DNA from: Mycolicibacterium frederiksbergense
GTDB lineage: Bacteria; Actinomycetota; Actinomycetes; Mycobacteriales; Mycobacteriaceae
Length of the DNA stretch: 64,000 bases
Direction of reading: 5' to 3'
Assembly: GCF_029893345.1 (NCBI RefSeq)
Contig: NZ_JARXVE010000002.1
Location: 434,001 to 498,000 of the forward strand
Positions 1 through 64,000 of this stretch are shown piece by piece. Each line of letters opens with the position of its first letter. Position 1 is the stretch's first letter. Both the position numbers and the translations under genes were made by a program. Below the pieces are notes generated by a model, which searched no databases, was not told where the DNA came from, and worked only from the letters and a program-made list of their open reading frames with translations.

Positions 1-938
1 ACCCGATGGAATCGGTGGGCGGAGCGCCCAATGGGTTCAGCGGGTTCGGCGGTTTGGGCGACGTGTTCGAAGCGTTCTTCGGCGGTGGAACCACCTCGCG
101 CGGGCCGATCGGCCGGGTGCGGCCGGGCTCCGATTCGCTGCTGCGGATGCGGCTGGATCTGGCGGAGTGTGCCACCGGCGTGACCAAGCAGGTGGCCGTG
201 GACACCGCGGTGCTGTGTGACCTGTGTCAGGGCAAGGGCACCAACGGCAATTCCACCCCGGTGGCCTGCGACACCTGCGATGGCCGCGGCGAGATCCAAA
301 CCGTGCAGCGGTCCCTGCTCGGCCAGGTGATGACGGCACGGCCGTGCCCGGTGTGCGGCGGAGTGGGTGAGGTCATCCCCGATCCGTGCAACCGGTGTGG
401 CGGCGACGGCCGGGTGCGTGCTCGACGCGAGATCAGCGTCAAGATCCCGGCCGGCGTGGGCGATGGCATGCGGGTGCGGCTGGCCGCGCAGGGCGAGGTC
501 GGTCCCGGCGGCGGGCCCGCAGGCGACCTCTACGTCGAGGTGCACGAGAAGCAACATGACACCTTCGTCCGCGACGGCGACGACCTGCACTGCACCATCT
601 CGGTGCCGATGGTCGACGCCGCGCTGGGTACCACCGTCACCGTGGACGCCATCCTGGACGGACCCACCGAACTCACCATCGCCGCGGGCACCCAGCCCGG
701 TGCGGTAACCACCTTGCGCGGGCACGGCATGCCGCACCTGCGTTCCGGTGTGCGTGGTGACCTGCACGCCCACATCGAAGTGGTGGTGCCCGCACGACTG
801 GACAACACCGACATCGAGCTGCTGGGCAAGCTGAAGGAGAACCGCACCCGCGACGCCGCCGAGGTGCGTTCGACGCAGGCTCCGGCCAGTTCCGGGGGCC
901 TGTTCAGCCGGCTGCGCGAGACGTTCTCCGGTCGCTGA
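1..938 (+). CDS. dnaJ2: Chaperone DnaJ (DnaJ2 type), 5' end outside the window
   Basis: Hsp40 co-chaperone that delivers unfolded substrates to DnaK and stimulates its ATPase. The visible 311 codons (frame from base 3) start in the Gly/Phe-rich linker, so the J domain with its HPD motif lies upstream of the window. Four CxxCxGxG zinc-finger repeats follow ([32 protein letters not shown]), then the C-terminal substrate-binding domains. It ends 17 bases before rsmE, the same order as in other mycobacteria, which supports the DnaJ2 rather than DnaJ1 assignment. The methionine near base 6 is internal and is not the start. Confidence 0.93.
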
Positions 939-955
939 CTCCGCGGGCTGACACA

Positions 956-1705
956 GTGAGCGCAGCGCTTTTCTACGTCGACGCGCTGCCCGGTGCGGGG
1001 GAGCTCGCCGTCGTCGACGGTGACGAGGGTTTCCACGCGGTCAATGTGCGTCGGATCCGGGTCGGTGAACAGATCGACTTGAGCGACGGCGCCGGGACGC
1101 TGGCCCATTGCGTCGTCGAGGCCACCGCCAAGGGCCGGTTGTCGGCGCGGGTGACACAACAGTTGACCGTCGCGCCGCCGTGCCCGGCGGTCACCGTCGT
1201 GCAGGCGCTACCCAAGTCCGACCGCTCGGAGCTGGCCGTGGAGCTGGCCACCGAGGCTGGTGCGGACGCGTTCATCGCGTGGCAGGCGACCCGGTGCGTG
1301 GCGCGCTGGGAGGGCCCGAAGGTGGACAAGGGTCTGCGGCGCTGGGAGGCGGTGGCCCGCTCGGCGGCTCGGCAGTCCCGGCGCGTCTATGTCCCAGCCG
1401 TCGAGGGTGTGGTTTCGACGGCCGCGCTGACCCAGCGGGTCGCCGACGCGGTGGCCGCCGGGGCGGTGGTGCTGGCGCTGCATGAATCTGCGACTGAACC
1501 GCTCGCTGAACTTCCTGTGGCTCAAGCTGATTCACTGATGCTTATCGTCGGCCCGGAGGGTGGCATCGCCGACGACGAGATCGCGGCGTTGACCGCGGTC
1601 GGGGCGCGGGCGGTGCGGCTGGGTCCGACCGTGCTGCGCACCTCGACGGCCGCGGCCGTGGCATTGGGGGCGATCGGTGCGCTGACATCACGCTGGGCGT
1701 TGTAG
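956..1705 (+). CDS. rsmE: 16S rRNA (uracil-1498-N3)-methyltransferase RsmE
   Basis: SAM-dependent SPOUT methyltransferase that makes m3U1498 in 16S rRNA of the 30S subunit. The 249-residue product has the family's usual length. An N-terminal PUA-like part is followed by the knot region: [19 protein letters not shown] near residues 85-103, VGPEGG near 198 and [11 protein letters not shown] near 221, where the SAM-binding trefoil knot forms. GTG start 17 bases after dnaJ2, so the two are probably co-transcribed. Assignment rests on these motifs and on gene order. Confidence 0.93.
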
Positions 1706-1715
1706 CGCACGCTGC

Positions 1716-1778
1716 GTGATTGCCGAGGTGGGCTCGGCGTGGGGTTGCCGGCATATGACAAAAGGAGTCGGCAATCAC
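1716..1778 (+). promoter_or_regulatory. Nested inverted repeats between rsmE and a small exported peptide gene
   Basis: An 11-base arm GTGATTGCCGA (1716-1726) is perfectly complementary to TCGGCAATCAC (1768-1778). Inside it, GCCGAG (1722-1727) can instead pair with CTCGGC (1733-1738). The two pairings exclude each other, so a transcript through here could adopt alternative folds. A possible -10 (TATAGA) for the downstream peptide gene lies further on, near 1840. No known riboswitch class is recognised; function is inference. Confidence 0.45.
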
Positions 1779-1868
1779 ACCCGTGGACGGAATCACCGGG
1801 TTGGCCAGCTTGTTTTAAGAGATTGGAAAGTTCGGCAACCCTATAGATACGAAAGAAGTTCGAAAATC

Positions 1869-2036
1869 ATGATTAAGTTCGGGATGGCCACCATGATCGC
1901 CAGCGGTTTGACCGCCGGGGTACTGGGATTGGCTGGACCCGCGCAGGCTGGTACCGATCATCACAGTTGGCTGCATCAGGTCGGCCCGACTGTGACCGTC
2001 CCACATGTGGACACCACGGTTCACCAGAGCCGCTGA
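1869..2036 (+). CDS. Small exported peptide, 55 aa, unknown function
   Basis: I do not recognise a named family. ATG at 1869 is preceded by a purine-rich GAAAGAAG and gives 55 residues: a short charged N-terminus, a hydrophobic core (MIASGLTAGVLGLAG) and a signal-peptidase-like PAQA site near residue 27. The mature part would be under 30 residues, rich in His, Thr and Val (HHSWLHQVGPTVTVPHVDTT), with no cysteine. The frame is open upstream to 1716, but the signal peptide and ribosome-binding site favour 1869. A strong terminator follows directly, so it is a single-gene transcription unit. In M. tuberculosis this position holds other genes (PE_PGRS40 region, from memory). Confidence 0.6.
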   Translation: MIKFGMATMIASGLTAGVLGLAGPAQAGTDHHSWLHQVGPTVTVPHVDTTVHQSR

Positions 2037-2053
2037 TCTTCCATTTGCACGGC

Positions 2054-2082
2054 AAAGGGCACCCGTCTATCGGGTGCCCTTT
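2054..2082 (+). terminator. Intrinsic-type terminator hairpin after the small exported peptide
   Basis: Perfect 11-bp stem AAAGGGCACCC / GGGTGCCCTTT with a 7-base loop (GTCTATC), 17 bases after the stop codon. The trailing sequence GTCGTTTC is only modestly U-rich, as is usual in mycobacteria. Confidence 0.8.
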
Positions 2083-2195
2083 GTCGTTTCCGGGCCCAAC
2101 CGTTGGGCTGTGTCGCTGACCAGCGGTAAACTGAGTACAACCGCGCGTACTAGGCACGCGTACCGGGAACAAGGAAAGCAGGCACGAAACTCCAC

Positions 2196-3242
2196 GTGAC
2201 GCCCCGCGACACGACCGCTGACTCGTCGGCCACCATCACGGAATCGGTCCGCAGCAGCATCACTGTTCCGCCCGACATCATCGTGGGCCTGCTCGGCTCG
2301 GCTGATGAAAATCTGCGGGCACTCGAAAGACTCCTGGCTGCCGACATTCACGCGCGCGGCAATGAAGTCACCTTCACCGGTGAGCCTGCCGACGTGGCGC
2401 TGGCCGAACGCGTCGTCGCCGAGCTGATCGCCGTCGCCTCCAGTGGGCAGGCGGTGACCCCCGAGGCGGTGCGCCATAGCGTCGCCATTCTCACCGGCGC
2501 CGAGGACGCGTCGCCGGCCGAGGTGCTGACGCTGGACATCCTGAGCCGTCGCGGCAAGACCATCCGGCCCAAGACGCTCAACCAGAAGCGCTACGTCGAC
2601 GCCATCGATGCGCACACCATCGTGTTCGGCGTGGGTCCGGCCGGTACCGGCAAAACGTACCTGGCGATGGCGAAGGCGGTCAGCGCCCTGCAGACCAAGC
2701 AGGTCAATCGGATCATCCTGACCCGCCCCGCGGTGGAAGCCGGTGAACGGCTCGGATTCCTGCCCGGCACACTGAGCGAGAAGATCGACCCGTATCTGCG
2801 GCCGCTGTATGACGCATTGCACGACATGATGGACCCCGAGCTCATTCCAAAACTGATGAGCGCCGGGGTAATTGAGGTCGCACCGCTGGGGTACATGCGG
2901 GGTAGAACCCTCAACGACGCATTCATCATTCTCGACGAGGCGCAGAACACCACCGCCGAACAGATGAAGATGTTCTTGACCCGTCTCGGGTTCGGCTCGA
3001 AAGTCGTTGTCACCGGCGATATTACGCAGGTGGACTTGCCCGGCGGCGCCACCTCCGGGCTGCGGGCGGCGATGCGCATCCTCGATGGCATCGAGGACAT
3101 CCACTTCGCCGAACTCACCAGCGCCGATGTGGTCCGCCACCGGCTGGTGTCCGAGATTGTCGACGCCTACGCACGCCATGAGGAGCCGGGATTGCTCAAC
3201 CGCGCCCAACGCCGTTCGTCGAACGGGCGGCCCCGCCGATGA
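2196..3242 (+). CDS. phoH: PhoH-like P-loop ATPase
   Basis: Cytoplasmic PhoH-family ATPase with an N-terminal nucleic-acid-binding extension, tied to RNA metabolism; in mycobacteria it sits directly before ybeY. Length 348 residues. The Walker A motif GPAGTGKT is near residues 147-154 and the Walker B region [10 protein letters not shown] near 243, followed by the conserved [12 protein letters not shown] stretch. GTG start at 2196, after the terminator of the preceding gene, so the promoter of the phoH-ybeY-corC-era run probably lies around 2090-2190. Its stop overlaps the ybeY start by four bases (ATGA). The biological role of PhoH proteins is not settled. Confidence 0.92.
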
Positions 3243-3775
3243 GCATCGAGGTATCCAACGAGTCGGGCATCGACGTCTCCGAGGCCGAGCTGATCAGCGT
3301 CGCCCGCTTCGTCATCGCCAAGATGGATGTGCACCCGGCGGCTGAACTGTCGATGGTGTTGCTGGACAGTGCGGCGATGGCCGACCTGCACATGCGGTGG
3401 ATGGACCTGCCCGGTCCCACCGACGTGATGAGCTTCCCGATGGATGAGTTGGAGCCCGGGGGACGGCCGGACTCACCCGAGCCGGGTCCGGCCATGCTCG
3501 GTGACATCGTGCTGTGCCCCGAGTTCGCCGAGCAGCAGGCCGCCAAGGCCGGGCACTCACTCGGCCAGGAGTTGGCGCTGCTGACCGTGCACGGAGTGCT
3601 GCACCTGCTCGGCTACGACCATGCCGAGCCGGATGAAGAAAAAGAGATGTTCGCGCTGCAGCGTCAGCTGCTGGAGCAATGGGTGGCCGATCAGGTCGAG
3701 TCGTACCACGCCGACCGGCAGAGCGAGAAAGACCAGCGATTGCTGGACAAGTCCCGATATTTCGACGATCCGTGA
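3239..3775 (+). CDS. ybeY: Endoribonuclease YbeY
   Basis: Single-strand-specific metallo-endoribonuclease in 16S rRNA 3'-end maturation and 70S quality control. The 178-residue protein carries [11 protein letters not shown] near residues 118-128, the H3xH5xH zinc-binding signature of the family. It overlaps phoH by four bases and the next gene by four (GTGA), so the group is translationally coupled. The C-terminal tail after about residue 150 is charged and probably disordered. Confidence 0.94.
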
Positions 3776-5058
3776 CCGATATGCTCCAGCTGCTCGGCGC
3801 CGTGGTTTTGGTCGGGTTAGGCGGCTTGTTCGCGGCGATCGACGCCGCCCTGTCCACGGTCTCGATCGCGCGGATCGAAGAGCTGGTCCGCGAGGAACGC
3901 CCCGGCGCCGTCCGGCTCGCGCGCGTGGTGGCCGAGCGGCCCCGCTACATCAATCTTGTTGTGTTGCTGCGTATCACGTGCGAGATCAGTGCGACCGTGC
4001 TGGTGGTGTCCATCCTTGACGGACACCTCGGTGTCGGCTGGGGCCTGGTCGCCGCGGCGGCGATCATGGTGGTGACCAGCTTCGTGGCCATGGGTGTGGG
4101 CCCGCGCACCCTCGGCAGGCAGAACGCCTACTCCATCTCGCTGATGTCGGCGCTTCCGCTGCAAGCGATTTCGGTGCTGCTCACCCCGATCAGCCGGCTG
4201 CTGGTCTTGATCGGCAACGCGCTGACCCCAGGCCGTGGTTTTCGCAATGGACCGTTCGCCTCCGAGATCGAGCTGCGTGAGGTCGTCGATCTGGCGCAGC
4301 AGCGCGGCGTGGTGGCCGACGAGGAACGCCGGATGATCCAGTCGGTGTTCGAACTCGGCGACACCCCCGCCCGCGAGGTCATGGTGCCGCGCACCGAGAT
4401 GGTGTGGATCGAAAGTGATAAATCAGCGGGTCAAGCGACGTCATTGGCGGTGCGCAGCGGGCATTCCCGGATCCCGGTGATCGGCGAGAACGTCGATGAC
4501 GTCGTCGGCGTGGTCTACCTGAAAGACCTTGTCCAGCAGACCTATTACTCGACCAACGGCGGCCGGGACACCACGGTGGCGCAGGTGATGCGCTCGGCGG
4601 TGTTCGTCCCGGACTCCAAGCCACTCGACGAACTGCTCAACGAGATGCAGCGCGACCGTAACCACATGGCCCTGCTGGTCGACGAATACGGAGCCATCGC
4701 CGGCCTGGTCACCATCGAGGACGTACTGGAGGAGATCGTCGGAGAGATCGCCGACGAGTACGACACCGACGAAGTGGCCCCGGTGGAAGAGCTCGGAGAG
4801 CGCAAGTACCGGGTATCGGCTCGGCTGCCGATCGAGGACCTCGGCGAGCTGTATGACCTGGACTTGGATGAGGATCTCGACGTGGACACCGTTGGTGGCC
4901 TGGTCGCGCTCGAATTGGGCCGGGTGCCGCTGCCCGGTGCCGAAGTGACCTGGGATGGCCTGCGGCTGCGCGCCGAGGGCGGTTCCGACCACCGTGGGCG
5001 GGTGCGGATCGGCACGGTGCTGGTCTGCCCGGTTGCCCCTGACGAACAGGAGAGTTGA
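3772..5058 (+). CDS. CNNM/CorC-type membrane protein with CBS pair
   Basis: HlyC/CorC (CNNM) family membrane protein, linked in other bacteria to Mg2+/Co2+ homeostasis; the transported ion here is unknown. The GTG at 3772 overlaps the ybeY stop (GTGA) and gives 428 residues. Order: about four membrane segments of the DUF21 domain (residues ~1-150), two CBS motifs ([10 protein letters not shown] near residue 203, then a second around [11 protein letters not shown] to [15 protein letters not shown]), and a C-terminal CorC_HlyC domain. This is the Rv2366c position. An upstream in-frame start at 3679 lies inside ybeY and is unlikely. Confidence 0.9.
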
Positions 5059-5375
5059 TGACTGATCTCGACGCCGAGGACGCCAAGCTGGTGGTGCTGG
5101 CCCGGGGTGCGATGGGCCGCGCCGAGATGTCCTCGGGGGCAGCGGTGCGGGATCAGGACGGCCGTACCTATGCCGGCGCCCCGGTGGGGCTGGCGGCTCT
5201 GCAGCTGACCGCATTGCAGGCGGCGGTGGCCGCGGCAGTATCCAGCGGCGCGACCGGGCTGGAGGCCGCGGTGCTGGTCGGCGGTACGTCCGACGACGCG
5301 GGTGTGGCCGCGGTGCGGGAACTGTCCGCCGACGCCGCCGTGATCGTCACCGACCGGGCCGGAACCCCGGTATGA
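5058..5375 (+). CDS. Cytidine-deaminase-like small protein lacking catalytic residues
   Basis: A 105-residue protein at the Rv2365c position between the CorC gene and era. The segment GAAVRDQDGRTYAGAPVGLA and the following helix LQLTALQAAVAAAV resemble the core of cytidine deaminases. However, the zinc ligands (H/C-A-E and P-C-x-x-C) are absent and the protein contains no cysteine, so deaminase activity is unlikely. The ATG overlaps the CorC stop by one base (TGATG; a TTG sits just before) and its stop overlaps the era start (ATGA). Conserved coupling to era suggests a role near ribosome assembly, but that is inference. Confidence 0.75.
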   Translation: MTDLDAEDAKLVVLARGAMGRAEMSSGAAVRDQDGRTYAGAPVGLAALQLTALQAAVAAAVSSGATGLEAAVLVGGTSDDAGVAAVRELSADAAVIVTDRAGTPV

Positions 5376-6280
5376 GCGAGTTCCGTTCCGGCTTCGTCTG
5401 TTTCGTCGGCCGGCCCAACACCGGCAAGTCGACGCTGACCAACGCTCTGGTGGGCCAGAAGGTCGCGATCACCTCGAACCGGCCGCAGACCACCCGGCAC
5501 ACCATCCGCGGCATCGTGCACCGCGAGGACTTCCAGATCATCCTGGTGGATACCCCCGGTCTGCACCGCCCGCGCACCCTGCTCGGGCAGCGGCTCAACG
5601 ACCTGGTCAAGGACACCTACTCCGAGGTGGACGTGATCGGCCTGTGCATCCCGGCCGACGAGCGCATCGGTCCCGGCGACCGCTGGATCTATCAGCAGAT
5701 CCGTGCGGTGGCACCCAAGACCACTCTGATCGCTGTCGTCACCAAGACCGACAAGGTGCCCAAGGACCGGGTCGCCGAACAGTTGTTGGCGGTCAGCGAG
5801 CTGGTCGGCCCGGATACCGACATCGTGCCAGTCTCGGCCACCGCCAACGAACAACTCGATGTGCTCACCGATGTCCTCGTCTCGAAACTGCCTCCGGGCC
5901 CTGCCTATTACCCCGACGGCGAGCTGACCGATGAGCCCGAGGAAGTGCTGATGGCCGAGCTCATCCGGGAGGCCGCGCTGGAAGGCGTGCGCGACGAGCT
6001 GCCGCACTCGCTGGCCGTGGTGATCGAGGAGGTCTCGGAAAGGCCAGGACGAGAAGACGACAATCCCTTGATCGACGTGCATGCCATCCTCTACGTCGAG
6101 CGTGACAGCCAGAAGGGCATCGTGATCGGCAAGGGCGGCGCCCGGCTGCGTGAGGTCGGCACCGCCGCTCGCACCCAGATCGAAAAGCTGCTCGGCACAA
6201 AGGTTTATCTCGACCTGCGGGTCAAGATCGCGAAGAACTGGCAGCGCGACCCCAAGCAGTTGGGCCGACTCGGCTTCTAG
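5372..6280 (+). CDS. era: GTPase Era
   Basis: Membrane-associated Ras-like GTPase with a KH domain that binds the 3' end of 16S rRNA during 30S assembly. 302 residues. G1 GRPNTGKST is at residues 13-21, G3 is the DTPG of LVDTPGLHRP, G4 is TKTD, and a KH domain follows with GKGG near residue 252. It overlaps the preceding gene by four bases. Its end is only nine bases from the convergent lpdA stop, and no clear terminator hairpin is visible there. This is the left border of the accessory block. Confidence 0.96.
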   Translation: MSEFRSGFVCFVGRPNTGKSTLTNALVGQKVAITSNRPQTTRHTIRGIVHREDFQIILVDTPGLHRPRTLLGQRLNDLVKDTYSEVDVIGLCIPADERIGPGDRWIYQQIRAVAPKTTLIAVVTKTDKVPKDRVAEQLLAVSELVGPDTDIVPVSATANEQLDVLTDVLVSKLPPGPAYYPDGELTDEPEEVLMAELIREAALEGVRDELPHSLAVVIEEVSERPGREDDNPLIDVHAILYVERDSQKGIVIGKGGARLREVGTAARTQIEKLLGTKVYLDLRVKIAKNWQRDPKQLGRLGF

Positions 6281-6289
6281 CCCAACCGG

Positions 6290-7654
6290 TCACGAGTGCG
6301 CGTGCAGCGGCGTGCCGGCCAGTGCCAGCATCGCCTCGCCGAGCGCTTCGTTCTGGCTGGGGTGGGCGTGGAGAAGCGGCGCCACATCGCTGGGTAGCGC
6401 CTCCCAGCCGACCATGAGCTGAGCCTCTCCGATCAGTTCGCCGATCCGGTCACCGACCATGTGGACCCCGACCACGGGACCGTTTCGGCCCGCGAGAATC
6501 ACCTTGATCCCGCCGGACGTTCGCAGAATCTGGCTCTTGCCGTTGCCGGCGAGGTCGTAGACAAGTGTGGTGATTTCGTCGTGCGCCTCGCGCGCGGCTG
6601 CCTCGTTGAGTCCTACCGAGGCCACCGCAGGGGTCGAGTGGGTCACGCGCGGGATGAGGGCATCGGTCACCGGAGTCGGGCGCAGACCGGCGATCTGGTC
6701 GGCGACGAACATTCCGTGTGCGAAACCACGGTGGGCCAGCTGTGGTCCCGGCACGAGGTCGCCGACCGCATACACGCCGTCGTGGTTGGTACTCAACCGA
6801 TCGTCGACGCACACGTACCCGCGGTCGACGTCGATCCCTGCCTCTCCGAAACCTGCGGAGTTCGGGGTACGCCCCACCGCCACCAGGACGACATCAGCGG
6901 TGAGCGTCGCATCACCGTCGATCTCGACACTGACGGCGTCGGAATTCTGGCTTGCCCCAGTCACTCTGGTGCTCGTCATCACGGTGATGCCGCGTTTGCG
7001 GAACGCCTTTTCGAGGGCCTTCGACGCCCATGGGTCTTCGCCGGCCACGAGGCGGGGGAGGGCCTCGACAACCGTCACCTGTGTACCGAATGATGCCCAG
7101 ATACTGGCGAATTCGACACCGATCACGCCGCCGCCCAACACGATGGCGGTGGTTGGTACTTCGGGAAGACGCAACGCTTCGTCGCTGGAGACAATTCGGC
7201 CACCGATCTCGATACCGGGGATGACGCGTGGTGTGGAACCCGTGGCGAGTACGACGGCCGAGCCGGTGTAGGCGGTGCCGTCGACGTTCACGGTCCGGTC
7301 ACCGGCATAGTGGCCGGTTCCCCGCACCACATTGACATTCCGGTTGGCGATGAGTCCCTGCAGACCGGTGTACAGCCGGCCCACAACCGAGTCTTTGTAG
7401 GCGTGAACGGTTGGCATGTCGATGCCGGTGACGTTGGCGCGTACCCCGAAACCCTCGGCGCCGCGGGCTGTATCGGCAACCTCGGCCGCATGGAGCAGGG
7501 CCTTGGTGGGGATACAGCCGCGATGTAGGCAGGTCCCGCCAACCTGGTCGGCCTCGATCAGCGTTACCGAGCGTCCGAGTTGGCTGGCGCGCAGCGCACA
7601 GGAGTAACCGGCTGAGCCACCACCGAGGATCAGCACATCAGCGTGGGTACTCAT
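6290..7654 (-). CDS. lpdA: Dihydrolipoyl dehydrogenase (E3)
   Basis: FAD-dependent E3 that reoxidises the lipoyl group of the adjacent 2-oxoacid dehydrogenase complex, producing NADH. The chosen ATG at 7654 shares one base with the E2 stop (TGATG) and gives 454 residues starting MSTHADVLILGGGSAG. Features: N-terminal FAD motif GGGSAG, redox disulfide GGTCLHRGCIPTK (Cys42 and Cys47), NAD motif GGGVIGVEFAS, and C-terminal base motif HAHPSQNEAL. An upstream in-frame extension would overlap E2 heavily. It is the last gene of the E1alpha-E1beta-E2-E3 operon. Confidence 0.93.
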   Translation of the reverse strand: MSTHADVLILGGGSAGYSCALRASQLGRSVTLIEADQVGGTCLHRGCIPTKALLHAAEVADTARGAEGFGVRANVTGIDMPTVHAYKDSVVGRLYTGLQGLIANRNVNVVRGTGHYAGDRTVNVDGTAYTGSAVVLATGSTPRVIPGIEIGGRIVSSDEALRLPEVPTTAIVLGGGVIGVEFASIWASFGTQVTVVEALPRLVAGEDPWASKALEKAFRKRGITVMTSTRVTGASQNSDAVSVEIDGDATLTADVVLVAVGRTPNSAGFGEAGIDVDRGYVCVDDRLSTNHDGVYAVGDLVPGPQLAHRGFAHGMFVADQIAGLRPTPVTDALIPRVTHSTPAVASVGLNEAAAREAHDEITTLVYDLAGNGKSQILRTSGGIKVILAGRNGPVVGVHMVGDRIGELIGEAQLMVGWEALPSDVAPLLHAHPSQNEALGEAMLALAGTPLHAHS

Positions 7655-8853
7655 CACAGCCATCCGATCACCGCCACCGGATTCTCGATGAAGTCGGCGA
7701 ACAGCCGGAGGAATCCGCCCGCTGCGCCGCCATCGCACACCCGGTGATCGAAGCTCAGCGAGACTTGCGTCACCTTCCGCACTGCCAGGCCGCCATCGAC
7801 GACCCACGGACGGTCGATGATTCGGCCGACACCCAGGATCGCGGCCTCGGGATGGTTGATGATCGGAGTGGATCCATCCACCCCGAACACTCCGTAGTTG
7901 TTCAGCGTGAACGTGCCACCGGTGAACCGTGCCGGCGGAAGGGCGCCGTCACGAGCCTTGGTGATCGTCTCGGTCAGGGCGTCGGACAGAGTCACGGTGT
8001 CGAGGCGTTCGGCCTGCTCGATCACCGGCACCAGCAATCCGCGCGGGGTTTGCACCGCGACCCCGAGGTTGACCTGTCCATGACGCACGATCTCTGAACG
8101 TGCGATGTCCACCGACGAATTGAGCTCGGGGAACTGTTGCAGTGCCGCGACGGTGAACCGGGCCAGCAGAGCGAGCAGGCTCACCGCACGATCGGTTGCG
8201 GCGGCCACGGATCGGCGCGCCTCGAGCAGCGCAGTCGCATCGACATCGACCCAGGTGGTGGCATCGGGGATGTCCCGTCGACTGATCGACAACTTGTCGG
8301 CGATCGCCTTACGTACGCCGGTGATGGCGATCCGCTGTTCGGACGCCGGGGCATCTGCGGGCAGTAACGCCTTGTCGACATCGGCGCGGGTGATGACGCC
8401 GCCTGCGCCGCTGGCCGGCACACCGGACAGATCGATATGGTTGTCGCGGGCCAGCTTTCGAACCACCGGCGAGATCACCTTGGTCCCGGGGCCGGCCACG
8501 ACCGGTGTCCGGCGCCTACGGTTGCGACGGCTGGGCGGTTCACTGGTCCCGTATCCGATCAGCACGTTGCCCGAACCCGCGCGTTCTTCCTGTCGATACT
8601 GCTGGAATTGCTCGGAGGTTCTGATGGTGATCAATGGCGACCCGACCGCGAGCGTCGACCCGGCTTCGCCGTGCAGTGTCACGACGGTCCCGGCGAATGG
8701 AATTGGAACCTCGACGGCGGCCTTGGCGGTCTCTACCTCGACCACCACATCATCGATCGACACGGTGTCTCCGGCCTCCACCCGCCACCCGGCGATCTCG
8801 GCCTCGGTGAGCCCTTCGCCGAGATCGGGTAGCAGGAACGTCTGATCGCTCAC
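7654..8853 (-). CDS. bkdC: Branched-chain 2-oxoacid dehydrogenase E2 (acyltransferase)
   Basis: Dihydrolipoamide acyltransferase core of the complex, transferring acyl groups to CoA. The GTG at 8853 overlaps the E1beta stop (GTGA); 399 residues. A single N-terminal lipoyl domain has its target lysine in VETAKAAV (Lys44), a peripheral-subunit-binding domain lies near residues 131-168, and the catalytic domain ends with FDHRVCDG (His near 370). One lipoyl domain plus a 2-oxoisovalerate-type E1 pair fits a branched-chain complex, although the acyl specificity cannot be proved from sequence. Confidence 0.9.
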   Translation of the reverse strand: MSDQTFLLPDLGEGLTEAEIAGWRVEAGDTVSIDDVVVEVETAKAAVEVPIPFAGTVVTLHGEAGSTLAVGSPLITIRTSEQFQQYRQEERAGSGNVLIGYGTSEPPSRRNRRRRTPVVAGPGTKVISPVVRKLARDNHIDLSGVPASGAGGVITRADVDKALLPADAPASEQRIAITGVRKAIADKLSISRRDIPDATTWVDVDATALLEARRSVAAATDRAVSLLALLARFTVAALQQFPELNSSVDIARSEIVRHGQVNLGVAVQTPRGLLVPVIEQAERLDTVTLSDALTETITKARDGALPPARFTGGTFTLNNYGVFGVDGSTPIINHPEAAILGVGRIIDRPWVVDGGLAVRKVTQVSLSFDHRVCDGGAAGGFLRLFADFIENPVAVIGWL

Positions 8854-9854
8854 GCGCCGACCGCCCAACCCGCGTCTGGACGGTCATCCCACTGCAGGCG
8901 GTCCACCGCGTCGAGGATCCGGTCACAGCTTGGCAGGTGCAGGTGCTCAAGTTTTGGTGGCGGATAAGGGATGTCGTAGCCGCTGACCCGTAGGACGGGT
9001 GCTTCCAGGTGATGGAAACACCGTTCCTGGACCCGGGCCGCGATCTCGGCGCCGACCCCGGCGAAGCCCTGCGCCTCCTGCGCGACGATGCACCGGCCGG
9101 TCTTGCGCACTGAGGTGGTGACCGTGTCGTCGTCGAACGGGACGATCGACCGCAGATCGATCACCTCGAGATCGCGGCCGTCCTCGGCGGCCGCCGCGGC
9201 AGCTGCCAGAGCGGGATCCACGGACGGGCCGTAGGCAACCAGGGTGGCGTCGGTGCCGGGTCGCAGAACCCGGGCCTTTCCGATGGGGTCGCCGCGTCGC
9301 AGTTCGGCGTCGGCACGCGAGAAGTACATACGTTTGGGTTCGAGGAACACCACCGGGTCGGGATCCTCGATGGCTTCGCGTAGCAGCCCATAGGCATCCG
9401 TGACCGACGCCGGGGCAACGATTTTCAGGCCGGGGGTATGCGCGTAGTAGGCCTCGCTGGAATCGCAGTGATGCTCGACTCCGCCGATACCGCCGGCGAA
9501 CGGAATCCGGATCACCATCGGCGCCGACAGCGCACCGCGGGTACGGTTGCGGATCTTGGCGACGTGGGAGACCAGCTGTTCGAAGGCAGGGTAGGCGAAG
9601 GCGTCGAACTGCATTTCCACCACCGGACGAAATCCGGCCATCGCCATGCCGACGGCAAACCCGATGATCCCCGATTCCGCCAGCGGGGTATCGAAACACC
9701 GGTCGATGCCGAAGGTTTCGGCCAGGCCGTCGGTGACCCGGAAGACACCGCCGAGCGTTCCGACGTCCTCGCCGAATACCAGCACCGATTCATCCTCGCG
9801 GAGAGCATCGCGCAGGGCAGCATTGAGGGCTTGGGCAAAAGTGAACTCGGTCAT
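8850..9854 (-). CDS. bkdB: 2-oxoisovalerate dehydrogenase E1 beta subunit
   Basis: Beta subunit of the thiamine-diphosphate-dependent E1, which decarboxylates branched-chain 2-oxoacids. 334 residues, the usual size, with FGEDVGTLGGVFRVTDGL at the N-terminus, the conserved EMQFDAFAYPAFEQL stretch, and the C-terminal domain FDDDTVTTSVRKTGRCIV. It starts five bases after the E1alpha stop and its own stop overlaps the E2 start, so the four genes are a tight operon. Confidence 0.93.
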   Translation of the reverse strand: MTEFTFAQALNAALRDALREDESVLVFGEDVGTLGGVFRVTDGLAETFGIDRCFDTPLAESGIIGFAVGMAMAGFRPVVEMQFDAFAYPAFEQLVSHVAKIRNRTRGALSAPMVIRIPFAGGIGGVEHHCDSSEAYYAHTPGLKIVAPASVTDAYGLLREAIEDPDPVVFLEPKRMYFSRADAELRRGDPIGKARVLRPGTDATLVAYGPSVDPALAAAAAAAEDGRDLEVIDLRSIVPFDDDTVTTSVRKTGRCIVAQEAQGFAGVGAEIAARVQERCFHHLEAPVLRVSGYDIPYPPPKLEHLHLPSCDRILDAVDRLQWDDRPDAGWAVGA

Positions 9855-9859
9855 GTCGG

Positions 9860-10987
9860 TCAGTCCTCGTCGTAGTCGGCGGCGATATCGGCGTGGGCCT
9901 GTGCGTGTTGTTCGCGCAGTTGAGTGGTCGGTTCGGCGAAGACATAACGGAACAGATCGCCGGCATCGGTGGGTCGGTCAGCGTTCATACCGGCCCGCAG
10001 GGTGGTGGCGCGGTCTTCGGCCTCGGCCGCCACTGCGGCGATATGACCGTCGTCTATCAACCCTTCGAGCAGCAGGTAGCGCTCGAGCCGGGCGATCGGA
10101 TCGCGTTGGATCCAATGCGCCACTTCATCGTTGGTGCGGTACCGGGTTGGATCGTCGGCGTTGGTGTGTCCCTCGACGCGGTAGGTGTGGGCTTCCACGA
10201 TGACCGGACCGTTGCCGTCCAGCACGAACTTTCGGGCTTCGTCCAGCACCGCCAACATCGCCATCGGGTCATTGCCGTCGACCTGCTCGCTGCCGATCCC
10301 GTAGCCGACACCCTTGTGCGCCAACGACGGAGCGATGGTCTGGCGGGCCAGCGGCACGCTGATGGCGAATCCGTTGTTCTGCACCAGGAAGATGACCGGT
10401 GCGTGGAAAACGGCAGCGAAGTTCAGTGCCTCGTGGAAGTCGCCTTCGCTGGTAGCCCCGTCGCCACACAATGCCAGCACCACGGCCCCTGTGTCCCTGC
10501 GGGTCTGAGCGTGGGCCAGTCCGGCGGCATGCAGTAACTGGGTCGCCAGTGGTGTGCACTGCGGTGCGGTGCGGTGGCGGACCGGGTCGTAGCAACAGTG
10601 CCAGTCGCCGGCCAGCATGCCGAGGATCTCGACGGGGTCGATACCGCGAGTGGTCAGCGCCATCGAATCTCGGTACGTCGGAAACAGCCAGTCATTGGCG
10701 TGCAGAGACATCGCGGCCGCGATCTGGCAGGCCTCCTGGCCCCGCGAAGACGGATAGACGGCCAGTCGTCCCTGCTTGGTCAACGCCGTTGCCTGCTCGT
10801 CGAAACGGCGACCCAAGACCATGTTTCGATACATCTGCACGAGTCGCGGTGGTGCCGGGCGCGGATAGCGCGCGGTGCGGCCGGTGAGGCGGCCGGCGGG
10901 GTCGAGGTACTGCACGGGAGTGTCGGCCGGAAGGAACTTGGCGTACCCCGCATCGACCGAGGTTTTCATCGAATCGATCGCCGTCAC
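9860..10987 (-). CDS. bkdA: 2-oxoisovalerate dehydrogenase E1 alpha subunit
   Basis: Alpha subunit of the ThDP-dependent E1. 375 residues from a GTG at 10987 preceded by a good GGAGG. The ThDP/Mg motif runs from CGDGATSEGDFHEALNFA to VIFLVQNNGFAIS. First gene of the operon, divergent from an Lrp-type regulator across a 168-base gap that is more AT-rich than the coding DNA around it. With the valine dehydrogenase on the other side of the regulator, this points to branched-chain amino acid catabolism rather than pyruvate oxidation. Confidence 0.93.
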   Translation of the reverse strand: MTAIDSMKTSVDAGYAKFLPADTPVQYLDPAGRLTGRTARYPRPAPPRLVQMYRNMVLGRRFDEQATALTKQGRLAVYPSSRGQEACQIAAAMSLHANDWLFPTYRDSMALTTRGIDPVEILGMLAGDWHCCYDPVRHRTAPQCTPLATQLLHAAGLAHAQTRRDTGAVVLALCGDGATSEGDFHEALNFAAVFHAPVIFLVQNNGFAISVPLARQTIAPSLAHKGVGYGIGSEQVDGNDPMAMLAVLDEARKFVLDGNGPVIVEAHTYRVEGHTNADDPTRYRTNDEVAHWIQRDPIARLERYLLLEGLIDDGHIAAVAAEAEDRATTLRAGMNADRPTDAGDLFRYVFAEPTTQLREQHAQAHADIAADYDED

Positions 10988-11155
10988 AGTTGCCTCCAGA
11001 GTCGTATGTCCGCACCCAATGTGTTCCTCAATCCTGGGGTTTTATCGCATAGGTGCCACTCAACTGCGATATTCGGAGATGTATTGCGCACAATTGCTGA
11101 CTGCGACTACATATTGTCTTTTCAATCCACAGTTGCAGACGAGGAGACCGAACAC
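10988..11155. promoter_or_regulatory. Divergent control region of bkdABC-lpdA and the Lrp-type regulator
   Basis: 168 bases between two divergent starts, with AT-rich patches (for example GATATTCGGAGATGTATTG and ACATATTGTCTTTTC) unlike the surrounding GC-rich DNA. Lrp/AsnC proteins usually bind such divergent regions upstream of their own gene. I can see the GAGGAG site at 11141-11146 for the regulator and GGAGG for bkdA, but no clear symmetric operator. Confidence 0.5.
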
Positions 11156-12742
<1,587 letters not shown>

Positions 12743-12841
12743 TCAAAGGAACGTATGTTCCGCTGGTCGGATATGCGAGGGACTGGGACATATGGTGGAC
12801 ATACTGCACGCTTCCGGCGGAACTGATGCAGCCCTGTCCGG

Positions 12842-14083
12842 CTAGCGCCCGTTGTCGTGCGTTCCTGACGACACACTGCGATATACCGTGCCACGGAGCA
12901 CCACCGTTCGCACCCGCGCGGATAGATCCCGCACGCTGAAGTCGGTGCCGTCCAACAGCACCATGTCGGCTCGTTTCCCGGGGGCCAGCTCACCGATTTC
13001 GGCATCCGCGCCGAGCAGTTCGGCGGCCGAGGTGGTGGCGGCCCGTAGCGCGTCGACGTCGGAGATGCCCTGCTTGCTCATCAGCGCCAGCTCACCCAAA
13101 TTGTCTCCGTGCCGGGCGATCCCGGCGTCGGTGCCCATCGCGATGCGTACTCCCGCGGTGTAGGCGAGTCGCAGCGATGCCTCGTGTGCCTCGAGCACGT
13201 TGGCGACCTTGGCCCGGGTGGCATCGGTGATCCCGCCCGAGGTCCGCGCCTGCGCGAGGATGGCGTGTGGCGCGGATAGTGTTGGTACCAGCCAGGTTCC
13301 GCTCTCCAGCATCATGGCGACAGCCTCATCGTCGAGGTACACCCCGTGTTCGATCGAACGGACGCCGGCGCGGACGGCGTTTTTTATGCCCTGGGTGCCC
13401 TGTGCGTGTGCCATGACATGAACCCCGGCGGCCCGGGCCTCGACCATCATTGCCGCAAGTTCGTCGGCGGCCAGATGCGCGCGGTGCGGGTCGCTGCGCG
13501 GGCTGATCACGCCGCCGCTGGTCGCCACCTTGATCACATCGGCCCCGGCGCGGACGAGTTCGCGGACCTTTCGGCGCATTTCGTCGACCCCGTCGACCAC
13601 GGTCGGCGGACAACCGGGGTGCGGCGGCCACAGGGCGTGGACGCACTCACCCGAGGCCATCCAGGAGTCGCCGTGGCCCCCGGTCTGGCTGAGCATGCCG
13701 ATCGCGATCTGCATATCAGGGCCTTCGACCAACCCCGTGGCGACCGCCTGTTTCACGCCGAGGTCGGCCCCGGCGGCGTCACGCACTGTCGTGATACCTG
13801 CGCGCAGGGTCAGTCGAAGATTTCGTGCCGCCTGAAAGAACCTGAGCGAGAACGGCTGTTGGATGAGCCGCATGGTGTCGACGTCGTCGAGCGTGACATG
13901 GACATGGCAGTCGATGAATCCCGGAACTACTAGTTGGCCGCTGGCATCCAGGCCGGTGTCGCCGTCGAGGCCCGGGCCCACCTCGACGATGCGCTCGCCG
14001 TCGATGACGACATCGGCTGGTGCGGCGGTTCCTGAAACCGGATCGAAGACGTGCCCGCCGTGTACCAGAAGTCGCGGCCTCAC
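12842..14083 (-). CDS. Amidohydrolase family protein (metal-dependent, imidazolonepropionase-like)
   Basis: TIM-barrel metal-dependent hydrolase acting on an unidentified amide, lactam or ester. The GTG at 14083 overlaps the TetR stop (GTGA) and gives 413 residues; an ATG 13 codons upstream would overlap TetR by 43 bases. Metal-site residues in order: HVHV after GFIDC (the HxH motif), lysine in DVIKVATSGG, His in VHVMAHAQG, His in SIEHGVYL, and Asp in MGTDAGI. Co-transcribed with the TetR gene and divergent from the molybdenum hydroxylase cluster, it probably belongs to the same pathway. Relatives are variously called imidazolonepropionase-like or Xaa-Pro dipeptidase; the substrate is open. 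Confidence 0.85.
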   Translation of the reverse strand: MRPRLLVHGGHVFDPVSGTAAPADVVIDGERIVEVGPGLDGDTGLDASGQLVVPGFIDCHVHVTLDDVDTMRLIQQPFSLRFFQAARNLRLTLRAGITTVRDAAGADLGVKQAVATGLVEGPDMQIAIGMLSQTGGHGDSWMASGECVHALWPPHPGCPPTVVDGVDEMRRKVRELVRAGADVIKVATSGGVISPRSDPHRAHLAADELAAMMVEARAAGVHVMAHAQGTQGIKNAVRAGVRSIEHGVYLDDEAVAMMLESGTWLVPTLSAPHAILAQARTSGGITDATRAKVANVLEAHEASLRLAYTAGVRIAMGTDAGIARHGDNLGELALMSKQGISDVDALRAATTSAAELLGADAEIGELAPGKRADMVLLDGTDFSVRDLSARVRTVVLRGTVYRSVSSGTHDNGR

Positions 14084-14709
14084 CGGTGCGTCGCATCCGG
14101 TCCGTACAGCGCGTTGATCCATATCGTGGACAAGGCGGCGGTGACGGCTGCTTCGTCGGTGAACGGGCGCCGTCCGAATGCCGCCAGCAGGTACCGCTCG
14201 TTCATCCAGGTCAGTGCGCGCGCCACCTCAACGGGTTCGGATATCCGAGAGAGCGACGCCGCGACATCGGCCTCGATGCGTCGTGCGGTGGCCGCGGCCA
14301 ACCGTTCGGCGAGTGCCTCGTACAGAGCACCCACTTCGGGGTCGTGTCGTGCGGTATCGGAGATCGCCTGGATCAGCCGGCCGTGCTCGACGAAAACTGC
14401 GGTCAAGCCTTCAAGGCTGCGACGAAGTTCGGCGACCGGATCATCGGAGTCGGTCATCCAGTCGTCTGCGACGTGGTCGAGTTCGAGCCCGACGTCGTCG
14501 AGCATCGCCATAAGCAGGTGTTGACGATCGTCGAAATGGCGATAGAACGCAGTGCGTGCCACTTCGGCTGCGGAGGTGATGTCGTCAAGCGAGATCTCCG
14601 CCCAGGGCTGCTGCTCGAGCAGTGTGTGTGCGGCGTCGAGTAGGCGGCGCCGGGCATCGCGGCGGTGCTGGCGTCGACGTGCCTGCAGATCAGTCTGTCG
14701 CGTGGTCAC
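14080..14709 (-). CDS. TetR family regulator
   Basis: 209 residues, GTG start. An arginine-rich N-terminus (RRRQHRRDARRRLLDAA) is followed by a TetR helix-turn-helix (ISLDDITSAAEVARTAFYRHF) and a variable ligand domain. It is divergent from the LLM oxidoreductase gene and overlaps the amidohydrolase gene, so it is the likely local repressor of both arms of the cluster. Palindromes in the divergent gap are candidate operators. The effector is unknown. Confidence 0.9.
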   Translation of the reverse strand: MTTRQTDLQARRRQHRRDARRRLLDAAHTLLEQQPWAEISLDDITSAAEVARTAFYRHFDDRQHLLMAMLDDVGLELDHVADDWMTDSDDPVAELRRSLEGLTAVFVEHGRLIQAISDTARHDPEVGALYEALAERLAAATARRIEADVAASLSRISEPVEVARALTWMNERYLLAAFGRRPFTDEAAVTAALSTIWINALYGPDATHR

Positions 14710-14732
14710 CGGACCAGTCTGTCATAGCTATG

Positions 14733-14768
14733 GACACTAAGTGGAACAATAACCTTGACACGGTGTCA
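14733..14768. promoter_or_regulatory. Two palindromes in the TetR / LLM oxidoreductase divergent promoter
   Basis: CATAGCTATG at 14733-14742 is a perfect 10-base palindrome, and TGACACGGTGTCA at 14756-14768 is a perfect 13-base palindrome about a central G. Both lie in the 120-base gap between the divergent starts. The second overlaps TTGACA, a plausible -35 for the rightward operon. They are plausible TetR operators; binding is inference. Confidence 0.5.
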
Positions 14769-14829
14769 CAGTTGTAGTTACGTAATGCCGACCCAAGCAT
14801 CATGCATTGTGAGAAGAAGGGGTCCATTC

Positions 14830-15819
14830 GTGCGACTTAGCCTGTCGTTCACCGGGTTCGGGTCGATTCTTGCGGACCTGCCGGCGGTCCGGGCCGCCGA
14901 TGAATGTGGGTTCGACGGCGTCTGGTACGCCGAACACATCTGTGCCCACGACGCGGTAGTGCCGGCGACTGTATACCTGCGCGAAACCGAGCGACTCGAG
15001 CTGAGCCTGATGGGCATCAGTGCCGCCGGACGTCATCCCGGGGTTGCTGCGATGGAACTGGCCTCACTGGCTGAGATCGCGCCGGGGCGGGTGCGCGCGG
15101 CAGTCGGCACCGGCGTGCCCGACATGATCGCCAAGCTCGGCAGGTCGGTCGAGAAGCCGGTCGCCTCGACGATCGCACTACATCAGGCGCTCAAGACCGC
15201 GCTCGCCGGCGGAAACCTCACCGCGGACTACCCGGGGTTCAGCTTCCAGCAATACAAGTTGAACCCGCTGACGGCGCCCCCCGCGCTCGACATCATGGCG
15301 GTTCGTCCGCGGATGGTCCAAGCTGCTGCCCAGTATGCCGACGGTGTCTGCCTGAGCGCCGGATCGTCGCGCAGATACCTCGCCGATACCGTCAAACGGG
15401 TTGAGGCCGCGCTGGCCGAGGCCGGGCGGCCGCGTGCGGGATTCCGAATATCGGCCGTCGTCACCGCCTTCATCACCGACGATGTGCAGAAGGCGCGGAT
15501 GCAGGTGGCCTCGATGCTCTCGACATTCGACGCCGCCACCACCGAATACCTTGCCGCCGGAGCTATCCCGGACGGGGCGCTGGTCGATGCGGTGGCCCGG
15601 GGCGGACCGTTTGAGGCGGTGCGGGTGTTCACCCCTGAGGTGATCGACGCGGTCGGGATGGTGTGTCCGCCCGACGGGATCGCCGATGCGCTCGCGGCGT
15701 ATGCCGAAACCGGGGTCGACGAGATCGCGATAGCACCGTTCGCGCCACCGGATCAGGTGCCCGACCTCATTCGGCTGATGGCCGAGAACCGTCCACTTCT
15801 CGCCGCAAAACCCGCATAA
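14830..15819 (+). CDS. LLM class (F420-dependent type) oxidoreductase
   Basis: Luciferase-like TIM-barrel oxidoreductase; mycobacterial members of this size usually use F420, some use FMN. The GTG at 14830 follows an AGAAGG site and gives 329 residues starting VRLSLSFTGFGS. Conserved features include DECGFDGVWYAEHI near the N-terminus, LASLAEIAPGRVRAAVGTGVP, and a C-terminal GIADALAAYAETGVDEI segment. First gene of an eight-gene run to 22091. It could act as monooxygenase or dehydrogenase on the pathway substrate; the reaction is unknown. Confidence 0.87.
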   Translation: MRLSLSFTGFGSILADLPAVRAADECGFDGVWYAEHICAHDAVVPATVYLRETERLELSLMGISAAGRHPGVAAMELASLAEIAPGRVRAAVGTGVPDMIAKLGRSVEKPVASTIALHQALKTALAGGNLTADYPGFSFQQYKLNPLTAPPALDIMAVRPRMVQAAAQYADGVCLSAGSSRRYLADTVKRVEAALAEAGRPRAGFRISAVVTAFITDDVQKARMQVASMLSTFDAATTEYLAAGAIPDGALVDAVARGGPFEAVRVFTPEVIDAVGMVCPPDGIADALAAYAETGVDEIAIAPFAPPDQVPDLIRLMAENRPLLAAKPA

Positions 15820-15833
15820 CAGAACGGAATACG

Positions 15834-16271
15834 ATGATGTCTGAGACTTTGATCGGCGCCGACGCGCAGGAGATCCTGGCGCTGCATCGCGAATTCGTGG
15901 AGGCCAACGGCCCCCTCGATTCCAGTTACCTGCGACGGCGGGTGACCGCGGTGCCCGACGAACTGGTCTGGTACAACCTCAACGGTTCGGTCTACGTCGG
16001 GCAGGATCACATCGCGCAGCTGTGGGACATGCTCTCGGCGACCATGGGCGGTCAGGCGATGAGTGCCGAGCTGCGCGACGAACGCGTCGAGGTGGTCGGC
16101 GATGTCGCGTGGGTGACCTACCTCAACCACTACAAGGCCGACTTCGGCAATCTCGGCAGCTACAACGCCGGGATGCGCAGCACCGAGATCTGGCGCCGCC
16201 GTGCAGGCAAATGGGAACTGGTCCATACCCACTTCTCCACCCACGTGCCCAACCAGATGGGCGGGCGTTGA
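15834..16271 (+). CDS. NTF2-like / SnoaL-type small protein
   Basis: 145 residues (ATG at 15834, or 15837). The predicted fold is a cone-shaped NTF2-like barrel: N-terminal helix LGADAQEILALHREFVE type, then strands such as ELVWYNLNGSVYVGQDHI, VEVVGDVAWVTYLNHY and TEIWRRRAGKWELVHTHFS, the usual SnoaL/DUF4440 ending. Such proteins act as small isomerases, hydratases or dehydratases. It starts 15 bases after the LLM gene, so is probably co-transcribed. No catalytic residue can be assigned with confidence. Confidence 0.78.
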   Translation: MMSETLIGADAQEILALHREFVEANGPLDSSYLRRRVTAVPDELVWYNLNGSVYVGQDHIAQLWDMLSATMGGQAMSAELRDERVEVVGDVAWVTYLNHYKADFGNLGSYNAGMRSTEIWRRRAGKWELVHTHFSTHVPNQMGGR

Positions 16272-16302
16272 CCGCCCGGCGCAGGTCAGCGTAGGCCAAG
16301 CG

Positions 16303-17109
16303 ATGGAGCGGTTTTCGGTATTGGGACCGGCCGGTGACATCTCCGGTCTGCGCCGGGTCACGGACGGTGCCGGGGCGCCGGTGGTCCTGGTCCACGGCGT
16401 CAACGGTGCAGCCGTGCAGTGGTCGGGCGTCGCCGAACGGCTCACGGACCGCACCACAATCGCAGTTGACCTACGCGGACATGGAGATTCGGAATCAGGT
16501 GACGGCCGGTACGGAGCCGAGGACTATGCCGGCGATGTGGCCGCGGTCATGGACGGTCTCGGCGTCGATCGTGCCCACCTGGTGGGCACCTCGTTCGGAG
16601 GAGGGGTGTGCCTCACGCTCGCCGCGGCGCAGCCCGACCGGATCCGGTCGGTGGCGATCCTCGGCGGCGCGCTCAGCGTCACCGGCACGGCCGATGCGGA
16701 TGCCGCGGTCGGCGCGCTGCATCTGCTGGGGACGGAACCGTTCTTCGAACAGGTGGCGGCGGCAAGCTTCGCGCCCGGTTCCGATGCGGAGCTGATCCGC
16801 GACTCCGTGCGGTTGGCTGCCCGCAATGACGCGATCACGGTCGAGCGCATCCTGCGCGCGGCGTTCTCCGCTGACGTCTCGGCGGCAGCGGCCGGTGTGA
16901 CCGCGCCTGCCTTGGTGTTGACGGGTGAGCTCGATCAAACCTGCCCGCCGGCACTGGGCGTCGCCCTTGCCGCGGCGCTCCGGACCGACTGCCGGGTGTT
17001 GCCTGGGCGCGGTCACATGGCACATGTGGAGGACCCAGACCTGATCGCGGGGTTGATCGATGCGCAACTGCGCCAGGTCGATTCCGCCGATACCGCCCGG
17101 AAAGGCTGA
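16303..17109 (+). CDS. Alpha/beta hydrolase
   Basis: 268 residues from ATG 16303; upstream codons in this frame offer no ATG or GTG before the preceding gene's stop. The oxyanion-hole motif is VHGVNG, the nucleophile elbow GTSFGG (Ser), the acid is probably Asp in GELDQTCP, and the base His in GRGHMAHVEDP. These give a full Ser-Asp-His triad. In a catabolic operon it could hydrolyse an ester or thioester, or cleave a C-C bond in a ring-opened intermediate; sequence cannot choose between these. Confidence 0.86.
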   Translation: MERFSVLGPAGDISGLRRVTDGAGAPVVLVHGVNGAAVQWSGVAERLTDRTTIAVDLRGHGDSESGDGRYGAEDYAGDVAAVMDGLGVDRAHLVGTSFGGGVCLTLAAAQPDRIRSVAILGGALSVTGTADADAAVGALHLLGTEPFFEQVAAASFAPGSDAELIRDSVRLAARNDAITVERILRAAFSADVSAAAAGVTAPALVLTGELDQTCPPALGVALAAALRTDCRVLPGRGHMAHVEDPDLIAGLIDAQLRQVDSADTARKG

Positions 17110-17115
17110 GGTCCG

Positions 17116-17979
17116 GTGCATCCGGCTCCGTTCGACTATCTGGCGGCCAGATCCGTTGAGCAAGCGTGTCAGGCCCTGAGTGAGGATCCCGGTGGTACTC
17201 GTGTGCTGGCCGGCGGTCAGAGTCTGTTGCCGCGCCTGGTCCGCCGGCTCGAGCGGCCGGACCGCCTGGTCGACATCACCCGGATCGCGGAGCTGCAGGC
17301 ACTGAGCGCGACGCCAGACGCGCTGCACATCGGGGCGGCCGTCACCCAGCGCACCGGCGAGCTGTTCCCCAGACTCGGCGAATTCGGTGTTCTGGCACAG
17401 GCGCTCCCACGCGTTGGCAAGACCACGACCCGAAACCGCGGCACGATCTGTGGCAGCATCGCCCATGCCAATCCGGCGGCTGAACTCGGCGTCTGTCTAC
17501 TGGCACTCGGCGGTGAAGTCACCGCCGTCTCGACCGAGGGATCGCGCAGTATCGGGGCCCAGGAGTTCTTCGTCGCGCCGTTCCGTACCGCCCTGCGCAC
17601 CGATGAACTGGCCCACACGGTGACGTTCCTGCGCCCCGCCGCGGGCACCGTTGGATACTTCGACGAGGTCACCCTTCGCGGTGCCGGCGACACACCGTTG
17701 GTCAGCGCCGCGGTCACCAGCACTGTCATCGACGGCCGGGCCGGCGATGTGCGCATCGTGGTCGGGGGTGCCGGACAAGTGCCGGTACTGGTTTCGTCGG
17801 CGATCACCGGCGTACTTGACGGAGCCCTCGACGACGGCGCGGTGGATCACGTCAGTAGCGCGGCTGCTGCCGAACTCGAATTTCACGGCGACGCACACGG
17901 TTCCGCCGATCACCGTAGTCGGCTGGCGGTGCATATCGTTGCCCGGCTGTTGCGCCGACTCAGGGAGAACTTGCCATGA
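17116..17979 (+). CDS. Molybdenum hydroxylase medium subunit (FAD-binding, CoxM-like)
   Basis: FAD subunit of a three-component molybdenum hydroxylase; it passes electrons from the 2Fe-2S subunit to the final acceptor. 287 residues, GTG start. The FAD motif VLAGGQSLLPRL is near residues 35-46 and a second conserved block TTTRNRGTICGSIAHANPAAE near 104-124, followed by the CO_deh_flav_C domain. The ATGA overlap with the small subunit shows tight coupling. Gene order M-S-L is that of cox/xdh-type operons. Confidence 0.92.
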   Translation: MHPAPFDYLAARSVEQACQALSEDPGGTRVLAGGQSLLPRLVRRLERPDRLVDITRIAELQALSATPDALHIGAAVTQRTGELFPRLGEFGVLAQALPRVGKTTTRNRGTICGSIAHANPAAELGVCLLALGGEVTAVSTEGSRSIGAQEFFVAPFRTALRTDELAHTVTFLRPAAGTVGYFDEVTLRGAGDTPLVSAAVTSTVIDGRAGDVRIVVGGAGQVPVLVSSAITGVLDGALDDGAVDHVSSAAAAELEFHGDAHGSADHRSRLAVHIVARLLRRLRENLP

Positions 17980-18464
17980 CTTTCGCGATCGAAGTTCGGG
18001 TGAACGGCCGGACGGTCCAGGCCACCGTGCCGCCACGGCTGTCGCTGGCCGATTTCCTACGCGAACGGCTCGGTCTCACCGGTACCCACATCGGCTGTGG
18101 ACAGGGGTTGTGCGGCAGCTGCAATGTGCTGCTCGACTCACGTTCCGTGCGCTCGTGTCTGACGCTGGCGGTGCAGGCCGACGGCACGGATGTGGTCACT
18201 GTCGAGGACCTGAGCGGGCCTGAACTCTCCACCGTCCAGGACTGCCTGGTCCGGCATCGCGCACTCCAATGTGGGTTCTGTACACCGGGATTCGTTGTGC
18301 TCATCGAGGAATTGCTGACCGAGGTCGGGGCCGGCCTGCGGCCAACACCGGAGGAACAGCGAGACCGGCTGGCCGCATCCCTGTGTCGTTGCACCGGATA
18401 TGCGCCGGTACTGGCCGCAGTACAGGAACTTGTCGCCGCAAAGATCTCCGAGCAGTCCCGATGA
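17976..18464 (+). CDS. Molybdenum hydroxylase small subunit (2Fe-2S, CoxS-like)
   Basis: 162-residue iron-sulfur subunit. The plant-type 2Fe-2S cluster motif is GCGQGLCGSCNVLL with a later Cys in RSC. The second, helical cluster domain has CGFCTPG and CRCTGY. All eight ligand cysteines appear to be present, so it should be functional. It overlaps the gene before and the gene after by four bases each. Confidence 0.94.
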   Translation: MTFAIEVRVNGRTVQATVPPRLSLADFLRERLGLTGTHIGCGQGLCGSCNVLLDSRSVRSCLTLAVQADGTDVVTVEDLSGPELSTVQDCLVRHRALQCGFCTPGFVVLIEELLTEVGAGLRPTPEEQRDRLAASLCRCTGYAPVLAAVQELVAAKISEQSR

Positions 18465-20806
18465 CCGCGGACCGTCACGTCGGAGACTGTCCGCCGGGAC
18501 TACATCTGCAGCGGCTGGTCGCAGGCGGCGGCCGCTACCTCGCCGACGAAAGCGCCGCCGGTGAACTGCATCTCGTGGTGGTGCGTTCCCAGGAACCGCA
18601 TGCGCGGATCAGCGTTGACACCCGCCGCGCCCTGATGGCGCCGGGCGTGCATGCAGTGCTGGTCGGCGCTGATGTCCGCGATGCCACCGACCCGATGGGG
18701 ATGATGTGGAAGGCACAGGTACAGGCCGAGGCGCCCACCTGGTGCCTGGCCGGTGACACCGTGCGCTATGTCGGCGAACCGATCGCCGCCGTGATCGCCG
18801 ACGATGCCTACCTGGCCGAGGACGCCGCTGAACTGGTCGACGTGAGCTACCGGCCGTTGCCGGTCGTGGTCGAACCATCCGCCGACAGCCAGCCGCCGCT
18901 GTACCAGCACTGGTCTGACAATGTGTTCGGCCGCACCAGATTTGAGGCGGGCGATGCCGCGGCCGCGCTGGCGGGGTCCGCGGTGACGATCAGCGGGCGA
19001 TACGTCAGTAACCGGGTGGCGGGATTGGCGCTGGAGACCCGCGGGGTGCGCGCTGCCTGGGACATCACCGGGAAATCGGTGACCATGTGGACCTCGACTC
19101 AGTCGCCGCACCAGGTCCGGACTTCGTTGAGCGAAACCTTGCGGATCCCCGAGGACCGGGTCAGGGTGCTATGCCCCGACGTCGGGGGCGCATTCGGCAA
19201 CAAGGCCTGCGCCTACATCGAGGAAACGCTGGTGGCCTTCGCCGCCCGCGTCGTACGCCGGCCGGTGCGGTGGATCGAGAGCCGCGCGGAGGCATTCACT
19301 GCGACCGTCCACGGTCGCGGCACCGCAGTCGACCTCGAGCTGGGGCTCACCGCCGACGGAACCATCACCGGCCTGCATGCCACCGTCGTACTCGACTGCG
19401 GCGCCACCCCGTACATGGTGGGGCTGGGCACCGGCGTCGTCACTGCGGCAATGGTGCTGGGACCCTACCGGATTGCCGATGCGCTCACCGAATTGGTAGC
19501 GGTGGTCACCAACAAGACGCCGATTGGCGCCTACCGCGGATTCGGAATGCCCGAGGCCACTTTCGCGATCGAACGCGCGCTGGACGACGGCGCGCGCCGG
19601 CTCGGGATCGATCCGATCGAGATTCGCAGGCGCAACCTGCTACGACCCGAGGAACTGCCGTACTGGACGGCGGCGATGATGTGTCTGGACAGCGGCCGCT
19701 ACGGCGAACTGTTGGACCTGGTGTCCGACACCGTGGACTGGCCGGGCGCTCAGCGGGCGGCGGCCGAGGCCCGCGCGGCCGGGCGGCTGGTGGGCGCCGG
19801 GATCGCCTTCTATGTCGAGGCAACCAACTTCGGTCCGTCGCTGACTGCCGCGATGATGGGCATCAACAATGCCGGGCACGATCGCGCCGTGGTGCGTATG
19901 GACGCCACGGGGCTCGTCACGGTGTTCACCGGGCAGATGCCGATGGGGCAGGGGCTGGAGACCGTACTGGCCCAGGTGGCGGCCGACGAGCTCGGCGTTC
20001 TTCTTGATTCGGTCTCGGTGATCTGCGGTGACACCCTGGCGTGCCCGTATACCGGGTATGGCAGCGGGGGTAGCCGGGGTGCGGGCGTGGCCGGGTCGGC
20101 GGTGATGGTGGCCGCGCGCCGGCTGCGCGACCGGATGCGGGTGATCGCCGCGCACCTGCTGGATGTTTCCGATCCCGCTGCGCTGCATGACGATAACGAC
20201 GGGTTCGGCACCGACTCCGGCGACCGCATTTCCGTCGCTGCGGTCGCCGCGGCGGCCTACAACGCGAATGATCTACCGCCCGACACCGAACCCGGACTCG
20301 AGGCGGCCTACACCTACGATCCTCGCGGGTTCGCCTTCTCCTACGGTGCCGTCGCTGCGGTGGTCGAGATCGACCGGGACACCGGCTCGGTGGGGATCCA
20401 GCGCCTGGTGTTTGGGCACGACTGCGGTGTTCAACTCAACCCGGCCAATGTGGCCGCCCAGATTCGCGGTGGTGTGGCACAGGGTATCGGTGCCGCACTC
20501 TATGAGCAGCTGCCGTACACATCGGATGGGCGGCCCGTGGTGGAGTCGCTGTGGGATTACTTTCCGCCGCTGCCTGCGAATGTGCCACCCGTTGAACTCG
20601 TCCACCTGGAAACCCCGTCGCCATTCTCACTCAATGGGGCCAAAGGCGCGGGGGAGAGCGGTGTGATTCCCATTCCGGCGGTGTTGGCCAACGCGGTGCG
20701 CGACGCGCTGGGCACGGATGAGGCCAGCAATGTCGTGAATGCCGTCCCGATGACTGCCGAACGCCTTCTGGCCGCAATTGACTTACACGACACCACAACC
20801 CAGTGA
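18461..20806 (+). CDS. Molybdenum hydroxylase large subunit (molybdopterin cytosine dinucleotide type)
   Basis: Catalytic subunit that hydroxylates a substrate with water-derived oxygen. The ATG at 18461 overlaps the small subunit (ATGA); 781 residues. The catalytic Glu is in GAKGAGESG near residue 728. Where CO dehydrogenase has the active-site loop AYRCSFR, this protein has GAYRGFGMPEA, so it is not a CO dehydrogenase of the classic form. It belongs to the wider xanthine/nicotine/quinoline/isoquinoline-type hydroxylases. Nearby lactam/amide hydrolase and LLM genes suggest an N-heterocycle or similar substrate, but this is inference. Confidence 0.91.
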   Translation: MTADRHVGDCPPGLHLQRLVAGGGRYLADESAAGELHLVVVRSQEPHARISVDTRRALMAPGVHAVLVGADVRDATDPMGMMWKAQVQAEAPTWCLAGDTVRYVGEPIAAVIADDAYLAEDAAELVDVSYRPLPVVVEPSADSQPPLYQHWSDNVFGRTRFEAGDAAAALAGSAVTISGRYVSNRVAGLALETRGVRAAWDITGKSVTMWTSTQSPHQVRTSLSETLRIPEDRVRVLCPDVGGAFGNKACAYIEETLVAFAARVVRRPVRWIESRAEAFTATVHGRGTAVDLELGLTADGTITGLHATVVLDCGATPYMVGLGTGVVTAAMVLGPYRIADALTELVAVVTNKTPIGAYRGFGMPEATFAIERALDDGARRLGIDPIEIRRRNLLRPEELPYWTAAMMCLDSGRYGELLDLVSDTVDWPGAQRAAAEARAAGRLVGAGIAFYVEATNFGPSLTAAMMGINNAGHDRAVVRMDATGLVTVFTGQMPMGQGLETVLAQVAADELGVLLDSVSVICGDTLACPYTGYGSGGSRGAGVAGSAVMVAARRLRDRMRVIAAHLLDVSDPAALHDDNDGFGTDSGDRISVAAVAAAAYNANDLPPDTEPGLEAAYTYDPRGFAFSYGAVAAVVEIDRDTGSVGIQRLVFGHDCGVQLNPANVAAQIRGGVAQGIGAALYEQLPYTSDGRPVVESLWDYFPPLPANVPPVELVHLETPSPFSLNGAKGAGESGVIPIPAVLANAVRDALGTDEASNVVNAVPMTAERLLAAIDLHDTTTQ

Positions 20807-20815
20807 GGAGAGAAT

Positions 20816-21202
20816 GTGAAGTACGCATCGCAGGAATGGCTGAACCGACAGGCCGAGCTGCAGCAGGCGTTCGCACCGCGGCCCGGTGCCTCGGCGCGGG
20901 TGCAGTACCGGCTCACCCAGGCGCCCGAGGTGGGCGAGATCCGGTACTACGCCGACGTTCAGGACGGCCGTGTCGTCACACAGACGCTCGGCGATGATCC
21001 GGCGGCCGACGGCACCATGTCGTCCTCGTACTCGGATTCGATCGCGATGCTGCGCGGGGAGCTGGCTCCCACCGCGGCATTCATGGAGGGCCGGGTCAAG
21101 GTCACCGGTGACGTCGCGAAGCTGGGTGCGCTCATGCCGATCACTCAAACCGCCGAATACAAGCGGCATTACGCGCAGCTGGTCGAGGAAACCGAGTTCT
21201 GA
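20816..21202 (+). CDS. SCP2-like sterol/lipid-carrier-type protein
   Basis: 128 residues, GTG start nine bases after the large subunit. The pattern of strands (EIRYYADVQDGRVVTQTL), an acidic segment, and the ending GRVKVTGDVAKLGALMP is that of SCP2 domains, which hold a hydrophobic ligand in a tunnel. Within the operon it could bind a hydrophobic substrate or intermediate. No signal peptide. Family call is from the overall pattern and is moderately firm. Confidence 0.65.
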   Translation: MKYASQEWLNRQAELQQAFAPRPGASARVQYRLTQAPEVGEIRYYADVQDGRVVTQTLGDDPAADGTMSSSYSDSIAMLRGELAPTAAFMEGRVKVTGDVAKLGALMPITQTAEYKRHYAQLVEETEF

Positions 21203-21203
21203 G

Positions 21204-22091
21204 ATGACGTTCTCGCTGCTTGCGCGTGATCCATCGACGGGGCAGCTGGGGGTTGCCTCGCAGTCCCACTATCTCGGCGTCGGCTCCGTGGTCACCTGGG
21301 CGGAGGCCGGGGTCGGTGCGGTGGCGACGCAGGCGTTCGCCGTCCGTGCCTACGGCCCACGCGGTCTGGCGCTGATGCGAGCAGGCGCGCCCGCCGATGA
21401 GGCACTGAGTCGGCTGCTCGACGAAGATGCCGACCGCGAGATTCGGCAGATCGCCTTTCTGGACGCTGACGGGAACATCGGAATCCACAGTGGGACACGG
21501 TGCGTCGGTGCGGCGGGGGTGGCGCGCGGCGAACATGCGGTCGCACTGGGCAACATGCTCGACAACGACGCCGTGCCTGCCGCGATGGTGCGTGGCTTCG
21601 AGGCCGCCGACGGAGACTTGGCACATCGGCTGGTCTCCGGTTTGCGTGCCGGTGACTGTGCGGGCGGCGATATCCGCGGCCGCCAGTCAGCGGCCCTGCT
21701 GGTGGTCGACGGTCAGCACACCGATGCGCCATGGGACGGAGTTGTGCGCGAGCTGCGTGTCGAGGACCACGCCGATCCCATCGCCGAGCTCGCCCGGCTG
21801 GTCGACCTCAACGATGCCTTCGATCTCATGTCGCAGGTGGTGTTCGACCCGAACGGTGCAGTTCTCGGCCCCGTGGCCGACGCAGATTTCGCGGGTGGCG
21901 CGGCAGCGCTGGCGGGTGCCCGCGAGGTGCTCGGCGACAACCCGGAGGCGACGTTCTGGTCGGCCGTCCTGCACACCCGGTGGGGGCGCTCGGCCGAGGC
22001 TGCGCGCCTGCTCGCGGAGGGCGCGCAGATCAACCCCCGCTTGCCGGCGTTCCTCCAGCGTCTCGGCGAAGTCGGGATCGTGCCGAGCTGA
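21204..22091 (+). CDS. DUF1028 family Ntn-hydrolase-like protein
   Basis: 295 residues starting MTFSLLARDPSTGQLGVAS, the typical DUF1028 N-terminus in which a residue near position 4 (Ser) becomes the nucleophile position of an Ntn fold. Further conserved segments are GAVATQAFAVRAYGPRGLALM, GIHSGTRCVG and GNMLDNDAV. A C-terminal extension (after about residue 210) is helical and may bind a partner. DUF1028 genes often sit near amide or peptide catabolism genes. Last gene of the run, ending at a strong bidirectional hairpin. The reaction is unknown. Confidence 0.8.
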   Translation: MTFSLLARDPSTGQLGVASQSHYLGVGSVVTWAEAGVGAVATQAFAVRAYGPRGLALMRAGAPADEALSRLLDEDADREIRQIAFLDADGNIGIHSGTRCVGAAGVARGEHAVALGNMLDNDAVPAAMVRGFEAADGDLAHRLVSGLRAGDCAGGDIRGRQSAALLVVDGQHTDAPWDGVVRELRVEDHADPIAELARLVDLNDAFDLMSQVVFDPNGAVLGPVADADFAGGAAALAGAREVLGDNPEATFWSAVLHTRWGRSAEAARLLAEGAQINPRLPAFLQRLGEVGIVPS

Positions 22092-22095
22092 AAGT

Positions 22096-22120
22096 CCGCC
22101 GGCCCGATCAGGGCCGGCGG
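22096..22120. terminator. Bidirectional terminator hairpin between DUF1028 gene and paaK
   Basis: Perfect 10-bp GC-rich stem CCGCCGGCCC / GGGCCGGCGG with loop GATCA. It starts four bases after the DUF1028 stop and overlaps the last codons and stop of the convergent paaK. It could serve both transcripts; no U-tract is present, as is common in mycobacteria. Confidence 0.7.
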
Positions 22121-23427
22121 TCGATCAGTCGGCTGGCCTTACCGAGGGACCGCTCGATCGACCCTGGATCCACCACCGCCACCTCGACACTCACGCCGAT
22201 ACGGTTCTTGATCCGCTGGATCAGCGACGCCCCGGCCAGGTTTCGTTGTTCGGAGGTGGCATTCCGGCGCCCTTCCACCCGTACCGTCAGCTGGTCGAGG
22301 CGTTCCTGCCGTTCCAGCACGCACTCGAAATGCGGGGCTAGCGCGGGTTCGGTCAGTATCAGTTCCTCGATCTGGGTGGGGAACAAGTTCACGCCCCGCA
22401 GGATGATCATGTCGTCGGTGCGGCCGGTGATCCGCTCCATCCGCCGCATCGTGCGCGCGGTCCCGGGTAGCAGCGTGGTGAGGTCGCGGGTGCGGTAGCG
22501 GATGACGGGGAAGGCCTCCTTGGTCAGCGAGGTGAACACCAGCTCGCCCTCGCTGCCGTCGGGCAGCACCTCCAGGGTTTCGGGATCGATGACCTCGGGG
22601 TAGAAGTGGTCCTCCCAGATGTGCAGGCCGTCCTTGGTTTCCGCACATTCCTGGGCCACACCGGGGCCGATGACTTCGGACAGACCGTAGATGTCGACGG
22701 CGTCGATGCACATCCTTCGTTCCAGTTCGGCGCGCATCTCGTCGGTCCACGGCTCGGCACCGAAGACTCCGATGCGCAACGATGTTTCGCTCGGATCGAG
22801 GCCGGCGGTCTCCATCGCGTCGATGATGGTCAGCATGTAGGACGGGGTGACCATGATGGCGTCGGGCGTGAAGTCCGTTATCAGCTGGATTTGGCGTTCG
22901 GTCATACCGCCGGACATCGGGATGACGGTGCAGCCGAGTTTCTCGGCACCGTAGTGCGCCCCGATGCCGCCGGTGAAAAGCCCGTAGCCGTAGGCGATAT
23001 GAACCTTGTCCGTGGAGCGCACGCCGGCGGCCCGCAGCGACCGGGCCACGAGGTTGGCCCAGGTGTCGATATCGCCGGCGGTGTAGCCGACCACGGTGGG
23101 CCGGCCGGTGGTACCCGATGAGGCGTGTAGCCGCGCGATCTGCGACTGCGGTACCGCGAACATGCCGAACGGATAGTTGGCCCGCAGATCGGATTTGGTG
23201 GTGAACGGGAAAGCCGACAGGTCGCTCAATTGGGTGAGGTCGCCGGGATGCACACCTTTGGCGTCAAAGGCTGCTCGGTAATGGGGCACGTTGTCGTAGG
23301 CGTGTTGCAGCGACCACTTCAGCCGGGTCAGCTGCAGCGCCGAAATCTCGTCACGGGACGCCGTTTCGATGGGTTCGAGTTCGTCGGGTGCGGTGGACTG
23401 AGCGAAAGGGGCGGCAAGCTCGGTCAT
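22108..23427 (-). CDS. paaK: Phenylacetate-CoA ligase
   Basis: ATP-dependent activation of phenylacetate to phenylacetyl-CoA, first step of the pathway. The ATG at 23427 is preceded by GAGGA at good spacing and gives 439 residues; an ATG seven codons upstream would overlap paaE. The adenylate-forming signature SSGTTGRPTVVGYT is near residues 94-107, with the conserved YGLSEVIGPGVAQEC and YRTRDLT blocks. Last gene of the leftward paa operon. Confidence 0.94.
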   Translation of the reverse strand: MTELAAPFAQSTAPDELEPIETASRDEISALQLTRLKWSLQHAYDNVPHYRAAFDAKGVHPGDLTQLSDLSAFPFTTKSDLRANYPFGMFAVPQSQIARLHASSGTTGRPTVVGYTAGDIDTWANLVARSLRAAGVRSTDKVHIAYGYGLFTGGIGAHYGAEKLGCTVIPMSGGMTERQIQLITDFTPDAIMVTPSYMLTIIDAMETAGLDPSETSLRIGVFGAEPWTDEMRAELERRMCIDAVDIYGLSEVIGPGVAQECAETKDGLHIWEDHFYPEVIDPETLEVLPDGSEGELVFTSLTKEAFPVIRYRTRDLTTLLPGTARTMRRMERITGRTDDMIILRGVNLFPTQIEELILTEPALAPHFECVLERQERLDQLTVRVEGRRNATSEQRNLAGASLIQRIKNRIGVSVEVAVVDPGSIERSLGKASRLIDRRP

Positions 23428-23440
23428 GGCATTCCTCGGT

Positions 23441-24520
23441 TCAGGCATCGAAGTCGACGGTGACGGTGTCGCTGGTCGGGAAAGACTGGCAGGTCAGTAC
23501 GAAACCCGCGGCTACTTCGTGCGGTTCGAGGGCATAGTTGCGTCGCATGTCGACCTCGCCCGCTGTCACTTTGGCGCGGCATGTCCCACACACCCCGCCC
23601 TTGCACGCGAACGGCAGGTCATCGCGGGAACGTTGCGCGGCATCGAGCACGGAGGTGTCGCGCGGCAGACTCAGGGCGGCGGCACGGCCATCGAGGATGA
23701 TCGTGACCTCGCTGCGGCGGCCGGGATCGGCCGTTTCGACATGATGGACCGGTTCCGGGGCAACATCTTCGACGTAGAACAACTCTCGATGAATGCGGTC
23801 GTCGGGGACGCCGAGATCGCCGAGCACCCGCTCGGCGTCGAGCACCATGCCGTGCGGCCCGCACAGCCAGAAGTGGTCGACGGCCGAGACCGGGACCAGG
23901 CCGTCCAACAGCCGGCGGAGCCGATCGGCGTCGAGGCGCCCGCTGAACAGGTCCACGGCGCGGTGCTCGCGGGAGAGCACGTGCACCAGCTCCAACCGTG
24001 ACCCGTAGCTGTCCTTGAGGTCGGCGAGTTCGTCGGCGAACATCGCCGAGCTGGCGCGGCGGTTCCCGTACAACACCACGACGTGCGAATCCGGTTGCTG
24101 CAGAACAGTGGCCGCGATTGACAGGATCGGGGTGATACCCGATCCGGCGGCGATGAGCACGTGTCGGCCGCCGGTTCCCGGTGGGGCGGCGAAGCTACCG
24201 GATGGGGTCTGCACCTCCACCTGATCGCCGGACTTGATGTTGCGCACCAACCATTCGGAGAACATCCCGCCGGGAACCTCGCGCACACCGATGCGCAACG
24301 CGCCGCCCGCCGGGGAACACACGGAATAGGTCCGGCGTTCCTCCCGGCCGTCGACCGTCTTACGCAACGTCAGTGACTGGCCGGCCAGGAACGAGAACTG
24401 CGGCTTCAGGTCCTCGGGCACGGCGAAGGTGACGGCGGCGGCGTCCTCGCACAGTGGTTGAACCTCAGCGACCCGCAGCCGGTGAAAGGGCTGGTTGCGC
24501 CGGGCTTGCATCGTGGTCAC
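23441..24520 (-). CDS. paaE: Phenylacetyl-CoA epoxidase reductase subunit
   Basis: Reductase that passes electrons from NAD(P)H via FAD and a 2Fe-2S cluster to the PaaA diiron site. 359 residues, GTG start preceded by GGAG and directly abutting the paaD stop. Order: FAD-binding barrel with RRTYSVCSP, NAD domain with AAGSGITPILS, and a C-terminal plant-type ferredoxin domain with CKGGVCGTCRA and a last Cys in LTCQS. Confidence 0.94.
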   Translation of the reverse strand: MTTMQARRNQPFHRLRVAEVQPLCEDAAAVTFAVPEDLKPQFSFLAGQSLTLRKTVDGREERRTYSVCSPAGGALRIGVREVPGGMFSEWLVRNIKSGDQVEVQTPSGSFAAPPGTGGRHVLIAAGSGITPILSIAATVLQQPDSHVVVLYGNRRASSAMFADELADLKDSYGSRLELVHVLSREHRAVDLFSGRLDADRLRRLLDGLVPVSAVDHFWLCGPHGMVLDAERVLGDLGVPDDRIHRELFYVEDVAPEPVHHVETADPGRRSEVTIILDGRAAALSLPRDTSVLDAAQRSRDDLPFACKGGVCGTCRAKVTAGEVDMRRNYALEPHEVAAGFVLTCQSFPTSDTVTVDFDA

Positions 24521-25045
24521 TCAGATCTCCTTCACCCGCTCGAACGGTTCGGTGCACGATCGGCAGCGGTGCAGCGATTTGCATGGTGTCGCACCGAATT
24601 CCGAGGTGAGTTCGGTGTCGACCGAGCCGCACACCGGGCACACGACGACCGGGCGTCGCGGGGTCAGTGTCAACGGCACGGGGCCGGCGGTCGGTGCCAC
24701 CGGGCGGCCTGGTGGGGCGATGCCGTGATCGGCGAGCTTGCGTCGCCCGGCTTCGGTGATCCATCCCGAACTCCATGCCGGAGTCAGTGTGGTCCGGACC
24801 TGTACGTCAGTGAATCCGGCAGCTCGCAAGGCGTGCACCAGATCGCCGCGGATGGTGGCCATCGCCGGACAGCCCGAGTAGGTCGGGGTGATCGTGACGA
24901 CGACCCGGCCATCGCCCGTACCGCGGACGTCGCGCAGCACGCCGAGGTCGGCCAGGGTGAGCATCGGCATCTCGGGATCGATCACCTCCGACGCCACGCG
25001 GCGGGCCAGATCCAGCCGCGTCGTGGTCGCGCGCATCGTGCTCAC
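24521..25045 (-). CDS. paaD: Phenylacetyl-CoA epoxidase maturation protein PaaD
   Basis: MIP18/DUF59-type protein needed for assembly of the epoxidase, probably for iron-sulfur or diiron maturation. The GTG at 25045 overlaps the paaC stop (GTGA); 174 residues. The DUF59 part has DPEMPMLTLADLG and TYSGCPAM; a zinc-ribbon-like tail carries CPVCGS and CRSC. Longer in-frame starts would run into paaC. Confidence 0.92.
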   Translation of the reverse strand: MSTMRATTTRLDLARRVASEVIDPEMPMLTLADLGVLRDVRGTGDGRVVVTITPTYSGCPAMATIRGDLVHALRAAGFTDVQVRTTLTPAWSSGWITEAGRRKLADHGIAPPGRPVAPTAGPVPLTLTPRRPVVVCPVCGSVDTELTSEFGATPCKSLHRCRSCTEPFERVKEI

Positions 25046-25959
25046 CACCGGCCCATCGGATGCGCGCGGGCGATGCACTGCATCTCGGCGAGCAGGTAGC
25101 CCATCGCCTCGGTGTGAATGCCGTCGCGTCCGGTCCGCCCGCCCGGCGCCGCCTTGGCTGCCACGGCCGGGATCGTCAGCCTCGCCTCCCGCAGCACCTG
25201 CCCGATGACGGAGTCGAATTCGGATCGCAGCGTAGCGGGGTCCGCTCCGGCACCGCTTGCGGCCAACCGGATTTCGACCGGATGGGGGAGGAACAGTTCG
25301 TCCACGTAGGGCCAGACCGTGGTGACCGCGGCCTCGGTGCGCCGCCGGGATTCCGCCGTGCCGCCCGACAGTGTGACCAGCCAGCGGGCGGCGTAATCGC
25401 GGTGGTAGGTCACCTCTTTGACCCCCTTCTCGGCCACCGCAGCCAGCACCGAATCGCGGGAACCGCGCAACCGCTGCAGTAATGCCAGTCGGTAGGTCGA
25501 GAACACCAACAGCCGTGCGATGGAGGTGGCGAAGTCACCGTTGGCCAGCTCGACCAGGCGCACGTTGCGAAACTGGGCCTCGTCGCGGAAGAACGCCAGC
25601 GCGTCCTCGGCCGGTACGGGTGATCCCGGGGGCATTGCGGGCACGACACCCGGATCGGCGGCGGCCGCCCGTGCCAGCAACAGCCGGGCCTGGCCGAGGA
25701 GATCCAGGCCGATGTTGGCCAGCGCGACCTCCTCCTCCAATTCCGGTGCGCGGGTACACCATTGGGTCAGCCGCTGGGCGGAGACCAGCGCATCGTCACC
25801 GAGCATCAGGCAGTAGGTCGCCAGGTCCGCACCGTCGACGCCGTCGGCCAGTGTGGTGTCCACTCCGGCCAGCGGGTCGTCGAATTCGGTGCCGAATGCC
25901 CACTGGTCGTGGGAGTCGATGTTGACGAGGCCGGTATAGGCCGAATCATGGTCGATCAT
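25042..25959 (-). CDS. paaC: Phenylacetyl-CoA epoxidase subunit PaaC
   Basis: Structural ferritin-like subunit of the PaaABCE multicomponent epoxidase. 305 residues, ATG with GGAGG upstream; slightly longer than usual because of an N-terminal stretch of about 35 residues before the conserved YCLMLGDDALVSAQRL. Conserved segments include DLLGQARLL and YHRDYAARWLVTLSGGT. Together with PaaA it forms the core heterotetramer. Confidence 0.93.
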   Translation of the reverse strand: MIDHDSAYTGLVNIDSHDQWAFGTEFDDPLAGVDTTLADGVDGADLATYCLMLGDDALVSAQRLTQWCTRAPELEEEVALANIGLDLLGQARLLLARAAAADPGVVPAMPPGSPVPAEDALAFFRDEAQFRNVRLVELANGDFATSIARLLVFSTYRLALLQRLRGSRDSVLAAVAEKGVKEVTYHRDYAARWLVTLSGGTAESRRRTEAAVTTVWPYVDELFLPHPVEIRLAASGAGADPATLRSEFDSVIGQVLREARLTIPAVAAKAAPGGRTGRDGIHTEAMGYLLAEMQCIARAHPMGRW

Positions 25960-25987
25960 TGGGTACGCCTCCGTTCACCGGGCACGA

Positions 25988-26290
25988 TCACATATGGGGG
26001 ACGGCGTCGGGGATGTCGTAGAAGGTGGGGTGGCGGTAGATCTTGTCTCCGCTGGGGGCAAAGAACGGGTCCTTCTCGGCGGGGCTGGACGCGGTGATGG
26101 CCGCCGAGCGCACCACCCAGATACTTACGCCCTCGTTGCGCCGGGTATACACGTCGCGGGCGTGCCGCAACGCCATCGCATCGTCGGCGGCGTGCAGGGA
26201 TCCCACGTGGACGTGATTGAGACCACGCTTGCCGCGGACGAATACTTCGTAGAGCGGCCAGTCGATATCGATGGGACCGTCGCTGTTCAT
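25988..26290 (-). CDS. paaB: Phenylacetyl-CoA epoxidase subunit PaaB
   Basis: 100-residue subunit bridging PaaAC units. Typical segments: [37 protein letters not shown] and the C-terminal [13 protein letters not shown]. It overlaps the paaA stop by four bases and is separated from paaC by 28 bases. Confidence 0.95.
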
Positions 26291-27240
26291 GGCTTTGCCT
26301 CCTCTTCCGAGTCGTGGCGGTGCGCGTAGGCGGTGGCGGCCGCACGGACCCAGGAACCCTCGTCATGGGCGGCCTTACGGATGGTGATCCGTTCGGTGTT
26401 GCATGGGCCGTTGCCGCTGAGGACAGCGGCGAACTCGGACCAGTCCGGTTCACCGAAGTCGTAGGCTTTCCGCTGTTCGTTCCAGCTGATTCCGGGATCG
26501 GGCAGGGACACGCCCAGGATGTCGGCCTGCGGCACGGTCATATCGACAAAACGTTGCCGCAGTTCGTCGTTGGTGTGCCGCTTGATGCCCCAGGCCATGG
26601 ACCGTTCGGTATTGGGCGAGTTGTCATCGGGTGGGCCGAACATCATCAATGCCGGCCACCACCAGCGGTCGACCGACTCCTGCACCATGGCGCGCTGCGC
26701 ATCGGTACCGCGCATCATCGTCATCAGTAGTTCGTAGCCCTGCCGCTGATGGAACGACTCTTCTTTGCAGACGCGGATCATGGCACGCGCGTACGGCCCG
26801 TACGAGCATCGGCACAGCGGTACCTGGTTGCAGATCGCTGCGCCGTCGACCAGCCAGCCGATCACGCCGACGTCGGCGAACGTCAGGGTGGGGTAGTTGA
26901 AGATCGACGAGTACTTCTGTCTACCTTCGATGAGCTTGGTGGTCAGGTCGGCGCGATCGGCGCCGAGGGTCTCCGCGGCCGAGTAGAGGTACAGACCGTG
27001 GCCGGCCTCGTCCTGAACCTTGGCCATCAGAATTGCCTTGCGACGCAATGACGGAGCCCTGGTCAGCCAGTTTCCTTCCGGCTGCATCCCGATGATCTCC
27101 GAGTGGGCGTGCTGTGCGATCTGCCTGATCAGGGTGTTGCGGTAGCTTTCGGGCATCCAGTCCCGTGGTTCGACCCGTTGTCCGGCGGCGATGACCGCGT
27201 CGAAGTCGTGCTGCAGAGCTGTGCTGGTTGCGGGTGTCAT
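26287..27240 (-). CDS. paaA: Phenylacetyl-CoA epoxidase catalytic subunit PaaA
   Basis: Diiron oxygenase subunit that epoxidises the aromatic ring of phenylacetyl-CoA. 317 residues, the usual length. Diiron-type helices are visible, including [30 protein letters not shown] (ExxH-like) and [16 protein letters not shown] (EExxH). It starts 13 bases after the stop of the upstream enoyl-CoA hydratase gene, in the same operon. Confidence 0.95.
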
Positions 27241-27253
27241 CTGGGTTCTCCTG

Positions 27254-28054
27254 TCAGCGGCCGACGAACGTGGGGCGCTGCTTGTTGAGGAACGCCTCCA
27301 CGGCGGCGCGGTGATCGCCGGTGGCGCCTAGCTGAGCCTGAGCGTTCGCTTCCCGGCGCAGCGCATCGCGCAGGTCCGCACCGGCATTGTCGGCGATCAG
27401 GTGTTTGACTGCCTTGAACGCCGCGGTAGGCCCGGCCGCGAGATGCCGTGCCACGGCGGCGGTTTCGGTGGCGACCTCGTCGTCGGCGACCACCCGATGC
27501 AGCAGCCCCCACGCGTGCGCAGTGGCAGCGTCGATGGTGTCGCCGAGCAGGAACATCGCGGTGGCCCGGCTGCGGCCGATCAGCGCGGGCAGGCTGGCGC
27601 TGAGCCCCGAGTCGCTGGCCAACCCGATCCCGCAGAACGCCGTGCCGAACTTGGCCCGTTGTCCGCCGATGCGGATATCGGCGCCGAGCGCGATGCCGAG
27701 GCCGGCGCCCACGCATGCGCCGTTGATGCCGACCACCACGGGTACGTCAATGGCGTTGAGTGCAAGCATGATCGGGTTGTAGTGCACTGCGACGGTGTCC
27801 ATGGCATGCGCCGCATCGGCGCGCAACGCCTCGACGTGCTCGGCCAGATCCTGGCCGACGCAGAAGTTCTTGCCGGATGCGGTGATCGCGATCGCGCGGA
27901 CCGCGTTGTCGGCTCCCGCCCGGTTCAGGGCGTCGAATAGTTGTTCCTTCATCGCCCGGTCCAGCGCGTTGGACGCTTCCGGACGATCAAATCTGATCGC
28001 GGCTACGCCCTCGTTGACGGTGTAGCTGACGGGCGCGGTGGAGGTCTCGGTCAT
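27254..28054 (-). CDS. paaG: Enoyl-CoA hydratase/isomerase, probable PaaG
   Basis: Crotonase-fold enzyme. ATG at 28054 with CAAGGAG upstream; 266 residues. The CoA-binding and oxyanion segments include [19 protein letters not shown] and [20 protein letters not shown]. In the paa pathway, PaaG isomerises the 1,2-epoxide to the oxepin and later shifts a double bond. The insertion [14 protein letters not shown] resembles PaaG more than PaaF, and an Asp replaces the usual hydratase glutamate near SDSGLS. A second crotonase gene lies upstream. The G/F split is probable, not certain. Confidence 0.82.
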
Positions 28055-28082
28055 GTGTGCTCCTTGTCCGGTAGTGGCGTGA

Positions 28083-28940
28083 TCAGGCTGGCCAGTCATA
28101 GAAGCCCTGACCGGATTTGCGGCCGAGCTCGCCGCGGCTGACCTTGTCCCGCAGTAGTTGTGGTGGCCGGAACCGTTCGCCCAGGGTGGCGTGCAGATGC
28201 TCGGCAATCGCCAACCGGACGTCCAGGCCAACGAGGTCGGTAGACCGTAGCGGCCCCATCGGGTGGCGGTAGCCCAGCTCCATCGCGCGGTCGATCGACG
28301 CGGCGTCGGCCACGCCGTCCTCGAGCATCCGGATGGCCTCCAGCCCAAGGGCCACTCCCAGTCTGCTGGTGGCAAACCCGGGTGTATCCCGCACCAGCAC
28401 CGAGACCTTCTGCAGCGCGGTGACCCAACCCAGCACGGTGTCGACGGTGTCGGCGGCGGTAGCGGGACCTGTCACCACCTCAACGAGCACCGACGCAGGA
28501 ACGGGGTTGAAGAAGTGCATGCCGAGAAATCGTTGCGGCCGGGTGAGTGCGGCACCCAGTTCGCCGATCGACAGCGAGCTGGTATTGCTGGCCAGGATCG
28601 CCGAATCGGCTACCACCGCCTCGGCCGCAACCAGCACACCGATTTTCGCGGCAGCGTTCTCCGGGACCGCTTCGACGACCAGGCCCGTACTCGGCGGCAG
28701 CGAGGTCAGGGCGGTGACTGTGTGCACCCGACCGAGGACGACGTCGGGATGCTCTGCGGTGAGCTGTTTCTCGGCTGCCCGCCGGAGACCGGCTGCGATG
28801 CGCTGCCGTGCGGTATCGGCTGCGGCCTCAGTGGATTCGACGATGGTGACTGCGGCGCCTGCGCCGGCGAACACCTGGGCGATCCCGGCGCCCATGCGTC
28901 CGCCACCGATTACGCCGACGACATCGGGAACGTGGGTCAT
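28083..28940 (-). CDS. paaH: 3-hydroxyacyl-CoA dehydrogenase, probable PaaH
   Basis: NAD-dependent oxidation of 3-hydroxyadipyl-CoA to 3-oxoadipyl-CoA. 285 residues, the size of short monofunctional enzymes. N-terminal NAD motif GVIGGGRMGAGIAQVFA, conserved catalytic region LGMHFFNPVPASVLVEVV (His) and C-terminal domain ELGYRHPMGPLRSTDLVGLD. It overlaps the upstream paaF-like gene by four bases. Confidence 0.9.
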   Translation of the reverse strand: MTHVPDVVGVIGGGRMGAGIAQVFAGAGAAVTIVESTEAAADTARQRIAAGLRRAAEKQLTAEHPDVVLGRVHTVTALTSLPPSTGLVVEAVPENAAAKIGVLVAAEAVVADSAILASNTSSLSIGELGAALTRPQRFLGMHFFNPVPASVLVEVVTGPATAADTVDTVLGWVTALQKVSVLVRDTPGFATSRLGVALGLEAIRMLEDGVADAASIDRAMELGYRHPMGPLRSTDLVGLDVRLAIAEHLHATLGERFRPPQLLRDKVSRGELGRKSGQGFYDWPA

Positions 28941-29677
28941 GCGTGGCTCTTTTCCAGGAATCGGGTCATCCGGGCGGCTTTGTCCGGGCTTTCGAAGAGC
29001 ACCGCCTGCGCGAGGTCGTCGAGCAGCGGATGCGGTGAGGCCGCATCGATGACGGCCTTCGACAGTCGCAATGCCAGTGCGGACGACCGGCCGATACGCT
29101 CCGCCAGGATGTGGGCGGCAGTCAACGCGCCACCGGCGTCGACGACGTCGCTGACCAGGCCGTGGCGCAACGCGGACTGAGCGTCGAGCACGCGAGCCCC
29201 CAGGATCACCTGCTTGGCCACCGATTTGCCGACCAGTTCAGCGAGTCGGTAGCTGGCGCCGGCAGCGGCCAGGATGCCCAGCCCCGGTTCCGGATTGCCG
29301 AATTGCGCGCCAGCCCCGGCGATCCGGATGTCGCAGGCGTAGGCCAGTTCGGCGCCGCCGCCCAGCGCGTAACCCTCGACCGCCGCGATGGTGGGCAGCG
29401 GAAGCGCGGCGATCCGGTCGAAGACCGCGCGGTTGATTCCGGCCAGGGCCTCGTCACGGCCACGCACTCGCAGCTCCGCGATGTCGGCGCCCGCGGCGAA
29501 ATCGTCACCGGCGCCGGTCACGATGAGGATCTGCGGGTGGCGCTCCAGGTCGGCGCATACCCGGTGTAGTTCGGTAACCATCGCGGCGTTGATCGCATTG
29601 CGCTGCGCCGGCCGGTTCAACTCCACGACGACGAACTTGTCGTGCCGCGTCACATTCAGTGTGTCAAACGTCGTCAC
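28937..29677 (-). CDS. paaF: Enoyl-CoA hydratase, probable PaaF
   Basis: Crotonase-fold hydratase for 2,3-dehydroadipyl-CoA. 246 residues from a GTG at 29677. Segments: TGAGDDFAAGADIAELRVRG, AVEGYALGGGAELAYACDIRI and FGNPEPGLGILAAAG, which holds the second glutamate position typical of hydratases. First gene of the leftward nine-gene paa operon, divergent from the TetR gene; an operator-like repeat sits about 35 bases upstream. Confidence 0.87.
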   Translation of the reverse strand: MTTFDTLNVTRHDKFVVVELNRPAQRNAINAAMVTELHRVCADLERHPQILIVTGAGDDFAAGADIAELRVRGRDEALAGINRAVFDRIAALPLPTIAAVEGYALGGGAELAYACDIRIAGAGAQFGNPEPGLGILAAAGASYRLAELVGKSVAKQVILGARVLDAQSALRHGLVSDVVDAGGALTAAHILAERIGRSSALALRLSKAVIDAASPHPLLDDLAQAVLFESPDKAARMTRFLEKSHA

Positions 29678-29709
29678 AGCCCACCCTTCGTTGTCTGCTG
29701 TCCAGAATA

Positions 29710-29723
29710 ACCGACCGTTCGGT
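29710..29723. promoter_or_regulatory. Inverted repeat, probable PaaR operator (paaF / paaR side)
   Basis: ACCGACCGTTCGGT fits the symmetric pattern ACCGAnCGnTCGGT; 12 of 14 positions match the reverse complement. It lies between the divergent paaF and paaR starts. A related ACCGAACG half-site is found upstream of paaZ (30471). Confidence 0.6.
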
Positions 29724-29787
29724 CTGTAATCAAGGGTCGGCTCGCCGCGCTGGACAACACGTGCGGGTCGGCGACCCGCGAAGTGCG

Positions 29788-30423
29788 ATGATGTGGGACA
29801 TGGCTGCGCCGTCTTCTCGTCCCGCCGGTCAGGTCGGGCGACCGGGCTACGACCTGGACTCGCTGTTGGCGGTTGCGGTGACCGTGTTCAATCAGCGCGG
29901 CTACGACGGCACCAGCATGGAGCACCTTGCCAACCGGCTCGGCATCAGCAAGTCGTCGATCTATCACCACGTGCGCGGCAAGTCCGAGTTGCTGGAGCTG
30001 TCGGTCAATCGGGCGCTCGATGCGCTGTTCGCCGTCACCGAGGAGCCTGAAACCACCAGCGGCCCCGCGATCGACCGGCTTGAGCATTTGGTTCGTCGAA
30101 GTGTTCACGTGCTGGCCGAACAGCTGCCGTATGTCACGTTGCTGCTCCGGATCCGGGGTAACACCGCGGTGGAACGCCAGGCGCTGGCCCGCCGGCGCGA
30201 ATTCGATCACATCGTCGGCAAGCTGGTTCGGGATGCCTGTGACGAAGGCAGTGTGCGGCCCGATGTCGACCCGGACCTGACCAGTCGGCTGATCTTCGGC
30301 ACGGTGAACTCGTTGATCGAGTGGTACCGGCCCACCCGCAGCCTCGGCGCCGACGAGCTGGCCGACGCGGTGGTCACCGTGCTCTTCGACGGCCTGCGCC
30401 TCCGGTCTGCGCACGGCAGCTAG
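29788..30423 (+). CDS. paaR: TetR family regulator, probable PaaR
   Basis: TetR protein with helix-turn-helix GTSMEHLANRLGISKSSIYHHV near residues 40-61 and a ligand domain typical of the FadR/PaaR-like acyl-CoA sensors. Starts at 29788, 29791 and 29800 are all in frame and none has a strong ribosome-binding site; 29788 is used here (211 aa). Located between the two paa transcription units, it probably represses both and is released by phenylacetyl-CoA, as known for PaaR in actinobacteria. Confidence 0.82.
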   Translation: MMWDMAAPSSRPAGQVGRPGYDLDSLLAVAVTVFNQRGYDGTSMEHLANRLGISKSSIYHHVRGKSELLELSVNRALDALFAVTEEPETTSGPAIDRLEHLVRRSVHVLAEQLPYVTLLLRIRGNTAVERQALARRREFDHIVGKLVRDACDEGSVRPDVDPDLTSRLIFGTVNSLIEWYRPTRSLGADELADAVVTVLFDGLRLRSAHGS

Positions 30424-30470
30424 CGAGGATTTCCACTTGACGTTCGCCAGCTATCGCTGACACAGTAATA

Positions 30471-30492
30471 ACCGAACGAATGGACGGTTGGT
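30471..30492. promoter_or_regulatory. Imperfect inverted repeat upstream of paaZ, probable PaaR operator
   Basis: The outer arms ACCGAACG and CGGTTGGT of a 22-base element 14 bases before the paaZ start share the ACCG..CG core with the site at 29710. It overlaps the expected +1 region and sits just upstream of the AAAGGAG ribosome-binding site. Confidence 0.5.
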
Positions 30493-30505
30493 AAAGGAGT
30501 CCCGA

Positions 30506-32560
30506 ATGGCGTCGTTGTTGCAGAGTTTTGTGAATGGACAGTGGACCGCCGCCGATGACGATGGTGTGCCGCTCGTCAACGCCGTCACCGGTGTGGAAAT
30601 CGCGCGGTACTCGACTCAACCCCTCGACTTCTCGGCTGTCGTGGACTACGGCCGGCGGGTCGGCGGCCCGGCATTGCGGGAACTCACGTTTCACCAGCGC
30701 GCCGCCGCGTTGAAGCAACTCGGAAAACTCCTGATGGGCGGCAAGGATCAGTTCTATCCGCTGTCCTTCGCGACCGGGGCAACCGCCCGCGATTCGGCGA
30801 TCGACGTCGACGGCGGCATCGGCACCCTGCTGAGCTATGCCAGCAAGGGTGCCCGCGAACTTCCCAACGACACCGTCTACCTCGACGGTCCGACCGAAAG
30901 CATCGGCCGCGCCGGGACTTTCGTGGGCCAGCACATCTACACCTCTCGGCCGGGAGTCGCGGTCCAGATCAACGCGTTCAACTTCCCGGTCTGGGGCATG
31001 CTGGAGAAGCTGGCGCCGGCGTTTCTGGCCGGCGTCCCGACGATCGTCAAACCTGCCCATCAGACCGCCTACCTGACCGAGCAGGTGGTGCGCTGCATCA
31101 TCGGTTCGGGCCTGCTTCCCGAGGGCGCACTGCAACTGGTCTGCGCCAGCCCTCGGGGCCTTCTCGACGAACTCGGCGAGCTGGATCTGGTGGCGTTCAC
31201 CGGGTCGGCCAGCACTGCCGCGCAGCTGCGTACGCACCCGCGCGTGGTCGAAAGCGGGGTGCGGTTCAACGCCGAAGCCGATTCACTGAACTGTTCCATC
31301 CTGGGGCCCGACGCCACACCGGGTAGCCCCGAATTCGAGCTCTACATCAAGCAACTCGTGGCGGAGATGACGACAAAGGCGGGGCAGAAATGCACCGCGA
31401 TCCGTCGCGCACTGGTTCCACACCACCTGGTCGACGCGGTGGTCGAAGCGGCTGCCGCTCGGCTGGCCAAGGTTGTGGTCGGCAACCCCGAGACTGACGG
31501 CGTGACCATGGGCGCGTTGGCCAGCATCGCCCAACGAGAGGAAGTGCTGCGCTCCCTGAAACACCTCACCAATGCCGCGACCGTGGTCAGCGGTGACCCG
31601 GAGAACTTCACGGTCCAGGGCGCCGATGCCGCCCGGGGCGCATTTCTGCCGCCGGTGCTGCTGCGGGCGGACGACAACACGGCCGCCGCGCCACACGACG
31701 TCGAAGCCTTTGGTCCGGTCAGCACCGTGATCGGGTACGACGGTGTCGAGGAAGCCGTCTCGCTGGCCGCGCGCGGGCGTGGCAGCTTGGTGGGCTCGGT
31801 GGTGACCCACGATCCCGACGTCGCGCGTCGCATCGTGTTGGGCATCGCGCCGTTCCACGGCCGCATCCTGGTCCTCGACCGCGATGATGCGAAGGAATCG
31901 ACGGGCCACGGGTCGCCATTGCCGACTCTGGTGCACGGTGGTCCCGGCCGCGCAGGCGGTGGCGAGGAACTGGGCGGGATCCGCGGCGTGCTGCACCACA
32001 TGCAGCGCAGTGCGGTGCAGGCGTCGCCCGACATGATGACTGCCATCACCGGACGGTGGACCGCGGGATCGGCGCGTGACACCGGCGGCGTGCACCCGTT
32101 CCGCAAGCATCTCGAAGAGCTGCGAATCGGTGACACGGTCGTGGGCGGGCCTCGCGTCGTCACCCTGGAGGAGATCGGTCATTTCGCCGAGTTCACCGGC
32201 GACACCTTCTACGCCCACACCGATCCCGCTGCCGCGGCGAAGAATCCGCTGTTCGGCGGCATCGTCGCGCACGGATATCTGGTGGTGTCGCTGGCCGCCG
32301 GATTGTTCGTCGAGCCGAACCCCGGTCCGGTGCTCGCCAACTTCGGCGTCGACGGATTGCGGTTCCTTACCCCGGTCAAGGCCGGGGACGCACTGACGGT
32401 GACGCTGACCGCCAAGCAGCTGACTCCGCGGCTGTCCACCGAATACGGTGAGGTTCGATGGGACGCCGTGGTGACCAACCAGGACGACTCCCCGGTGGCG
32501 ACCTACGACGTACTGACTTTGGTGGCCAAGCTGCCGACCGAGAATGACAGGGAGAATTGA
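30506..32560 (+). CDS. paaZ: Bifunctional oxepin-CoA hydrolase / aldehyde dehydrogenase PaaZ
   Basis: Two-domain enzyme: the C-terminal MaoC-type hydratase opens the oxepin-CoA ring and the N-terminal aldehyde dehydrogenase oxidises the resulting semialdehyde. ATG at 30506 with AAAGGAG upstream; 684 residues. Aldehyde dehydrogenase: Glu in NAEADSLN and nucleophile Cys in TTKAGQKCTAIRR. Hydratase: Asp/His in FTGDTFYAHTD and the FGGIVAHGYLV segment. Both active sites appear intact. Confidence 0.95.
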   Translation: MASLLQSFVNGQWTAADDDGVPLVNAVTGVEIARYSTQPLDFSAVVDYGRRVGGPALRELTFHQRAAALKQLGKLLMGGKDQFYPLSFATGATARDSAIDVDGGIGTLLSYASKGARELPNDTVYLDGPTESIGRAGTFVGQHIYTSRPGVAVQINAFNFPVWGMLEKLAPAFLAGVPTIVKPAHQTAYLTEQVVRCIIGSGLLPEGALQLVCASPRGLLDELGELDLVAFTGSASTAAQLRTHPRVVESGVRFNAEADSLNCSILGPDATPGSPEFELYIKQLVAEMTTKAGQKCTAIRRALVPHHLVDAVVEAAAARLAKVVVGNPETDGVTMGALASIAQREEVLRSLKHLTNAATVVSGDPENFTVQGADAARGAFLPPVLLRADDNTAAAPHDVEAFGPVSTVIGYDGVEEAVSLAARGRGSLVGSVVTHDPDVARRIVLGIAPFHGRILVLDRDDAKESTGHGSPLPTLVHGGPGRAGGGEELGGIRGVLHHMQRSAVQASPDMMTAITGRWTAGSARDTGGVHPFRKHLEELRIGDTVVGGPRVVTLEEIGHFAEFTGDTFYAHTDPAAAAKNPLFGGIVAHGYLVVSLAAGLFVEPNPGPVLANFGVDGLRFLTPVKAGDALTVTLTAKQLTPRLSTEYGEVRWDAVVTNQDDSPVATYDVLTLVAKLPTENDREN

Positions 32561-32871
32561 TGTTTCGTGTTTCGGTCTGCTATGGCCAACCCGCCGACCC
32601 GGCGGCATTCGATGCCTATTACGCGACCACCCACACCCCGTTGGCATTGAAAATTCCTGGGCTGGTTCGCCTCACCATCGGTAAGCCACGGTCGCTGGAC
32701 CGGTCGGATCCGCCGTATTACATGGTGGCCGAGCTCAGCTTCGAGACGTCCGAATCGCTCAAAGCTGCGTTGAAGTCTCCGGAGATGCAAGCGGCCAGTG
32801 CCGATGTCGCCAATTTCGCCACCGGTGGGGTTACCTTGTTCAGCTACGAAGAGCAGGTCATCAGCGGCTGA
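32560..32871 (+). CDS. EthD-like small protein
   Basis: 103 residues of the dimeric alpha/beta-barrel EthD type, with the signature AFDAYYATTHTPLALKIPGL near residues 16-35. The ATG shares a base with the paaZ stop (TGATG), so it is translationally coupled to paaZ. Relatives are small reductase- or isomerase-like proteins of unknown role in degradation clusters. Its 3' end overlaps the convergent amiA2 by 11 bases. A function in handling a reactive paa intermediate is possible but inferred. Confidence 0.78.
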   Translation: MFRVSVCYGQPADPAAFDAYYATTHTPLALKIPGLVRLTIGKPRSLDRSDPPYYMVAELSFETSESLKAALKSPEMQAASADVANFATGGVTLFSYEEQVISG

Positions 32872-34393
32872 CCGGGCGGTCCGGTTGGCTGTGCACATTC
32901 ACCGCTCCGGCGGCTCGCGCCACATCCAATTGCTCCGGTGTGCTGCCTTCGTCGACCGGTGTCGCGTGCCCTTCCGGTGTGTCCCACCAGACCTCGGGTT
33001 GCTTGGCCGCCCAACCGGTGACCGCCTCCAGCTCGGCGGCCAGCGAGATCAGCAGCGGCTCACTGTCGGCCGGACCCATGAGTTGGACACCGATCGGCAG
33101 CCCGTCGGAGGTGAAACCCGCGGGCACGTTGATCGACGGCCAGCCCAGCAGGTTCCACGGCCAGGTCAGCGGGCAGGCGGCGATCGCGTTGCGCTCGGTG
33201 GCAGACCACCCGCGGCGGTCGAATTCGTGGGTGAGCGGCGGCGGCTGGGCGGTTGTCGGTGCGACGATGACGTCGACCAGGTTGAAGATCCAGGCGATGC
33301 GGCGCTGGGTTGCGGCCTCGTGCGCGCGGGCCTTGCGCAGCACGTTCTGTGACAGCAACCGGCCGATGCGCATGTTGGCGACGGTGCGCTTGTCGTAGGG
33401 CACATCGCCGAGCCGGTCGGCCCAGTCCAGCAGGCCGGCGGTGGAGCGGGCCAGGAAATCCCACGACATCTGCAGGCTGTAGTTGGGGTCCTTGGTCACC
33501 ACGCTGTGCCCCAGGTCCTCGAGCTGACCGGCGACAGCCTGCAGTGCGGCCCGGATCTCGGGATGCAGTTCGGCACCGAAGCCGGTGAACGGGAACTTCG
33601 TCGACATCGCCACCCGTAGTGGCCCGGGTGCGAGGCTGACGTAGTCGGCAGCCTGCACCGGTGCCGGCTTGTGCAGGTCGCCCTCGGCGTTGCCGGATGC
33701 GGCGTCGAGTACCAGCGCAGCATCGGTGACGGTGCGGGCCAGCACTCCATTGACCGTGATGCCGTTGAACGCCTCGGGCAACGGCCAGGTGGAGATGCGT
33801 CCGCGTTGCGGCTTGATGCCGACCAGGTGCGTCCACGCCGCCGGGATGCGGACGCTGCCCGCGCCGTCGGATCCGATTGCCGCGGTCACCAGCCCTGCGG
33901 CCACGGCTGCCGCGCTGCCGCCCGATGATCCTCCCGGGCTGTGCCTGCGTGACCACGGGTTGCGGGTGTGGCCGAAGCCGGGGCCGCTGGTGAACGGCCA
34001 CTGGCCGAGTTCGCAGGTGTTGGTCTTGCCGACGATCACCGCGCCGGCGGCGCGCAGCCGGCGCACCACCTCGGCATCGGCGGTGGCGACGTGGTGGTTG
34101 CCGTCGGTGCCGAACCGGGTGGGCACCCCGGCGACATCGACGTCGTCCTTGACCGCGATGGGAATCCCGGACAGCGGGCGCTGCGTGCCGGCGGCACGCT
34201 CCCGGTCGGCACGGGCGGCGTCGGCCAGGGCCTGATCGGTGAGCACCACCCGGAACGCATTGAGGGTGGACTGGCTGGCCGAGATCGCCTGCAGCGATCG
34301 GCCTACCAGCTCCTCGCATGTGATTGCGCCGCTAGCTAATTCGTATAGCTGATTAGTTAGCGTAGGAAAGGTTGTGTCCGTTGTTTTTCCCAT
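32861..34393 (-). CDS. amiA2: Amidase (amidase signature family, AmiA2-like)
   Basis: Ser-Ser-Lys amidase of the Rv2363 type. ATG at 34393 gives 510 residues. Catalytic Lys is in IPIAVKDDVDVAG, and the signature GGSSGGSAAAVAAG supplies the cis-Ser and nucleophile Ser (GSDGAGS block follows). Divergent from recO as in M. tuberculosis, and the right border of the accessory block. Codons ~11-21 are unusually AT-rich and contain an inverted repeat. Natural substrate unknown. Confidence 0.9.
   Translation of the reverse strand: MGKTTDTTFPTLTNQLYELASGAITCEELVGRSLQAISASQSTLNAFRVVLTDQALADAARADRERAAGTQRPLSGIPIAVKDDVDVAGVPTRFGTDGNHHVATADAEVVRRLRAAGAVIVGKTNTCELGQWPFTSGPGFGHTRNPWSRRHSPGGSSGGSAAAVAAGLVTAAIGSDGAGSVRIPAAWTHLVGIKPQRGRISTWPLPEAFNGITVNGVLARTVTDAALVLDAASGNAEGDLHKPAPVQAADYVSLAPGPLRVAMSTKFPFTGFGAELHPEIRAALQAVAGQLEDLGHSVVTKDPNYSLQMSWDFLARSTAGLLDWADRLGDVPYDKRTVANMRIGRLLSQNVLRKARAHEAATQRRIAWIFNLVDVIVAPTTAQPPPLTHEFDRRGWSATERNAIAACPLTWPWNLLGWPSINVPAGFTSDGLPIGVQLMGPADSEPLLISLAAELEAVTGWAAKQPEVWWDTPEGHATPVDEGSTPEQLDVARAAGAVNVHSQPDRPVSR
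34331..34361. repeat. AT-rich inverted repeat inside the amiA2 N-terminal codons
   Basis: GCTAGCTAAT (34331-34340) and ATTAGTTAGC (34352-34361) are complementary at nine of ten positions, separated by 11 bases. The stretch is far more AT-rich than its surroundings and uses codons such as TTA and CTA that are rare nearby. It could be an operator or a 5' RNA hairpin for amiA2. Confidence 0.45.
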
Positions 34394-34456
34394 CACTTTC
34401 AAGACTATCGGCGATGCGTCCCGAGGTCTGTCAGGCCACGGTGAGACACTGTCCTG

Positions 34457-35299
34457 ATGCGGCTGTACCGGGACCGGGCGGTGGTGCTGCGCCAGCACAA
34501 GCTCGGCGAGGCCGACCGGATTGTCACCCTGCTCACCCGCGACCACGGGTTGGTGCGCGCGGTGGCAAAGGGGGTGCGTCGTACCCGCAGCAAGTTCGGC
34601 GCGCGGCTGGAACCGTTCGCCCACATCGACGTGCAGCTGCATCCGGGGCGCAACCTCGACATCGTCACCCAGGTGCAGGCCATCGACGCATTCGCCGCCG
34701 ACATCGTCAGCGACTACGGCCGCTACACCTGTGCGTGCGCGATGTTGGAGACCGCCGAACGGCTGGCCGGGGAGGAGCGGGCGCCGATGCCTGATCTGCA
34801 ACGGCTCACGGTGGCCGCGCTACGGGCGGTGGCCGACGGACGCCGGGCCCGTGAGCTGGTGCTGGATTCCTACCTATTGCGGGCGATGGCGATCGCCGGG
34901 TGGGCGCCGGCGCTGACCGAATGTGCTCGGTGCGCCGCGCCGGGCCCGCACCGGGCGTTTCATGTCGCCGCGGGCGGCAGTGTGTGCGTGCACTGCCGGC
35001 CCAGTGGTTCCAGCACCCCTCCGCAACCCGTCCTGGAGCTGATGTCGGCGCTGAATGACGGTGACTGGGCCTATGCCGAGGCATCCTCATCGGGGCATCG
35101 CAGCCAGGCCAGCGGGCTGATCGCCGCGCATCTGCAGTGGCATCTGGAGCGCCAGCTGCGGACATTGCCTCTGGTCGAGCGGGTGTACCGAATCGATCGG
35201 ACAGTCGCCGAGCAGCGCGCGGCGCTGGTCGTGCAGGATATGGCCCATGGTTTTGAAGCGGGGCAAGGGCACCTACCCACAGCTGCCCCCGGCGCCTGA
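34457..35299 (+). CDS. recO: DNA repair protein RecO
   Basis: Recombination mediator that anneals single strands and, with RecR, loads RecA on SSB-coated DNA. 280 residues: N-terminal OB fold ([22 protein letters not shown]), helical middle, and a zinc-binding part with CARCAAPG and SVCVHC, i.e. four cysteines. The end of the gene overlaps the uppS start by 53 bases. Confidence 0.94.
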
Positions 35300-36128
35300 G
35301 GACTATCCCACCTTCCCGGATGTCTCGACCTGGCCCGTCGTATTCCCGGAGATTCCGGCCGGTACCAACGGCCGCTTCGCCCGCCCGCCCCAGCACACCT
35401 CGATGGCGGTCCCGCCCCAGATCCCGGCCGATCAGGTGCCCAACCATGTCGCGGTGGTGATGGACGGCAACGGTCGCTGGGCCACCCAGCGCGGTCTGGG
35501 CCGCACCGAGGGCCACAAGATGGGTGAGGCGGTGCTGATCGACATCACCTGCGGCGCCATCGAGCTCGGTATCAAGCACCTGAGCGTGTACGCGTTCTCC
35601 ACCGAGAACTGGAAGCGCAGCGCCGAGGAGGTCCGGTTCCTGATGGGGTTCAACCGGGAAGTGGTGCGCCGCCGCCGGGAGAACCTGAACGCCATGGGCG
35701 TGAACATGCGCTGGGTCGGGTCGCGGCCCAAGATGTGGAGCAGCGTCATCAAGGAGTTCGACATCGCCGAGCAGATGACCGTCGGCAACGACGTCATCAC
35801 GGTCAACTACTGCGTCAACTACGGCGGGCGTACCGAGATCGTGGAGGCGGCGCAGGCGCTGGCCGAGGAGGCTGTCGAGGGCAAGATCAACCCGCGGCGG
35901 ATCAGTGAGGCATCGTTCGCCAAGCACCTGCACCGCCCCGACATCCCCGACGTGGACCTGTTCATCCGTACCTCCGGCGAGCAGCGGGCCAGCAACTTCC
36001 TGTTGTGGCAGTCGGCCTATGCCGAGTTCGTGTTCCAGGACAAGCTGTGGCCCGACTACGACCGGCGCGACCTGTGGGCGGCGTGCGAGGAGTATGTGAA
36101 CCGCAACCGGCGCTTCGGTAGGGCCTGA
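35247..36128 (+). CDS. uppS: Decaprenyl diphosphate synthase (cis-prenyltransferase)
   Basis: Makes the long-chain polyprenyl phosphate carrier precursor for peptidoglycan and arabinogalactan. 293 residues, close to Rv2361c as I recall it. Substrate site [20 protein letters not shown] near residues 72-91, then [13 protein letters not shown] and the C-terminal [22 protein letters not shown]. The ~60-residue N-terminal extension ([20 protein letters not shown]) is a mycobacterial trait. The start lies inside recO; a start downstream of recO would delete this conserved extension. Confidence 0.93.
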
Positions 36129-36129
36129 C

Positions 36130-36612
36130 ATGGCGGGGTCCGGCGGGCAGGAGCGTAGCGACCGGGGAATGTCACTGCTGCAGCGGTTGTCCGCGGTGCT
36201 CGGCGAGGTGATGTCCGTCGTCGAGGAGGAGGACAACGCGCTGACCGTCACGGTGGACGGTTCGGTGGCGTCGGTTCGGGTGGTCACCATCGCCGAGGGC
36301 CTGGAGATGGTGTCGCTGACCCAGCCGCTGGCGTGGGATCTTCCGCTGAACAACAAGATTCGCGAGCGGGTGTCCGAGCATGCCAGCAAGACCATGCTCG
36401 GCGCGGTGGTGCTGGTGGAGAAACTGGTCCCGACGCCCACCAACGGGGCCACCGCGAACGCCGCGGCGCGCAACCGGCCGGCCAAGAAGGTCGCCGATGT
36501 GATGCTGCGGTACAACTTTCCCGCTGCCGGGCTCACCGATGACGCGCTGCGCACGCTGATCCTCATGGTGCTGGCCACCGGTGCCGATGTGCGCCGCGAT
36601 CTCATCTCGTGA
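36130..36612 (+). CDS. Conserved mycobacterial protein (Rv2360c-like), unknown function
   Basis: I do not recognise a domain with a known role. 160 residues from ATG 36130, or 147 from ATG 36169. The core is a soluble alpha/beta pattern (NALTVTVDGSVASVRVVTIAEG, then an amphipathic C-terminal half). The first 13 codons (MAGSGGQERSDRG) look like a repeat-derived extension: the DNA around GGAGCGTAGCGACCGGGG resembles the intergenic repeats common at mycobacterial gene joints. The shorter start fits the size of Rv2360c better. It begins two bases after uppS. Confidence 0.72.
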   Translation: MAGSGGQERSDRGMSLLQRLSAVLGEVMSVVEEEDNALTVTVDGSVASVRVVTIAEGLEMVSLTQPLAWDLPLNNKIRERVSEHASKTMLGAVVLVEKLVPTPTNGATANAAARNRPAKKVADVMLRYNFPAAGLTDDALRTLILMVLATGADVRRDLIS

Positions 36613-36713
36613 GCACCGACGAGCGCTTGCGCGAGGAGCCGACGTGACGACCGACGAGCGCTTGCGCGAGGAGCCGACGTGACGACCGACGAGCGCTTGC
36701 GCGAGGAGCCGAC
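36609..36713 (+). repeat. Three tandem 35-bp repeats encoding coupled 12-codon minicistrons
   Basis: Copies at 36609-36643, 36644-36678 and 36679-36713. Each begins GTGA..ACCGACGAGCGC, contains GAGGAG as a ribosome-binding site and ends just before another GTG. Copies 2 and 3 are identical; copy 1 has AGC in place of ACG at codon 2. Each encodes a 12-residue peptide (fMet)-(S/T)TDERLREEPT whose TGA overlaps the next GTG (GTGA). The last repeat hands over to the NUDIX GTG at 36714. This is the architecture described for MIRU elements of M. tuberculosis, but I cannot match the sequence to a named class. Confidence 0.9.
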
Positions 36714-37109
36714 GTGACGGTCATTCGCGTCGTCGCGGCAGTGGTGCTCGACGAGCAGGGGCGGCTGCTCGTGGTCCGTAAACGCGGCACGTCGGCATTC
36801 ATGCAGCCGGGCGGCAAGATCGAGCCGGGGGAGCAGCCGATCGAGGCGCTGGCCCGGGAGGTCCGCGAGGAACTAGGGGTCGGATTCGATCCTTCGGGTG
36901 CGCGTGCACTCGGACACCACGGCGCAGCGGCCGCCAACGAACCCGGTCACCAGGTGGCTGCCGACCTGTTTCTGGTCAGCCTCGACGGCGACCCGCGTCC
37001 GCAAGCCGAGATCGAGCAGATGGTGTGGATCGATCCTGGGGCACCCGGGGACCTCGAGCTGGCGCCATTGACTCGTGACACGGTGCTGGAGTTGGCGCGG
37101 GTCTGCTGA
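36714..37109 (+). CDS. NUDIX hydrolase
   Basis: 131 residues, a NUDIX pyrophosphohydrolase. The NUDIX box GGKIEPGEQPIEALAREVREELGV (read in two halves) has the G-x5-E-x7-REVxEELGV pattern, near residues 35-57, so the catalytic glutamates are present. MutT-like house cleaning of oxidised or excess nucleotides is possible; the substrate is unknown. GTG start at the end of the 35-bp repeats, so its translation probably depends on them. Confidence 0.88.
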   Translation: MTVIRVVAAVVLDEQGRLLVVRKRGTSAFMQPGGKIEPGEQPIEALAREVREELGVGFDPSGARALGHHGAAAANEPGHQVAADLFLVSLDGDPRPQAEIEQMVWIDPGAPGDLELAPLTRDTVLELARVC

Positions 37110-37121
37110 TCGCCGTGCGGA

Positions 37122-37520
37122 TCAGTTGACCCCGTCGCCGCAGCCGCGGCACATCCCGAAGATCTCGATCGTGTGGCTCACGTCGGAGAAACCGTGCTCG
37201 CGAGCCACGTCCGTGGCCCAGGTCTCGACCTGACCACCGGATATCTCGACGGTCGCGCCGCAGGCCCGGCACACCAGGTGGTGGTGATGGTCCTCGGAGC
37301 ACCGTCGATACACCGACTCGCCGGTGTCGGTGCGCAACGTGTCGACGACGCCGGCGGTGGCCATGGCCTGCAGGGTGCGGTACACGGTGGTCAGGCCGAT
37401 GCCTTCGCCGCGACGGCGCAGGTCATCGTGCAGTTCCTGGGCTGAGCGGAATCCGTCGGTCTCGTTGAGCAGGTCGGCGATCGCCGCGCGCTGCCTGGTG
37501 GACCGGACCGCGCCGGTCAC
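37122..37520 (-). CDS. zur: Fur-family zinc regulator (FurB/Zur)
   Basis: Zinc-responsive repressor of zinc-uptake and alternative ribosomal protein genes in mycobacteria. 132 residues: winged-helix domain (IADLLNETDGFRSAQELHDDLR, GLTTVYRTLQAM), then the metal domain with EDHHHHLVCRACG and a last CRGCG. The gene overlaps smtB by four bases, as in M. tuberculosis (Rv2358-Rv2359 operon), where SmtB controls the pair. Confidence 0.93.
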   Translation of the reverse strand: MTGAVRSTRQRAAIADLLNETDGFRSAQELHDDLRRRGEGIGLTTVYRTLQAMATAGVVDTLRTDTGESVYRRCSEDHHHHLVCRACGATVEISGGQVETWATDVAREHGFSDVSHTIEIFGMCRGCGDGVN

Positions 37521-37897
37521 GTGTGACCCTCACCGGCGTGGGCGACGGCGTCGAGAACGATGTGGGCCAGGTGATGGTCGACCAGACGGTAGAGCACCTC
37601 GCGGCCCGCGCGCTCACTGGCCACCACGCCGGCCTGCTTGAGAATCCGCAGGTGCTGGCTCACCAGGGGTTGTGGCACGCCGAGAGTGTCGACCAGCTCG
37701 TGCACGCAGCGTTGGGACTGCTGCAGTTGCAAAACGATCGCGATCCGCAACGGGGCGGCCAGCGCGCGCAGTAACTCACCGGCCGTGTCGAGGACCACGC
37801 GCGGAGGCATTTCGGGCGCCGGGGCACCCGGGTGCTCGTGTGCGTCGTGCCGACCGTCGTCGTGCTGACTGTCCGCCAAATTGGAAATCGTTTTCAT
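37517..37897 (-). CDS. smtB: ArsR/SmtB family zinc-sensing repressor
   Basis: 126-residue metalloregulator that leaves DNA when zinc is bound, controlling the smtB-zur operon. ATG at 37897 chosen: a His/Asp-rich N-terminus ([11 protein letters not shown]), the winged helix ([19 protein letters not shown]) and the alpha-5 metal site [19 protein letters not shown]. No Shine-Dalgarno is seen; TATTCT lies eight bases upstream, so the mRNA is probably leaderless. A longer frame to 38014 crosses the promoter region and is rejected. Confidence 0.9.
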
Positions 37898-37994
37898 TAC
37901 GGGCCAGAATACATTCGCGATATTGCATGTCAACCGATCTGATAGTCGCGCCGGATTATCGCTGCAGGAGGGCCGGTCGCTACGCTGTTGCACC
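37898..37994. promoter_or_regulatory. Divergent smtB-zur / glyS promoter region
   Basis: For smtB (minus strand), TATTCT at 37911-37906 ends eight bases before the ATG. For glyS (plus strand), TACGCT at 37981-37986 ends eight bases before the GTG. Both suggest leaderless transcripts. The palindrome GAATACATTC at 37907-37916 overlaps the smtB -10 and is a candidate SmtB site. The start codon region ATGAAAACGATTTCC also resembles a Fur-family box in a partly symmetric way. Confidence 0.6.
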
Positions 37995-39380
37995 GTGGCA
38001 TCGATTATCGACACCGTTGCGAACCTGGCGAAACGTCGCGGCTTGGTCTTCCAGTCCGGCGAGATCTACGGCGGCACCAAATCCGCGTGGGACTACGGAC
38101 CACTCGGTGTCGAGCTCAAGGAGAACATCAAGCGCCAGTGGTGGCGCTCGATGGTCACCGGCCGCGACGACGTTGTCGGCCTGGACAGCGCGATCATCCT
38201 GCCCCGCCAGGTCTGGGTGGCCTCGGGCCACGTCGACGTGTTCAACGATCCGCTGGTGGAATGCCTGAGCTGCCACAAGCGGCAGCGTCAGGACCACCTG
38301 CAGGAGGCGTACGCCACGAAGAAGGGGCTCGACGACCCCGACTCGGTTTCGATGGACGAGATCGTCTGCCCGGACTGCGGCACCAAGGGGCAGTGGACCG
38401 AGCCGCGCGACTTCAACATGATGCTCAAGACCTACCTCGGCCCGATCGAGACCGAGGAGGGGCTGCATTACCTGCGCCCGGAGACCGCCCAGGGCATCTT
38501 CGTCAACTTCGCCAATGTGGTCACCACCGCGCGGCGCAAGCCGCCGTTCGGTATCGGCCAGATCGGCAAGAGCTTCCGCAACGAGATCACCCCCGGCAAC
38601 TTCATCTTCCGCACCCGCGAGTTCGAGCAGATGGAGATGGAATTCTTCGTCGAGCCGTCGACCGCGGGCGAATGGCACAAATACTGGATCGAGACCCGCC
38701 TGCAGTGGTATGTCGACCTGGGTATCGACCGGGACAACCTGCGCCTGTACGACCATCCCAAGGAGAAGCTGTCGCACTACTCCGACGGCACTGTCGACAT
38801 CGAGTACAAGTTCGGCTTCCAGGGCAACCCGTGGGGTGAGCTGGAAGGTATTGCCAACCGGACGAACTTCGACTTGTCCACGCATTCAAAGCATTCCGGC
38901 GCCGATCTGTCGTTCTACGACCAGGCCACCGACACCCGCTACGTGCCGTACGTGATCGAGCCTGCGGCCGGCCTGACCCGCTCGCTGATGGCGTTTCTGG
39001 TCGACTCTTACACCGAGGACGAGGCGCCCAACGCCAAGGGCGGCGTGGACAAGCGCACCGTGCTCAAGCTCGACCCGCGCCTGGCCCCGGTCAAGGCGGC
39101 GGTGCTGCCGCTGTCGCGCAACACCGACCTGTCGCCCAAGGCCCGCGACCTGGCCGCCGAACTGCGTAAGAACTGGAACGTCGAGTTCGACGACGCCGGT
39201 GCGATCGGCCGGCGCTACCGCCGCCAGGATGAGATCGGCACACCGTATTGCGTGACGGTCGATTTCGACACCTTGGAGGACGGCGCGGTCACCATCCGCG
39301 AGCGCGACGCCATGACGCAGGAGCGCATCGCGCTGGACAAGGTGTCCGACTACCTGGCCGTGCGGCTCAAGGGCTGCTGA
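37995..39380 (+). CDS. glyS: Glycine-tRNA ligase (homodimeric)
   Basis: Class II aminoacyl-tRNA synthetase charging tRNA-Gly. 461 residues from GTG 37995. Class II motifs are visible: motif 2 around [30 protein letters not shown] (read in parts) and motif 3 near [14 protein letters not shown]; a zinc-binding insertion has CLSCHKRQR and CPDCGTKG. The C-terminal anticodon-binding domain contains [10 protein letters not shown]. Likely leaderless. Confidence 0.95.
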
Positions 39381-39522
39381 CCTTCTCCCCGCGTGGGGGT
39401 ACACCTGGTCGTCACCGTCACGATCGGGTGAGGTTGCTGGGGCTTGCGAAACGGCCGTCGTTCGCGTAAAGATGTGTTGCCCGAGTTCAACATGACACGA
39501 CGCCTATGGCGGGAGACGGACA

Positions 39523-39560
39523 CCTCCGGGTTGGCAAACGATCGTCGTTGCCACCGGAGG
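39523..39560 (+). promoter_or_regulatory. Stem-loop that covers the AraC-gene ribosome-binding site
   Basis: CCTCCGG (39523-39529) pairs with CCGGAGG (39554-39560), and TGGCAA (39532-39537) with TTGCCA (39548-39553), leaving a 2-base bulge and a 10-base loop: 13 pairs in all. The right arm contains GGAGG, the ribosome-binding site of the GTG at 39571. Translation would be blocked while the stem is closed. A role in translational control is inference. Confidence 0.6.
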
Positions 39561-39570
39561 GAACAGCAAA

Positions 39571-40449
39571 GTGGGCAATGGGGTAATCAGTGGCGGCCAG
39601 GTGCTGCCCAGGATCCGACGCGACGCGGGTCAGCAGGCTGAGGTTGTCGAGCGGCCGGAGGCCGGTTCTGCCGAGTGGTTGGTCGCGGTGTTTGCGACTG
39701 CACCGGAGATCGAGGACTCGGAATGGGAGTCCCACGGTCCGCACCGTCTCGTGGTCTGCACGGACGTCGACCGCCTACGGCCTACTCGGCAGGCCGGCTC
39801 AGCCATCGACGCTATCCGGATCCAGGATGCGGATGTGTGGGTCTTTCCTGCTGCCCAACGCGACACCGCCCGCCGATGCGGTCCGATGACAGTGTTCTGT
39901 GAGATCGCCTTACCGCAGCTTCTTTTCGGGCCGGGCGCGGAGTCATTGATCATCGGGCGACACCCGTTCACCCTTCGTGTCATCGAGCGGCTCGGTGATC
40001 TGGTCGGCCGCGGCGACCCTGCCGGTGAGTTGTTGGCTCGTACGCTCACCGAAATGCTGCGTCTCCATATCATTGACCGGTTGATGTCTTCGTTGCGACG
40101 AGACAGTTCACCAGCCGCCGCGGTGCTCGCCGAGTCTGACCGAACCCGGATCTTGCGCTATATCGACCGCGAGAGTTTTGATGGCGATGTCAGTCTGGCG
40201 GCGCTGGCGGCGGGTGTCGGCATGAGTGTCGATCACTTTGCCCGCGCTTTCAGTGCCACGTTTCACACGACACCACGCCAGTACATCCTTGATTGGCGTA
40301 TCGCTCACGCCAAGACACTGCTGCTGACCACCACCCAGTCCGTCAGTGAGATCAGCGCAACTGTGGGGTTTTCCAGTCACGGCCACTTCACCACCACGTT
40401 TCGCAACCGCGTAGGCATCACTCCCACTGATTACCGCCGCCACCACTGA
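39571..40449 (+). CDS. AraC/XylS family regulator
   Basis: 292 residues. C-terminal double helix-turn-helix: VSLAALAAGVGMSVDHFARAF and VSEISATVGFSSHGHFTTTF with GITPTDYRR at the end, the AraC signature. The N-terminal ~180 residues form an effector domain without strong similarity I can name. GTG start with GGAGGG nine bases upstream, itself inside a stem-loop. It is similar throughout to the AraC gene at 43592, from which it probably arose by duplication. Confidence 0.87.
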   Translation: MGNGVISGGQVLPRIRRDAGQQAEVVERPEAGSAEWLVAVFATAPEIEDSEWESHGPHRLVVCTDVDRLRPTRQAGSAIDAIRIQDADVWVFPAAQRDTARRCGPMTVFCEIALPQLLFGPGAESLIIGRHPFTLRVIERLGDLVGRGDPAGELLARTLTEMLRLHIIDRLMSSLRRDSSPAAAVLAESDRTRILRYIDRESFDGDVSLAALAAGVGMSVDHFARAFSATFHTTPRQYILDWRIAHAKTLLLTTTQSVSEISATVGFSSHGHFTTTFRNRVGITPTDYRRHH

Positions 40450-40859
40450 TCAACCAGGCGTGGTTGACCACTGTGAGGATTTCCCATTGGGGCTGGGGGA
40501 TTTCGGATGGGGAGGTCTGGGTGACAGCCAATGCACGGTTGTGAGAGTGTCTTTGGAAACGCAAACCCGGTTGCCTTACAGCACATGGCAACCGGGGCGC
40601 GCGTCTACGACGCCTATTCGTGCGACGCATGATCACGGTACCTGTATGACTTCTGTCGACGCTTTCAGATTCCGCGGCTTCGCTTGCGAAAAGTTAGCTG
40701 GCTTGGGTGCTTCTTGCGCCCGAGCGGGTCGGAAACGACTGTGTCCCGCGATTTCACAAGCACGAGTTTTTTCTGAAAGCTACCTGAGGGTTTCCTTGGT
40801 AGTGTGTGCTTGATTTGAGATCCGATTGTCTATTGGGCTCGACAGATGGAGACGCTGAA
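40450..40859. other. 410-base gene-free gap with two hairpins and a candidate promoter
   Basis: The gap starts with TCAACCA-GGCG-TGGTTGA (40450-40467), a perfect 7-bp hairpin directly after the AraC stop and a possible terminator. A stronger 10-bp hairpin follows at 40566-40596. From about 40740 the sequence becomes AT-richer (GAGTTTTTTCTG, TAGTGTGTGCTTGATTTGAG) and should hold the promoter of the exported protein gene at 40860. No convincing protein-coding frame is seen. Confidence 0.6.
40566..40596. terminator. Perfect 10-bp hairpin in the AraC / exported-protein gap
   Basis: CCCGGTTGCC / GGCAACCGGG with an 11-base loop (TTACAGCACAT). It lies 117 bases after the AraC stop, beyond the first hairpin. 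It has no U-tract. It may be a terminator or a structured part of a small RNA. Confidence 0.5.
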
Positions 40860-41129
40860 GTGTTGAAAAGGCTAGTGATTGCTAGCAGTTTCGTGTTGGG
40901 CGCAATGCTGAGTTTCGCTGGTGTTGCGAGCGCTGATGACATTTTGGTTGTTGGCTTTGACGGTGTTGAGGAGTTCTACTACACGCAGGCCGACTGTGAG
41001 GCTGACGGCCCGAACGTCCGCCTGCAGATCAATGATCAGGCTTACCCGTACTGGTATTGCAGGATCGGCGACGACCGGGGTGACAACGTCCACTGGTACC
41101 TGTACAACACCGATATTCCTCCGAACTAG
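40860..41129 (+). CDS. Small exported protein with one cysteine pair
   Basis: 89 residues; GTG at 40860 with GGAG 11 bases upstream. A signal peptide (LKRLVIASSFVLGAMLSFAG, site VASA-DD near residue 27) precedes a ~62-residue acidic, aromatic-rich mature part. Its two cysteines (QADCEADG, YWYCRIG) could form a disulfide. Codon use is unlike the neighbours, with many T-ending codons (GTT, GCT, TTT) and lower GC. I recognise no named family; resembles short exported actinobacterial proteins. Confidence 0.7.
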   Translation: MLKRLVIASSFVLGAMLSFAGVASADDILVVGFDGVEEFYYTQADCEADGPNVRLQINDQAYPYWYCRIGDDRGDNVHWYLYNTDIPPN

Positions 41130-41252
41130 CCTGCGGCCCAGTAGATCCGGGGTAGCCACCTCGGAAGGATGCGTGAACGATCACAGCCCCGGGCCGGGGG
41201 GTGCGGGGATGTGACAGGCGCTTTGATCATTCTGGAACGCGAGGTGTCAGTG

Positions 41253-41702
41253 ATGAAGCTTGTTGGGCGGCCGCAGATTTGCGCTGCGATAACTTGTGCG
41301 GTCATTGGCGGATCGCTGGTGTCCCCGAGCGTTTCCTCGGCCGACGAGATCTTGTCATCGGGGCCGAACGGGGTCACCTACATCCGCACCGAGTCGGGGC
41401 GGACACTGTGCGGTATCGAAGGGTCATCGGTGAATTGCACAGTGCAGTTTGTGAATCCGCCGCTCACCTGGGCGGGTGACGTCGCGAACTCGGTGACACT
41501 CAACCAGGACGGCACCTTCAGCTATGTCGCGGCCGACCTCGGCATGGCCGACCCGCTGCATACCGTCCATTACGACCAGACCTACATCACCAACGGTTGG
41601 GCGGTAGAGGCCTTCAGCGACGGAACCCGATTCACCAACAATCGCAGCAACGAAGGCTTTTGGGTCAGCGTCGATGGCGTCAATGCCCTCGGTCAGATGT
41701 GA
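41253..41702 (+). CDS. Exported protein of unknown function
   Basis: 149 residues from ATG 41253 (a GTG directly before is also possible). A signal peptide (ICAAITCAVIGGSLVSPSVSSA) is followed by a mature domain LSSGPNGVTYIRTESGRTLC with two cysteines (TLCGIEG, SVNCTVQ), a pattern I know from small mycobacterial exported proteins that have no assigned role. The ending YITNGWAVEAFSDGTRFTNN suggests a beta-rich fold. Probably co-transcribed with the exported protein before it. Confidence 0.72.
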   Translation: MKLVGRPQICAAITCAVIGGSLVSPSVSSADEILSSGPNGVTYIRTESGRTLCGIEGSSVNCTVQFVNPPLTWAGDVANSVTLNQDGTFSYVAADLGMADPLHTVHYDQTYITNGWAVEAFSDGTRFTNNRSNEGFWVSVDGVNALGQM

Positions 41703-41744
41703 GAGCCCGCGCGCCGCTGGAGCCGGGGCTCGACTCGGGGCACG

Positions 41745-42634
41745 ATGACGACAGGTAGTCGAGACATCAAGCGGTTAGGTGTGCGCGGGGCTTTGGTGTC
41801 GGGTGTGATTGCGGTGCTGGTGATCGCCGCGAGCCTGGGCATGTACCTCAAACACCGCAACGCCAACGAAACCTATACGTTCGGGGCAATCGATGCGCCC
41901 GACCGGGTAAACGTGTCAGTGTGGATCAACCGCGTCGACACCGACACCCAAACGGTCTCGGTGTCGACGCGGTTGATGTGCAGCCCACCGGAAATCTGGC
42001 CGACCAAGACGGCGCCTTCAGCACCGATGCAGTGTTGGTCATGTCCGTGCTGGGGCAGAATTCATTGCCTATCAAGCACGGTCAACCCTGGCCCGATATC
42101 ACACAGAGATTCGCGGTGACCGGCACGATCACCGACTACCCTTTCGACCGCTACAGCACCGTCATGACGTTCCGGATCATCGGCGCAGACGGCACGGAGT
42201 TGCCGGTCGCGGTGTCGATCTGGGGCAGTGACCCGTTCTTCGGCACCAAGCTGCTGGAACAAACACCGTCGGCCGGTGGCCCCGACCAGCCCGTCACCGT
42301 CTACCTCGGCGCGACCCGCTCAACTCCCACACTCGTGTTCGCCGTTTTTGTCATGGTGCTCATGCTGGGTCTGGCGGCCGCGGCAGTCACTGCCAGCTAC
42401 TACGTCCTGCGGTGGCGGCGCGGACTGGTCTTTCCCGCGTGTTCGATGATGGCCGCAGTGCTGTTCGCCTTGATCCCATTGCGCAATGCCGTTCCAGGTA
42501 ACCCACCGATCGGATCGGTGATCGACTTCGTGTCGTTCTTCATCGCCGAGACGGTGATCGCGATAGCGCTTATCGCCTCGGTTGTCATCGGGTACCGAAT
42601 CGAAATCGCCAACGAACTCTCCCAAAGTGGTTGA
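41745..42634 (+). pseudogene. DUF4436 membrane protein, broken by a -1 frameshift
   Basis: The N-terminal part (frame of ATG 41745) has a membrane segment (GVIAVLVIAASLGMYLK) and runs to about INRVDTDTQTVSVSTR. The rest of the family sequence continues in another frame: VQPTGNLADQDGAFSTDAVL, DYPFDRYSTVMTFR, three membrane segments, and YYVLRWRRGLVFPACSMMAA to 42634. The frame changes around 41960-41990, consistent with loss of one base. No slippery heptamer is evident. Either a pseudogene or a sequencing error; the parts together match the normal ~290-residue family length. Confidence 0.82.
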
Positions 42635-42667
42635 AACATAACAACTGTCATTCCCGAAAGGCGTTCC

Positions 42668-43528
42668 TTGCACCGATCGATCACCGTGGCCGCCGCTGTG
42701 GCGGTGGCGCTTATTGCGGCCAGTTGCACCAAACATGACGGATCCGCAGCTGCCTCGTCTGCGCCGTCGTCGACCACCTCGGTCGCTGCCGCCGCCGATG
42801 CAGCACCACAAGAGGCGGATACCGGCAGCATGGTGGTGCAGTACGAGGATGCCACCACGCCTGAGGCTCAAAAAGGCCGCGAGTTGATGCAGAGAACCCA
42901 GGTGCTCGAGCAGCTGGCCGGGGACGTCACCGCCACCTACAAACTGCCCTATGACATTCCGCTGGTGGGTTCACAGTGCGATGAGGCCAATGACTATTGG
43001 AGCCCAGGCGATCAGAAGATGATCATGTGCTACGAGGATGTCAACGAAAGCCTCGACATCTTCGGCGAGGCCGGTGATCCCGATCCCGAGGCCACCGCGC
43101 GCCGCGTGGTGATCGCATCGTTCTTCCACGAGCTCGGCCACATGGCCATCGACATCTACCAACTGCCCGCCACCGGCAGGGAGGAAGATGTTGCTGACCA
43201 GCTGGCCGCCTCGATCCTGCTGGGCCGCGGCGACGACGGCAACACCGACCCTGACTACGTGCAGGCCGTCAGAGACCAGGCCCGCGAATACCGTATCTAC
43301 GCCCAACAAGACGGACAGCCCGACGATTCGCTGTTCGCCGACGTCCACACCCTCAACGAGGCGCGGACCTTCAATTTCGAATGCTGGATATATGGGTCCG
43401 ATCCCGAATCCAACGCCGACGTCGTCGCCCAGGGGCTGCTGCCCGAGGACCGCGCTGACGGCTGCGAAGACGAATACAACAAGATGAACAACGCCTGGGC
43501 CGAACTCCTTGCCCCCCACCTGAAATAG
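42668..43528 (+). CDS. Lipoprotein with HExxH metallopeptidase-like motif (DUF4344-like)
   Basis: 286 residues from a TTG start after GAAAGG. The signal sequence ends with a lipobox (VALIAASC), so the protein should be lipid-anchored at the outer face of the membrane. A Ser/Ala-rich linker precedes the domain with SFFHELGHMAIDIYQLP: HELGH is the zinc HExxH motif near residue 155. The region EEDVADQLAASILL has the acidic third-ligand position expected in DUF4344 peptidase-like proteins. Substrate unknown. Confidence 0.8.
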   Translation: MHRSITVAAAVAVALIAASCTKHDGSAAASSAPSSTTSVAAAADAAPQEADTGSMVVQYEDATTPEAQKGRELMQRTQVLEQLAGDVTATYKLPYDIPLVGSQCDEANDYWSPGDQKMIMCYEDVNESLDIFGEAGDPDPEATARRVVIASFFHELGHMAIDIYQLPATGREEDVADQLAASILLGRGDDGNTDPDYVQAVRDQAREYRIYAQQDGQPDDSLFADVHTLNEARTFNFECWIYGSDPESNADVVAQGLLPEDRADGCEDEYNKMNNAWAELLAPHLK

Positions 43529-43591
43529 CACCACGACAACCATCAGGAGCAGCAATAGGGGAGCAGCTAAGCCACACACCTGCCTTCGGCG

Positions 43592-44461
43592 TCACCTGTC
43601 CGCGTCACGCCGGAACGCGGAGGGCGTGAGTCCAACGCGCTGTTTGAATGCGGTGGCGAAGTGGCTCGGACTGGAGAACCCGACTGTATGACTGATCTCG
43701 GTGACCGATAGCGGTGTGGTCGCCAGCAGGCGTTTGCTTTGTGCGATGCGCTGATCCAGCACGAACTGGTACGGCGTCGTGCCAAACGTCTGGGCGAATG
43801 CGTGGCTGAACCCGTGCACGCTCATCCCCACAAGGTCGGCAAGCGTGGAAAGGTTTACCTCGGCGTCGAGACTGTCATGAAGAAACTCGATCAGACACTG
43901 TTGCTCGTCGCGGCTGAGTTCGCGGCCGGTCCGCCGTTGCGGCTGCGACCGCTCGCCATAACGGTCACCGATGTGCAGCCGCAACGTGTCGGCCAGCGAC
44001 TCCCGCAACAGCCGGGAAACAACGTCGTCGCGGCCCGCGACGTCGACCATTCGCTCCACCAGGTGAAGCAGCAGCGGGTCCCGCCGCCCAACCACAGGAC
44101 GTAGCGTGTCGTCACCCAGCATCAATGTGGGCAGGGTGAGTGCGACGAACTCGCAGGTGACGTGGCGGGCCAGCGCTGCCGAACGCTGCTCGGCCGGAAT
44201 GACCCAGACATTGCCCGCACGCGGTGTGATTCGGCCGGCGGGTCCACGTTCGAACTCGACCTCTTTAGAGTGCACACTTCCGCCGCGCCATACCAGCACT
44301 TTGTGATCAGGCTCAGTGAACGACCATTCGATAGATTCAGTGAACGGTTGAGTAACGAAGCTGACATCGATCCCCAGGACCGTGATATTTCCAAGTGCCG
44401 ATTCTGCACCGACTTGACGTCGAGAAAGCGCCTGCTCATTGGATTGAGGTTGTTTGCTCAC
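43592..44461 (-). CDS. AraC family regulator, paralogue of the gene at 39571
   Basis: 289 residues from GTG 44461; a GTG/ATG-like start 13 codons upstream is also possible. C-terminal HTH pair NLSTLADLVGMSVHGFSHAF and VTEISHTVGFSSPSHFATAF ending GLTPSAFRR. Its N-terminal half lines up with the other AraC gene (ALTLPTLMLGDDTLRPVVGR versus ALPQLLFGPGAESLIIGR). The pair brackets the exported-protein block and is convergent with it. Effector unknown. Confidence 0.86.
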   Translation of the reverse strand: MSKQPQSNEQALSRRQVGAESALGNITVLGIDVSFVTQPFTESIEWSFTEPDHKVLVWRGGSVHSKEVEFERGPAGRITPRAGNVWVIPAEQRSAALARHVTCEFVALTLPTLMLGDDTLRPVVGRRDPLLLHLVERMVDVAGRDDVVSRLLRESLADTLRLHIGDRYGERSQPQRRTGRELSRDEQQCLIEFLHDSLDAEVNLSTLADLVGMSVHGFSHAFAQTFGTTPYQFVLDQRIAQSKRLLATTPLSVTEISHTVGFSSPSHFATAFKQRVGLTPSAFRRDADR

Positions 44462-44593
44462 ACGACTAATTCCCGCGCCCCCGCAGCTAACACAACGCAA
44501 GATTAGCGTGCATGTTGCGGCAAATCACTTACCGCATGCCATTCGGCTTGGCAGGAGGGGCTATTTCTCGCGCTGAGGCCGCGCGCGAATGAC

Positions 44594-44845
44594 CTAGGGT
44601 GCGTCTCCCAAGTCGTGGAGCAGTGGGGCGGGGTGGGCCCGATGGGTTATGGCGTTCGATAGATCCTGCAATGCCTGCGCGATCTCGGCGGGGCTGGTGT
44701 CGGGATACAGGCAGGCGACGGTGATGATCTCGGTGCGGGAGTCGCCGGCCGCGACCAGGTCAGCGGCGGTCGCGATCACCGCAGCCAAACTGGGCGCACC
44801 CAGGCTGCGTGCCGCGAGCGCGGACAGTAACGACCAGCTGATCAC
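44594..44845 (-). CDS. Hypothetical protein, 83 aa
   Basis: Unrecognised. An Ala/Leu-rich helical N-terminus (LLSALAARSLGAPSLAAVIATAADLVAAG) is followed by SRTEIITVACLYPDTSPAEIAQALQDL, which has a coding-like residue mix. The GC3 pattern fits a gene. It may be a remnant of a longer protein, because the DNA on its 5' side also shows a short open frame that ends 46 bases upstream. Existence as an expressed gene is uncertain. Confidence 0.4.
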   Translation of the reverse strand: MISWSLLSALAARSLGAPSLAAVIATAADLVAAGDSRTEIITVACLYPDTSPAEIAQALQDLSNAITHRAHPAPLLHDLGDAP

Positions 44846-45109
44846 CTCTTCACCCGCGGTGCTCGAGGTTCTCGCCGCGTCGGCTTAGGTGTCACCATTT
44901 GAGGAGGGTCTCGGCGTGGAAGGTCGGGGTGGTGAGGAACAGGTTCGAGGGCGGGTGCGGGCTCAGGGCAAGGTTCAACGTGAGCATTCGAGCGAACGGG
45001 CGACCGCTGCTGGAGTCTTTCCAGCGGATCCATTGCCTGGCACGGAGACGGCGCCCAGGGGCGGCCATACCGGCCGCTCAGTGACGTGTCAGGTCGTCCT
45101 TCCGTCCAC
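44846..45109. other. Gap with one possible short open frame
   Basis: 264 bases between the 83-aa ORF and the LRR gene. On the minus strand an ATG at 45068 opens a 58-codon frame to 44892 (contains RQWIRWKDSSSGRPFARML and ends TFHAETLLKW). This could be a gene remnant or chance. No promoter, terminator or repeat is clear. Confidence 0.3.
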
Positions 45110-45769
45110 TCACCCGTCGATGATGGTCAGGTTGGCCATGCTGCGCAGTGAGGAAACATCTGTGACGTGTGATCCGGAGAGTTCGAGCATTCGTAGATGC
45201 GGCAAGCCGGCCAGTGGCGAGACGTCCGTGATCGAGGTCCCCTCGAGGTCGAGCCAGGTCAGGCCCGTCAGGCCCGCCAGCGCAGCCACGTCGACTACCT
45301 CGGTCTCCGCGAGTTTGAGGCAGGTGAGGCCGCTCAGGCCACCCAGGGGGTCGACGTCCCGGAGTGGCGTCCAGCGCAGGTCCAGAAACTCCAGTCCGGT
45401 CAGACCGGCAAGCGGGGACACATCACTGACTTCCGTTGCGCTGAGGTAGAGGTGGGTGAGACCGTTCAGGCCCGCCAACGGGGACACCTCCCGCACCGGC
45501 GACCAACGCAGGTCGAGCCTCTGCAACGCGGTCAGCGTCGACAGCGGGCGAAGATCGATCACTACCTCCCCATGCAATCGCAGTTCGGTCAGGTTCGACA
45601 GTTCGGACAACGGGGCCAAGTCCGCCACGGGCAGCTGATCAAGCTCGAGGAACGCAGTCCGGGCGATGGCTTCAGCATCCAGAGGTGTCGAGATCGGACG
45701 GCCCAGCTGCGCGTTCACCGCAGCAACCACGCCAGCCGCCCCGCGACGCACGCTACGTCTCGGGCTCAT
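45110..45769 (-). CDS. Leucine-rich repeat protein (internalin-like repeats)
   Basis: 219 residues. After ~50 residues there are about seven LRRs of 22 residues with the pattern LxxLxxLxLxxTxVxDVSPLAGL, e.g. LTHLYLSATEVSDVSPLAGL and LTWLDLEGTSITDVSPLAGL. There is no signal peptide, membrane segment or anchor, so the protein is probably cytoplasmic and binds a partner. Its ATG overlaps the TGA of the upstream barstar-like frame (ATGA). LRR proteins are uncommon in mycobacteria, suggesting transfer. Confidence 0.88.
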   Translation of the reverse strand: MSPRRSVRRGAAGVVAAVNAQLGRPISTPLDAEAIARTAFLELDQLPVADLAPLSELSNLTELRLHGEVVIDLRPLSTLTALQRLDLRWSPVREVSPLAGLNGLTHLYLSATEVSDVSPLAGLTGLEFLDLRWTPLRDVDPLGGLSGLTCLKLAETEVVDVAALAGLTGLTWLDLEGTSITDVSPLAGLPHLRMLELSGSHVTDVSSLRSMANLTIIDG

Positions 45770-46415
45770 CGGTCCGATCCTTCGCCTGTTCGGGACACGG
45801 TCCGGCGGGTCACGACACCCTGGTCTGCGGCGGCGATGACCTCCGTGCGGAACTCATAGAAAACGCCATCACGGATCGACTGGAGCTGTTCGGTGTTGAT
45901 GAGTTCGATGGTGCGCTCGCCAGGCCAGCCCGGGCCACCCCCAGAAGCGCGTCCCTGAGCGTGTCAAGATCGCGGCCGAAGACGCTCGCGCCGTCCAGGT
46001 TCGCGCTCTCAAGATAGAGGCGCCAGAACGCCGCCTCGTCTGCAACCCGAGCACAATCGATCACCACCGCCTCGTCAGCGGCGCCCTGTCCCCAACCGGT
46101 GATGCTGCTCAGGACACTGTCGACTTCTGCCTCAGGATCGAAGTCCGGATCAATGGCCATGGTCCACCACGGGTTCCCCAACACGGCGGCACCGATGACC
46201 GCCCCGCCCGCGGACTTCCGTGACGCGTTGACACGGAACTGCACCGACTGACGGCTGCTGAACCGCGACTTCTGAAACTTAAGACGCTCGGTAACACCGC
46301 TGCATGCACGCCGGTAACGACCACCGGATCCAACCCAACCCTGACCTCGCAGCGTAGGCGAGATGAATTGCTTGATCATCTCGTCGTACCGAGACTGCGC
46401 CGTCAGCTGAGCCAT
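45766..46415 (-). pseudogene. DUF4304-like + barstar-like protein, frameshifted at a poly-G run
   Basis: N-terminal ~100 residues (EMIKQFISPTLRGQGWVG, then LKFQKSRFSSRQSVQFRVN) resemble DUF4304. The next part, VIDCARVADEAAFWRLYLES then GRDLDTLRDALLG, resembles barstar, the barnase inhibitor. The open frame then goes off into low-complexity sequence. In the -1 frame, the expected barstar ending appears (GGGPGWPGERTIELINTEQL) and runs to a TGA overlapping the LRR ATG. One extra G in the GGGGG run (CCCCC at 45938-45942 on the plus strand) would restore one protein. Cause may be decay, phase-type variation or sequencing error. Confidence 0.7.
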
Positions 46416-46451
46416 CCCGCAATTATCACAGGCCACACACCACCCCCGTGG

Positions 46452-47098
46452 CTACCGCAACCAGGCGAGGATCGCGGCGAGGACGACGGCGCCGCGATAG
46501 ATGACGGCGTGCCGGTCGTATCGGGTGGCGAGACCGCGCCATTCCTTCATCAGGTTGAACGCGCACTCGACGGTGTGTCGCCGTTTGTACAGGTCCCGGT
46601 CATATCGGACTGGGCAGCCGCCGGCGGTGCCGCGGCGGCGCCGGTTGGCTTGTTGGTCGCGTTTCTCTGGGATGACGGCTTGGATGTGGCGGCGGCGCAG
46701 GTCAGTGCGGATCGCCCGGGACGAGTACGCCCGGTCCGCCGGCACCGCGACCGGCCTGGTCCGCGGCCGGCCGGTGTCTGGTCGCACCACCCGGACGTGA
46801 TCCATCAGTGGGAGGAACATGGGCGAGTCGCCGCCCTGCCCGGGTCCGACGATGATCGCGAGGGACGGCGTCGCCCGTCGACGGCATGGTGGATCTTCGT
46901 GGACAGCCCGCCACGGGACCGTCCGACGGCGTGATCTGGCGGTTCGGTGCGGGGATTCTTGTGATTCGACAGGTCCCCCTGTGACCCTGCCGAGTCGGGT
47001 TGCGTGCTGGTGCGCGCGGACGATCGTGGAGTCCACGCTGACCACCCAGTCAATGTCACCGGCCGCGTCCGCGACGGTGAGCAGGGTTGGGAGACATT
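46452..47098 (-). mobile_element. Remnant of an IS5-type transposase
   Basis: C-terminal part of a DDE transposase: SVDSTIVRAHQHAT (first Asp), GPGQGGDSPMFLPLMDHVRV, PADRAYSSRAIRTDLRRR (second Asp), IPEKRDQQANRRRRG, and AFNLMKEWRGLATRYDRHA (Glu region lost or altered, ends AAILAWLR). The middle, GRSRGGLSTKIHHAVDG, is in a different frame, so at least two compensating frameshifts are present. The N-terminal half is missing; the remnant begins within a few bases of the TPM gene stop. It cannot transpose by itself. Confidence 0.85.
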
Positions 47099-47100
47099 CC

Positions 47101-49119
47101 CTAGAACCGGCCGCCGCCACCGCCGTAGCTGCGGCCGGACGAGTGCGACGACCCGCCGTACGACGTGGGGCGGCCCATGCTGCGGCCGCCGCCGTACCCG
47201 CCGCCGAATCCACCACCGAAGCCGCCGCCACCGCCGCGCAGGATGTTGCCGATGAGGATGCCGCCGAGCATGGCGCCCATATCGGAGCCACCGCCCGAGC
47301 CGTACTGCGTGGTGTAGGACCGTTGCGCGGCCCGCACGTCATCGTTGGCCAGGGCCTGCGCCTGGGCGGCCAGCGTTGAGGCCCCGTTGGCGTGCGCCAC
47401 GGCCTCATTCGGATTCTCGGCCCTCTTGGCTTCGGCCGCCTGCAGCTGCCGTTGCGCTTCGGCCAGTCGGGTGCGGGCTTCCGGTCCGATGCTGCCGCGC
47501 CGGGTCTCGATGAAATCCGATACCGTCCTGATCCGCGATTGCGCGGTGAACAGTGCCTGCTCCAGCGCCCGGGCCAGCCGCTCGGCGGCCTCCTGTTGTT
47601 CGTGCACACCCGCCAGCAGCTGGTCGAGTTCGGCGTCGGCCTTGGTCAGCCGGGTGAACGTGCCCAGCGGATCGGCCTTGCCGTTGGCCGTCGCGTCGTC
47701 GGCTGCCTTGGCCGCGGCGTCACGGGCCGTCTTCAGCTGCTCGGCCTGCGGTGTGCCGGACTGCCCGAGCAGTGCGTTCGCCTGGTCGATGCCGGCCTGG
47801 ATGTCGGTGATGGCCGCGGGCAGCCCGGCCAGGGCCTGGTTGATGTCGGAGGCCGCGCTGTCCACGGCGTCGAGCAGGGTCCGGGTCTGATCGAGTGCGG
47901 ACTCCGCCGCACGCACCGCGTCCACCAGATTCGTCTGATCGGTGGCCGGCCGGGATACCAGGTTGCGGGCCGTGGTGATGCTGCGGTCGGCGAACGTCAA
48001 CCGCTCGTTGGCGGTGTCCACATTGGCCGCCACCGAGCTCAACGCCGTCGCGTCGAACTGGGTGTGCAGGTCGGCCAGGGTCCGGCGCGCCGGCTCGATG
48101 CGGGCGGTCAGGTCGACCACCTGCTGGGTCATGCTGTCCAACCGGGCCGGGGCATTGATCACCAGATCGCGCAGCTGCTCGAAGGCATGGCTCTGGGCCT
48201 CCAGTTCACGGTCGGCCCGGGCCGCCGACACCACCACCCGGGTCAACATCTCGCGCTGCTGCAGGGGCGTCTCCGGCACATCGTCGTCGAGGATCTGGCG
48301 CACATTGAAGGCTTGGGCCAGGGCGGTTTTCGCATTCGCCACGGCCTGGCTGAACAGTTCGGTGCGCTTGGCCCCGAATTCCTCGACAGCCAACTCCAGC
48401 TCAGCCTCGCTGGTGCGTACCGCATTGTCCACGTCGACCACGATGGAGCGCGACAGCTCGTCGAGAGCGTCGAGCGGCACCGCGGCCAGCGCGCTGGCGT
48501 CGGTCGGGTCGACTCGTTTGGCGGCCTCGAATTCGGCCTTGCGCCGCTTGGCCCGGCGCCGGCGCGACCACCACCACAGCACCCCGGCCAGCACCAACAG
48601 CACGCCGAGGGCGATCAGCAAGGCAGGCCACGAGATACCGGGCCCGGCGTGGGATTCGGGTTCGGAGTTCAGCCCGTTGGCCGCCGCGATCGCCCCGCCC
48701 GCCCAGTCGTCACGACGCAGGGCGGGAGTGATGCTGTTGCGCCGGATGTCGTCGGCGCGGGCCGCGGTGGTGATGGCGGAAGGCACCTGGAACGCGACCG
48801 CCCGATCCACGGTGGCGACCGCCAGCAGCGCATCGTCGTCACCGAAATCGCTCAGTCGCATGGTGTTCTGCGCCCAGTCGACGGGGTTCTGCCGGGCAAA
48901 GTCTTCGACGAAGATCACCCACAGCTTGATGTGGCGATCGTCGTAGAGCTTGTCGATGGCGCGCTGCACGTTGGTGCGCTGGGCAGCCGAGAGCACTCCG
49001 GCGTCGTCGATGAGTTGGGTGGCCAACCGCATCGGCGGTTCGGCGGCGGCGCCTGGAGCAACCAGCAGTCCGGCCATCAGGATCGCGAGCAGCATGGGCA
49101 GCACACGGGCGATACGCAT
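47101..49119 (-). CDS. TPM-domain membrane protein (Rv2345-like)
   Basis: 672 residues from ATG 49119. A signal peptide (MRIARVLPMLLAILMAGLLV, site AAAEP) is followed by a TPM phosphatase-like domain (residues ~30-165), a membrane segment (ALLIALGVLLVLAGVLWWW near 180), a basic stretch, then a long coiled-coil region rich in Ala, Asp and Leu (~260-590), and a Gly/Ser-rich tail ending YGGGGGRF. Signal/anchor layout puts the TPM domain outside and the coiled coil in the cytoplasm. Role in the envelope is unknown. Confidence 0.88.
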   Translation of the reverse strand: MRIARVLPMLLAILMAGLLVAPGAAAEPPMRLATQLIDDAGVLSAAQRTNVQRAIDKLYDDRHIKLWVIFVEDFARQNPVDWAQNTMRLSDFGDDDALLAVATVDRAVAFQVPSAITTAARADDIRRNSITPALRRDDWAGGAIAAANGLNSEPESHAGPGISWPALLIALGVLLVLAGVLWWWSRRRRAKRRKAEFEAAKRVDPTDASALAAVPLDALDELSRSIVVDVDNAVRTSEAELELAVEEFGAKRTELFSQAVANAKTALAQAFNVRQILDDDVPETPLQQREMLTRVVVSAARADRELEAQSHAFEQLRDLVINAPARLDSMTQQVVDLTARIEPARRTLADLHTQFDATALSSVAANVDTANERLTFADRSITTARNLVSRPATDQTNLVDAVRAAESALDQTRTLLDAVDSAASDINQALAGLPAAITDIQAGIDQANALLGQSGTPQAEQLKTARDAAAKAADDATANGKADPLGTFTRLTKADAELDQLLAGVHEQQEAAERLARALEQALFTAQSRIRTVSDFIETRRGSIGPEARTRLAEAQRQLQAAEAKRAENPNEAVAHANGASTLAAQAQALANDDVRAAQRSYTTQYGSGGGSDMGAMLGGILIGNILRGGGGGFGGGFGGGYGGGRSMGRPTSYGGSSHSSGRSYGGGGGRF

Positions 49120-49178
49120 GACGGCCAATCTAATGTGCTGCGCGGTCGGCGCGGCGTGTCCTGGCAGACTATGCGTCG

Positions 49179-50453
49179 GTGAACGCGGATAAGCAGTCCT
49201 GCTATGACGACTTCGACCGGCAACGTCTGGTGGTCGAAGCGCCCAAGGGTGCTGTGCTGCCCGGCACCGCCACCGAGCACCGCACCGACTTCGCCCGGGA
49301 TCGGGCCCGGGTGCTGCACAGCGCCGCGCTGCGACGGCTGGCCGACAAGACCCAGGTGGTCGGCCCACGGCACGGCGACACACCGCGCACCCGGCTCACG
49401 CATTCACTCGAGGTGGCCCAGATCGGCCGGGGTATGGCGATCGGGTTGGGCTGCGATCCCGATCTGGTGGACCTGGCCGGGCTGGCCCACGACATCGGGC
49501 ACCCGCCCTACGGACACAACGGCGAGCGGGCGCTCGACGAGATCGCCAAGCCATTCGGCGGGTTCGAGGGCAATGCCCAGAATTTCCGGATCCTCACCCG
49601 GCTGGAGCCCAAAGTTCTTGACAGCGAGGGTCGTTCGGCCGGGCTCAACCTGACCAGGGCCGCGTTGGACGCGGTCGCGAAGTATCCGTGGCCGAGTTTC
49701 GGCACCCGCAAGAAGTACGGCTTCTACGACGACGACGCCGAGGCCGCCGCCTGGATGCGGGCCGGCGCGCCGGATGAGCGGGCGTGCCTGGAAGCCCAGG
49801 TGATGGACTGGGCCGACGACGTCGCCTACTCGGTGCACGATGTCGAGGACGGCATCATCTCCGGGCGCATCGACCTGCGGGTGCTCGGCGATTCCGACGC
49901 CGCAGCCTCACTGGCCGAGCTCGGCGCCAGGTCGTTTCCCAGCGTCGGCCACGACGATCTGCTGGCCGCCGCCGAGCGGCTGTCGCAGATACCGGTGGTG
50001 GCCTCGGTGGGCAAGTACGACGGCACGCTGGGCGCCTCGGTCGCGCTCAAGACGATGACCAGTGAACTCGTCGGACGGTTTGCCAACGCCGCGATCACTC
50101 AGACCCGGGCAGTCGCCGGCGCCGGGCCGCTCCGTCGTTTTGATGCCGAGCTCGCGGTGCCGCCGCTGGTGCGCGCCGAAGTGGTGCTGCTCAAGATGCT
50201 GGCGTTGCAGTTCATCATGTCCGACCACCGGCACCTGCAGATCCAGGCCGACCAGCGCACGCTGGTCCACGAGGTCGCGCTGGCGTTGTGGGCGCAGGCC
50301 CCGGGCAGCCTCGACCCGCAGTTCGCGCCCGAGTTCGACCTCGCTGCCGACGACGGCGCCCGGTTGCGCGTGGTGGTCGATCAGATCGCGTCGTACACCG
50401 AGAGCCGGTTGGAACGAGTGCACGAGGCGCGCTCGCCGCGGCCGTTGGGCTGA
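49179..50453 (+). CDS. dgt: Deoxyguanosinetriphosphate triphosphohydrolase (HD domain)
   Basis: Hydrolyses dNTPs to nucleoside plus triphosphate, regulating the dNTP pool. 424 residues, GTG start. Metal-site HD motifs: H in [10 protein letters not shown] in [20 protein letters not shown] and D in [17 protein letters not shown]. Divergent from the TPM gene and upstream of dnaG, as in M. tuberculosis (Rv2344c). It lacks the insertion that makes E. coli Dgt hexameric, as typical for the shorter class. Confidence 0.93.
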
Positions 50454-50490
50454 GGCTTTCCCGGGCTGTCGCACCGATCGGGCTGATGGC

Positions 50491-51351
50491 CTAGCTGCCA
50501 GGCGCGCGAAGCCGGCTCAAGACGACATCCGCGCGTGCCCACAGCAGCGCACCACCCACCCCCGTGATGACAGTGCGCGTTGCCCCGCGGATCCGCCCGG
50601 CCAGGGTGGCGCCGAGATCAGGGGAGTGGACGGTGTCGTCGCTGCCGAAGATCAGGTGCACCTCGATACCCGGAGACATCAGGTGCTCAGGCCAGGGCGA
50701 TGTGGCCAGCACGGTGTCCCGTGCGTATCCGGCCGCCCCCTGGACGAAACCGTCGGCGAGGGCGGCACGCAACATCGCACGGAAACCGGGCCGGTCATAG
50801 ACCACGCCGTCGGAGGGCGGATAGTCCGTCATGATCATGTCGAACAGGGTGGTTGCGTTGTATCCGGACAGGTCCTGCATCGCGCCGTCCGGGTCGGCGG
50901 CAATCGCCGTCACGAATTCACGGTGCGCCACCGGCAATTTCGCCGCAACCGGGGGATAGCCGACATCGTCGATCGGGGAAGCCAATACGAGCCGCGACGC
51001 TCGCCCAGTTGCAGCCAGGGCCAATCCGAACGGTGCTCCCTGCGAATTGGCGACCACAGGAACCGGGCGGCCGACGACGGCGTCGATCACACTGGCGAAA
51101 TCGGCGGCGACCGTGTCAAAGGTCTTGTTCGGGTCAGAGTCGGATGAACCCAGCCCGGGGCGGTCGACGGAGATCAGACGAACCCCGTAGTCGTCGAGCT
51201 GGTCGTGGCCGAACGCCATCCGCCGGCCGCAGCCCGCGCCGGCGATGAACAACGCAGGCGTGCCGGAGTCGGGCCCGTAGGCCGCGAACGCCACGCGGCG
51301 CCCGTCGTGTTCGACCGACCCTTCGGCCATCCGCGTCGAGGCATCGCTCAT
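50491..51351 (-). CDS. Alpha/beta hydrolase
   Basis: 286 residues from ATG 51351. Ser nucleophile in VANSQGAPFGLA (GNSQG-like elbow), RPGLGSSD before it, acid probably Asp in IFGSDDTVHS; the expected base is a His in the last 40 residues, but the tail GVGGALLWARADVVLSRL lacks it at the usual place, so the triad is incomplete or atypical. Located between dgt and dnaG on the opposite strand. Substrate unknown. Confidence 0.78.
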   Translation of the reverse strand: MSDASTRMAEGSVEHDGRRVAFAAYGPDSGTPALFIAGAGCGRRMAFGHDQLDDYGVRLISVDRPGLGSSDSDPNKTFDTVAADFASVIDAVVGRPVPVVANSQGAPFGLALAATGRASRLVLASPIDDVGYPPVAAKLPVAHREFVTAIAADPDGAMQDLSGYNATTLFDMIMTDYPPSDGVVYDRPGFRAMLRAALADGFVQGAAGYARDTVLATSPWPEHLMSPGIEVHLIFGSDDTVHSPDLGATLAGRIRGATRTVITGVGGALLWARADVVLSRLRAPGS

Positions 51352-51456
51352 GCGGCTTTGTCGATCCCGTCCAAGGCGGCCCTCATCTGTTCCCCGCGTT
51401 TCCCCAGCCGGGCAAAGCTGCGCAACCCGGCTTTTGGACCCGCATAGACTATCCCG

Positions 51457-53391
51457 GTGGCCGGTGCGGCGAGCGGGAGCGATGCGAGTCGGGGTCGGGG
51501 CAGGATCCCCGATCGCGATATCGCCGCCATCCGCGAAAAGATCCGCATCGAGGATGTGGTCGGCGACTACGTCCAGCTGAGGCGGGCCGGGGCCGACTCG
51601 ATGAAGGGTCTGTGTCCGTTCCACGACGAGAAGTCGCCGTCGTTCCACGTCCGGCCCAACCACGGTCACTTCCACTGCTTCGGATGCGGCGAGGGCGGCG
51701 ACGTCTACGCGTTCATCCAGAAGATCGAGCACGTCAGCTTCGTCGAGGCGGTCGAGCTGCTGGCCGACCGGGTCGGTTACACCGTCACCTACACCGGCGC
51801 GGCGGCGACCAACGTCCAGCGGGACCGGGGCAGCCGCAGCCGGTTGCTGGCCGCCAACGCCGCCGCTCAGGAGTTCTACGCCGAGGCGCTGGCTTCGGAT
51901 GAAGCGGCGGAGGCCCGCAAATACCTGACCGAGCGCAACTTCGATGCCGCAACCGCCGCCTTATTCGGCTGTGGCTTCGCCCCCTCGGGTTGGGACAAGC
52001 TGACGAAACACCTGCTGCGCAAGGGTTTTGAGTTCAAAGAGCTGGAGGCTGCCGGGCTGAGCCGAGAAGGCAAGCGAGGGCCGATGGACCGGTTCCACCG
52101 CCGCCTGCTGTGGCCGATCCGGGTGTCCTCAGGTGAGACCATCGGATTCGGCGCACGCCGGTTGTTCGATGACGACCAGAACCAGGCCAAGTACGTCAAC
52201 ACTCCAGAGACCGTGCTGTACAAGAAGTCTCAGGTGTTGTTCGGGCTGGATCGGGCCAAACGCGATATCGCCAAGGGGCATCAGGCCGTTGTCGTCGAGG
52301 GCTACACCGATGTGATGGCCATGCACCAGGCCGGGGTGACCACCGCGGTGGCCTCGTGCGGTACTGCGTTCGGTGAGCAGCACCTGTCGATGCTGCGCCG
52401 ACTGATGATGGACGACAACTTCTTCCGCGGCGAGCTGATCTACGTGTTCGACGGTGACGCGGCCGGCCGGGCCGCCGCGGTCAAGGCGTTCGAGGGGGAG
52501 CAGAACCTGTCCGGGCAGTCGTTCGTGGCGGTGGCTGCCGACGGCATGGACCCGTGCGATCTGCGGCTGCGCTCCGGTGACAGTGCGTTGCGCGATCTGG
52601 TTGCACGGCGAACCCCGTTGTTCGAGTTCGTGATTCGTAGTGCACTGGCCGAACATGACCTGGACAGCGCCGAGGGCCGGGTGGCCGCATTGCGTCGCTG
52701 CGTGCCGATGCTGGCCCGGATCAAGGACCCGACGCTGCGTGACGAATATGCGCGCCAGCTGGCCGGTTGGGTCGGCTGGGACAACGTCGCCCAGGTGATC
52801 GGACGGGTCCGGGAGGAAGCCAGCGGCGGCCGCAAGGACACCCGACGAAGCTCAGCGGGGCAGCAGGCCCGTCCTGCGGCGGCGCCGGTGCAGCGGCCCA
52901 ACCCGACCGATCCGACACTGTGGCCGCAGCGCGAGGCACTCAAGGCCGGGCTGCAGTACCCGGCGATGGCCGGGCCGGTCTTCGATTCGCTGACGGTGGA
53001 CAGTTTCACCCACCCGGGGTATGCCGCGGTGCGCTCGGCGATCGAGACCGCGGGCGGTACGGCCTCGGGCCAGTCCGGGGCCCAGTGGATCGAGGCCGTC
53101 CGTGAACAGGTCTCGTCCCCGGCCGCGGCCAACCTGATCAACGAACTGGGCGTGGAGGCGATCAACGTCGAGGACGATGAGCAGCTGCCGCGCTACATCA
53201 GCAGCGTGCTGGCCCGGTTGCAGGAAGTGTGGGTGGGCCGCCAGATCGCCGAGGTGAAGTCCAAGCTGCAGCGCATGTCGCCGGTGGAGCAGGGTGACGA
53301 ATATCACGCCCTGTTCGGCGACCTGGTGGCGATGGAGTCCTACCGGCGCAGCCTGCTCGAACAAGCCAGCGGCGACGACCTCACTGCGTGA
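51457..53391 (+). CDS. dnaG: DNA primase
   Basis: Makes RNA primers at the replication fork. 644 residues: CHC2 zinc finger near residues 52-80 (CPFHDEKSPSFHV, HFHCFGCG), TOPRIM domain with EGYTDVMAMHQAG and VFDGDAAGRAA, and a C-terminal DnaB-binding helical domain. GTG start; TAGACT at 51445-51450 lies six bases before it, so the mRNA is probably leaderless. Confidence 0.95.
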   Translation: MAGAASGSDASRGRGRIPDRDIAAIREKIRIEDVVGDYVQLRRAGADSMKGLCPFHDEKSPSFHVRPNHGHFHCFGCGEGGDVYAFIQKIEHVSFVEAVELLADRVGYTVTYTGAAATNVQRDRGSRSRLLAANAAAQEFYAEALASDEAAEARKYLTERNFDAATAALFGCGFAPSGWDKLTKHLLRKGFEFKELEAAGLSREGKRGPMDRFHRRLLWPIRVSSGETIGFGARRLFDDDQNQAKYVNTPETVLYKKSQVLFGLDRAKRDIAKGHQAVVVEGYTDVMAMHQAGVTTAVASCGTAFGEQHLSMLRRLMMDDNFFRGELIYVFDGDAAGRAAAVKAFEGEQNLSGQSFVAVAADGMDPCDLRLRSGDSALRDLVARRTPLFEFVIRSALAEHDLDSAEGRVAALRRCVPMLARIKDPTLRDEYARQLAGWVGWDNVAQVIGRVREEASGGRKDTRRSSAGQQARPAAAPVQRPNPTDPTLWPQREALKAGLQYPAMAGPVFDSLTVDSFTHPGYAAVRSAIETAGGTASGQSGAQWIEAVREQVSSPAAANLINELGVEAINVEDDEQLPRYISSVLARLQEVWVGRQIAEVKSKLQRMSPVEQGDEYHALFGDLVAMESYRRSLLEQASGDDLTA

Positions 53392-53452
53392 TTTCCCGCA
53401 TCACGATAAGGTGACGTAGGTCGGACATCTACGGGCGAAAGAGGCGATTCTG

Positions 53453-53773
53453 GTGACCAGCCTGGTGGCTACGTTCAACACGCGGACGCGGCGGTTCGTC
53501 GCAGTCGGCGCATTCACGCTGGTCGCGGGTGCCGCTGCGATCGCTCCGGCACTCATCTCGACGACTCATACCGGTGCCGACGTCACCGCCGCACCCGCCT
53601 GCCTGGCCTGGTTCGGCAACAAGGAGGACGGCAAGTGCCTGTCCTACTCCAACGGCGCGCCCATCGGGGCCGGCATCGGCCCGGTCGGAATCGGAGCGCC
53701 GGGAAGTGGCAGCCCCGGGCTGACCACCGGCCCGATGTTGCCGGGTACCTCGATCAACCGGGGTATCGGCTAG
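53453..53773 (+). CDS. Small exported mycobacterial protein, Gly/Pro-rich tail
   Basis: 106 residues, GTG start. The N-terminus has a twin-arginine-like or general signal (TRTRRFVAVGAFTLVAGAAAIAP). The mature part contains CLAWFGNKEDGKCLSYSNG with a cysteine pair 12 apart, then a Gly/Pro/Ile-rich tail. This exported family is, as I recall, confined to mycobacteria and relatives; function unknown. It overlaps the convergent gene by four bases. Confidence 0.72.
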   Translation: MTSLVATFNTRTRRFVAVGAFTLVAGAAAIAPALISTTHTGADVTAAPACLAWFGNKEDGKCLSYSNGAPIGAGIGPVGIGAPGSGSPGLTTGPMLPGTSINRGIG

Positions 53774-54039
53774 CTCTTCCAGTCACGTTTCGCCGAACCG
53801 TCGGTGCTCTCCTTGGTGGAGAACACCGACGTTTCTGCGTCTATGGGGGTCAAGGTGAGGAACTGGGGATCCGGTGACACCCGGTTGGCGATCTTGCGCC
53901 GCCCGGCGTCCAGAACCGCCTTGGTCGCGGGATTGGAGGTCACCGCTCGGTAGGTGCTGGCGATCTGCTCATAGCGGCGTCGGCCGGCCTTGGCGCCCAG
54001 CACGTAGCCGACGGCGATGACGGCGGCATAGCGGATCAC
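53770..54039 (-). CDS. Conserved membrane-anchored small protein (YtxH-like)
   Basis: 89 residues from a GTG at 54039 preceded by GGGAGG. N-terminal hydrophobic segment IRYAAVIAVGYVLGAKAG ending in basic GRRRYEQI, a pattern of YtxH-like proteins, then a short soluble tail. At the position and size of Rv2342 as I recall it, next to dnaG and tRNA-Asn. Function unknown. Confidence 0.72.
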   Translation of the reverse strand: MIRYAAVIAVGYVLGAKAGRRRYEQIASTYRAVTSNPATKAVLDAGRRKIANRVSPDPQFLTLTPIDAETSVFSTKESTDGSAKRDWKS

Positions 54040-54180
54040 AGCGTTCCTCCCAGACGACCGGTGTGTGCCCTCCATCCTGCCTCACCGCCCCGTCGACGCG
54101 CCCGTCTGGGAGCGCATTGGCGGCATCGGCGGTTCGTACGCTAGAGTCAACGCTCGGCGCGGAGCTTCCGCGGAAGATAG

Positions 54181-54253
54181 TCCCCTGTAGCTCAATTGGC
54201 AGAGCTCCCGACTGTTAATCGGGCGGTTGATGGTTCGAGTCCATCCGGGGGAG
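54181..54253 (+). tRNA. asnT: tRNA-Asn (GTT)
   Basis: Cloverleaf of 73 bases: acceptor TCCCCTG / CGGGGGA, D arm with GTAGCTCAATTGGCAGAGC, anticodon stem CCCGA / TCGGG with loop CTGTTAA (anticodon GTT at 54214-54216), T arm GATGG-TTCGAGT-CCATC and discriminator G. CCA is not encoded: CA follows the G. Location after dnaG matches other mycobacteria. Confidence 0.98.
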
Positions 54254-54456
54254 CAAGTTTTGAAGCCCCATCGGGGAGGCGGTCCTGACGGACGTCTCCC
54301 GGGGAATGTGCGAATTCGTCGGGTCTACCGACAAACCAATTGCTCCCGACCACACGCCTTTGCTGTGTGTCGGTTGGGCCGGCTCGAGGGGCGGGTGCCA
54401 GCTCGGGGAGTCAACGGCCCCGAGCTGGCCGGCTAGCGGCCCTGCAATCAGGGTTA

Positions 54457-54777
54457 TCAGCCCTGGGGCCGGACCTGCTGCTGCTGTTGACGGGCCGCCT
54501 GTGCCAGTGCCTCCACCAGCGGGTTGGCCGCCGCGGCGAGGGCATTGCGCTCCTCGTCGGTCAGTTGATAGAACGTCCACACGCCCCAAGCTGCCGGACG
54601 CACGTACACCGTCACCTGTTGCTTGTTGTTCTGCAGCACGGAGGGCACGGGTACGGCGCGGTCCAGGGTGGCCGCGCTGGCCATTTCCTCGGCAAGCTGC
54701 TGGACGTTGACTGATTCCTGCAATTGGTACAGCACGGCCTTGTTGGCGGGCCCTTCCATAGCGAGGAACCAAGCCAT
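54457..54777 (-). CDS. Hypothetical protein, 106 aa, Gln-rich C-terminus
   Basis: ATG at 54777 with AAAGGAG upstream; 106 residues starting MAWFLAMEGPANKAVLYQLQ. No signal or membrane segment. The core (VTVYVRPAAWGVWTFYQLTD) is followed by an Ala-rich helix and a Gln run (AARQQQQQVRPQG). I do not recognise the family. The preceding 203-base gap after the tRNA shows no clear gene. Confidence 0.65.
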   Translation of the reverse strand: MAWFLAMEGPANKAVLYQLQESVNVQQLAEEMASAATLDRAVPVPSVLQNNKQQVTVYVRPAAWGVWTFYQLTDEERNALAAAANPLVEALAQAARQQQQQVRPQG

Positions 54778-54901
54778 CAGTGTCTCCTTTGTGTCGCGTG
54801 TTGGTGGATCAATCCATCTGTGGATCGCCACATAGTGTGGCCTATCGACTCGACGCCGTCAGCATCCTCGGCGACTCCGGGTAATTCGCTACCCTCTGGG
54901 T

Positions 54902-55393
54902 GTGTACCCACGGCTGATCGCCATCGTTGCCTTCGTCGGTCTACTCGCGGTTGGTTGCGGGTGGAGTCCATCCTCAGCGCCGCCGCCGAAACCGGATACC
55001 TGCGCGCCCTCGGACGGTCCCAGCGCCGACACCGTGGCCAATCAGATCGCCAAGTTGCCGGCACCAGCGGCGGGCAAGCAGTGGACTCAGGTCAACTCCG
55101 GGCACACCAGCAACTGCCGGTTGTACTGGGTGCAGGTGGGCCAGACCAACCCCGAGCCCAACAGCGTCGGGCAGCTGCTGTTCTTCGACCGGCAGACCCC
55201 GCTCGGCCCGGCCACTCCCGAACCCCGGCCCTACATCAACGTGGTCAGCAACGCCGAAGACGCGGTGGTCGTGAACTACCAGTGGCAGCAGGGCCAGGAT
55301 TCACCGACGTCGCCGACCGGCATCGCCACCGTGCGGTTCCGGATCGGGGACGACGGCAAATTGGTTGCCGTCGACCCGATCCCGAAGGCCTGA
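54902..55393 (+). CDS. LppP/LprE-family lipoprotein
   Basis: 163 residues; signal ending in lipobox LLAVGC, so lipid-anchored. The domain VGQTNPEPNSVGQLLFFDRQTPLGPATPEPRPY (read in parts) with VVNYQWQQGQDSPTSPTGIATVRFRI is the LppP/LprE fold seen in LppP of M. tuberculosis. Function unknown. GTG start; TACCCT lies six bases upstream, suggesting a leaderless mRNA. Confidence 0.83.
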   Translation: MYPRLIAIVAFVGLLAVGCGWSPSSAPPPKPDTCAPSDGPSADTVANQIAKLPAPAAGKQWTQVNSGHTSNCRLYWVQVGQTNPEPNSVGQLLFFDRQTPLGPATPEPRPYINVVSNAEDAVVVNYQWQQGQDSPTSPTGIATVRFRIGDDGKLVAVDPIPKA

Positions 55394-55399
55394 GGCGCT

Positions 55400-57322
55400 T
55401 CAGCCGTTGATCAGCTCGGCGGGGTCGAGCATCGCCGCATAGCGCAGCTGCTCGGGGATGTCGAACCCGTCGACGAGGGTCTCCACGTGCGGCCGCAGTG
55501 AACGGCAGCGTTCGTTGATGCCGCGCGTGACGGCCTTGGCGCGTTCGGTGGACAGGTACCGGTGTTCGATGAACCAGGCCTTGTCCTGTTCGATCACCGA
55601 CAGCGCATACAGATCGCAGACGTCGCCCAGCAATTCGCGGGCGGTCTCGTCCTCGCAGCCGTCGATCCCCGCGACGAACGCCTCCAGGATGACGCGGTCG
55701 ATGTGGGCGGTGGCGGCGTGCAACACGTGATCCTGTACCGCGTTGAATGCATCGAAGGCCGACATGTCCTTGGCCCTGGCCTGTAGCCGCCGGGCGACCG
55801 ACGCCAGCAGGTATTCCTCGCGGTCCTCGAACATCTTGACCTGCGTGCCGCGGTTGAACAGGCTGCCTTCCTCCTCGTTGTCCTGGCGGGTGTCGAGGAT
55901 GGTCTGGATGATGGTTTCGGCGGCGGTGCGTTTGAGCACCCGTTCGCCGGCGTAGTTCGCCGCGAACCGTACCCATTCGACCGGGCTCATACCTTTGACG
56001 TCGTCGGCGTAGGCGGTGAGCAGTTCCTTGGCCACCAGCTGGGTCAGCACATGGTTGTCGCCCTCGAAGGTGGTGAAGACGTCGGTGTCGGCGCGCAGGG
56101 CGATCAACCGGTTCTCGGCGAGATAGCCTGCGCCGCCGCAGGCTTCACGGGCCTCCTGGATGGCGCGGCTGGCATGCCAGGTGTTGGCGGCCTTCAGGCC
56201 GGCCGCGCGGGCGTCCAGTTCGCGCTGCTCCTCGGCGTCTGGATGATCGGAGGTCTGCAGTTCGTGGCACTTGGCCACCAGTTCGTTCTGGGCGAACTGC
56301 AGTGCGTAGGACTTCGCGATGAGCGGCAGCAGTCGGCGCTGGTGCACCAGGTAGTCCATGATCAGCACCTCGTCCTGGCCGTCAGGTGCTTCGAACTGCC
56401 TGCGTTGCAACGCATACCGGGTGGCGATATCGAGTGCCACCCGTGCGGCCGCCGCGGCGCTGCCGCCGACGGTGACCCGGCCGCGGATCAGCGTGCCCAG
56501 CATGGTGAAGAATCGGCGCGCAGGGCTCTCGATCGGCGAACTGTAGGTACCGTCGGGGGCGACGTCGGCATAGCGGTTGAGCAGGTTCTCCCGTGGGATG
56601 CGCACCTGGTCGAACACGATGCGGCCGTTGTCCACCCCGGGCAGCCCGCCCTTGTAGAGACAGTCCGAGGTGGTCACCCCGGGTAGGTCGGTGCCGTCGT
56701 CGTCGCGGATCGGGACCACGAAACAATGCACCCCGTGTCCCTTTCCGTCCGGGGTGATCAGTTGGGCGAAAACGGCTGCCATCCGCGCGGTTTCGGCGGC
56801 ACCGCCGATGTAGTCCTTGCGTGCGGTCGGGGTGGGGGAGTGAATGACGAATTCCTGGTTCGCCGGATCGTAGGTGGCCGTCGTCTCCAGGGCCTGCACG
56901 TCGCTGCCGTGCCCAGTCTCGGTCATCGCGAAACAACCCGGCAGGTCCAGGTCGATGAGCCGGCGCACATAGGCCTGGTGGTGGCGTTCGGTGCCCAGAT
57001 TCTCGATGGCCCCGCCGAACAGGCCCCACTGCACCCCGGCCTTGACCATCAGCGACAGGTCGGACATGGCCAGCATCTCGATCCGGGTGATCGCCGCCCC
57101 GACATCGCCGGTGCCGCCGTGCTCCTTGCGGAAGCCGTCCTCGGCCGCCCCGGCCGTCGCCATGATCCTGAGCTGCTCGGCCACTTTGGCCCGGGCGATG
57201 ACCGTATTGGGGGTGTAGTGCGGCCGGAAGATCTGGTCCGACAGCGTGGCCCGCATGGCGTTCTTGACGTCACTCCAACGGCCGTCCAGCGCGTTTCGCA
57301 GATGCTCAGCAGTGCAAGTCAT
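55400..57322 (-). CDS. Acyl-CoA dehydrogenase/oxidase, long (ACOX-like)
   Basis: 640 residues, longer than simple acyl-CoA dehydrogenases (~390) and in the range of acyl-CoA oxidases. Typical segments: CFAMTETGHGSDVQALETTA (substrate/FAD site), GVDNGRIVFDQVRIPRENLL, YALQRRQFEAPDGQDEVLIMDY, and the C-terminal EACGGAGYLAENR with FEGDNHVL (catalytic region). Likely in beta-oxidation of fatty acids. Oxidase versus dehydrogenase activity cannot be decided by sequence. Confidence 0.88.
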   Translation of the reverse strand: MTCTAEHLRNALDGRWSDVKNAMRATLSDQIFRPHYTPNTVIARAKVAEQLRIMATAGAAEDGFRKEHGGTGDVGAAITRIEMLAMSDLSLMVKAGVQWGLFGGAIENLGTERHHQAYVRRLIDLDLPGCFAMTETGHGSDVQALETTATYDPANQEFVIHSPTPTARKDYIGGAAETARMAAVFAQLITPDGKGHGVHCFVVPIRDDDGTDLPGVTTSDCLYKGGLPGVDNGRIVFDQVRIPRENLLNRYADVAPDGTYSSPIESPARRFFTMLGTLIRGRVTVGGSAAAAARVALDIATRYALQRRQFEAPDGQDEVLIMDYLVHQRRLLPLIAKSYALQFAQNELVAKCHELQTSDHPDAEEQRELDARAAGLKAANTWHASRAIQEAREACGGAGYLAENRLIALRADTDVFTTFEGDNHVLTQLVAKELLTAYADDVKGMSPVEWVRFAANYAGERVLKRTAAETIIQTILDTRQDNEEEGSLFNRGTQVKMFEDREEYLLASVARRLQARAKDMSAFDAFNAVQDHVLHAATAHIDRVILEAFVAGIDGCEDETARELLGDVCDLYALSVIEQDKAWFIEHRYLSTERAKAVTRGINERCRSLRPHVETLVDGFDIPEQLRYAAMLDPAELING

Positions 57323-57371
57323 ATCCGACGGTAACGCGTGGTGCGGCCAAGGCGGGTACTGTCAGCAGCTG

Positions 57372-58433
57372 ATGCGACGCTGCGTACTGCTTGCTGCTGC
57401 CTTGGTGCTGTCGGCGTGTGGTTCTGCCCATGCCGCACCGGACCTTGAATACCTCGGTCAGCGCCAGGTGGCTTCCGGTGCGCTGCTGGACGGCACGGTG
57501 ATCGGCGGGCTTTCGGGAATCAGCTACGACCCGGTCGACGAGCTGTACTACATCGTCAGCGACGATCGCTCCGCCAAGAACCCGGCACGCTTCTACACCG
57601 CACGGATCACGTTGTCGGACAGCGCTATCAGCGATGTCGAGTTCGTCGCCACCCATCCGTGGCTGGACCGCAACACACAGCCGTTCGCCCCGTTGGACAG
57701 CGACGCGCTACCACCGGTGGTACCGCCGGACCCCGAGGCCATCGCCTTCGATGCCCGCAGACAGCGGTTGTACTGGACCAGCGAGGGGGAGCGCCGGGTC
57801 GAGGGACCTGGGCCGCCGACCCTGCTGGATCCGTGGGTCCGGATCGCCGGTCTCGGCGGCAACTACCTCGGCGAGTTCCCGCTGCCCGATGCGGTGCGGA
57901 TGTCTGCCGACGAGCATGGCCCGCGCCGCAACAGCGCGCTGGAAGGGCTCACCCTGACACCGGACGGACGTTATCTGTGGGCGGCCATGGAGGGCCCCGG
58001 ATACGACGACGGTGCGCTGCCCGACGAACAGCATGGCGCACTGACCCACGTCATCCGTTTCGACGTGGATTCCGGTGTGGCCGATGCCCAATACACCTAC
58101 CCGCTCGACCCGGTCAGTGCGGGGCCCGGCGGGGACAACGGGCTGTCGGACCTGGTGGCACTTGACGACGGCAGCTTCCTGGTGATCGAACGCGGTTTTG
58201 GCACCCATGTGTCGGTGCGGATCTATCGCGCGAGCATCGTCGAGGGCTCCACCGAGATGGTCAAGACGCTGCTGGCGGATCTGGGCGCAATCCCGGGCCT
58301 GGTGCCGCTGGACAACATCGAGGGAATCACGTTGGGGCCCAAGCTCGCCGACGGGCGGCAATCGGTGATCATGGTCAGCGACGACAACTTCTCACCGAGC
58401 CAGGTCACCCAGTTCCTGCTGTTCGCGCTGTAG
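57372..58433 (+). CDS. Lipoprotein with esterase-like phytase domain
   Basis: 353 residues. Lipobox in VLSACGSAHA. The domain begins GTVIGGLSGISYDPVDELYYIVSDDR, the usual start of 'esterase-like activity of phytase' beta-propellers, and includes LEGLTLTPDGRYLWAAMEGP and LDNIEGITLGP. Probably located at the cell surface; substrate unknown. ATG at 57372 has no good ribosome-binding site; TACTGT is nearby. Confidence 0.82.
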   Translation: MRRCVLLAAALVLSACGSAHAAPDLEYLGQRQVASGALLDGTVIGGLSGISYDPVDELYYIVSDDRSAKNPARFYTARITLSDSAISDVEFVATHPWLDRNTQPFAPLDSDALPPVVPPDPEAIAFDARRQRLYWTSEGERRVEGPGPPTLLDPWVRIAGLGGNYLGEFPLPDAVRMSADEHGPRRNSALEGLTLTPDGRYLWAAMEGPGYDDGALPDEQHGALTHVIRFDVDSGVADAQYTYPLDPVSAGPGGDNGLSDLVALDDGSFLVIERGFGTHVSVRIYRASIVEGSTEMVKTLLADLGAIPGLVPLDNIEGITLGPKLADGRQSVIMVSDDNFSPSQVTQFLLFAL

Positions 58434-58463
58434 TGACGCCGGTGTGGTAGTCCTTGCCGTCGC

Positions 58464-58519
58464 CGCTCGTAACGCTATGGCGGTCCTGGGCGCATTTTTT
58501 CGCCGTGGCGTTACGAACG
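58464..58519. terminator. Long imperfect hairpin between convergent genes
   Basis: CGCTCGTAACGCTATGGCG (58464-58482) matches the reverse complement of CGCCGTGGCGTTACGAACG (58501-58519) at 16 of 19 positions, with an 18-base loop ending in six T. It lies between the phytase-like and DUF1275 genes and could stop transcription from both sides. It may also be a copy of a dispersed repeat. Confidence 0.65.
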
Positions 58520-58540
58520 CCTACCCACGCAGCTATTCAA

Positions 58541-59218
58541 CTATCGCAACAACGTGTGGCGATCAAAGTAGAAGTATGTGTACCCCGCGGTGATCGCGCA
58601 GACGAGAGTAGCTACCAGCAGCATCTGAGACCCGCTGACCACAGCGCTGATGAAGCCACCGATGATGGCTCCACCGGCGAATCCGGCCCACAATAGGAAA
58701 TATCCCAGCCAATCGCTCAGCCGGCCTCCGCTGAGATGGCGTTCAATGCCTTGGCCCATTTTCACGAGAGTCCCGGTCACATAACTCAGCGGGATCGACA
58801 CCTCGCCGTCCTTGACGAACGACGTATTCAGGGCGCCGATCCCAAAGGCCACGAACAGGATTGGAACGAACGGTACGTCGCGGGCCGTCCAGCCTCGCAA
58901 GATGGTGTCCACCACGGTGGACACCACGAGCGCGAACGTGGTCAGCACCGTCGCGCCATGAGGGTGATTGACCCAGATGTGGCGGCGGCACAACGATGCG
59001 ATCACCACTCCGCCGACAAAGGACGCCAGCAGCATTGCCGCGCCGATCGCCAGCCACTTCTCGTCCTGAAACAGCCCGAGGAAAGCCCGCTCCGTATTGC
59101 CCGTCATGAAGGTGACGAAGTAGCCCGCCGAATGAGTGAACGCGACCGCCCCCAGTACTCCGGCCAGGCCGGCCAGAATCCATGACAATCGGGCCTCGCC
59201 GTCGAGCTGTTGCGACAT
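58541..59218 (-). CDS. DUF1275 (YoaK-like) membrane protein
   Basis: 225 residues, about six membrane segments. Family hallmarks: FTHSAGYFVTFMTGNTERAFLG near the N-terminus, GIGALNTSFVKDGEVSIPLSYVTGTL and a C-terminal pair of segments. YoaK-like proteins have no firm function. ATG start; single gene between a convergent lipoprotein and the MFS gene. Confidence 0.87.
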   Translation of the reverse strand: MSQQLDGEARLSWILAGLAGVLGAVAFTHSAGYFVTFMTGNTERAFLGLFQDEKWLAIGAAMLLASFVGGVVIASLCRRHIWVNHPHGATVLTTFALVVSTVVDTILRGWTARDVPFVPILFVAFGIGALNTSFVKDGEVSIPLSYVTGTLVKMGQGIERHLSGGRLSDWLGYFLLWAGFAGGAIIGGFISAVVSGSQMLLVATLVCAITAGYTYFYFDRHTLLR

Positions 59219-59272
59219 GTCCCCATTGTGGGGAGCGTTGCTGGCGCTCGGGGCGGGATTCGCTGCCTGGCG

Positions 59273-60493
59273 TCAGCTGTCGCTGCCGACGGTGACCGCG
59301 GTCGCCTCGTCGGTCAGCTCGTCGAGTTCGTCCTCTGCTGGGTCTTCCTCGTCGATGTGAATGAGGTGTGGACGCGTCAGGAACAACACGGCGGCACCGG
59401 CCAGCACGGCCGCGGCGCCCACCCAGTACGGCAGGTGCATATTGACCTGCTCACCCAGAACCCCGGCCAGCCAGGGTGCGACAGCGGCGCCGCCGAAGCG
59501 CAGGAAGCTGTAGGCCGCCGAGGCCACGCCGCGCTCCACCGGGGCGGCCTTCATCACGGTCTCGGTGATCAGCGTGTTGTTGACGCCGATGAACAGGCCG
59601 GCGATCACGACACCCGTTGCCAGTACGACCTTGTGGTCCGTCCATACCGCCATCGCGGCCAGCACCGCGGTGAAGGCGATCAGGTTGAGGATCAGCACCC
59701 GCACCGTGCCGAAGCGGTGTTGCAGCCGCGGCGCGACCACCACGGAGGTGAACGCCAGCGCCACACCCCAGCCGAAGAAGATCAGCCCGATCTGGTGCGC
59801 GGTCATGTTCAGCGGGAAGGGGGTGAAGGCCAGCAGGGTGAAGAAGCCGAAGTTGTAGAGCAGCGCGGTGATTGAGACCCCCAGCAGCCCACGGTGGCGC
59901 AGTGCCCGGAACGGGTCGGCCAGGGTGGTGGCGCGTGTCGCGCGCGGGGTGGCCGGCAGCAGGAAGGCGGTGATGATCACGGCGATGGTCATCAGGGCCG
60001 AGACTCCGAAGAACGGGCCGCGCCACGAGATCGAGCCGAGCACACCGCCGACCAGTGGGCCGATCGCGATGCCCAGTCCCAGTGCCGCTTCGTAGAGGAT
60101 GATCGCTTGGGCCACAGAACCTTTCGCGGAGTTGACGATGGTGGCCAGCGCGGTGGCGACAAACAGGGCGTTGCCCAGGCCCCACAGGGCGCGCCAACCC
60201 ACGATCTCCATCACGGTGTCGCTCATCCCGGCCAGCCCGGCCCCGACGATGATGATCAGCAGGCCGAGCAGCAGCGTGCGCTTGGGGCCGATGCGGCTCG
60301 ACACCACACCGGTGATCAGCATCGCCACCCCCATCACCGCCATGTAGCTGGTGAACAGCAGCGACACCTGTGATGGGGAGGCGCCGAGGCTGTCGGCGAT
60401 CGGTTTGAGGATGGGATCGACCAGCCCGATTCCCATGAAGGCGACAACGGAGGCGAAAGCGACGGCCCAGACGGCCTTGGGTTGGCGCCACAC
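59273..60493 (-). CDS. MFS transporter (drug efflux type)
   Basis: 406 residues, ~12 membrane segments. GTG start with AGGAG upstream. MFS motif A-like region GVVSSRIGPKRTLLLGLLI after TM2, and ALGLGIAIGPLVGGVLGS (motif C, antiporter type) in TM5. Together with the upstream MarR gene it forms an efflux/regulator pair. An acidic C-terminal tail follows. Substrate unknown. Confidence 0.88.
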   Translation of the reverse strand: MWRQPKAVWAVAFASVVAFMGIGLVDPILKPIADSLGASPSQVSLLFTSYMAVMGVAMLITGVVSSRIGPKRTLLLGLLIIIVGAGLAGMSDTVMEIVGWRALWGLGNALFVATALATIVNSAKGSVAQAIILYEAALGLGIAIGPLVGGVLGSISWRGPFFGVSALMTIAVIITAFLLPATPRATRATTLADPFRALRHRGLLGVSITALLYNFGFFTLLAFTPFPLNMTAHQIGLIFFGWGVALAFTSVVVAPRLQHRFGTVRVLILNLIAFTAVLAAMAVWTDHKVVLATGVVIAGLFIGVNNTLITETVMKAAPVERGVASAAYSFLRFGGAAVAPWLAGVLGEQVNMHLPYWVGAAAVLAGAAVLFLTRPHLIHIDEEDPAEDELDELTDEATAVTVGSDS

Positions 60494-60541
60494 AGCGAGG
60501 CAACTCCTGATCGGTTGTCGGGTGATTTGGTCGTCGTGCGG

Positions 60542-61015
60542 TTAGTCGTGTGCGAGCGGATGCTCGGCGACATCGGCGAGTAGCCGTCGGATTACCTCGA
60601 CGGCGGCCGTCAGTGTCTGGCGGTCGTCGGCGCTCAGTCGCTCAAGTCTCGGGTTGATCGTGGCGGCGCGATCGGCCCTGGCTTGGTACAGGGTCTGCCG
60701 ACCCTGGTCGGTGATGCGGATCAGCACCGCGCGGGCATCGCCGGGATCGGTGGTGCGTGACACCAGGCCGGCGTCTTCGAGGCGGCGCACCTGGGTGGTC
60801 ATGGTCGGCTGTGAGCAGTGGTCGAGATAGGCGAGATCGGAGATCCGGGCCTCGCCCTGGTCGTCGATGGTGGACAGGAGCCGGGCCTGGGCCCAGGGTA
60901 GGGGTAGCCGGGCGCGCTGGGTGGCGAGCCGATTCAGCCGGGCGACGACCGCCAGCAGGTCGGCGCCAAGTTCGGTTTCATCGGTTGCCATGGCATCCTC
61001 GGTCGGGGTCGACAT
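60542..61015 (-). CDS. MarR family regulator
   Basis: 157 residues from ATG 61015 (149 from ATG 60991, which has GAGGA before it). Winged helix: LSTIDDQGEARISDLAYLDHCSQPTMTTQVRRLED (read in parts), with wing DPGDARAVLIRITDQG. It is 49 bases upstream of the MFS gene on the same strand, so probably controls it together with itself. An inverted repeat upstream is a likely operator. Confidence 0.9.
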   Translation of the reverse strand: MSTPTEDAMATDETELGADLLAVVARLNRLATQRARLPLPWAQARLLSTIDDQGEARISDLAYLDHCSQPTMTTQVRRLEDAGLVSRTTDPGDARAVLIRITDQGRQTLYQARADRAATINPRLERLSADDRQTLTAAVEVIRRLLADVAEHPLAHD

Positions 61016-61028
61016 ACGTGCATGGTTG

Positions 61029-61043
61029 CATAGATTGGCTATG
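61029..61043. promoter_or_regulatory. Inverted repeat upstream of the MarR gene, probable operator
   Basis: CATAG-ATTGG-CTATG, perfect 5-bp arms, 14-28 bases before the ATG. On the minus strand TAGACT (61050-61045) is a likely -10, so the repeat covers the transcription start, where a bound MarR would block initiation. Confidence 0.6.
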
Positions 61044-61120
61044 TAGTCTACCCGCCGTGGGTGCTCTCGGTCACATGACGGACATCCACCGGCTGCGATA
61101 GCGGCTGGCAGAATCGAGAA

Positions 61121-63166
61121 ATGACCGCGAACCCCCCGGCGATGGCGCCCCGGCGCGGCCTCACCCCCGGCGAGCTTGCCCAGGCGGCGGTGATGGCGGC
61201 GCTCTGTGCGGCCACCGCCATCATCGCGGTGGTGGTGCCGTTCGCGGCCGGGTTGGCGATGCTGGGAACCGTGCCGATGGGGCTTTTGGCCTATCGCTAC
61301 CGGCTGCGGGTGCTGCTTGCGGCCACGGTTGCCGCAGGCACGATCGCCTTCCTGATCGCGGGCATGGGCGGATTCATGACGGTCTTCAACTGCGCCTACA
61401 TCGGTGGACTCACCGGCGTGGTCAAGCGCCGCGGCCGCGGTACAGTCACCGCGTTCGGCGCCGCCGTGGTCGCCGGGGCGGTGTTCGGAGCGGCGAGCAT
61501 CGCGGCGCTGACCGTGCTGACCCGGCTACGCAACCTGATCTTCGACTCGATGACCGCAACCGCCGAGGGGCTGGCCAAGGTCCTGGAGCGCATCCCGGTG
61601 CTCGATGTGACCGCCGAACCGTTCCGGAGTGGTTTCGCCACCCTGGTGGACTACTGGCCGGTGCTGATGCTGCTGCTCGGCATCTTCAGCATCACCTCGG
61701 TCAGCATGGTCGGCTGGTGGGCGCTGTCGCGCATCCTGGCCCGGCTGCTCGGGGTTCCCGACGTGCACAAGCTCGATGCCGACGGTGACGACGAACATGC
61801 GGTGATCGCCCCGGTGCCGGCCCGGCTGACCGACGTGCGGTTCCGCTACCCGGGGGTCGACCATGACGCGCTCGGCCCGGTGTCCATGGAATTGCAGCCC
61901 GGCGAACATGTCGCGGTGACCGGGCCCAACGGCTCGGGCAAGACCACCCTGATGCTGATGCTGGCCGGGCGTCGACCCACCTCGGGTGGCATCGAGCGGG
62001 CCGGCGCGGTCGGGTTGGGCCGCATCGGTGGTACCGCGGTGGTCATGCAGCACCCGGAGAGTCAGGTGTTGGGCACGCGGGTGGCCGACGACGTGGTGTG
62101 GGGCCTGCCGCCCGGCACCACCACCGATGTGGAGCGGTTGCTGGCCGAAGTGGGGCTTGACGGCCTGGCCGAACGCGATACCGGGGGCCTGTCCGGCGGG
62201 GAACTGCAGCGGCTGGCGGTCGCCGGGGCGTTGGCCCGCGAACCCTCGTTGCTGATCGCCGACGAGGTCACCAGCATGGTCGACCAGCAGGGCCGCGACA
62301 CATTGATGAAGGTGTTGTCCGGGCTGACCGAACATCACCGAATGTCGCTGGTGCACATCACCCACTACAACGACGAGGCGGATTCCGCCGACCGGACGGT
62401 GGCGCTCAGCGGCAACGGCGGTACCGCCGACAACACCGACATGGTGCAGACCTCGGCGGTACCCGTTGCCGTCACGGCCGCTGCCCAGACCGGTGCGCCG
62501 GTGCTGGAGCTGACCGGCGTCGGGCACCAGTACGCCAACGGAACCCCTTGGGCGAAAACGGCTTTGCGTGACATCACCTTCACCGTGCACGAGGGCGATG
62601 GGGTCCTGGTGCACGGCCTGAACGGCTCCGGCAAGTCGACGCTGGCCTGGATCATGGCCGGGCTGACGGTGCCCACCTACGGCGCCTGCCTGCTCGATGG
62701 GGTACCGGTGGCCCAGCAGGTGGGCTCGGTGGCCCTTTCCTTCCAGGCCGCCCGGCTGCAGTTGATGCGCAGCACCGTCGGTCACGAGATCGCCTCGACC
62801 GCCGGGTTCTCGGCCCGCGACCGCGGCAGGATCGGCGCCGCGTTGGAGATGGTGGGCCTGGATCCGGCGATGGCCAAACGCCGTATCGACCAACTCTCCG
62901 GTGGCCAGATGCGCCGGGTGGTGCTGGCCGGGTTGCTGGCCCGGTCGCCGCGTGCGTTGATCCTCGACGAGCCGCTGGCCGGGCTGGACGCTGCCAGTCA
63001 ACGGGGACTGCTGCGGCTGCTGGAAGATCTGCGACGTAACAACGGGCTGACCGTGGTGGTCATCTCGCACGACTTCACCGGCCTGGAGGGCCTGTGCCCG
63101 CGCACACTTCACCTGCACCACGGTGAACTGGCACTCGCCCCTACCGCTACCGGGGGTGCCCGATGA
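61121..63166 (+). CDS. ECF-type transporter: membrane domain fused to two ABC ATPases
   Basis: 681 residues. Residues ~15-215 form about five or six membrane segments (S-component-like). First ATPase: Walker [10 protein letters not shown] near 274, signature LSGGELQ, Walker [10 protein letters not shown]. Second ATPase: Walker [10 protein letters not shown] near 505, [18 protein letters not shown]. So EcfS-, EcfA- and EcfA'-like parts are fused, as in Rv2326c. The EcfT gene follows with an ATGA overlap. Substrate (vitamin or metal) unknown. Confidence 0.9.
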
Positions 63167-64000
63167 CCGCTCCGACCCGAGGCCAACGCAAGTCGGTCGT
63201 GCTGTTGCGGCCGGTTCCCGGCGACACCGTCATCCACCGACTGTGGGCCGGCACGAAACTGCTCTCCGTCGCCGGCATCGGGGTGCTGCTGACCTTCTAT
63301 CCCGGATGGGTGCCGATCGCCTCGGTGGCGGTGCTGGTCCTGGTGGCGGCCCGGCTGGCGCGGATTCCCAGTGGCGCGCTGCCCTCGATCCCGTTCTTCC
63401 TGTGGATCCTGGTGATGGTGGGCGGGGCGCTCGCCGCGCTGGCCGGCGGGTCCCCGTTCATCGACATCGGCTCGGTGCAGCTCGGTTTGGGCGGCCTGCT
63501 CAACTACCTGCGGGTCACCGCGCTGGCGATCGTCCTCCTGGGGCTCGGTGCGCTGGTGTCCTGGACCACGAACGTCGCCGATATCGCCCCGGCGGTGGCC
63601 ACATTGGGTCGCCCGTTGCGGCTGGTGGGTATCCCGGTGCACGACTGGGCGGTGACCATTGCGCTGGCACTGCGGGCATTCCCGATGCTGATCGATGAGT
63701 TCCGCACGTTGTACGCGGCGCATCGGCTGCGCCCGAGGGAGCGGGCGGAGACGTTCCGGGCGCGGCGCCGGCAGGCGGTGGCCAACCTCATCGATCTGTT
63801 GGCCGCGGCGGTCACCGCGGCGCTGCGCCGTGGCGACGAGATGGGCGACGCCATCACCGCGCGCGGCGGTGCGGGTCAGATCTCGGCGGCGCCGTCGGGG
63901 CCCAAGGCTCGCGACTGGGTTGCCTTCGCGATTCTGGCGCTGGTGTGCGGCGGTGCGCTGGCGTTGGAGCTGACGATCCTGGGGACGAGCCTGCCGAGTC
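63163..64000 (+). CDS. ECF transporter T component (EcfT, CbiQ-like), 3' end outside the window
   Basis: The visible 279 codons from ATG 63163 encode a membrane protein with about six segments. The conserved helix after the fourth segment holds [17 protein letters not shown] and later DAITARGG, the Arg-Gly coupling motifs (A-R-G) that contact the ATPases. Overlaps the ATPase gene by four bases. The frame is open to base 64000, so the stop lies beyond the window. Confidence 0.9.

Follow-up and report, generated by a model that had tools for sequence, protein, structure and literature searches.

Introduction

The reductive uric acid pathway combines a molybdenum enzyme, an amidohydrolase and an M20 peptidase with a reductase, which in Chloroflexota is putatively of the F420/luciferase type, according to excerpts of its description (PMC12507026). 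With its components XdhD, YgfK or the putative F420 luciferase-type reductase, SsnA, HyuA and YgeY, it resembles the locus described here in the use of a molybdenum hydroxylase-family enzyme, ring reduction and ring opening by an amidohydrolase, and it shares the M20 peptidase with looser clusters discussed below. In contrast, the annotated genes of our locus do not include HyuA, YgeW or YgeX, and its amidohydrolase is of the prolidase type. The locus also adds NTF2-like, alpha/beta hydrolase, SCP2 and DUF1028 genes, and adjoins genes for phenylalanine and phenylacetate (Paa) catabolism.

The same route as that of these neighbouring genes is taken in phenylalanine/phenylacetate catabolism, i.e. 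phenylalanine dehydrogenase (PheDH) or a transaminase, a 2-oxoacid dehydrogenase and Paa; we know of no version that includes the ten genes in front. In quinaldine and quinoline degradation an alpha/beta-hydrolase-fold enzyme and an amide hydrolase act after the molybdenum hydroxylase, a combination that the ten genes also hold, but no F420-type LLM enzyme, DUF1028 protein or PheDH/Paa link is known to us there. The likeness extends to the first attack on the N-heterocycle, which is made by a molybdenum hydroxylase (qoxLMS, qor; Arthrobacter Rue61a) in excerpts of PMC3534580. Another relative is found in the ochratoxin amidohydrolases ADH3 and LlADH and the COG1228 prolidases, which belong to the family of our amidohydrolase, with metal ligands intact and moderate similarity. 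Picrate degradation involves, to our knowledge, neither a molybdenum hydroxylase nor amide hydrolysis. What it has in common with the locus is reduction of aromatic rings by F420H2-dependent LLM hydride transferases in actinobacterial catabolism, and F420 LLM enzymes act upon foreign aromatics (both from excerpts of PMC8498797).

Results

The window is a 64,000-nucleotide stretch of the Mycolicibacterium frederiksbergense genome. Ten genes at 12842-22091, with a TetR regulator and an amidohydrolase on the minus strand and eight genes on the plus strand, form the middle of a block of about 26 kb (6290-32560). Domain and profile scans recovered all ten, in the families named by the first-pass annotation. 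The gaps between the rightward genes, from the LLM gene to DUF1028, are 14, 31, 6, -4, -4, 9 and 1 bases, in rough agreement with its statement that these lie within about 30 bases of each other or overlap.

Three plus-strand genes encode the FAD subunit (17116..17979; FAD_binding_5, CO_deh_flav_C), the [2Fe-2S] subunit (17976..18464; Fer2, Fer2_2, cysteine motifs) and the large subunit (18461..20806; MoCoBD_1, MoCoBD_2) of a molybdenum hydroxylase. Together they carry the MoCo, FAD and two [2Fe-2S] domains and the catalytic Glu of the three-subunit xanthine oxidase family. This Glu, already reported as intact, is present in 13/13 aligned sequences. Eight [2Fe-2S] cysteines are expected in the small subunit. 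Seven of them were checked across the alignment and are kept in all 13 sequences; the eighth is seen in the one protein looked at, the window's own small subunit. The best PDB match of the large subunit is quinoline 2-oxidoreductase (1t3q, 468 bits), ahead of 4zoh (301 bits), a putative oxidoreductase chain that we take to be glyceraldehyde oxidoreductase, and of the classical bacterial aldehyde oxidoreductases (101-178 bits). For all three subunits the best curated model is glyceraldehyde dehydrogenase, below its cut-off. The earlier assignment as a molybdenum hydroxylase is supported, and the enzyme is predicted from its sequence to be quinoline-2-oxidoreductase-like and to oxidise an N-containing ring. 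Two other identities were rejected. In aerobic CO dehydrogenase a Cys of the active-site loop binds copper; here GAYRGFG stands where 1n5w and 8uem have their Cys-containing loop, and the NCBIfam scores are under cut-off. Scores for a xanthine or purine enzyme are far under their cut-offs.

The LLM-class oxidoreductase (14830..15819, plus strand, corrected GTG start; Bac_luciferase) is nearer in sequence to F420 enzymes than to FMN monooxygenases. Its best NCBIfam match, TIGR03841, scores 118 bits (under the cut-off of 213.65) versus 18-28 for FMN-type models, and among solved structures the F420-dependent Mer scores 72 bits versus 24 for luciferase. We infer that F420 is the probable cofactor. 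In a cluster of Bradyrhizobium jicamae, one of the looser ones described below, genes for CofE, CofD, CofC, CofGH and an F420:NADP oxidoreductase are flanked by a molybdenum large subunit gene and by NTF2, hydrolase and DUF1028 genes. The Rut pyrimidine pathway was considered and set aside: the LLM protein matched 20 models, none of them RutA, and the hydrolase scores 47 bits against RutD, whose cut-off is 238.5.

Also on the plus strand are an NTF2/SnoaL-like protein (15834..16271; SnoaL_3), an alpha/beta hydrolase (16303..17109, start corrected; Abhydrolase_1), an SCP2-like protein (20816..21202; SCP2) and a DUF1028 protein with an Ntn-hydrolase fold and a helical, TPR-like tail (21204..22091; DUF1028). 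The hydrolase keeps its Ser-Asp-His triad in 12/12 aligned sequences and weakly matches (72 bits) its best PDB entry 3kxp, alpha-(N-acetylaminomethylene)succinic acid hydrolase, which acts on an N-acetyl-enamine. In DUF1028, Thr2 is invariant across 23/23 sequences, and the predicted fold is nearest to 2imh and then to Anbu/proteasome, at modest scores (TM about 0.3-0.4). The modelled fold and the conserved N-terminal nucleophile are those of an Ntn hydrolase; we presume an Ntn amidase that would use Thr2 once Met1 is removed. A full-text literature search for DUF1028 returned no paper. The family is too common to mark the ten-gene system, with some match in 107 of 394 genomes of the class, and molybdenum genes are in view at 4/80 named DUF1028 loci (L075, L076, L100 and L119).

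The amidohydrolase (12842..14083, minus strand; Amidohydro_1) most likely begins at a corrected GTG start that overlaps the TetR stop by 4 bases; a database copy has 413 aa. Its best PDB matches, of moderate similarity, are prolidase 3feq (233 bits) and 8ihq (224 bits), presumably ADH3. The metal-ligand motifs are intact in 8/8 aligned sequences, and an HGDN motif is common to this protein, 8ihq and LlADH. The family proposed for it is supported, the lactam-opening type is not: the nearest relatives are of the prolidase and ochratoxin-amidohydrolase types, and hydantoinases are far off. The best model is that of Xaa-Pro dipeptidase (NF051886, 279 bits, under the curated cut-off of 500) and no hydantoinase or PLP lyase is among the annotated block genes, on which grounds membership of the reductive uric acid pathway was rejected. 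An amidohydrolase frees phenylalanine from ochratoxin A, according to excerpts of PMC9430628, and by its sequence our enzyme may likewise release phenylalanine. It adjoins the PheDH gene on the same strand, 132 bases away.

PheDH (11624..12709, minus strand) was named from its nearest solved structure, phenylalanine dehydrogenase, at 492 bits versus 219 for leucine dehydrogenase. Beyond it lie an Lrp/AsnC-type regulator (11153..11629, plus strand, start approximate; HTH_AsnC, AsnC_trans_reg) and, on the minus strand, the components of a 2-oxoacid dehydrogenase: E1 alpha (9860..10987; E1_dh), E1 beta (8850..9854; Transket_pyr, Transketolase_C), E2 acyltransferase (7654..8868; lipoyl and E3-binding domains) and E3 dihydrolipoyl dehydrogenase (6290..7807, start uncertain; Pyr_redox_2 and dimerisation domains). 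Six relatives and Nocardia araoensis have homologs of E3 and E2 in their blocks. On the other side the minus strand carries PaaK phenylacetate-CoA ligase (22108..23448; TIGR02155, 702 bits, cut-off 646), PaaE reductase (23441..24520), PaaD and PaaC (24521..25959), a presumed PaaB and PaaA (25988..27240; PaaA TIGR02156, 502 bits, cut-off 280), and two enoyl-CoA hydratase/isomerase genes (27254..29677; ECH_1). PaaE, PaaD and PaaC were named by recognition and position, with homologs in the relatives (in the same place for PaaE). A second TetR-family regulator (29659..30423; TetR_N, TetR_C_24) stands beside PaaZ (30488..32560; TIGR02278, 981 bits, above cut-off), both on the plus strand. The Paa assignment is carried by PaaA, PaaK and PaaZ, each over its curated cut-off; PaaH and PaaJ were not seen among the annotated genes of the block. 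The first-pass annotation had made no link to phenylalanine or Paa.

The TetR-family regulator (14080..14709, minus strand; TetR_N, EthR_C) faces a predicted plus-strand promoter (14755..14783; TTGACA, 17 bases, TTACGT), whose -35 box and spacer are overlapped by the operator-like TGACACGGTGTCA at 14756-14768. This TGACA-N3-TGTCA element is common to all eight ten-gene loci, in the predicted divergent promoter. TTGACAYNNTGTCACA occurs in all eight and is repeated 5' of the split-off large subunit in three, and the exact TGACAYNRTGTCACA site occurs once in the window's own genome. Of the two palindromes originally noticed, only this one is conserved; the other, CATAGCTATG (14723-14732), is absent from the regions of relatives looked at.

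DUF1028 (at least 70% identity), PheDH and PaaA each pick out one and the same set of 7 genomes, our own included, among the 148 sampled from the genus, and the whole block is present in the window and in 6/6 of the others. Since the seven genomes are relatives of one another, they do not provide seven independent events. In the six others, the roughly 2-16 kb covered beyond the block contained none of the genes that flank it in the window (era, uppS and glyS). In Nocardia araoensis one contig carries the ten genes, XdhC, Lrp, E1-E2-E3, PheDH and Paa in a different order, and another contig carries a second paaA. Co-occurrence of the ten genes is found in all six other genus genomes with DUF1028 at that identity and in Nocardia araoensis, and because of this recurrence the set is more than a chance association. 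PheDH, E1-E2-E3 and Paa accompany the ten genes in 8/8 full loci found, with gene order kept in most. For the PheDH/E1 genes of Nocardia and the mycobacteria, one common origin is neither required nor rejected (AU p 0.18). A plasmid-borne set was rejected, as no plasmid record matched the large subunit at E 1e-150.

PheDH units and paa genes occur also without the ten-gene front end. PheDH is found in 13 of 331 family genomes, 12 of which lack the large subunit at E 1e-140; the Lrp/E1 genes adjoin PheDH in 7 of these 12, so the PheDH unit works alone. In M. abscessus, paa genes are described with 19 flanking genes (excerpts of PMC11537035), and no M. abscessus front-end protein was among the named entries of the best 120 matches listed.

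Looser clusters keep NTF2, hydrolase and DUF1028 genes with a molybdenum hydroxylase or a P450; some hold the molybdenum hydroxylase, LLM, NTF2, hydrolase and DUF1028 genes, and an M20 peptidase is also found in them. No PheDH or Paa gene is adjacent. In the four looser-type genomes tested (G158, G181, G816 and G817) paaA lies elsewhere in all four, and a search for PheDH gave matches at the leucine-dehydrogenase level (38-41%) or none. LLM identity between the two types is only 23-29%. By tblastn, orthologs of the amidohydrolase and SCP2 were found only in the eight ten-gene loci; the one exception is a partial match to the amidohydrolase, of 30%, in L103. A different amidohydrolase-family gene is present in L054.

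Discussion

The linkage of the ten genes to the phenylalanine/phenylacetate block is observed directly; the chemistry and substrate discussed here are inferred. We propose, at about even confidence, that the ten genes provide a phenylalanine/phenylacetyl-CoA degradation block with its substrate-specific front end and hand phenylalanine to their neighbours. The molybdenum hydroxylase would hydroxylate an N-containing ring, the F420-type LLM enzyme would next reduce it, and the hydrolases, with DUF1028 as the presumed Ntn amidase, would open it. The amidohydrolase would then free phenylalanine for the adjacent PheDH. The substrate would carry an amide-linked phenylalanine, or yield phenylpyruvate or phenylacetate. 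The remaining steps to central metabolism are established chemistry of the PheDH, 2-oxoacid dehydrogenase and Paa families: phenylalanine would pass to phenylpyruvate by PheDH, to phenylacetyl-CoA by E1-E2-E3 and onwards by Paa. The TetR protein is probably a repressor, let go by the substrate or an intermediate. Of the complete inducible pathway first suggested, a conserved, inducible-looking catabolic gene set stands, but it is not complete by itself, as it sits within the larger PheDH/2-oxoacid dehydrogenase/Paa block. The suggestion that no pathway with this gene set has been described agrees with our literature searches, which were directed at the set or its neighbouring genes and listed no paper on the set.

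It is rather unlikely that the ten genes degrade an N-heterocycle unrelated to phenylalanine and merely travel beside an aromatic-acid module. The looser clusters without adjacent PheDH or Paa, the PheDH unit found alone, and the set's own TetR and operator-like element with one exact site in the genome would all fit such an arrangement, but all eight full loci retain PheDH, E1-E2-E3 and Paa despite differing orders and neighbours, and the amidohydrolase and SCP2 orthologs are confined to those loci but for the partial L103 match. That the molybdenum enzyme is a phenylacetaldehyde-type oxidoreductase feeding phenylacetate to Paa, with the rest handling a phenethylamine-type amide, seems very doubtful: the Paa neighbours, the glyceraldehyde dehydrogenase models and the 4zoh match are in keeping with it, whereas quinoline 2-oxidoreductase outscores the classical aldehyde oxidoreductases by far and PheDH, the F420-type LLM enzyme, DUF1028 and the amidohydrolase are left unexplained. 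Detoxification rather than growth, in which a phenylalanine-containing, ochratoxin-like toxin is modified and cleaved and the released phenylalanine is salvaged, is highly improbable in our view. The closeness to ochratoxin-type amidohydrolases and the action of F420 LLM enzymes on foreign aromatics (excerpts of PMC8498797) speak for it; however, a paa set lies alongside, even in Nocardia with another paaA, and use as a carbon source fits better.

The front-end reading can be widened, speculatively and with a low chance of being right, to a class of modules that oxidise (molybdenum hydroxylase or P450), reduce (LLM, F420H2), open and cleave a ring compound (alpha/beta hydrolase, and DUF1028 as the Ntn hydrolase that opens the ring or an amide), after which an exchangeable hydrolase, M20 in the looser clusters and prolidase-type here, frees an amino acid. 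The cargo here would be phenylalanine, e.g. from a pyrazinone or a cyclic dipeptide that derives from phenylalanine. A pyrazinone might be hydroxylated to a dihydroxypyrazine and then reduced to a diketopiperazine; ring opening would give a dipeptide, and its cleavage products would enter a dedicated route to phenylacetyl-CoA encoded alongside. Our literature search on gene clusters for diketopiperazine degradation found nothing.

The proposal turns an orphan gene set into one with a known exit, for which phenylalanine, phenylpyruvate or phenylacetyl-CoA are the expected products. For DUF1028, a family of wide distribution, it supplies a metabolic context and predicts Ntn chemistry. If true, it would connect F420 with molybdenum hydroxylases in the aerobic catabolism of different phyla.

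Results

The ten genes described in the first-pass annotation (window 12842-22091) were all found again by sequence reading and family models, in the families it had named. Rightward these encode an LLM oxidoreductase, a SnoaL/NTF2-like protein, an alpha/beta hydrolase, the FAD, [2Fe-2S] and large subunits of a molybdenum (Mo) hydroxylase, an SCP2-like protein and DUF1028, packed as closely as described, no intergenic gap exceeding 31 bases. On the opposite strand lie TetR and an amidohydrolase; the latter probably starts with a GTG (14083), which makes it overlap the TetR stop. The catalytic Glu of the Mo hydroxylase is indeed intact and is kept in 13/13 aligned sequences, as are the Ser/Asp/His of the alpha/beta hydrolase (12/12) and the metal ligands of the amidohydrolase (8/8), while Thr2 of DUF1028 is invariant in 23/23 sequences.

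The extent originally given to this system, ten genes, proved too small. The block (about 26 kb, 6290-32560) also takes in a phenylalanine dehydrogenase (PheDH) gene, 132 bases from the amidohydrolase gene, with a score of 492 bits against a solved PheDH versus 219 against leucine dehydrogenase; beyond it come Lrp, then E1-alpha, E1-beta, E2 and E3. The other flank of the ten-gene front end carries phenylacetate pathway (Paa) genes, namely PaaK, E, D, C, B, A, two enoyl-CoA hydratases, TetR and PaaZ. PaaK, PaaA and PaaZ score above curated cut-offs, and PaaB-E were named by recognition and position. The borders of the block, at 6280-6290 and 32560-32861, adjoin era on one side and an amidase gene, then a decaprenyl diphosphate synthase gene (uppS), on the other. 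G+C content dips at 40001-44000 (0.59-0.62 vs 0.64-0.70 elsewhere).

Among 148 sampled genomes of the genus, including that of the window, DUF1028 at 70% or above, PheDH (E 1e-90) and PaaA (E 1e-60) each mark 7, the identical seven genomes; any DUF1028 match occurs in 38/148. The conserved co-occurrence of the ten families, proposed earlier as a check, is borne out by all six other marked genomes, which have the ten genes and likewise the whole block. Looking through about 2-16 kb of sequence outside the block in these relatives, we met no era, uppS or glyS; genome G020 has a single weak (35%) match to the window's amidase, 2-3 kb past PaaK. As the neighbouring genes differ in the six relatives, within the stretches fetched, the block is plausibly a discrete insertion. 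Gene order is rearranged in G020. In G020, G038 and G062 the large subunit is split off and inverted beside a TetR gene (loci L044 6460-9620, L045 10138-13275 and L046 6433-9597); this TetR is the sole copy seen in G020, and in G038 and G062 it is a second one.

Nocardia araoensis (L076) carries all block parts on one 66-kb contig, differently arranged: DUF1028 is followed by an XdhC gene, and a separate contig bears a second paaA. In trees its PheDH unit is closer to Rhodococcus-like units; a single origin was not rejected (AU p 0.18). A Mutator-family transposase fragment lies beside its PheDH gene (L076 20194-20766).

All eight loci with the full front end found so far are accompanied by the phenylalanine and Paa modules. 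Among 331 genomes sampled at the family level, the window's own included, PheDH (E 1e-100) is present in 13, and the large subunit (E 1e-140) in just one of those, the window's own genome; two further genomes with the large subunit (40-41% identical) fall outside the 13. Around the 12 other PheDH genes we met no front-end genes; in 7 of these 12 genomes Lrp/E1 genes adjoin PheDH, and one has an amidohydrolase match (52%). In M. abscessus a paa region flanked by 19 genes has been described (PMC11537035). Counting these PheDH/Lrp/E1 units and the M. abscessus paa region as evidence against linkage, we conclude that neither the phenylalanine module nor the Paa module depends on the front end.

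A putative promoter in the TetR-LLM intergenic region, TTGACA-17 bases-TTACGT, is overlapped by TGACACGGTGTCA. TTGACAYNNTGTCACA is found in 11/11 regions examined, that is, in all eight divergent regions and, at three loci, ahead of the split-off large subunit. The -10 hexamer is not constant (TTACGG in L047 and L048, TATGGT in L076), and the window's own genome has exactly one exact TGACAYNRTGTCACA. This would fit TetR as a repressor seated on the promoter at the candidate operator. In L044, L045 and L046 the split-off large subunit is preceded by an operator-promoter element of its own.

Looser relatives combine Mo hydroxylase, LLM, NTF2, hydrolase and DUF1028 in Pseudonocardia eucalypti (L119), in a pair of genomes from another family (L056, L057) and in G768 (L179), with no PheDH or Paa match within the stretches fetched. 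The four looser-type genomes tested (G158, G181, G816 and G817) all have paaA elsewhere and no PheDH-level match. In Bradyrhizobium jicamae (L100 1395-7950, from G817) the Mo large subunit end is followed by F420:NADP oxidoreductase, Lrp, CofE, CofD, CofC, CofGH, NTF2, hydrolase and DUF1028, with an LLM gene 7.7 kb further on. In L056, L119 and L050, DUF1028 is followed by an M20 ArgE/DapE-type deacylase. L050, a mycobacterial locus (1695-9287), also has hydrolase, NTF2, LLM, P450 and a Mce-type gene, and no Mo gene was met in the 13 kb covered; in L054, DUF1028, NTF2 and LLM stand together with an oligopeptide-type ABC transporter. Near the P. eucalypti cluster are an S-Me-THD-like gene (L119 12697-14043) and PucR-type regulators.

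Discussion

The individual parts of this gene set are of known kinds, and we know of no earlier description of their combination. Full-text searches on the gene set, its neighbours and single parts, with most subscription papers outside their scope, turned up no paper on this set, and none on DUF1028. The main text of a survey of Paa evolution contains neither 'molybd' nor 'phenylalanine dehydrogenase' (PMC13186573).

Every enzymatic step that we propose is inferred from family membership. The closest solved structure to the Mo hydroxylase is quinoline 2-oxidoreductase. That to the alpha/beta hydrolase (72 bits) is alpha-(N-acetylaminomethylene)succinic acid hydrolase, which works after pyridine ring opening. 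For DUF1028, activity as an Ntn amidase would be the obvious guess, because the fold of its predicted model (pLDDT 93) is closest to 2imh, then to proteasome and Anbu, with modest scores.

The LLM probably acts as an F420-type reductase. F420-dependent Mer is the closest solved structure for the ten-gene LLMs as well as for those of L056 and L100, and identity between the ten-gene LLM and the looser-type ones is just 23-29%. Picrate reduction offers a precedent for such a reductase (PMC8498797). The reductive uric acid pathway follows the same logic as proposed here, and its Chloroflexota version has a putative F420 luciferase-family reductase (PMC12507026).

The amidohydrolase appears, from its sequence, to be of the prolidase/ochratoxinase type. 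Among its nearest solved relatives is 8ihq, the amidohydrolase ADH3. Release of phenylalanine from ochratoxin A has been described (PMC9430628). Since the PheDH gene is next door, the product of the amidohydrolase would likely be phenylalanine, to be taken on by PheDH.
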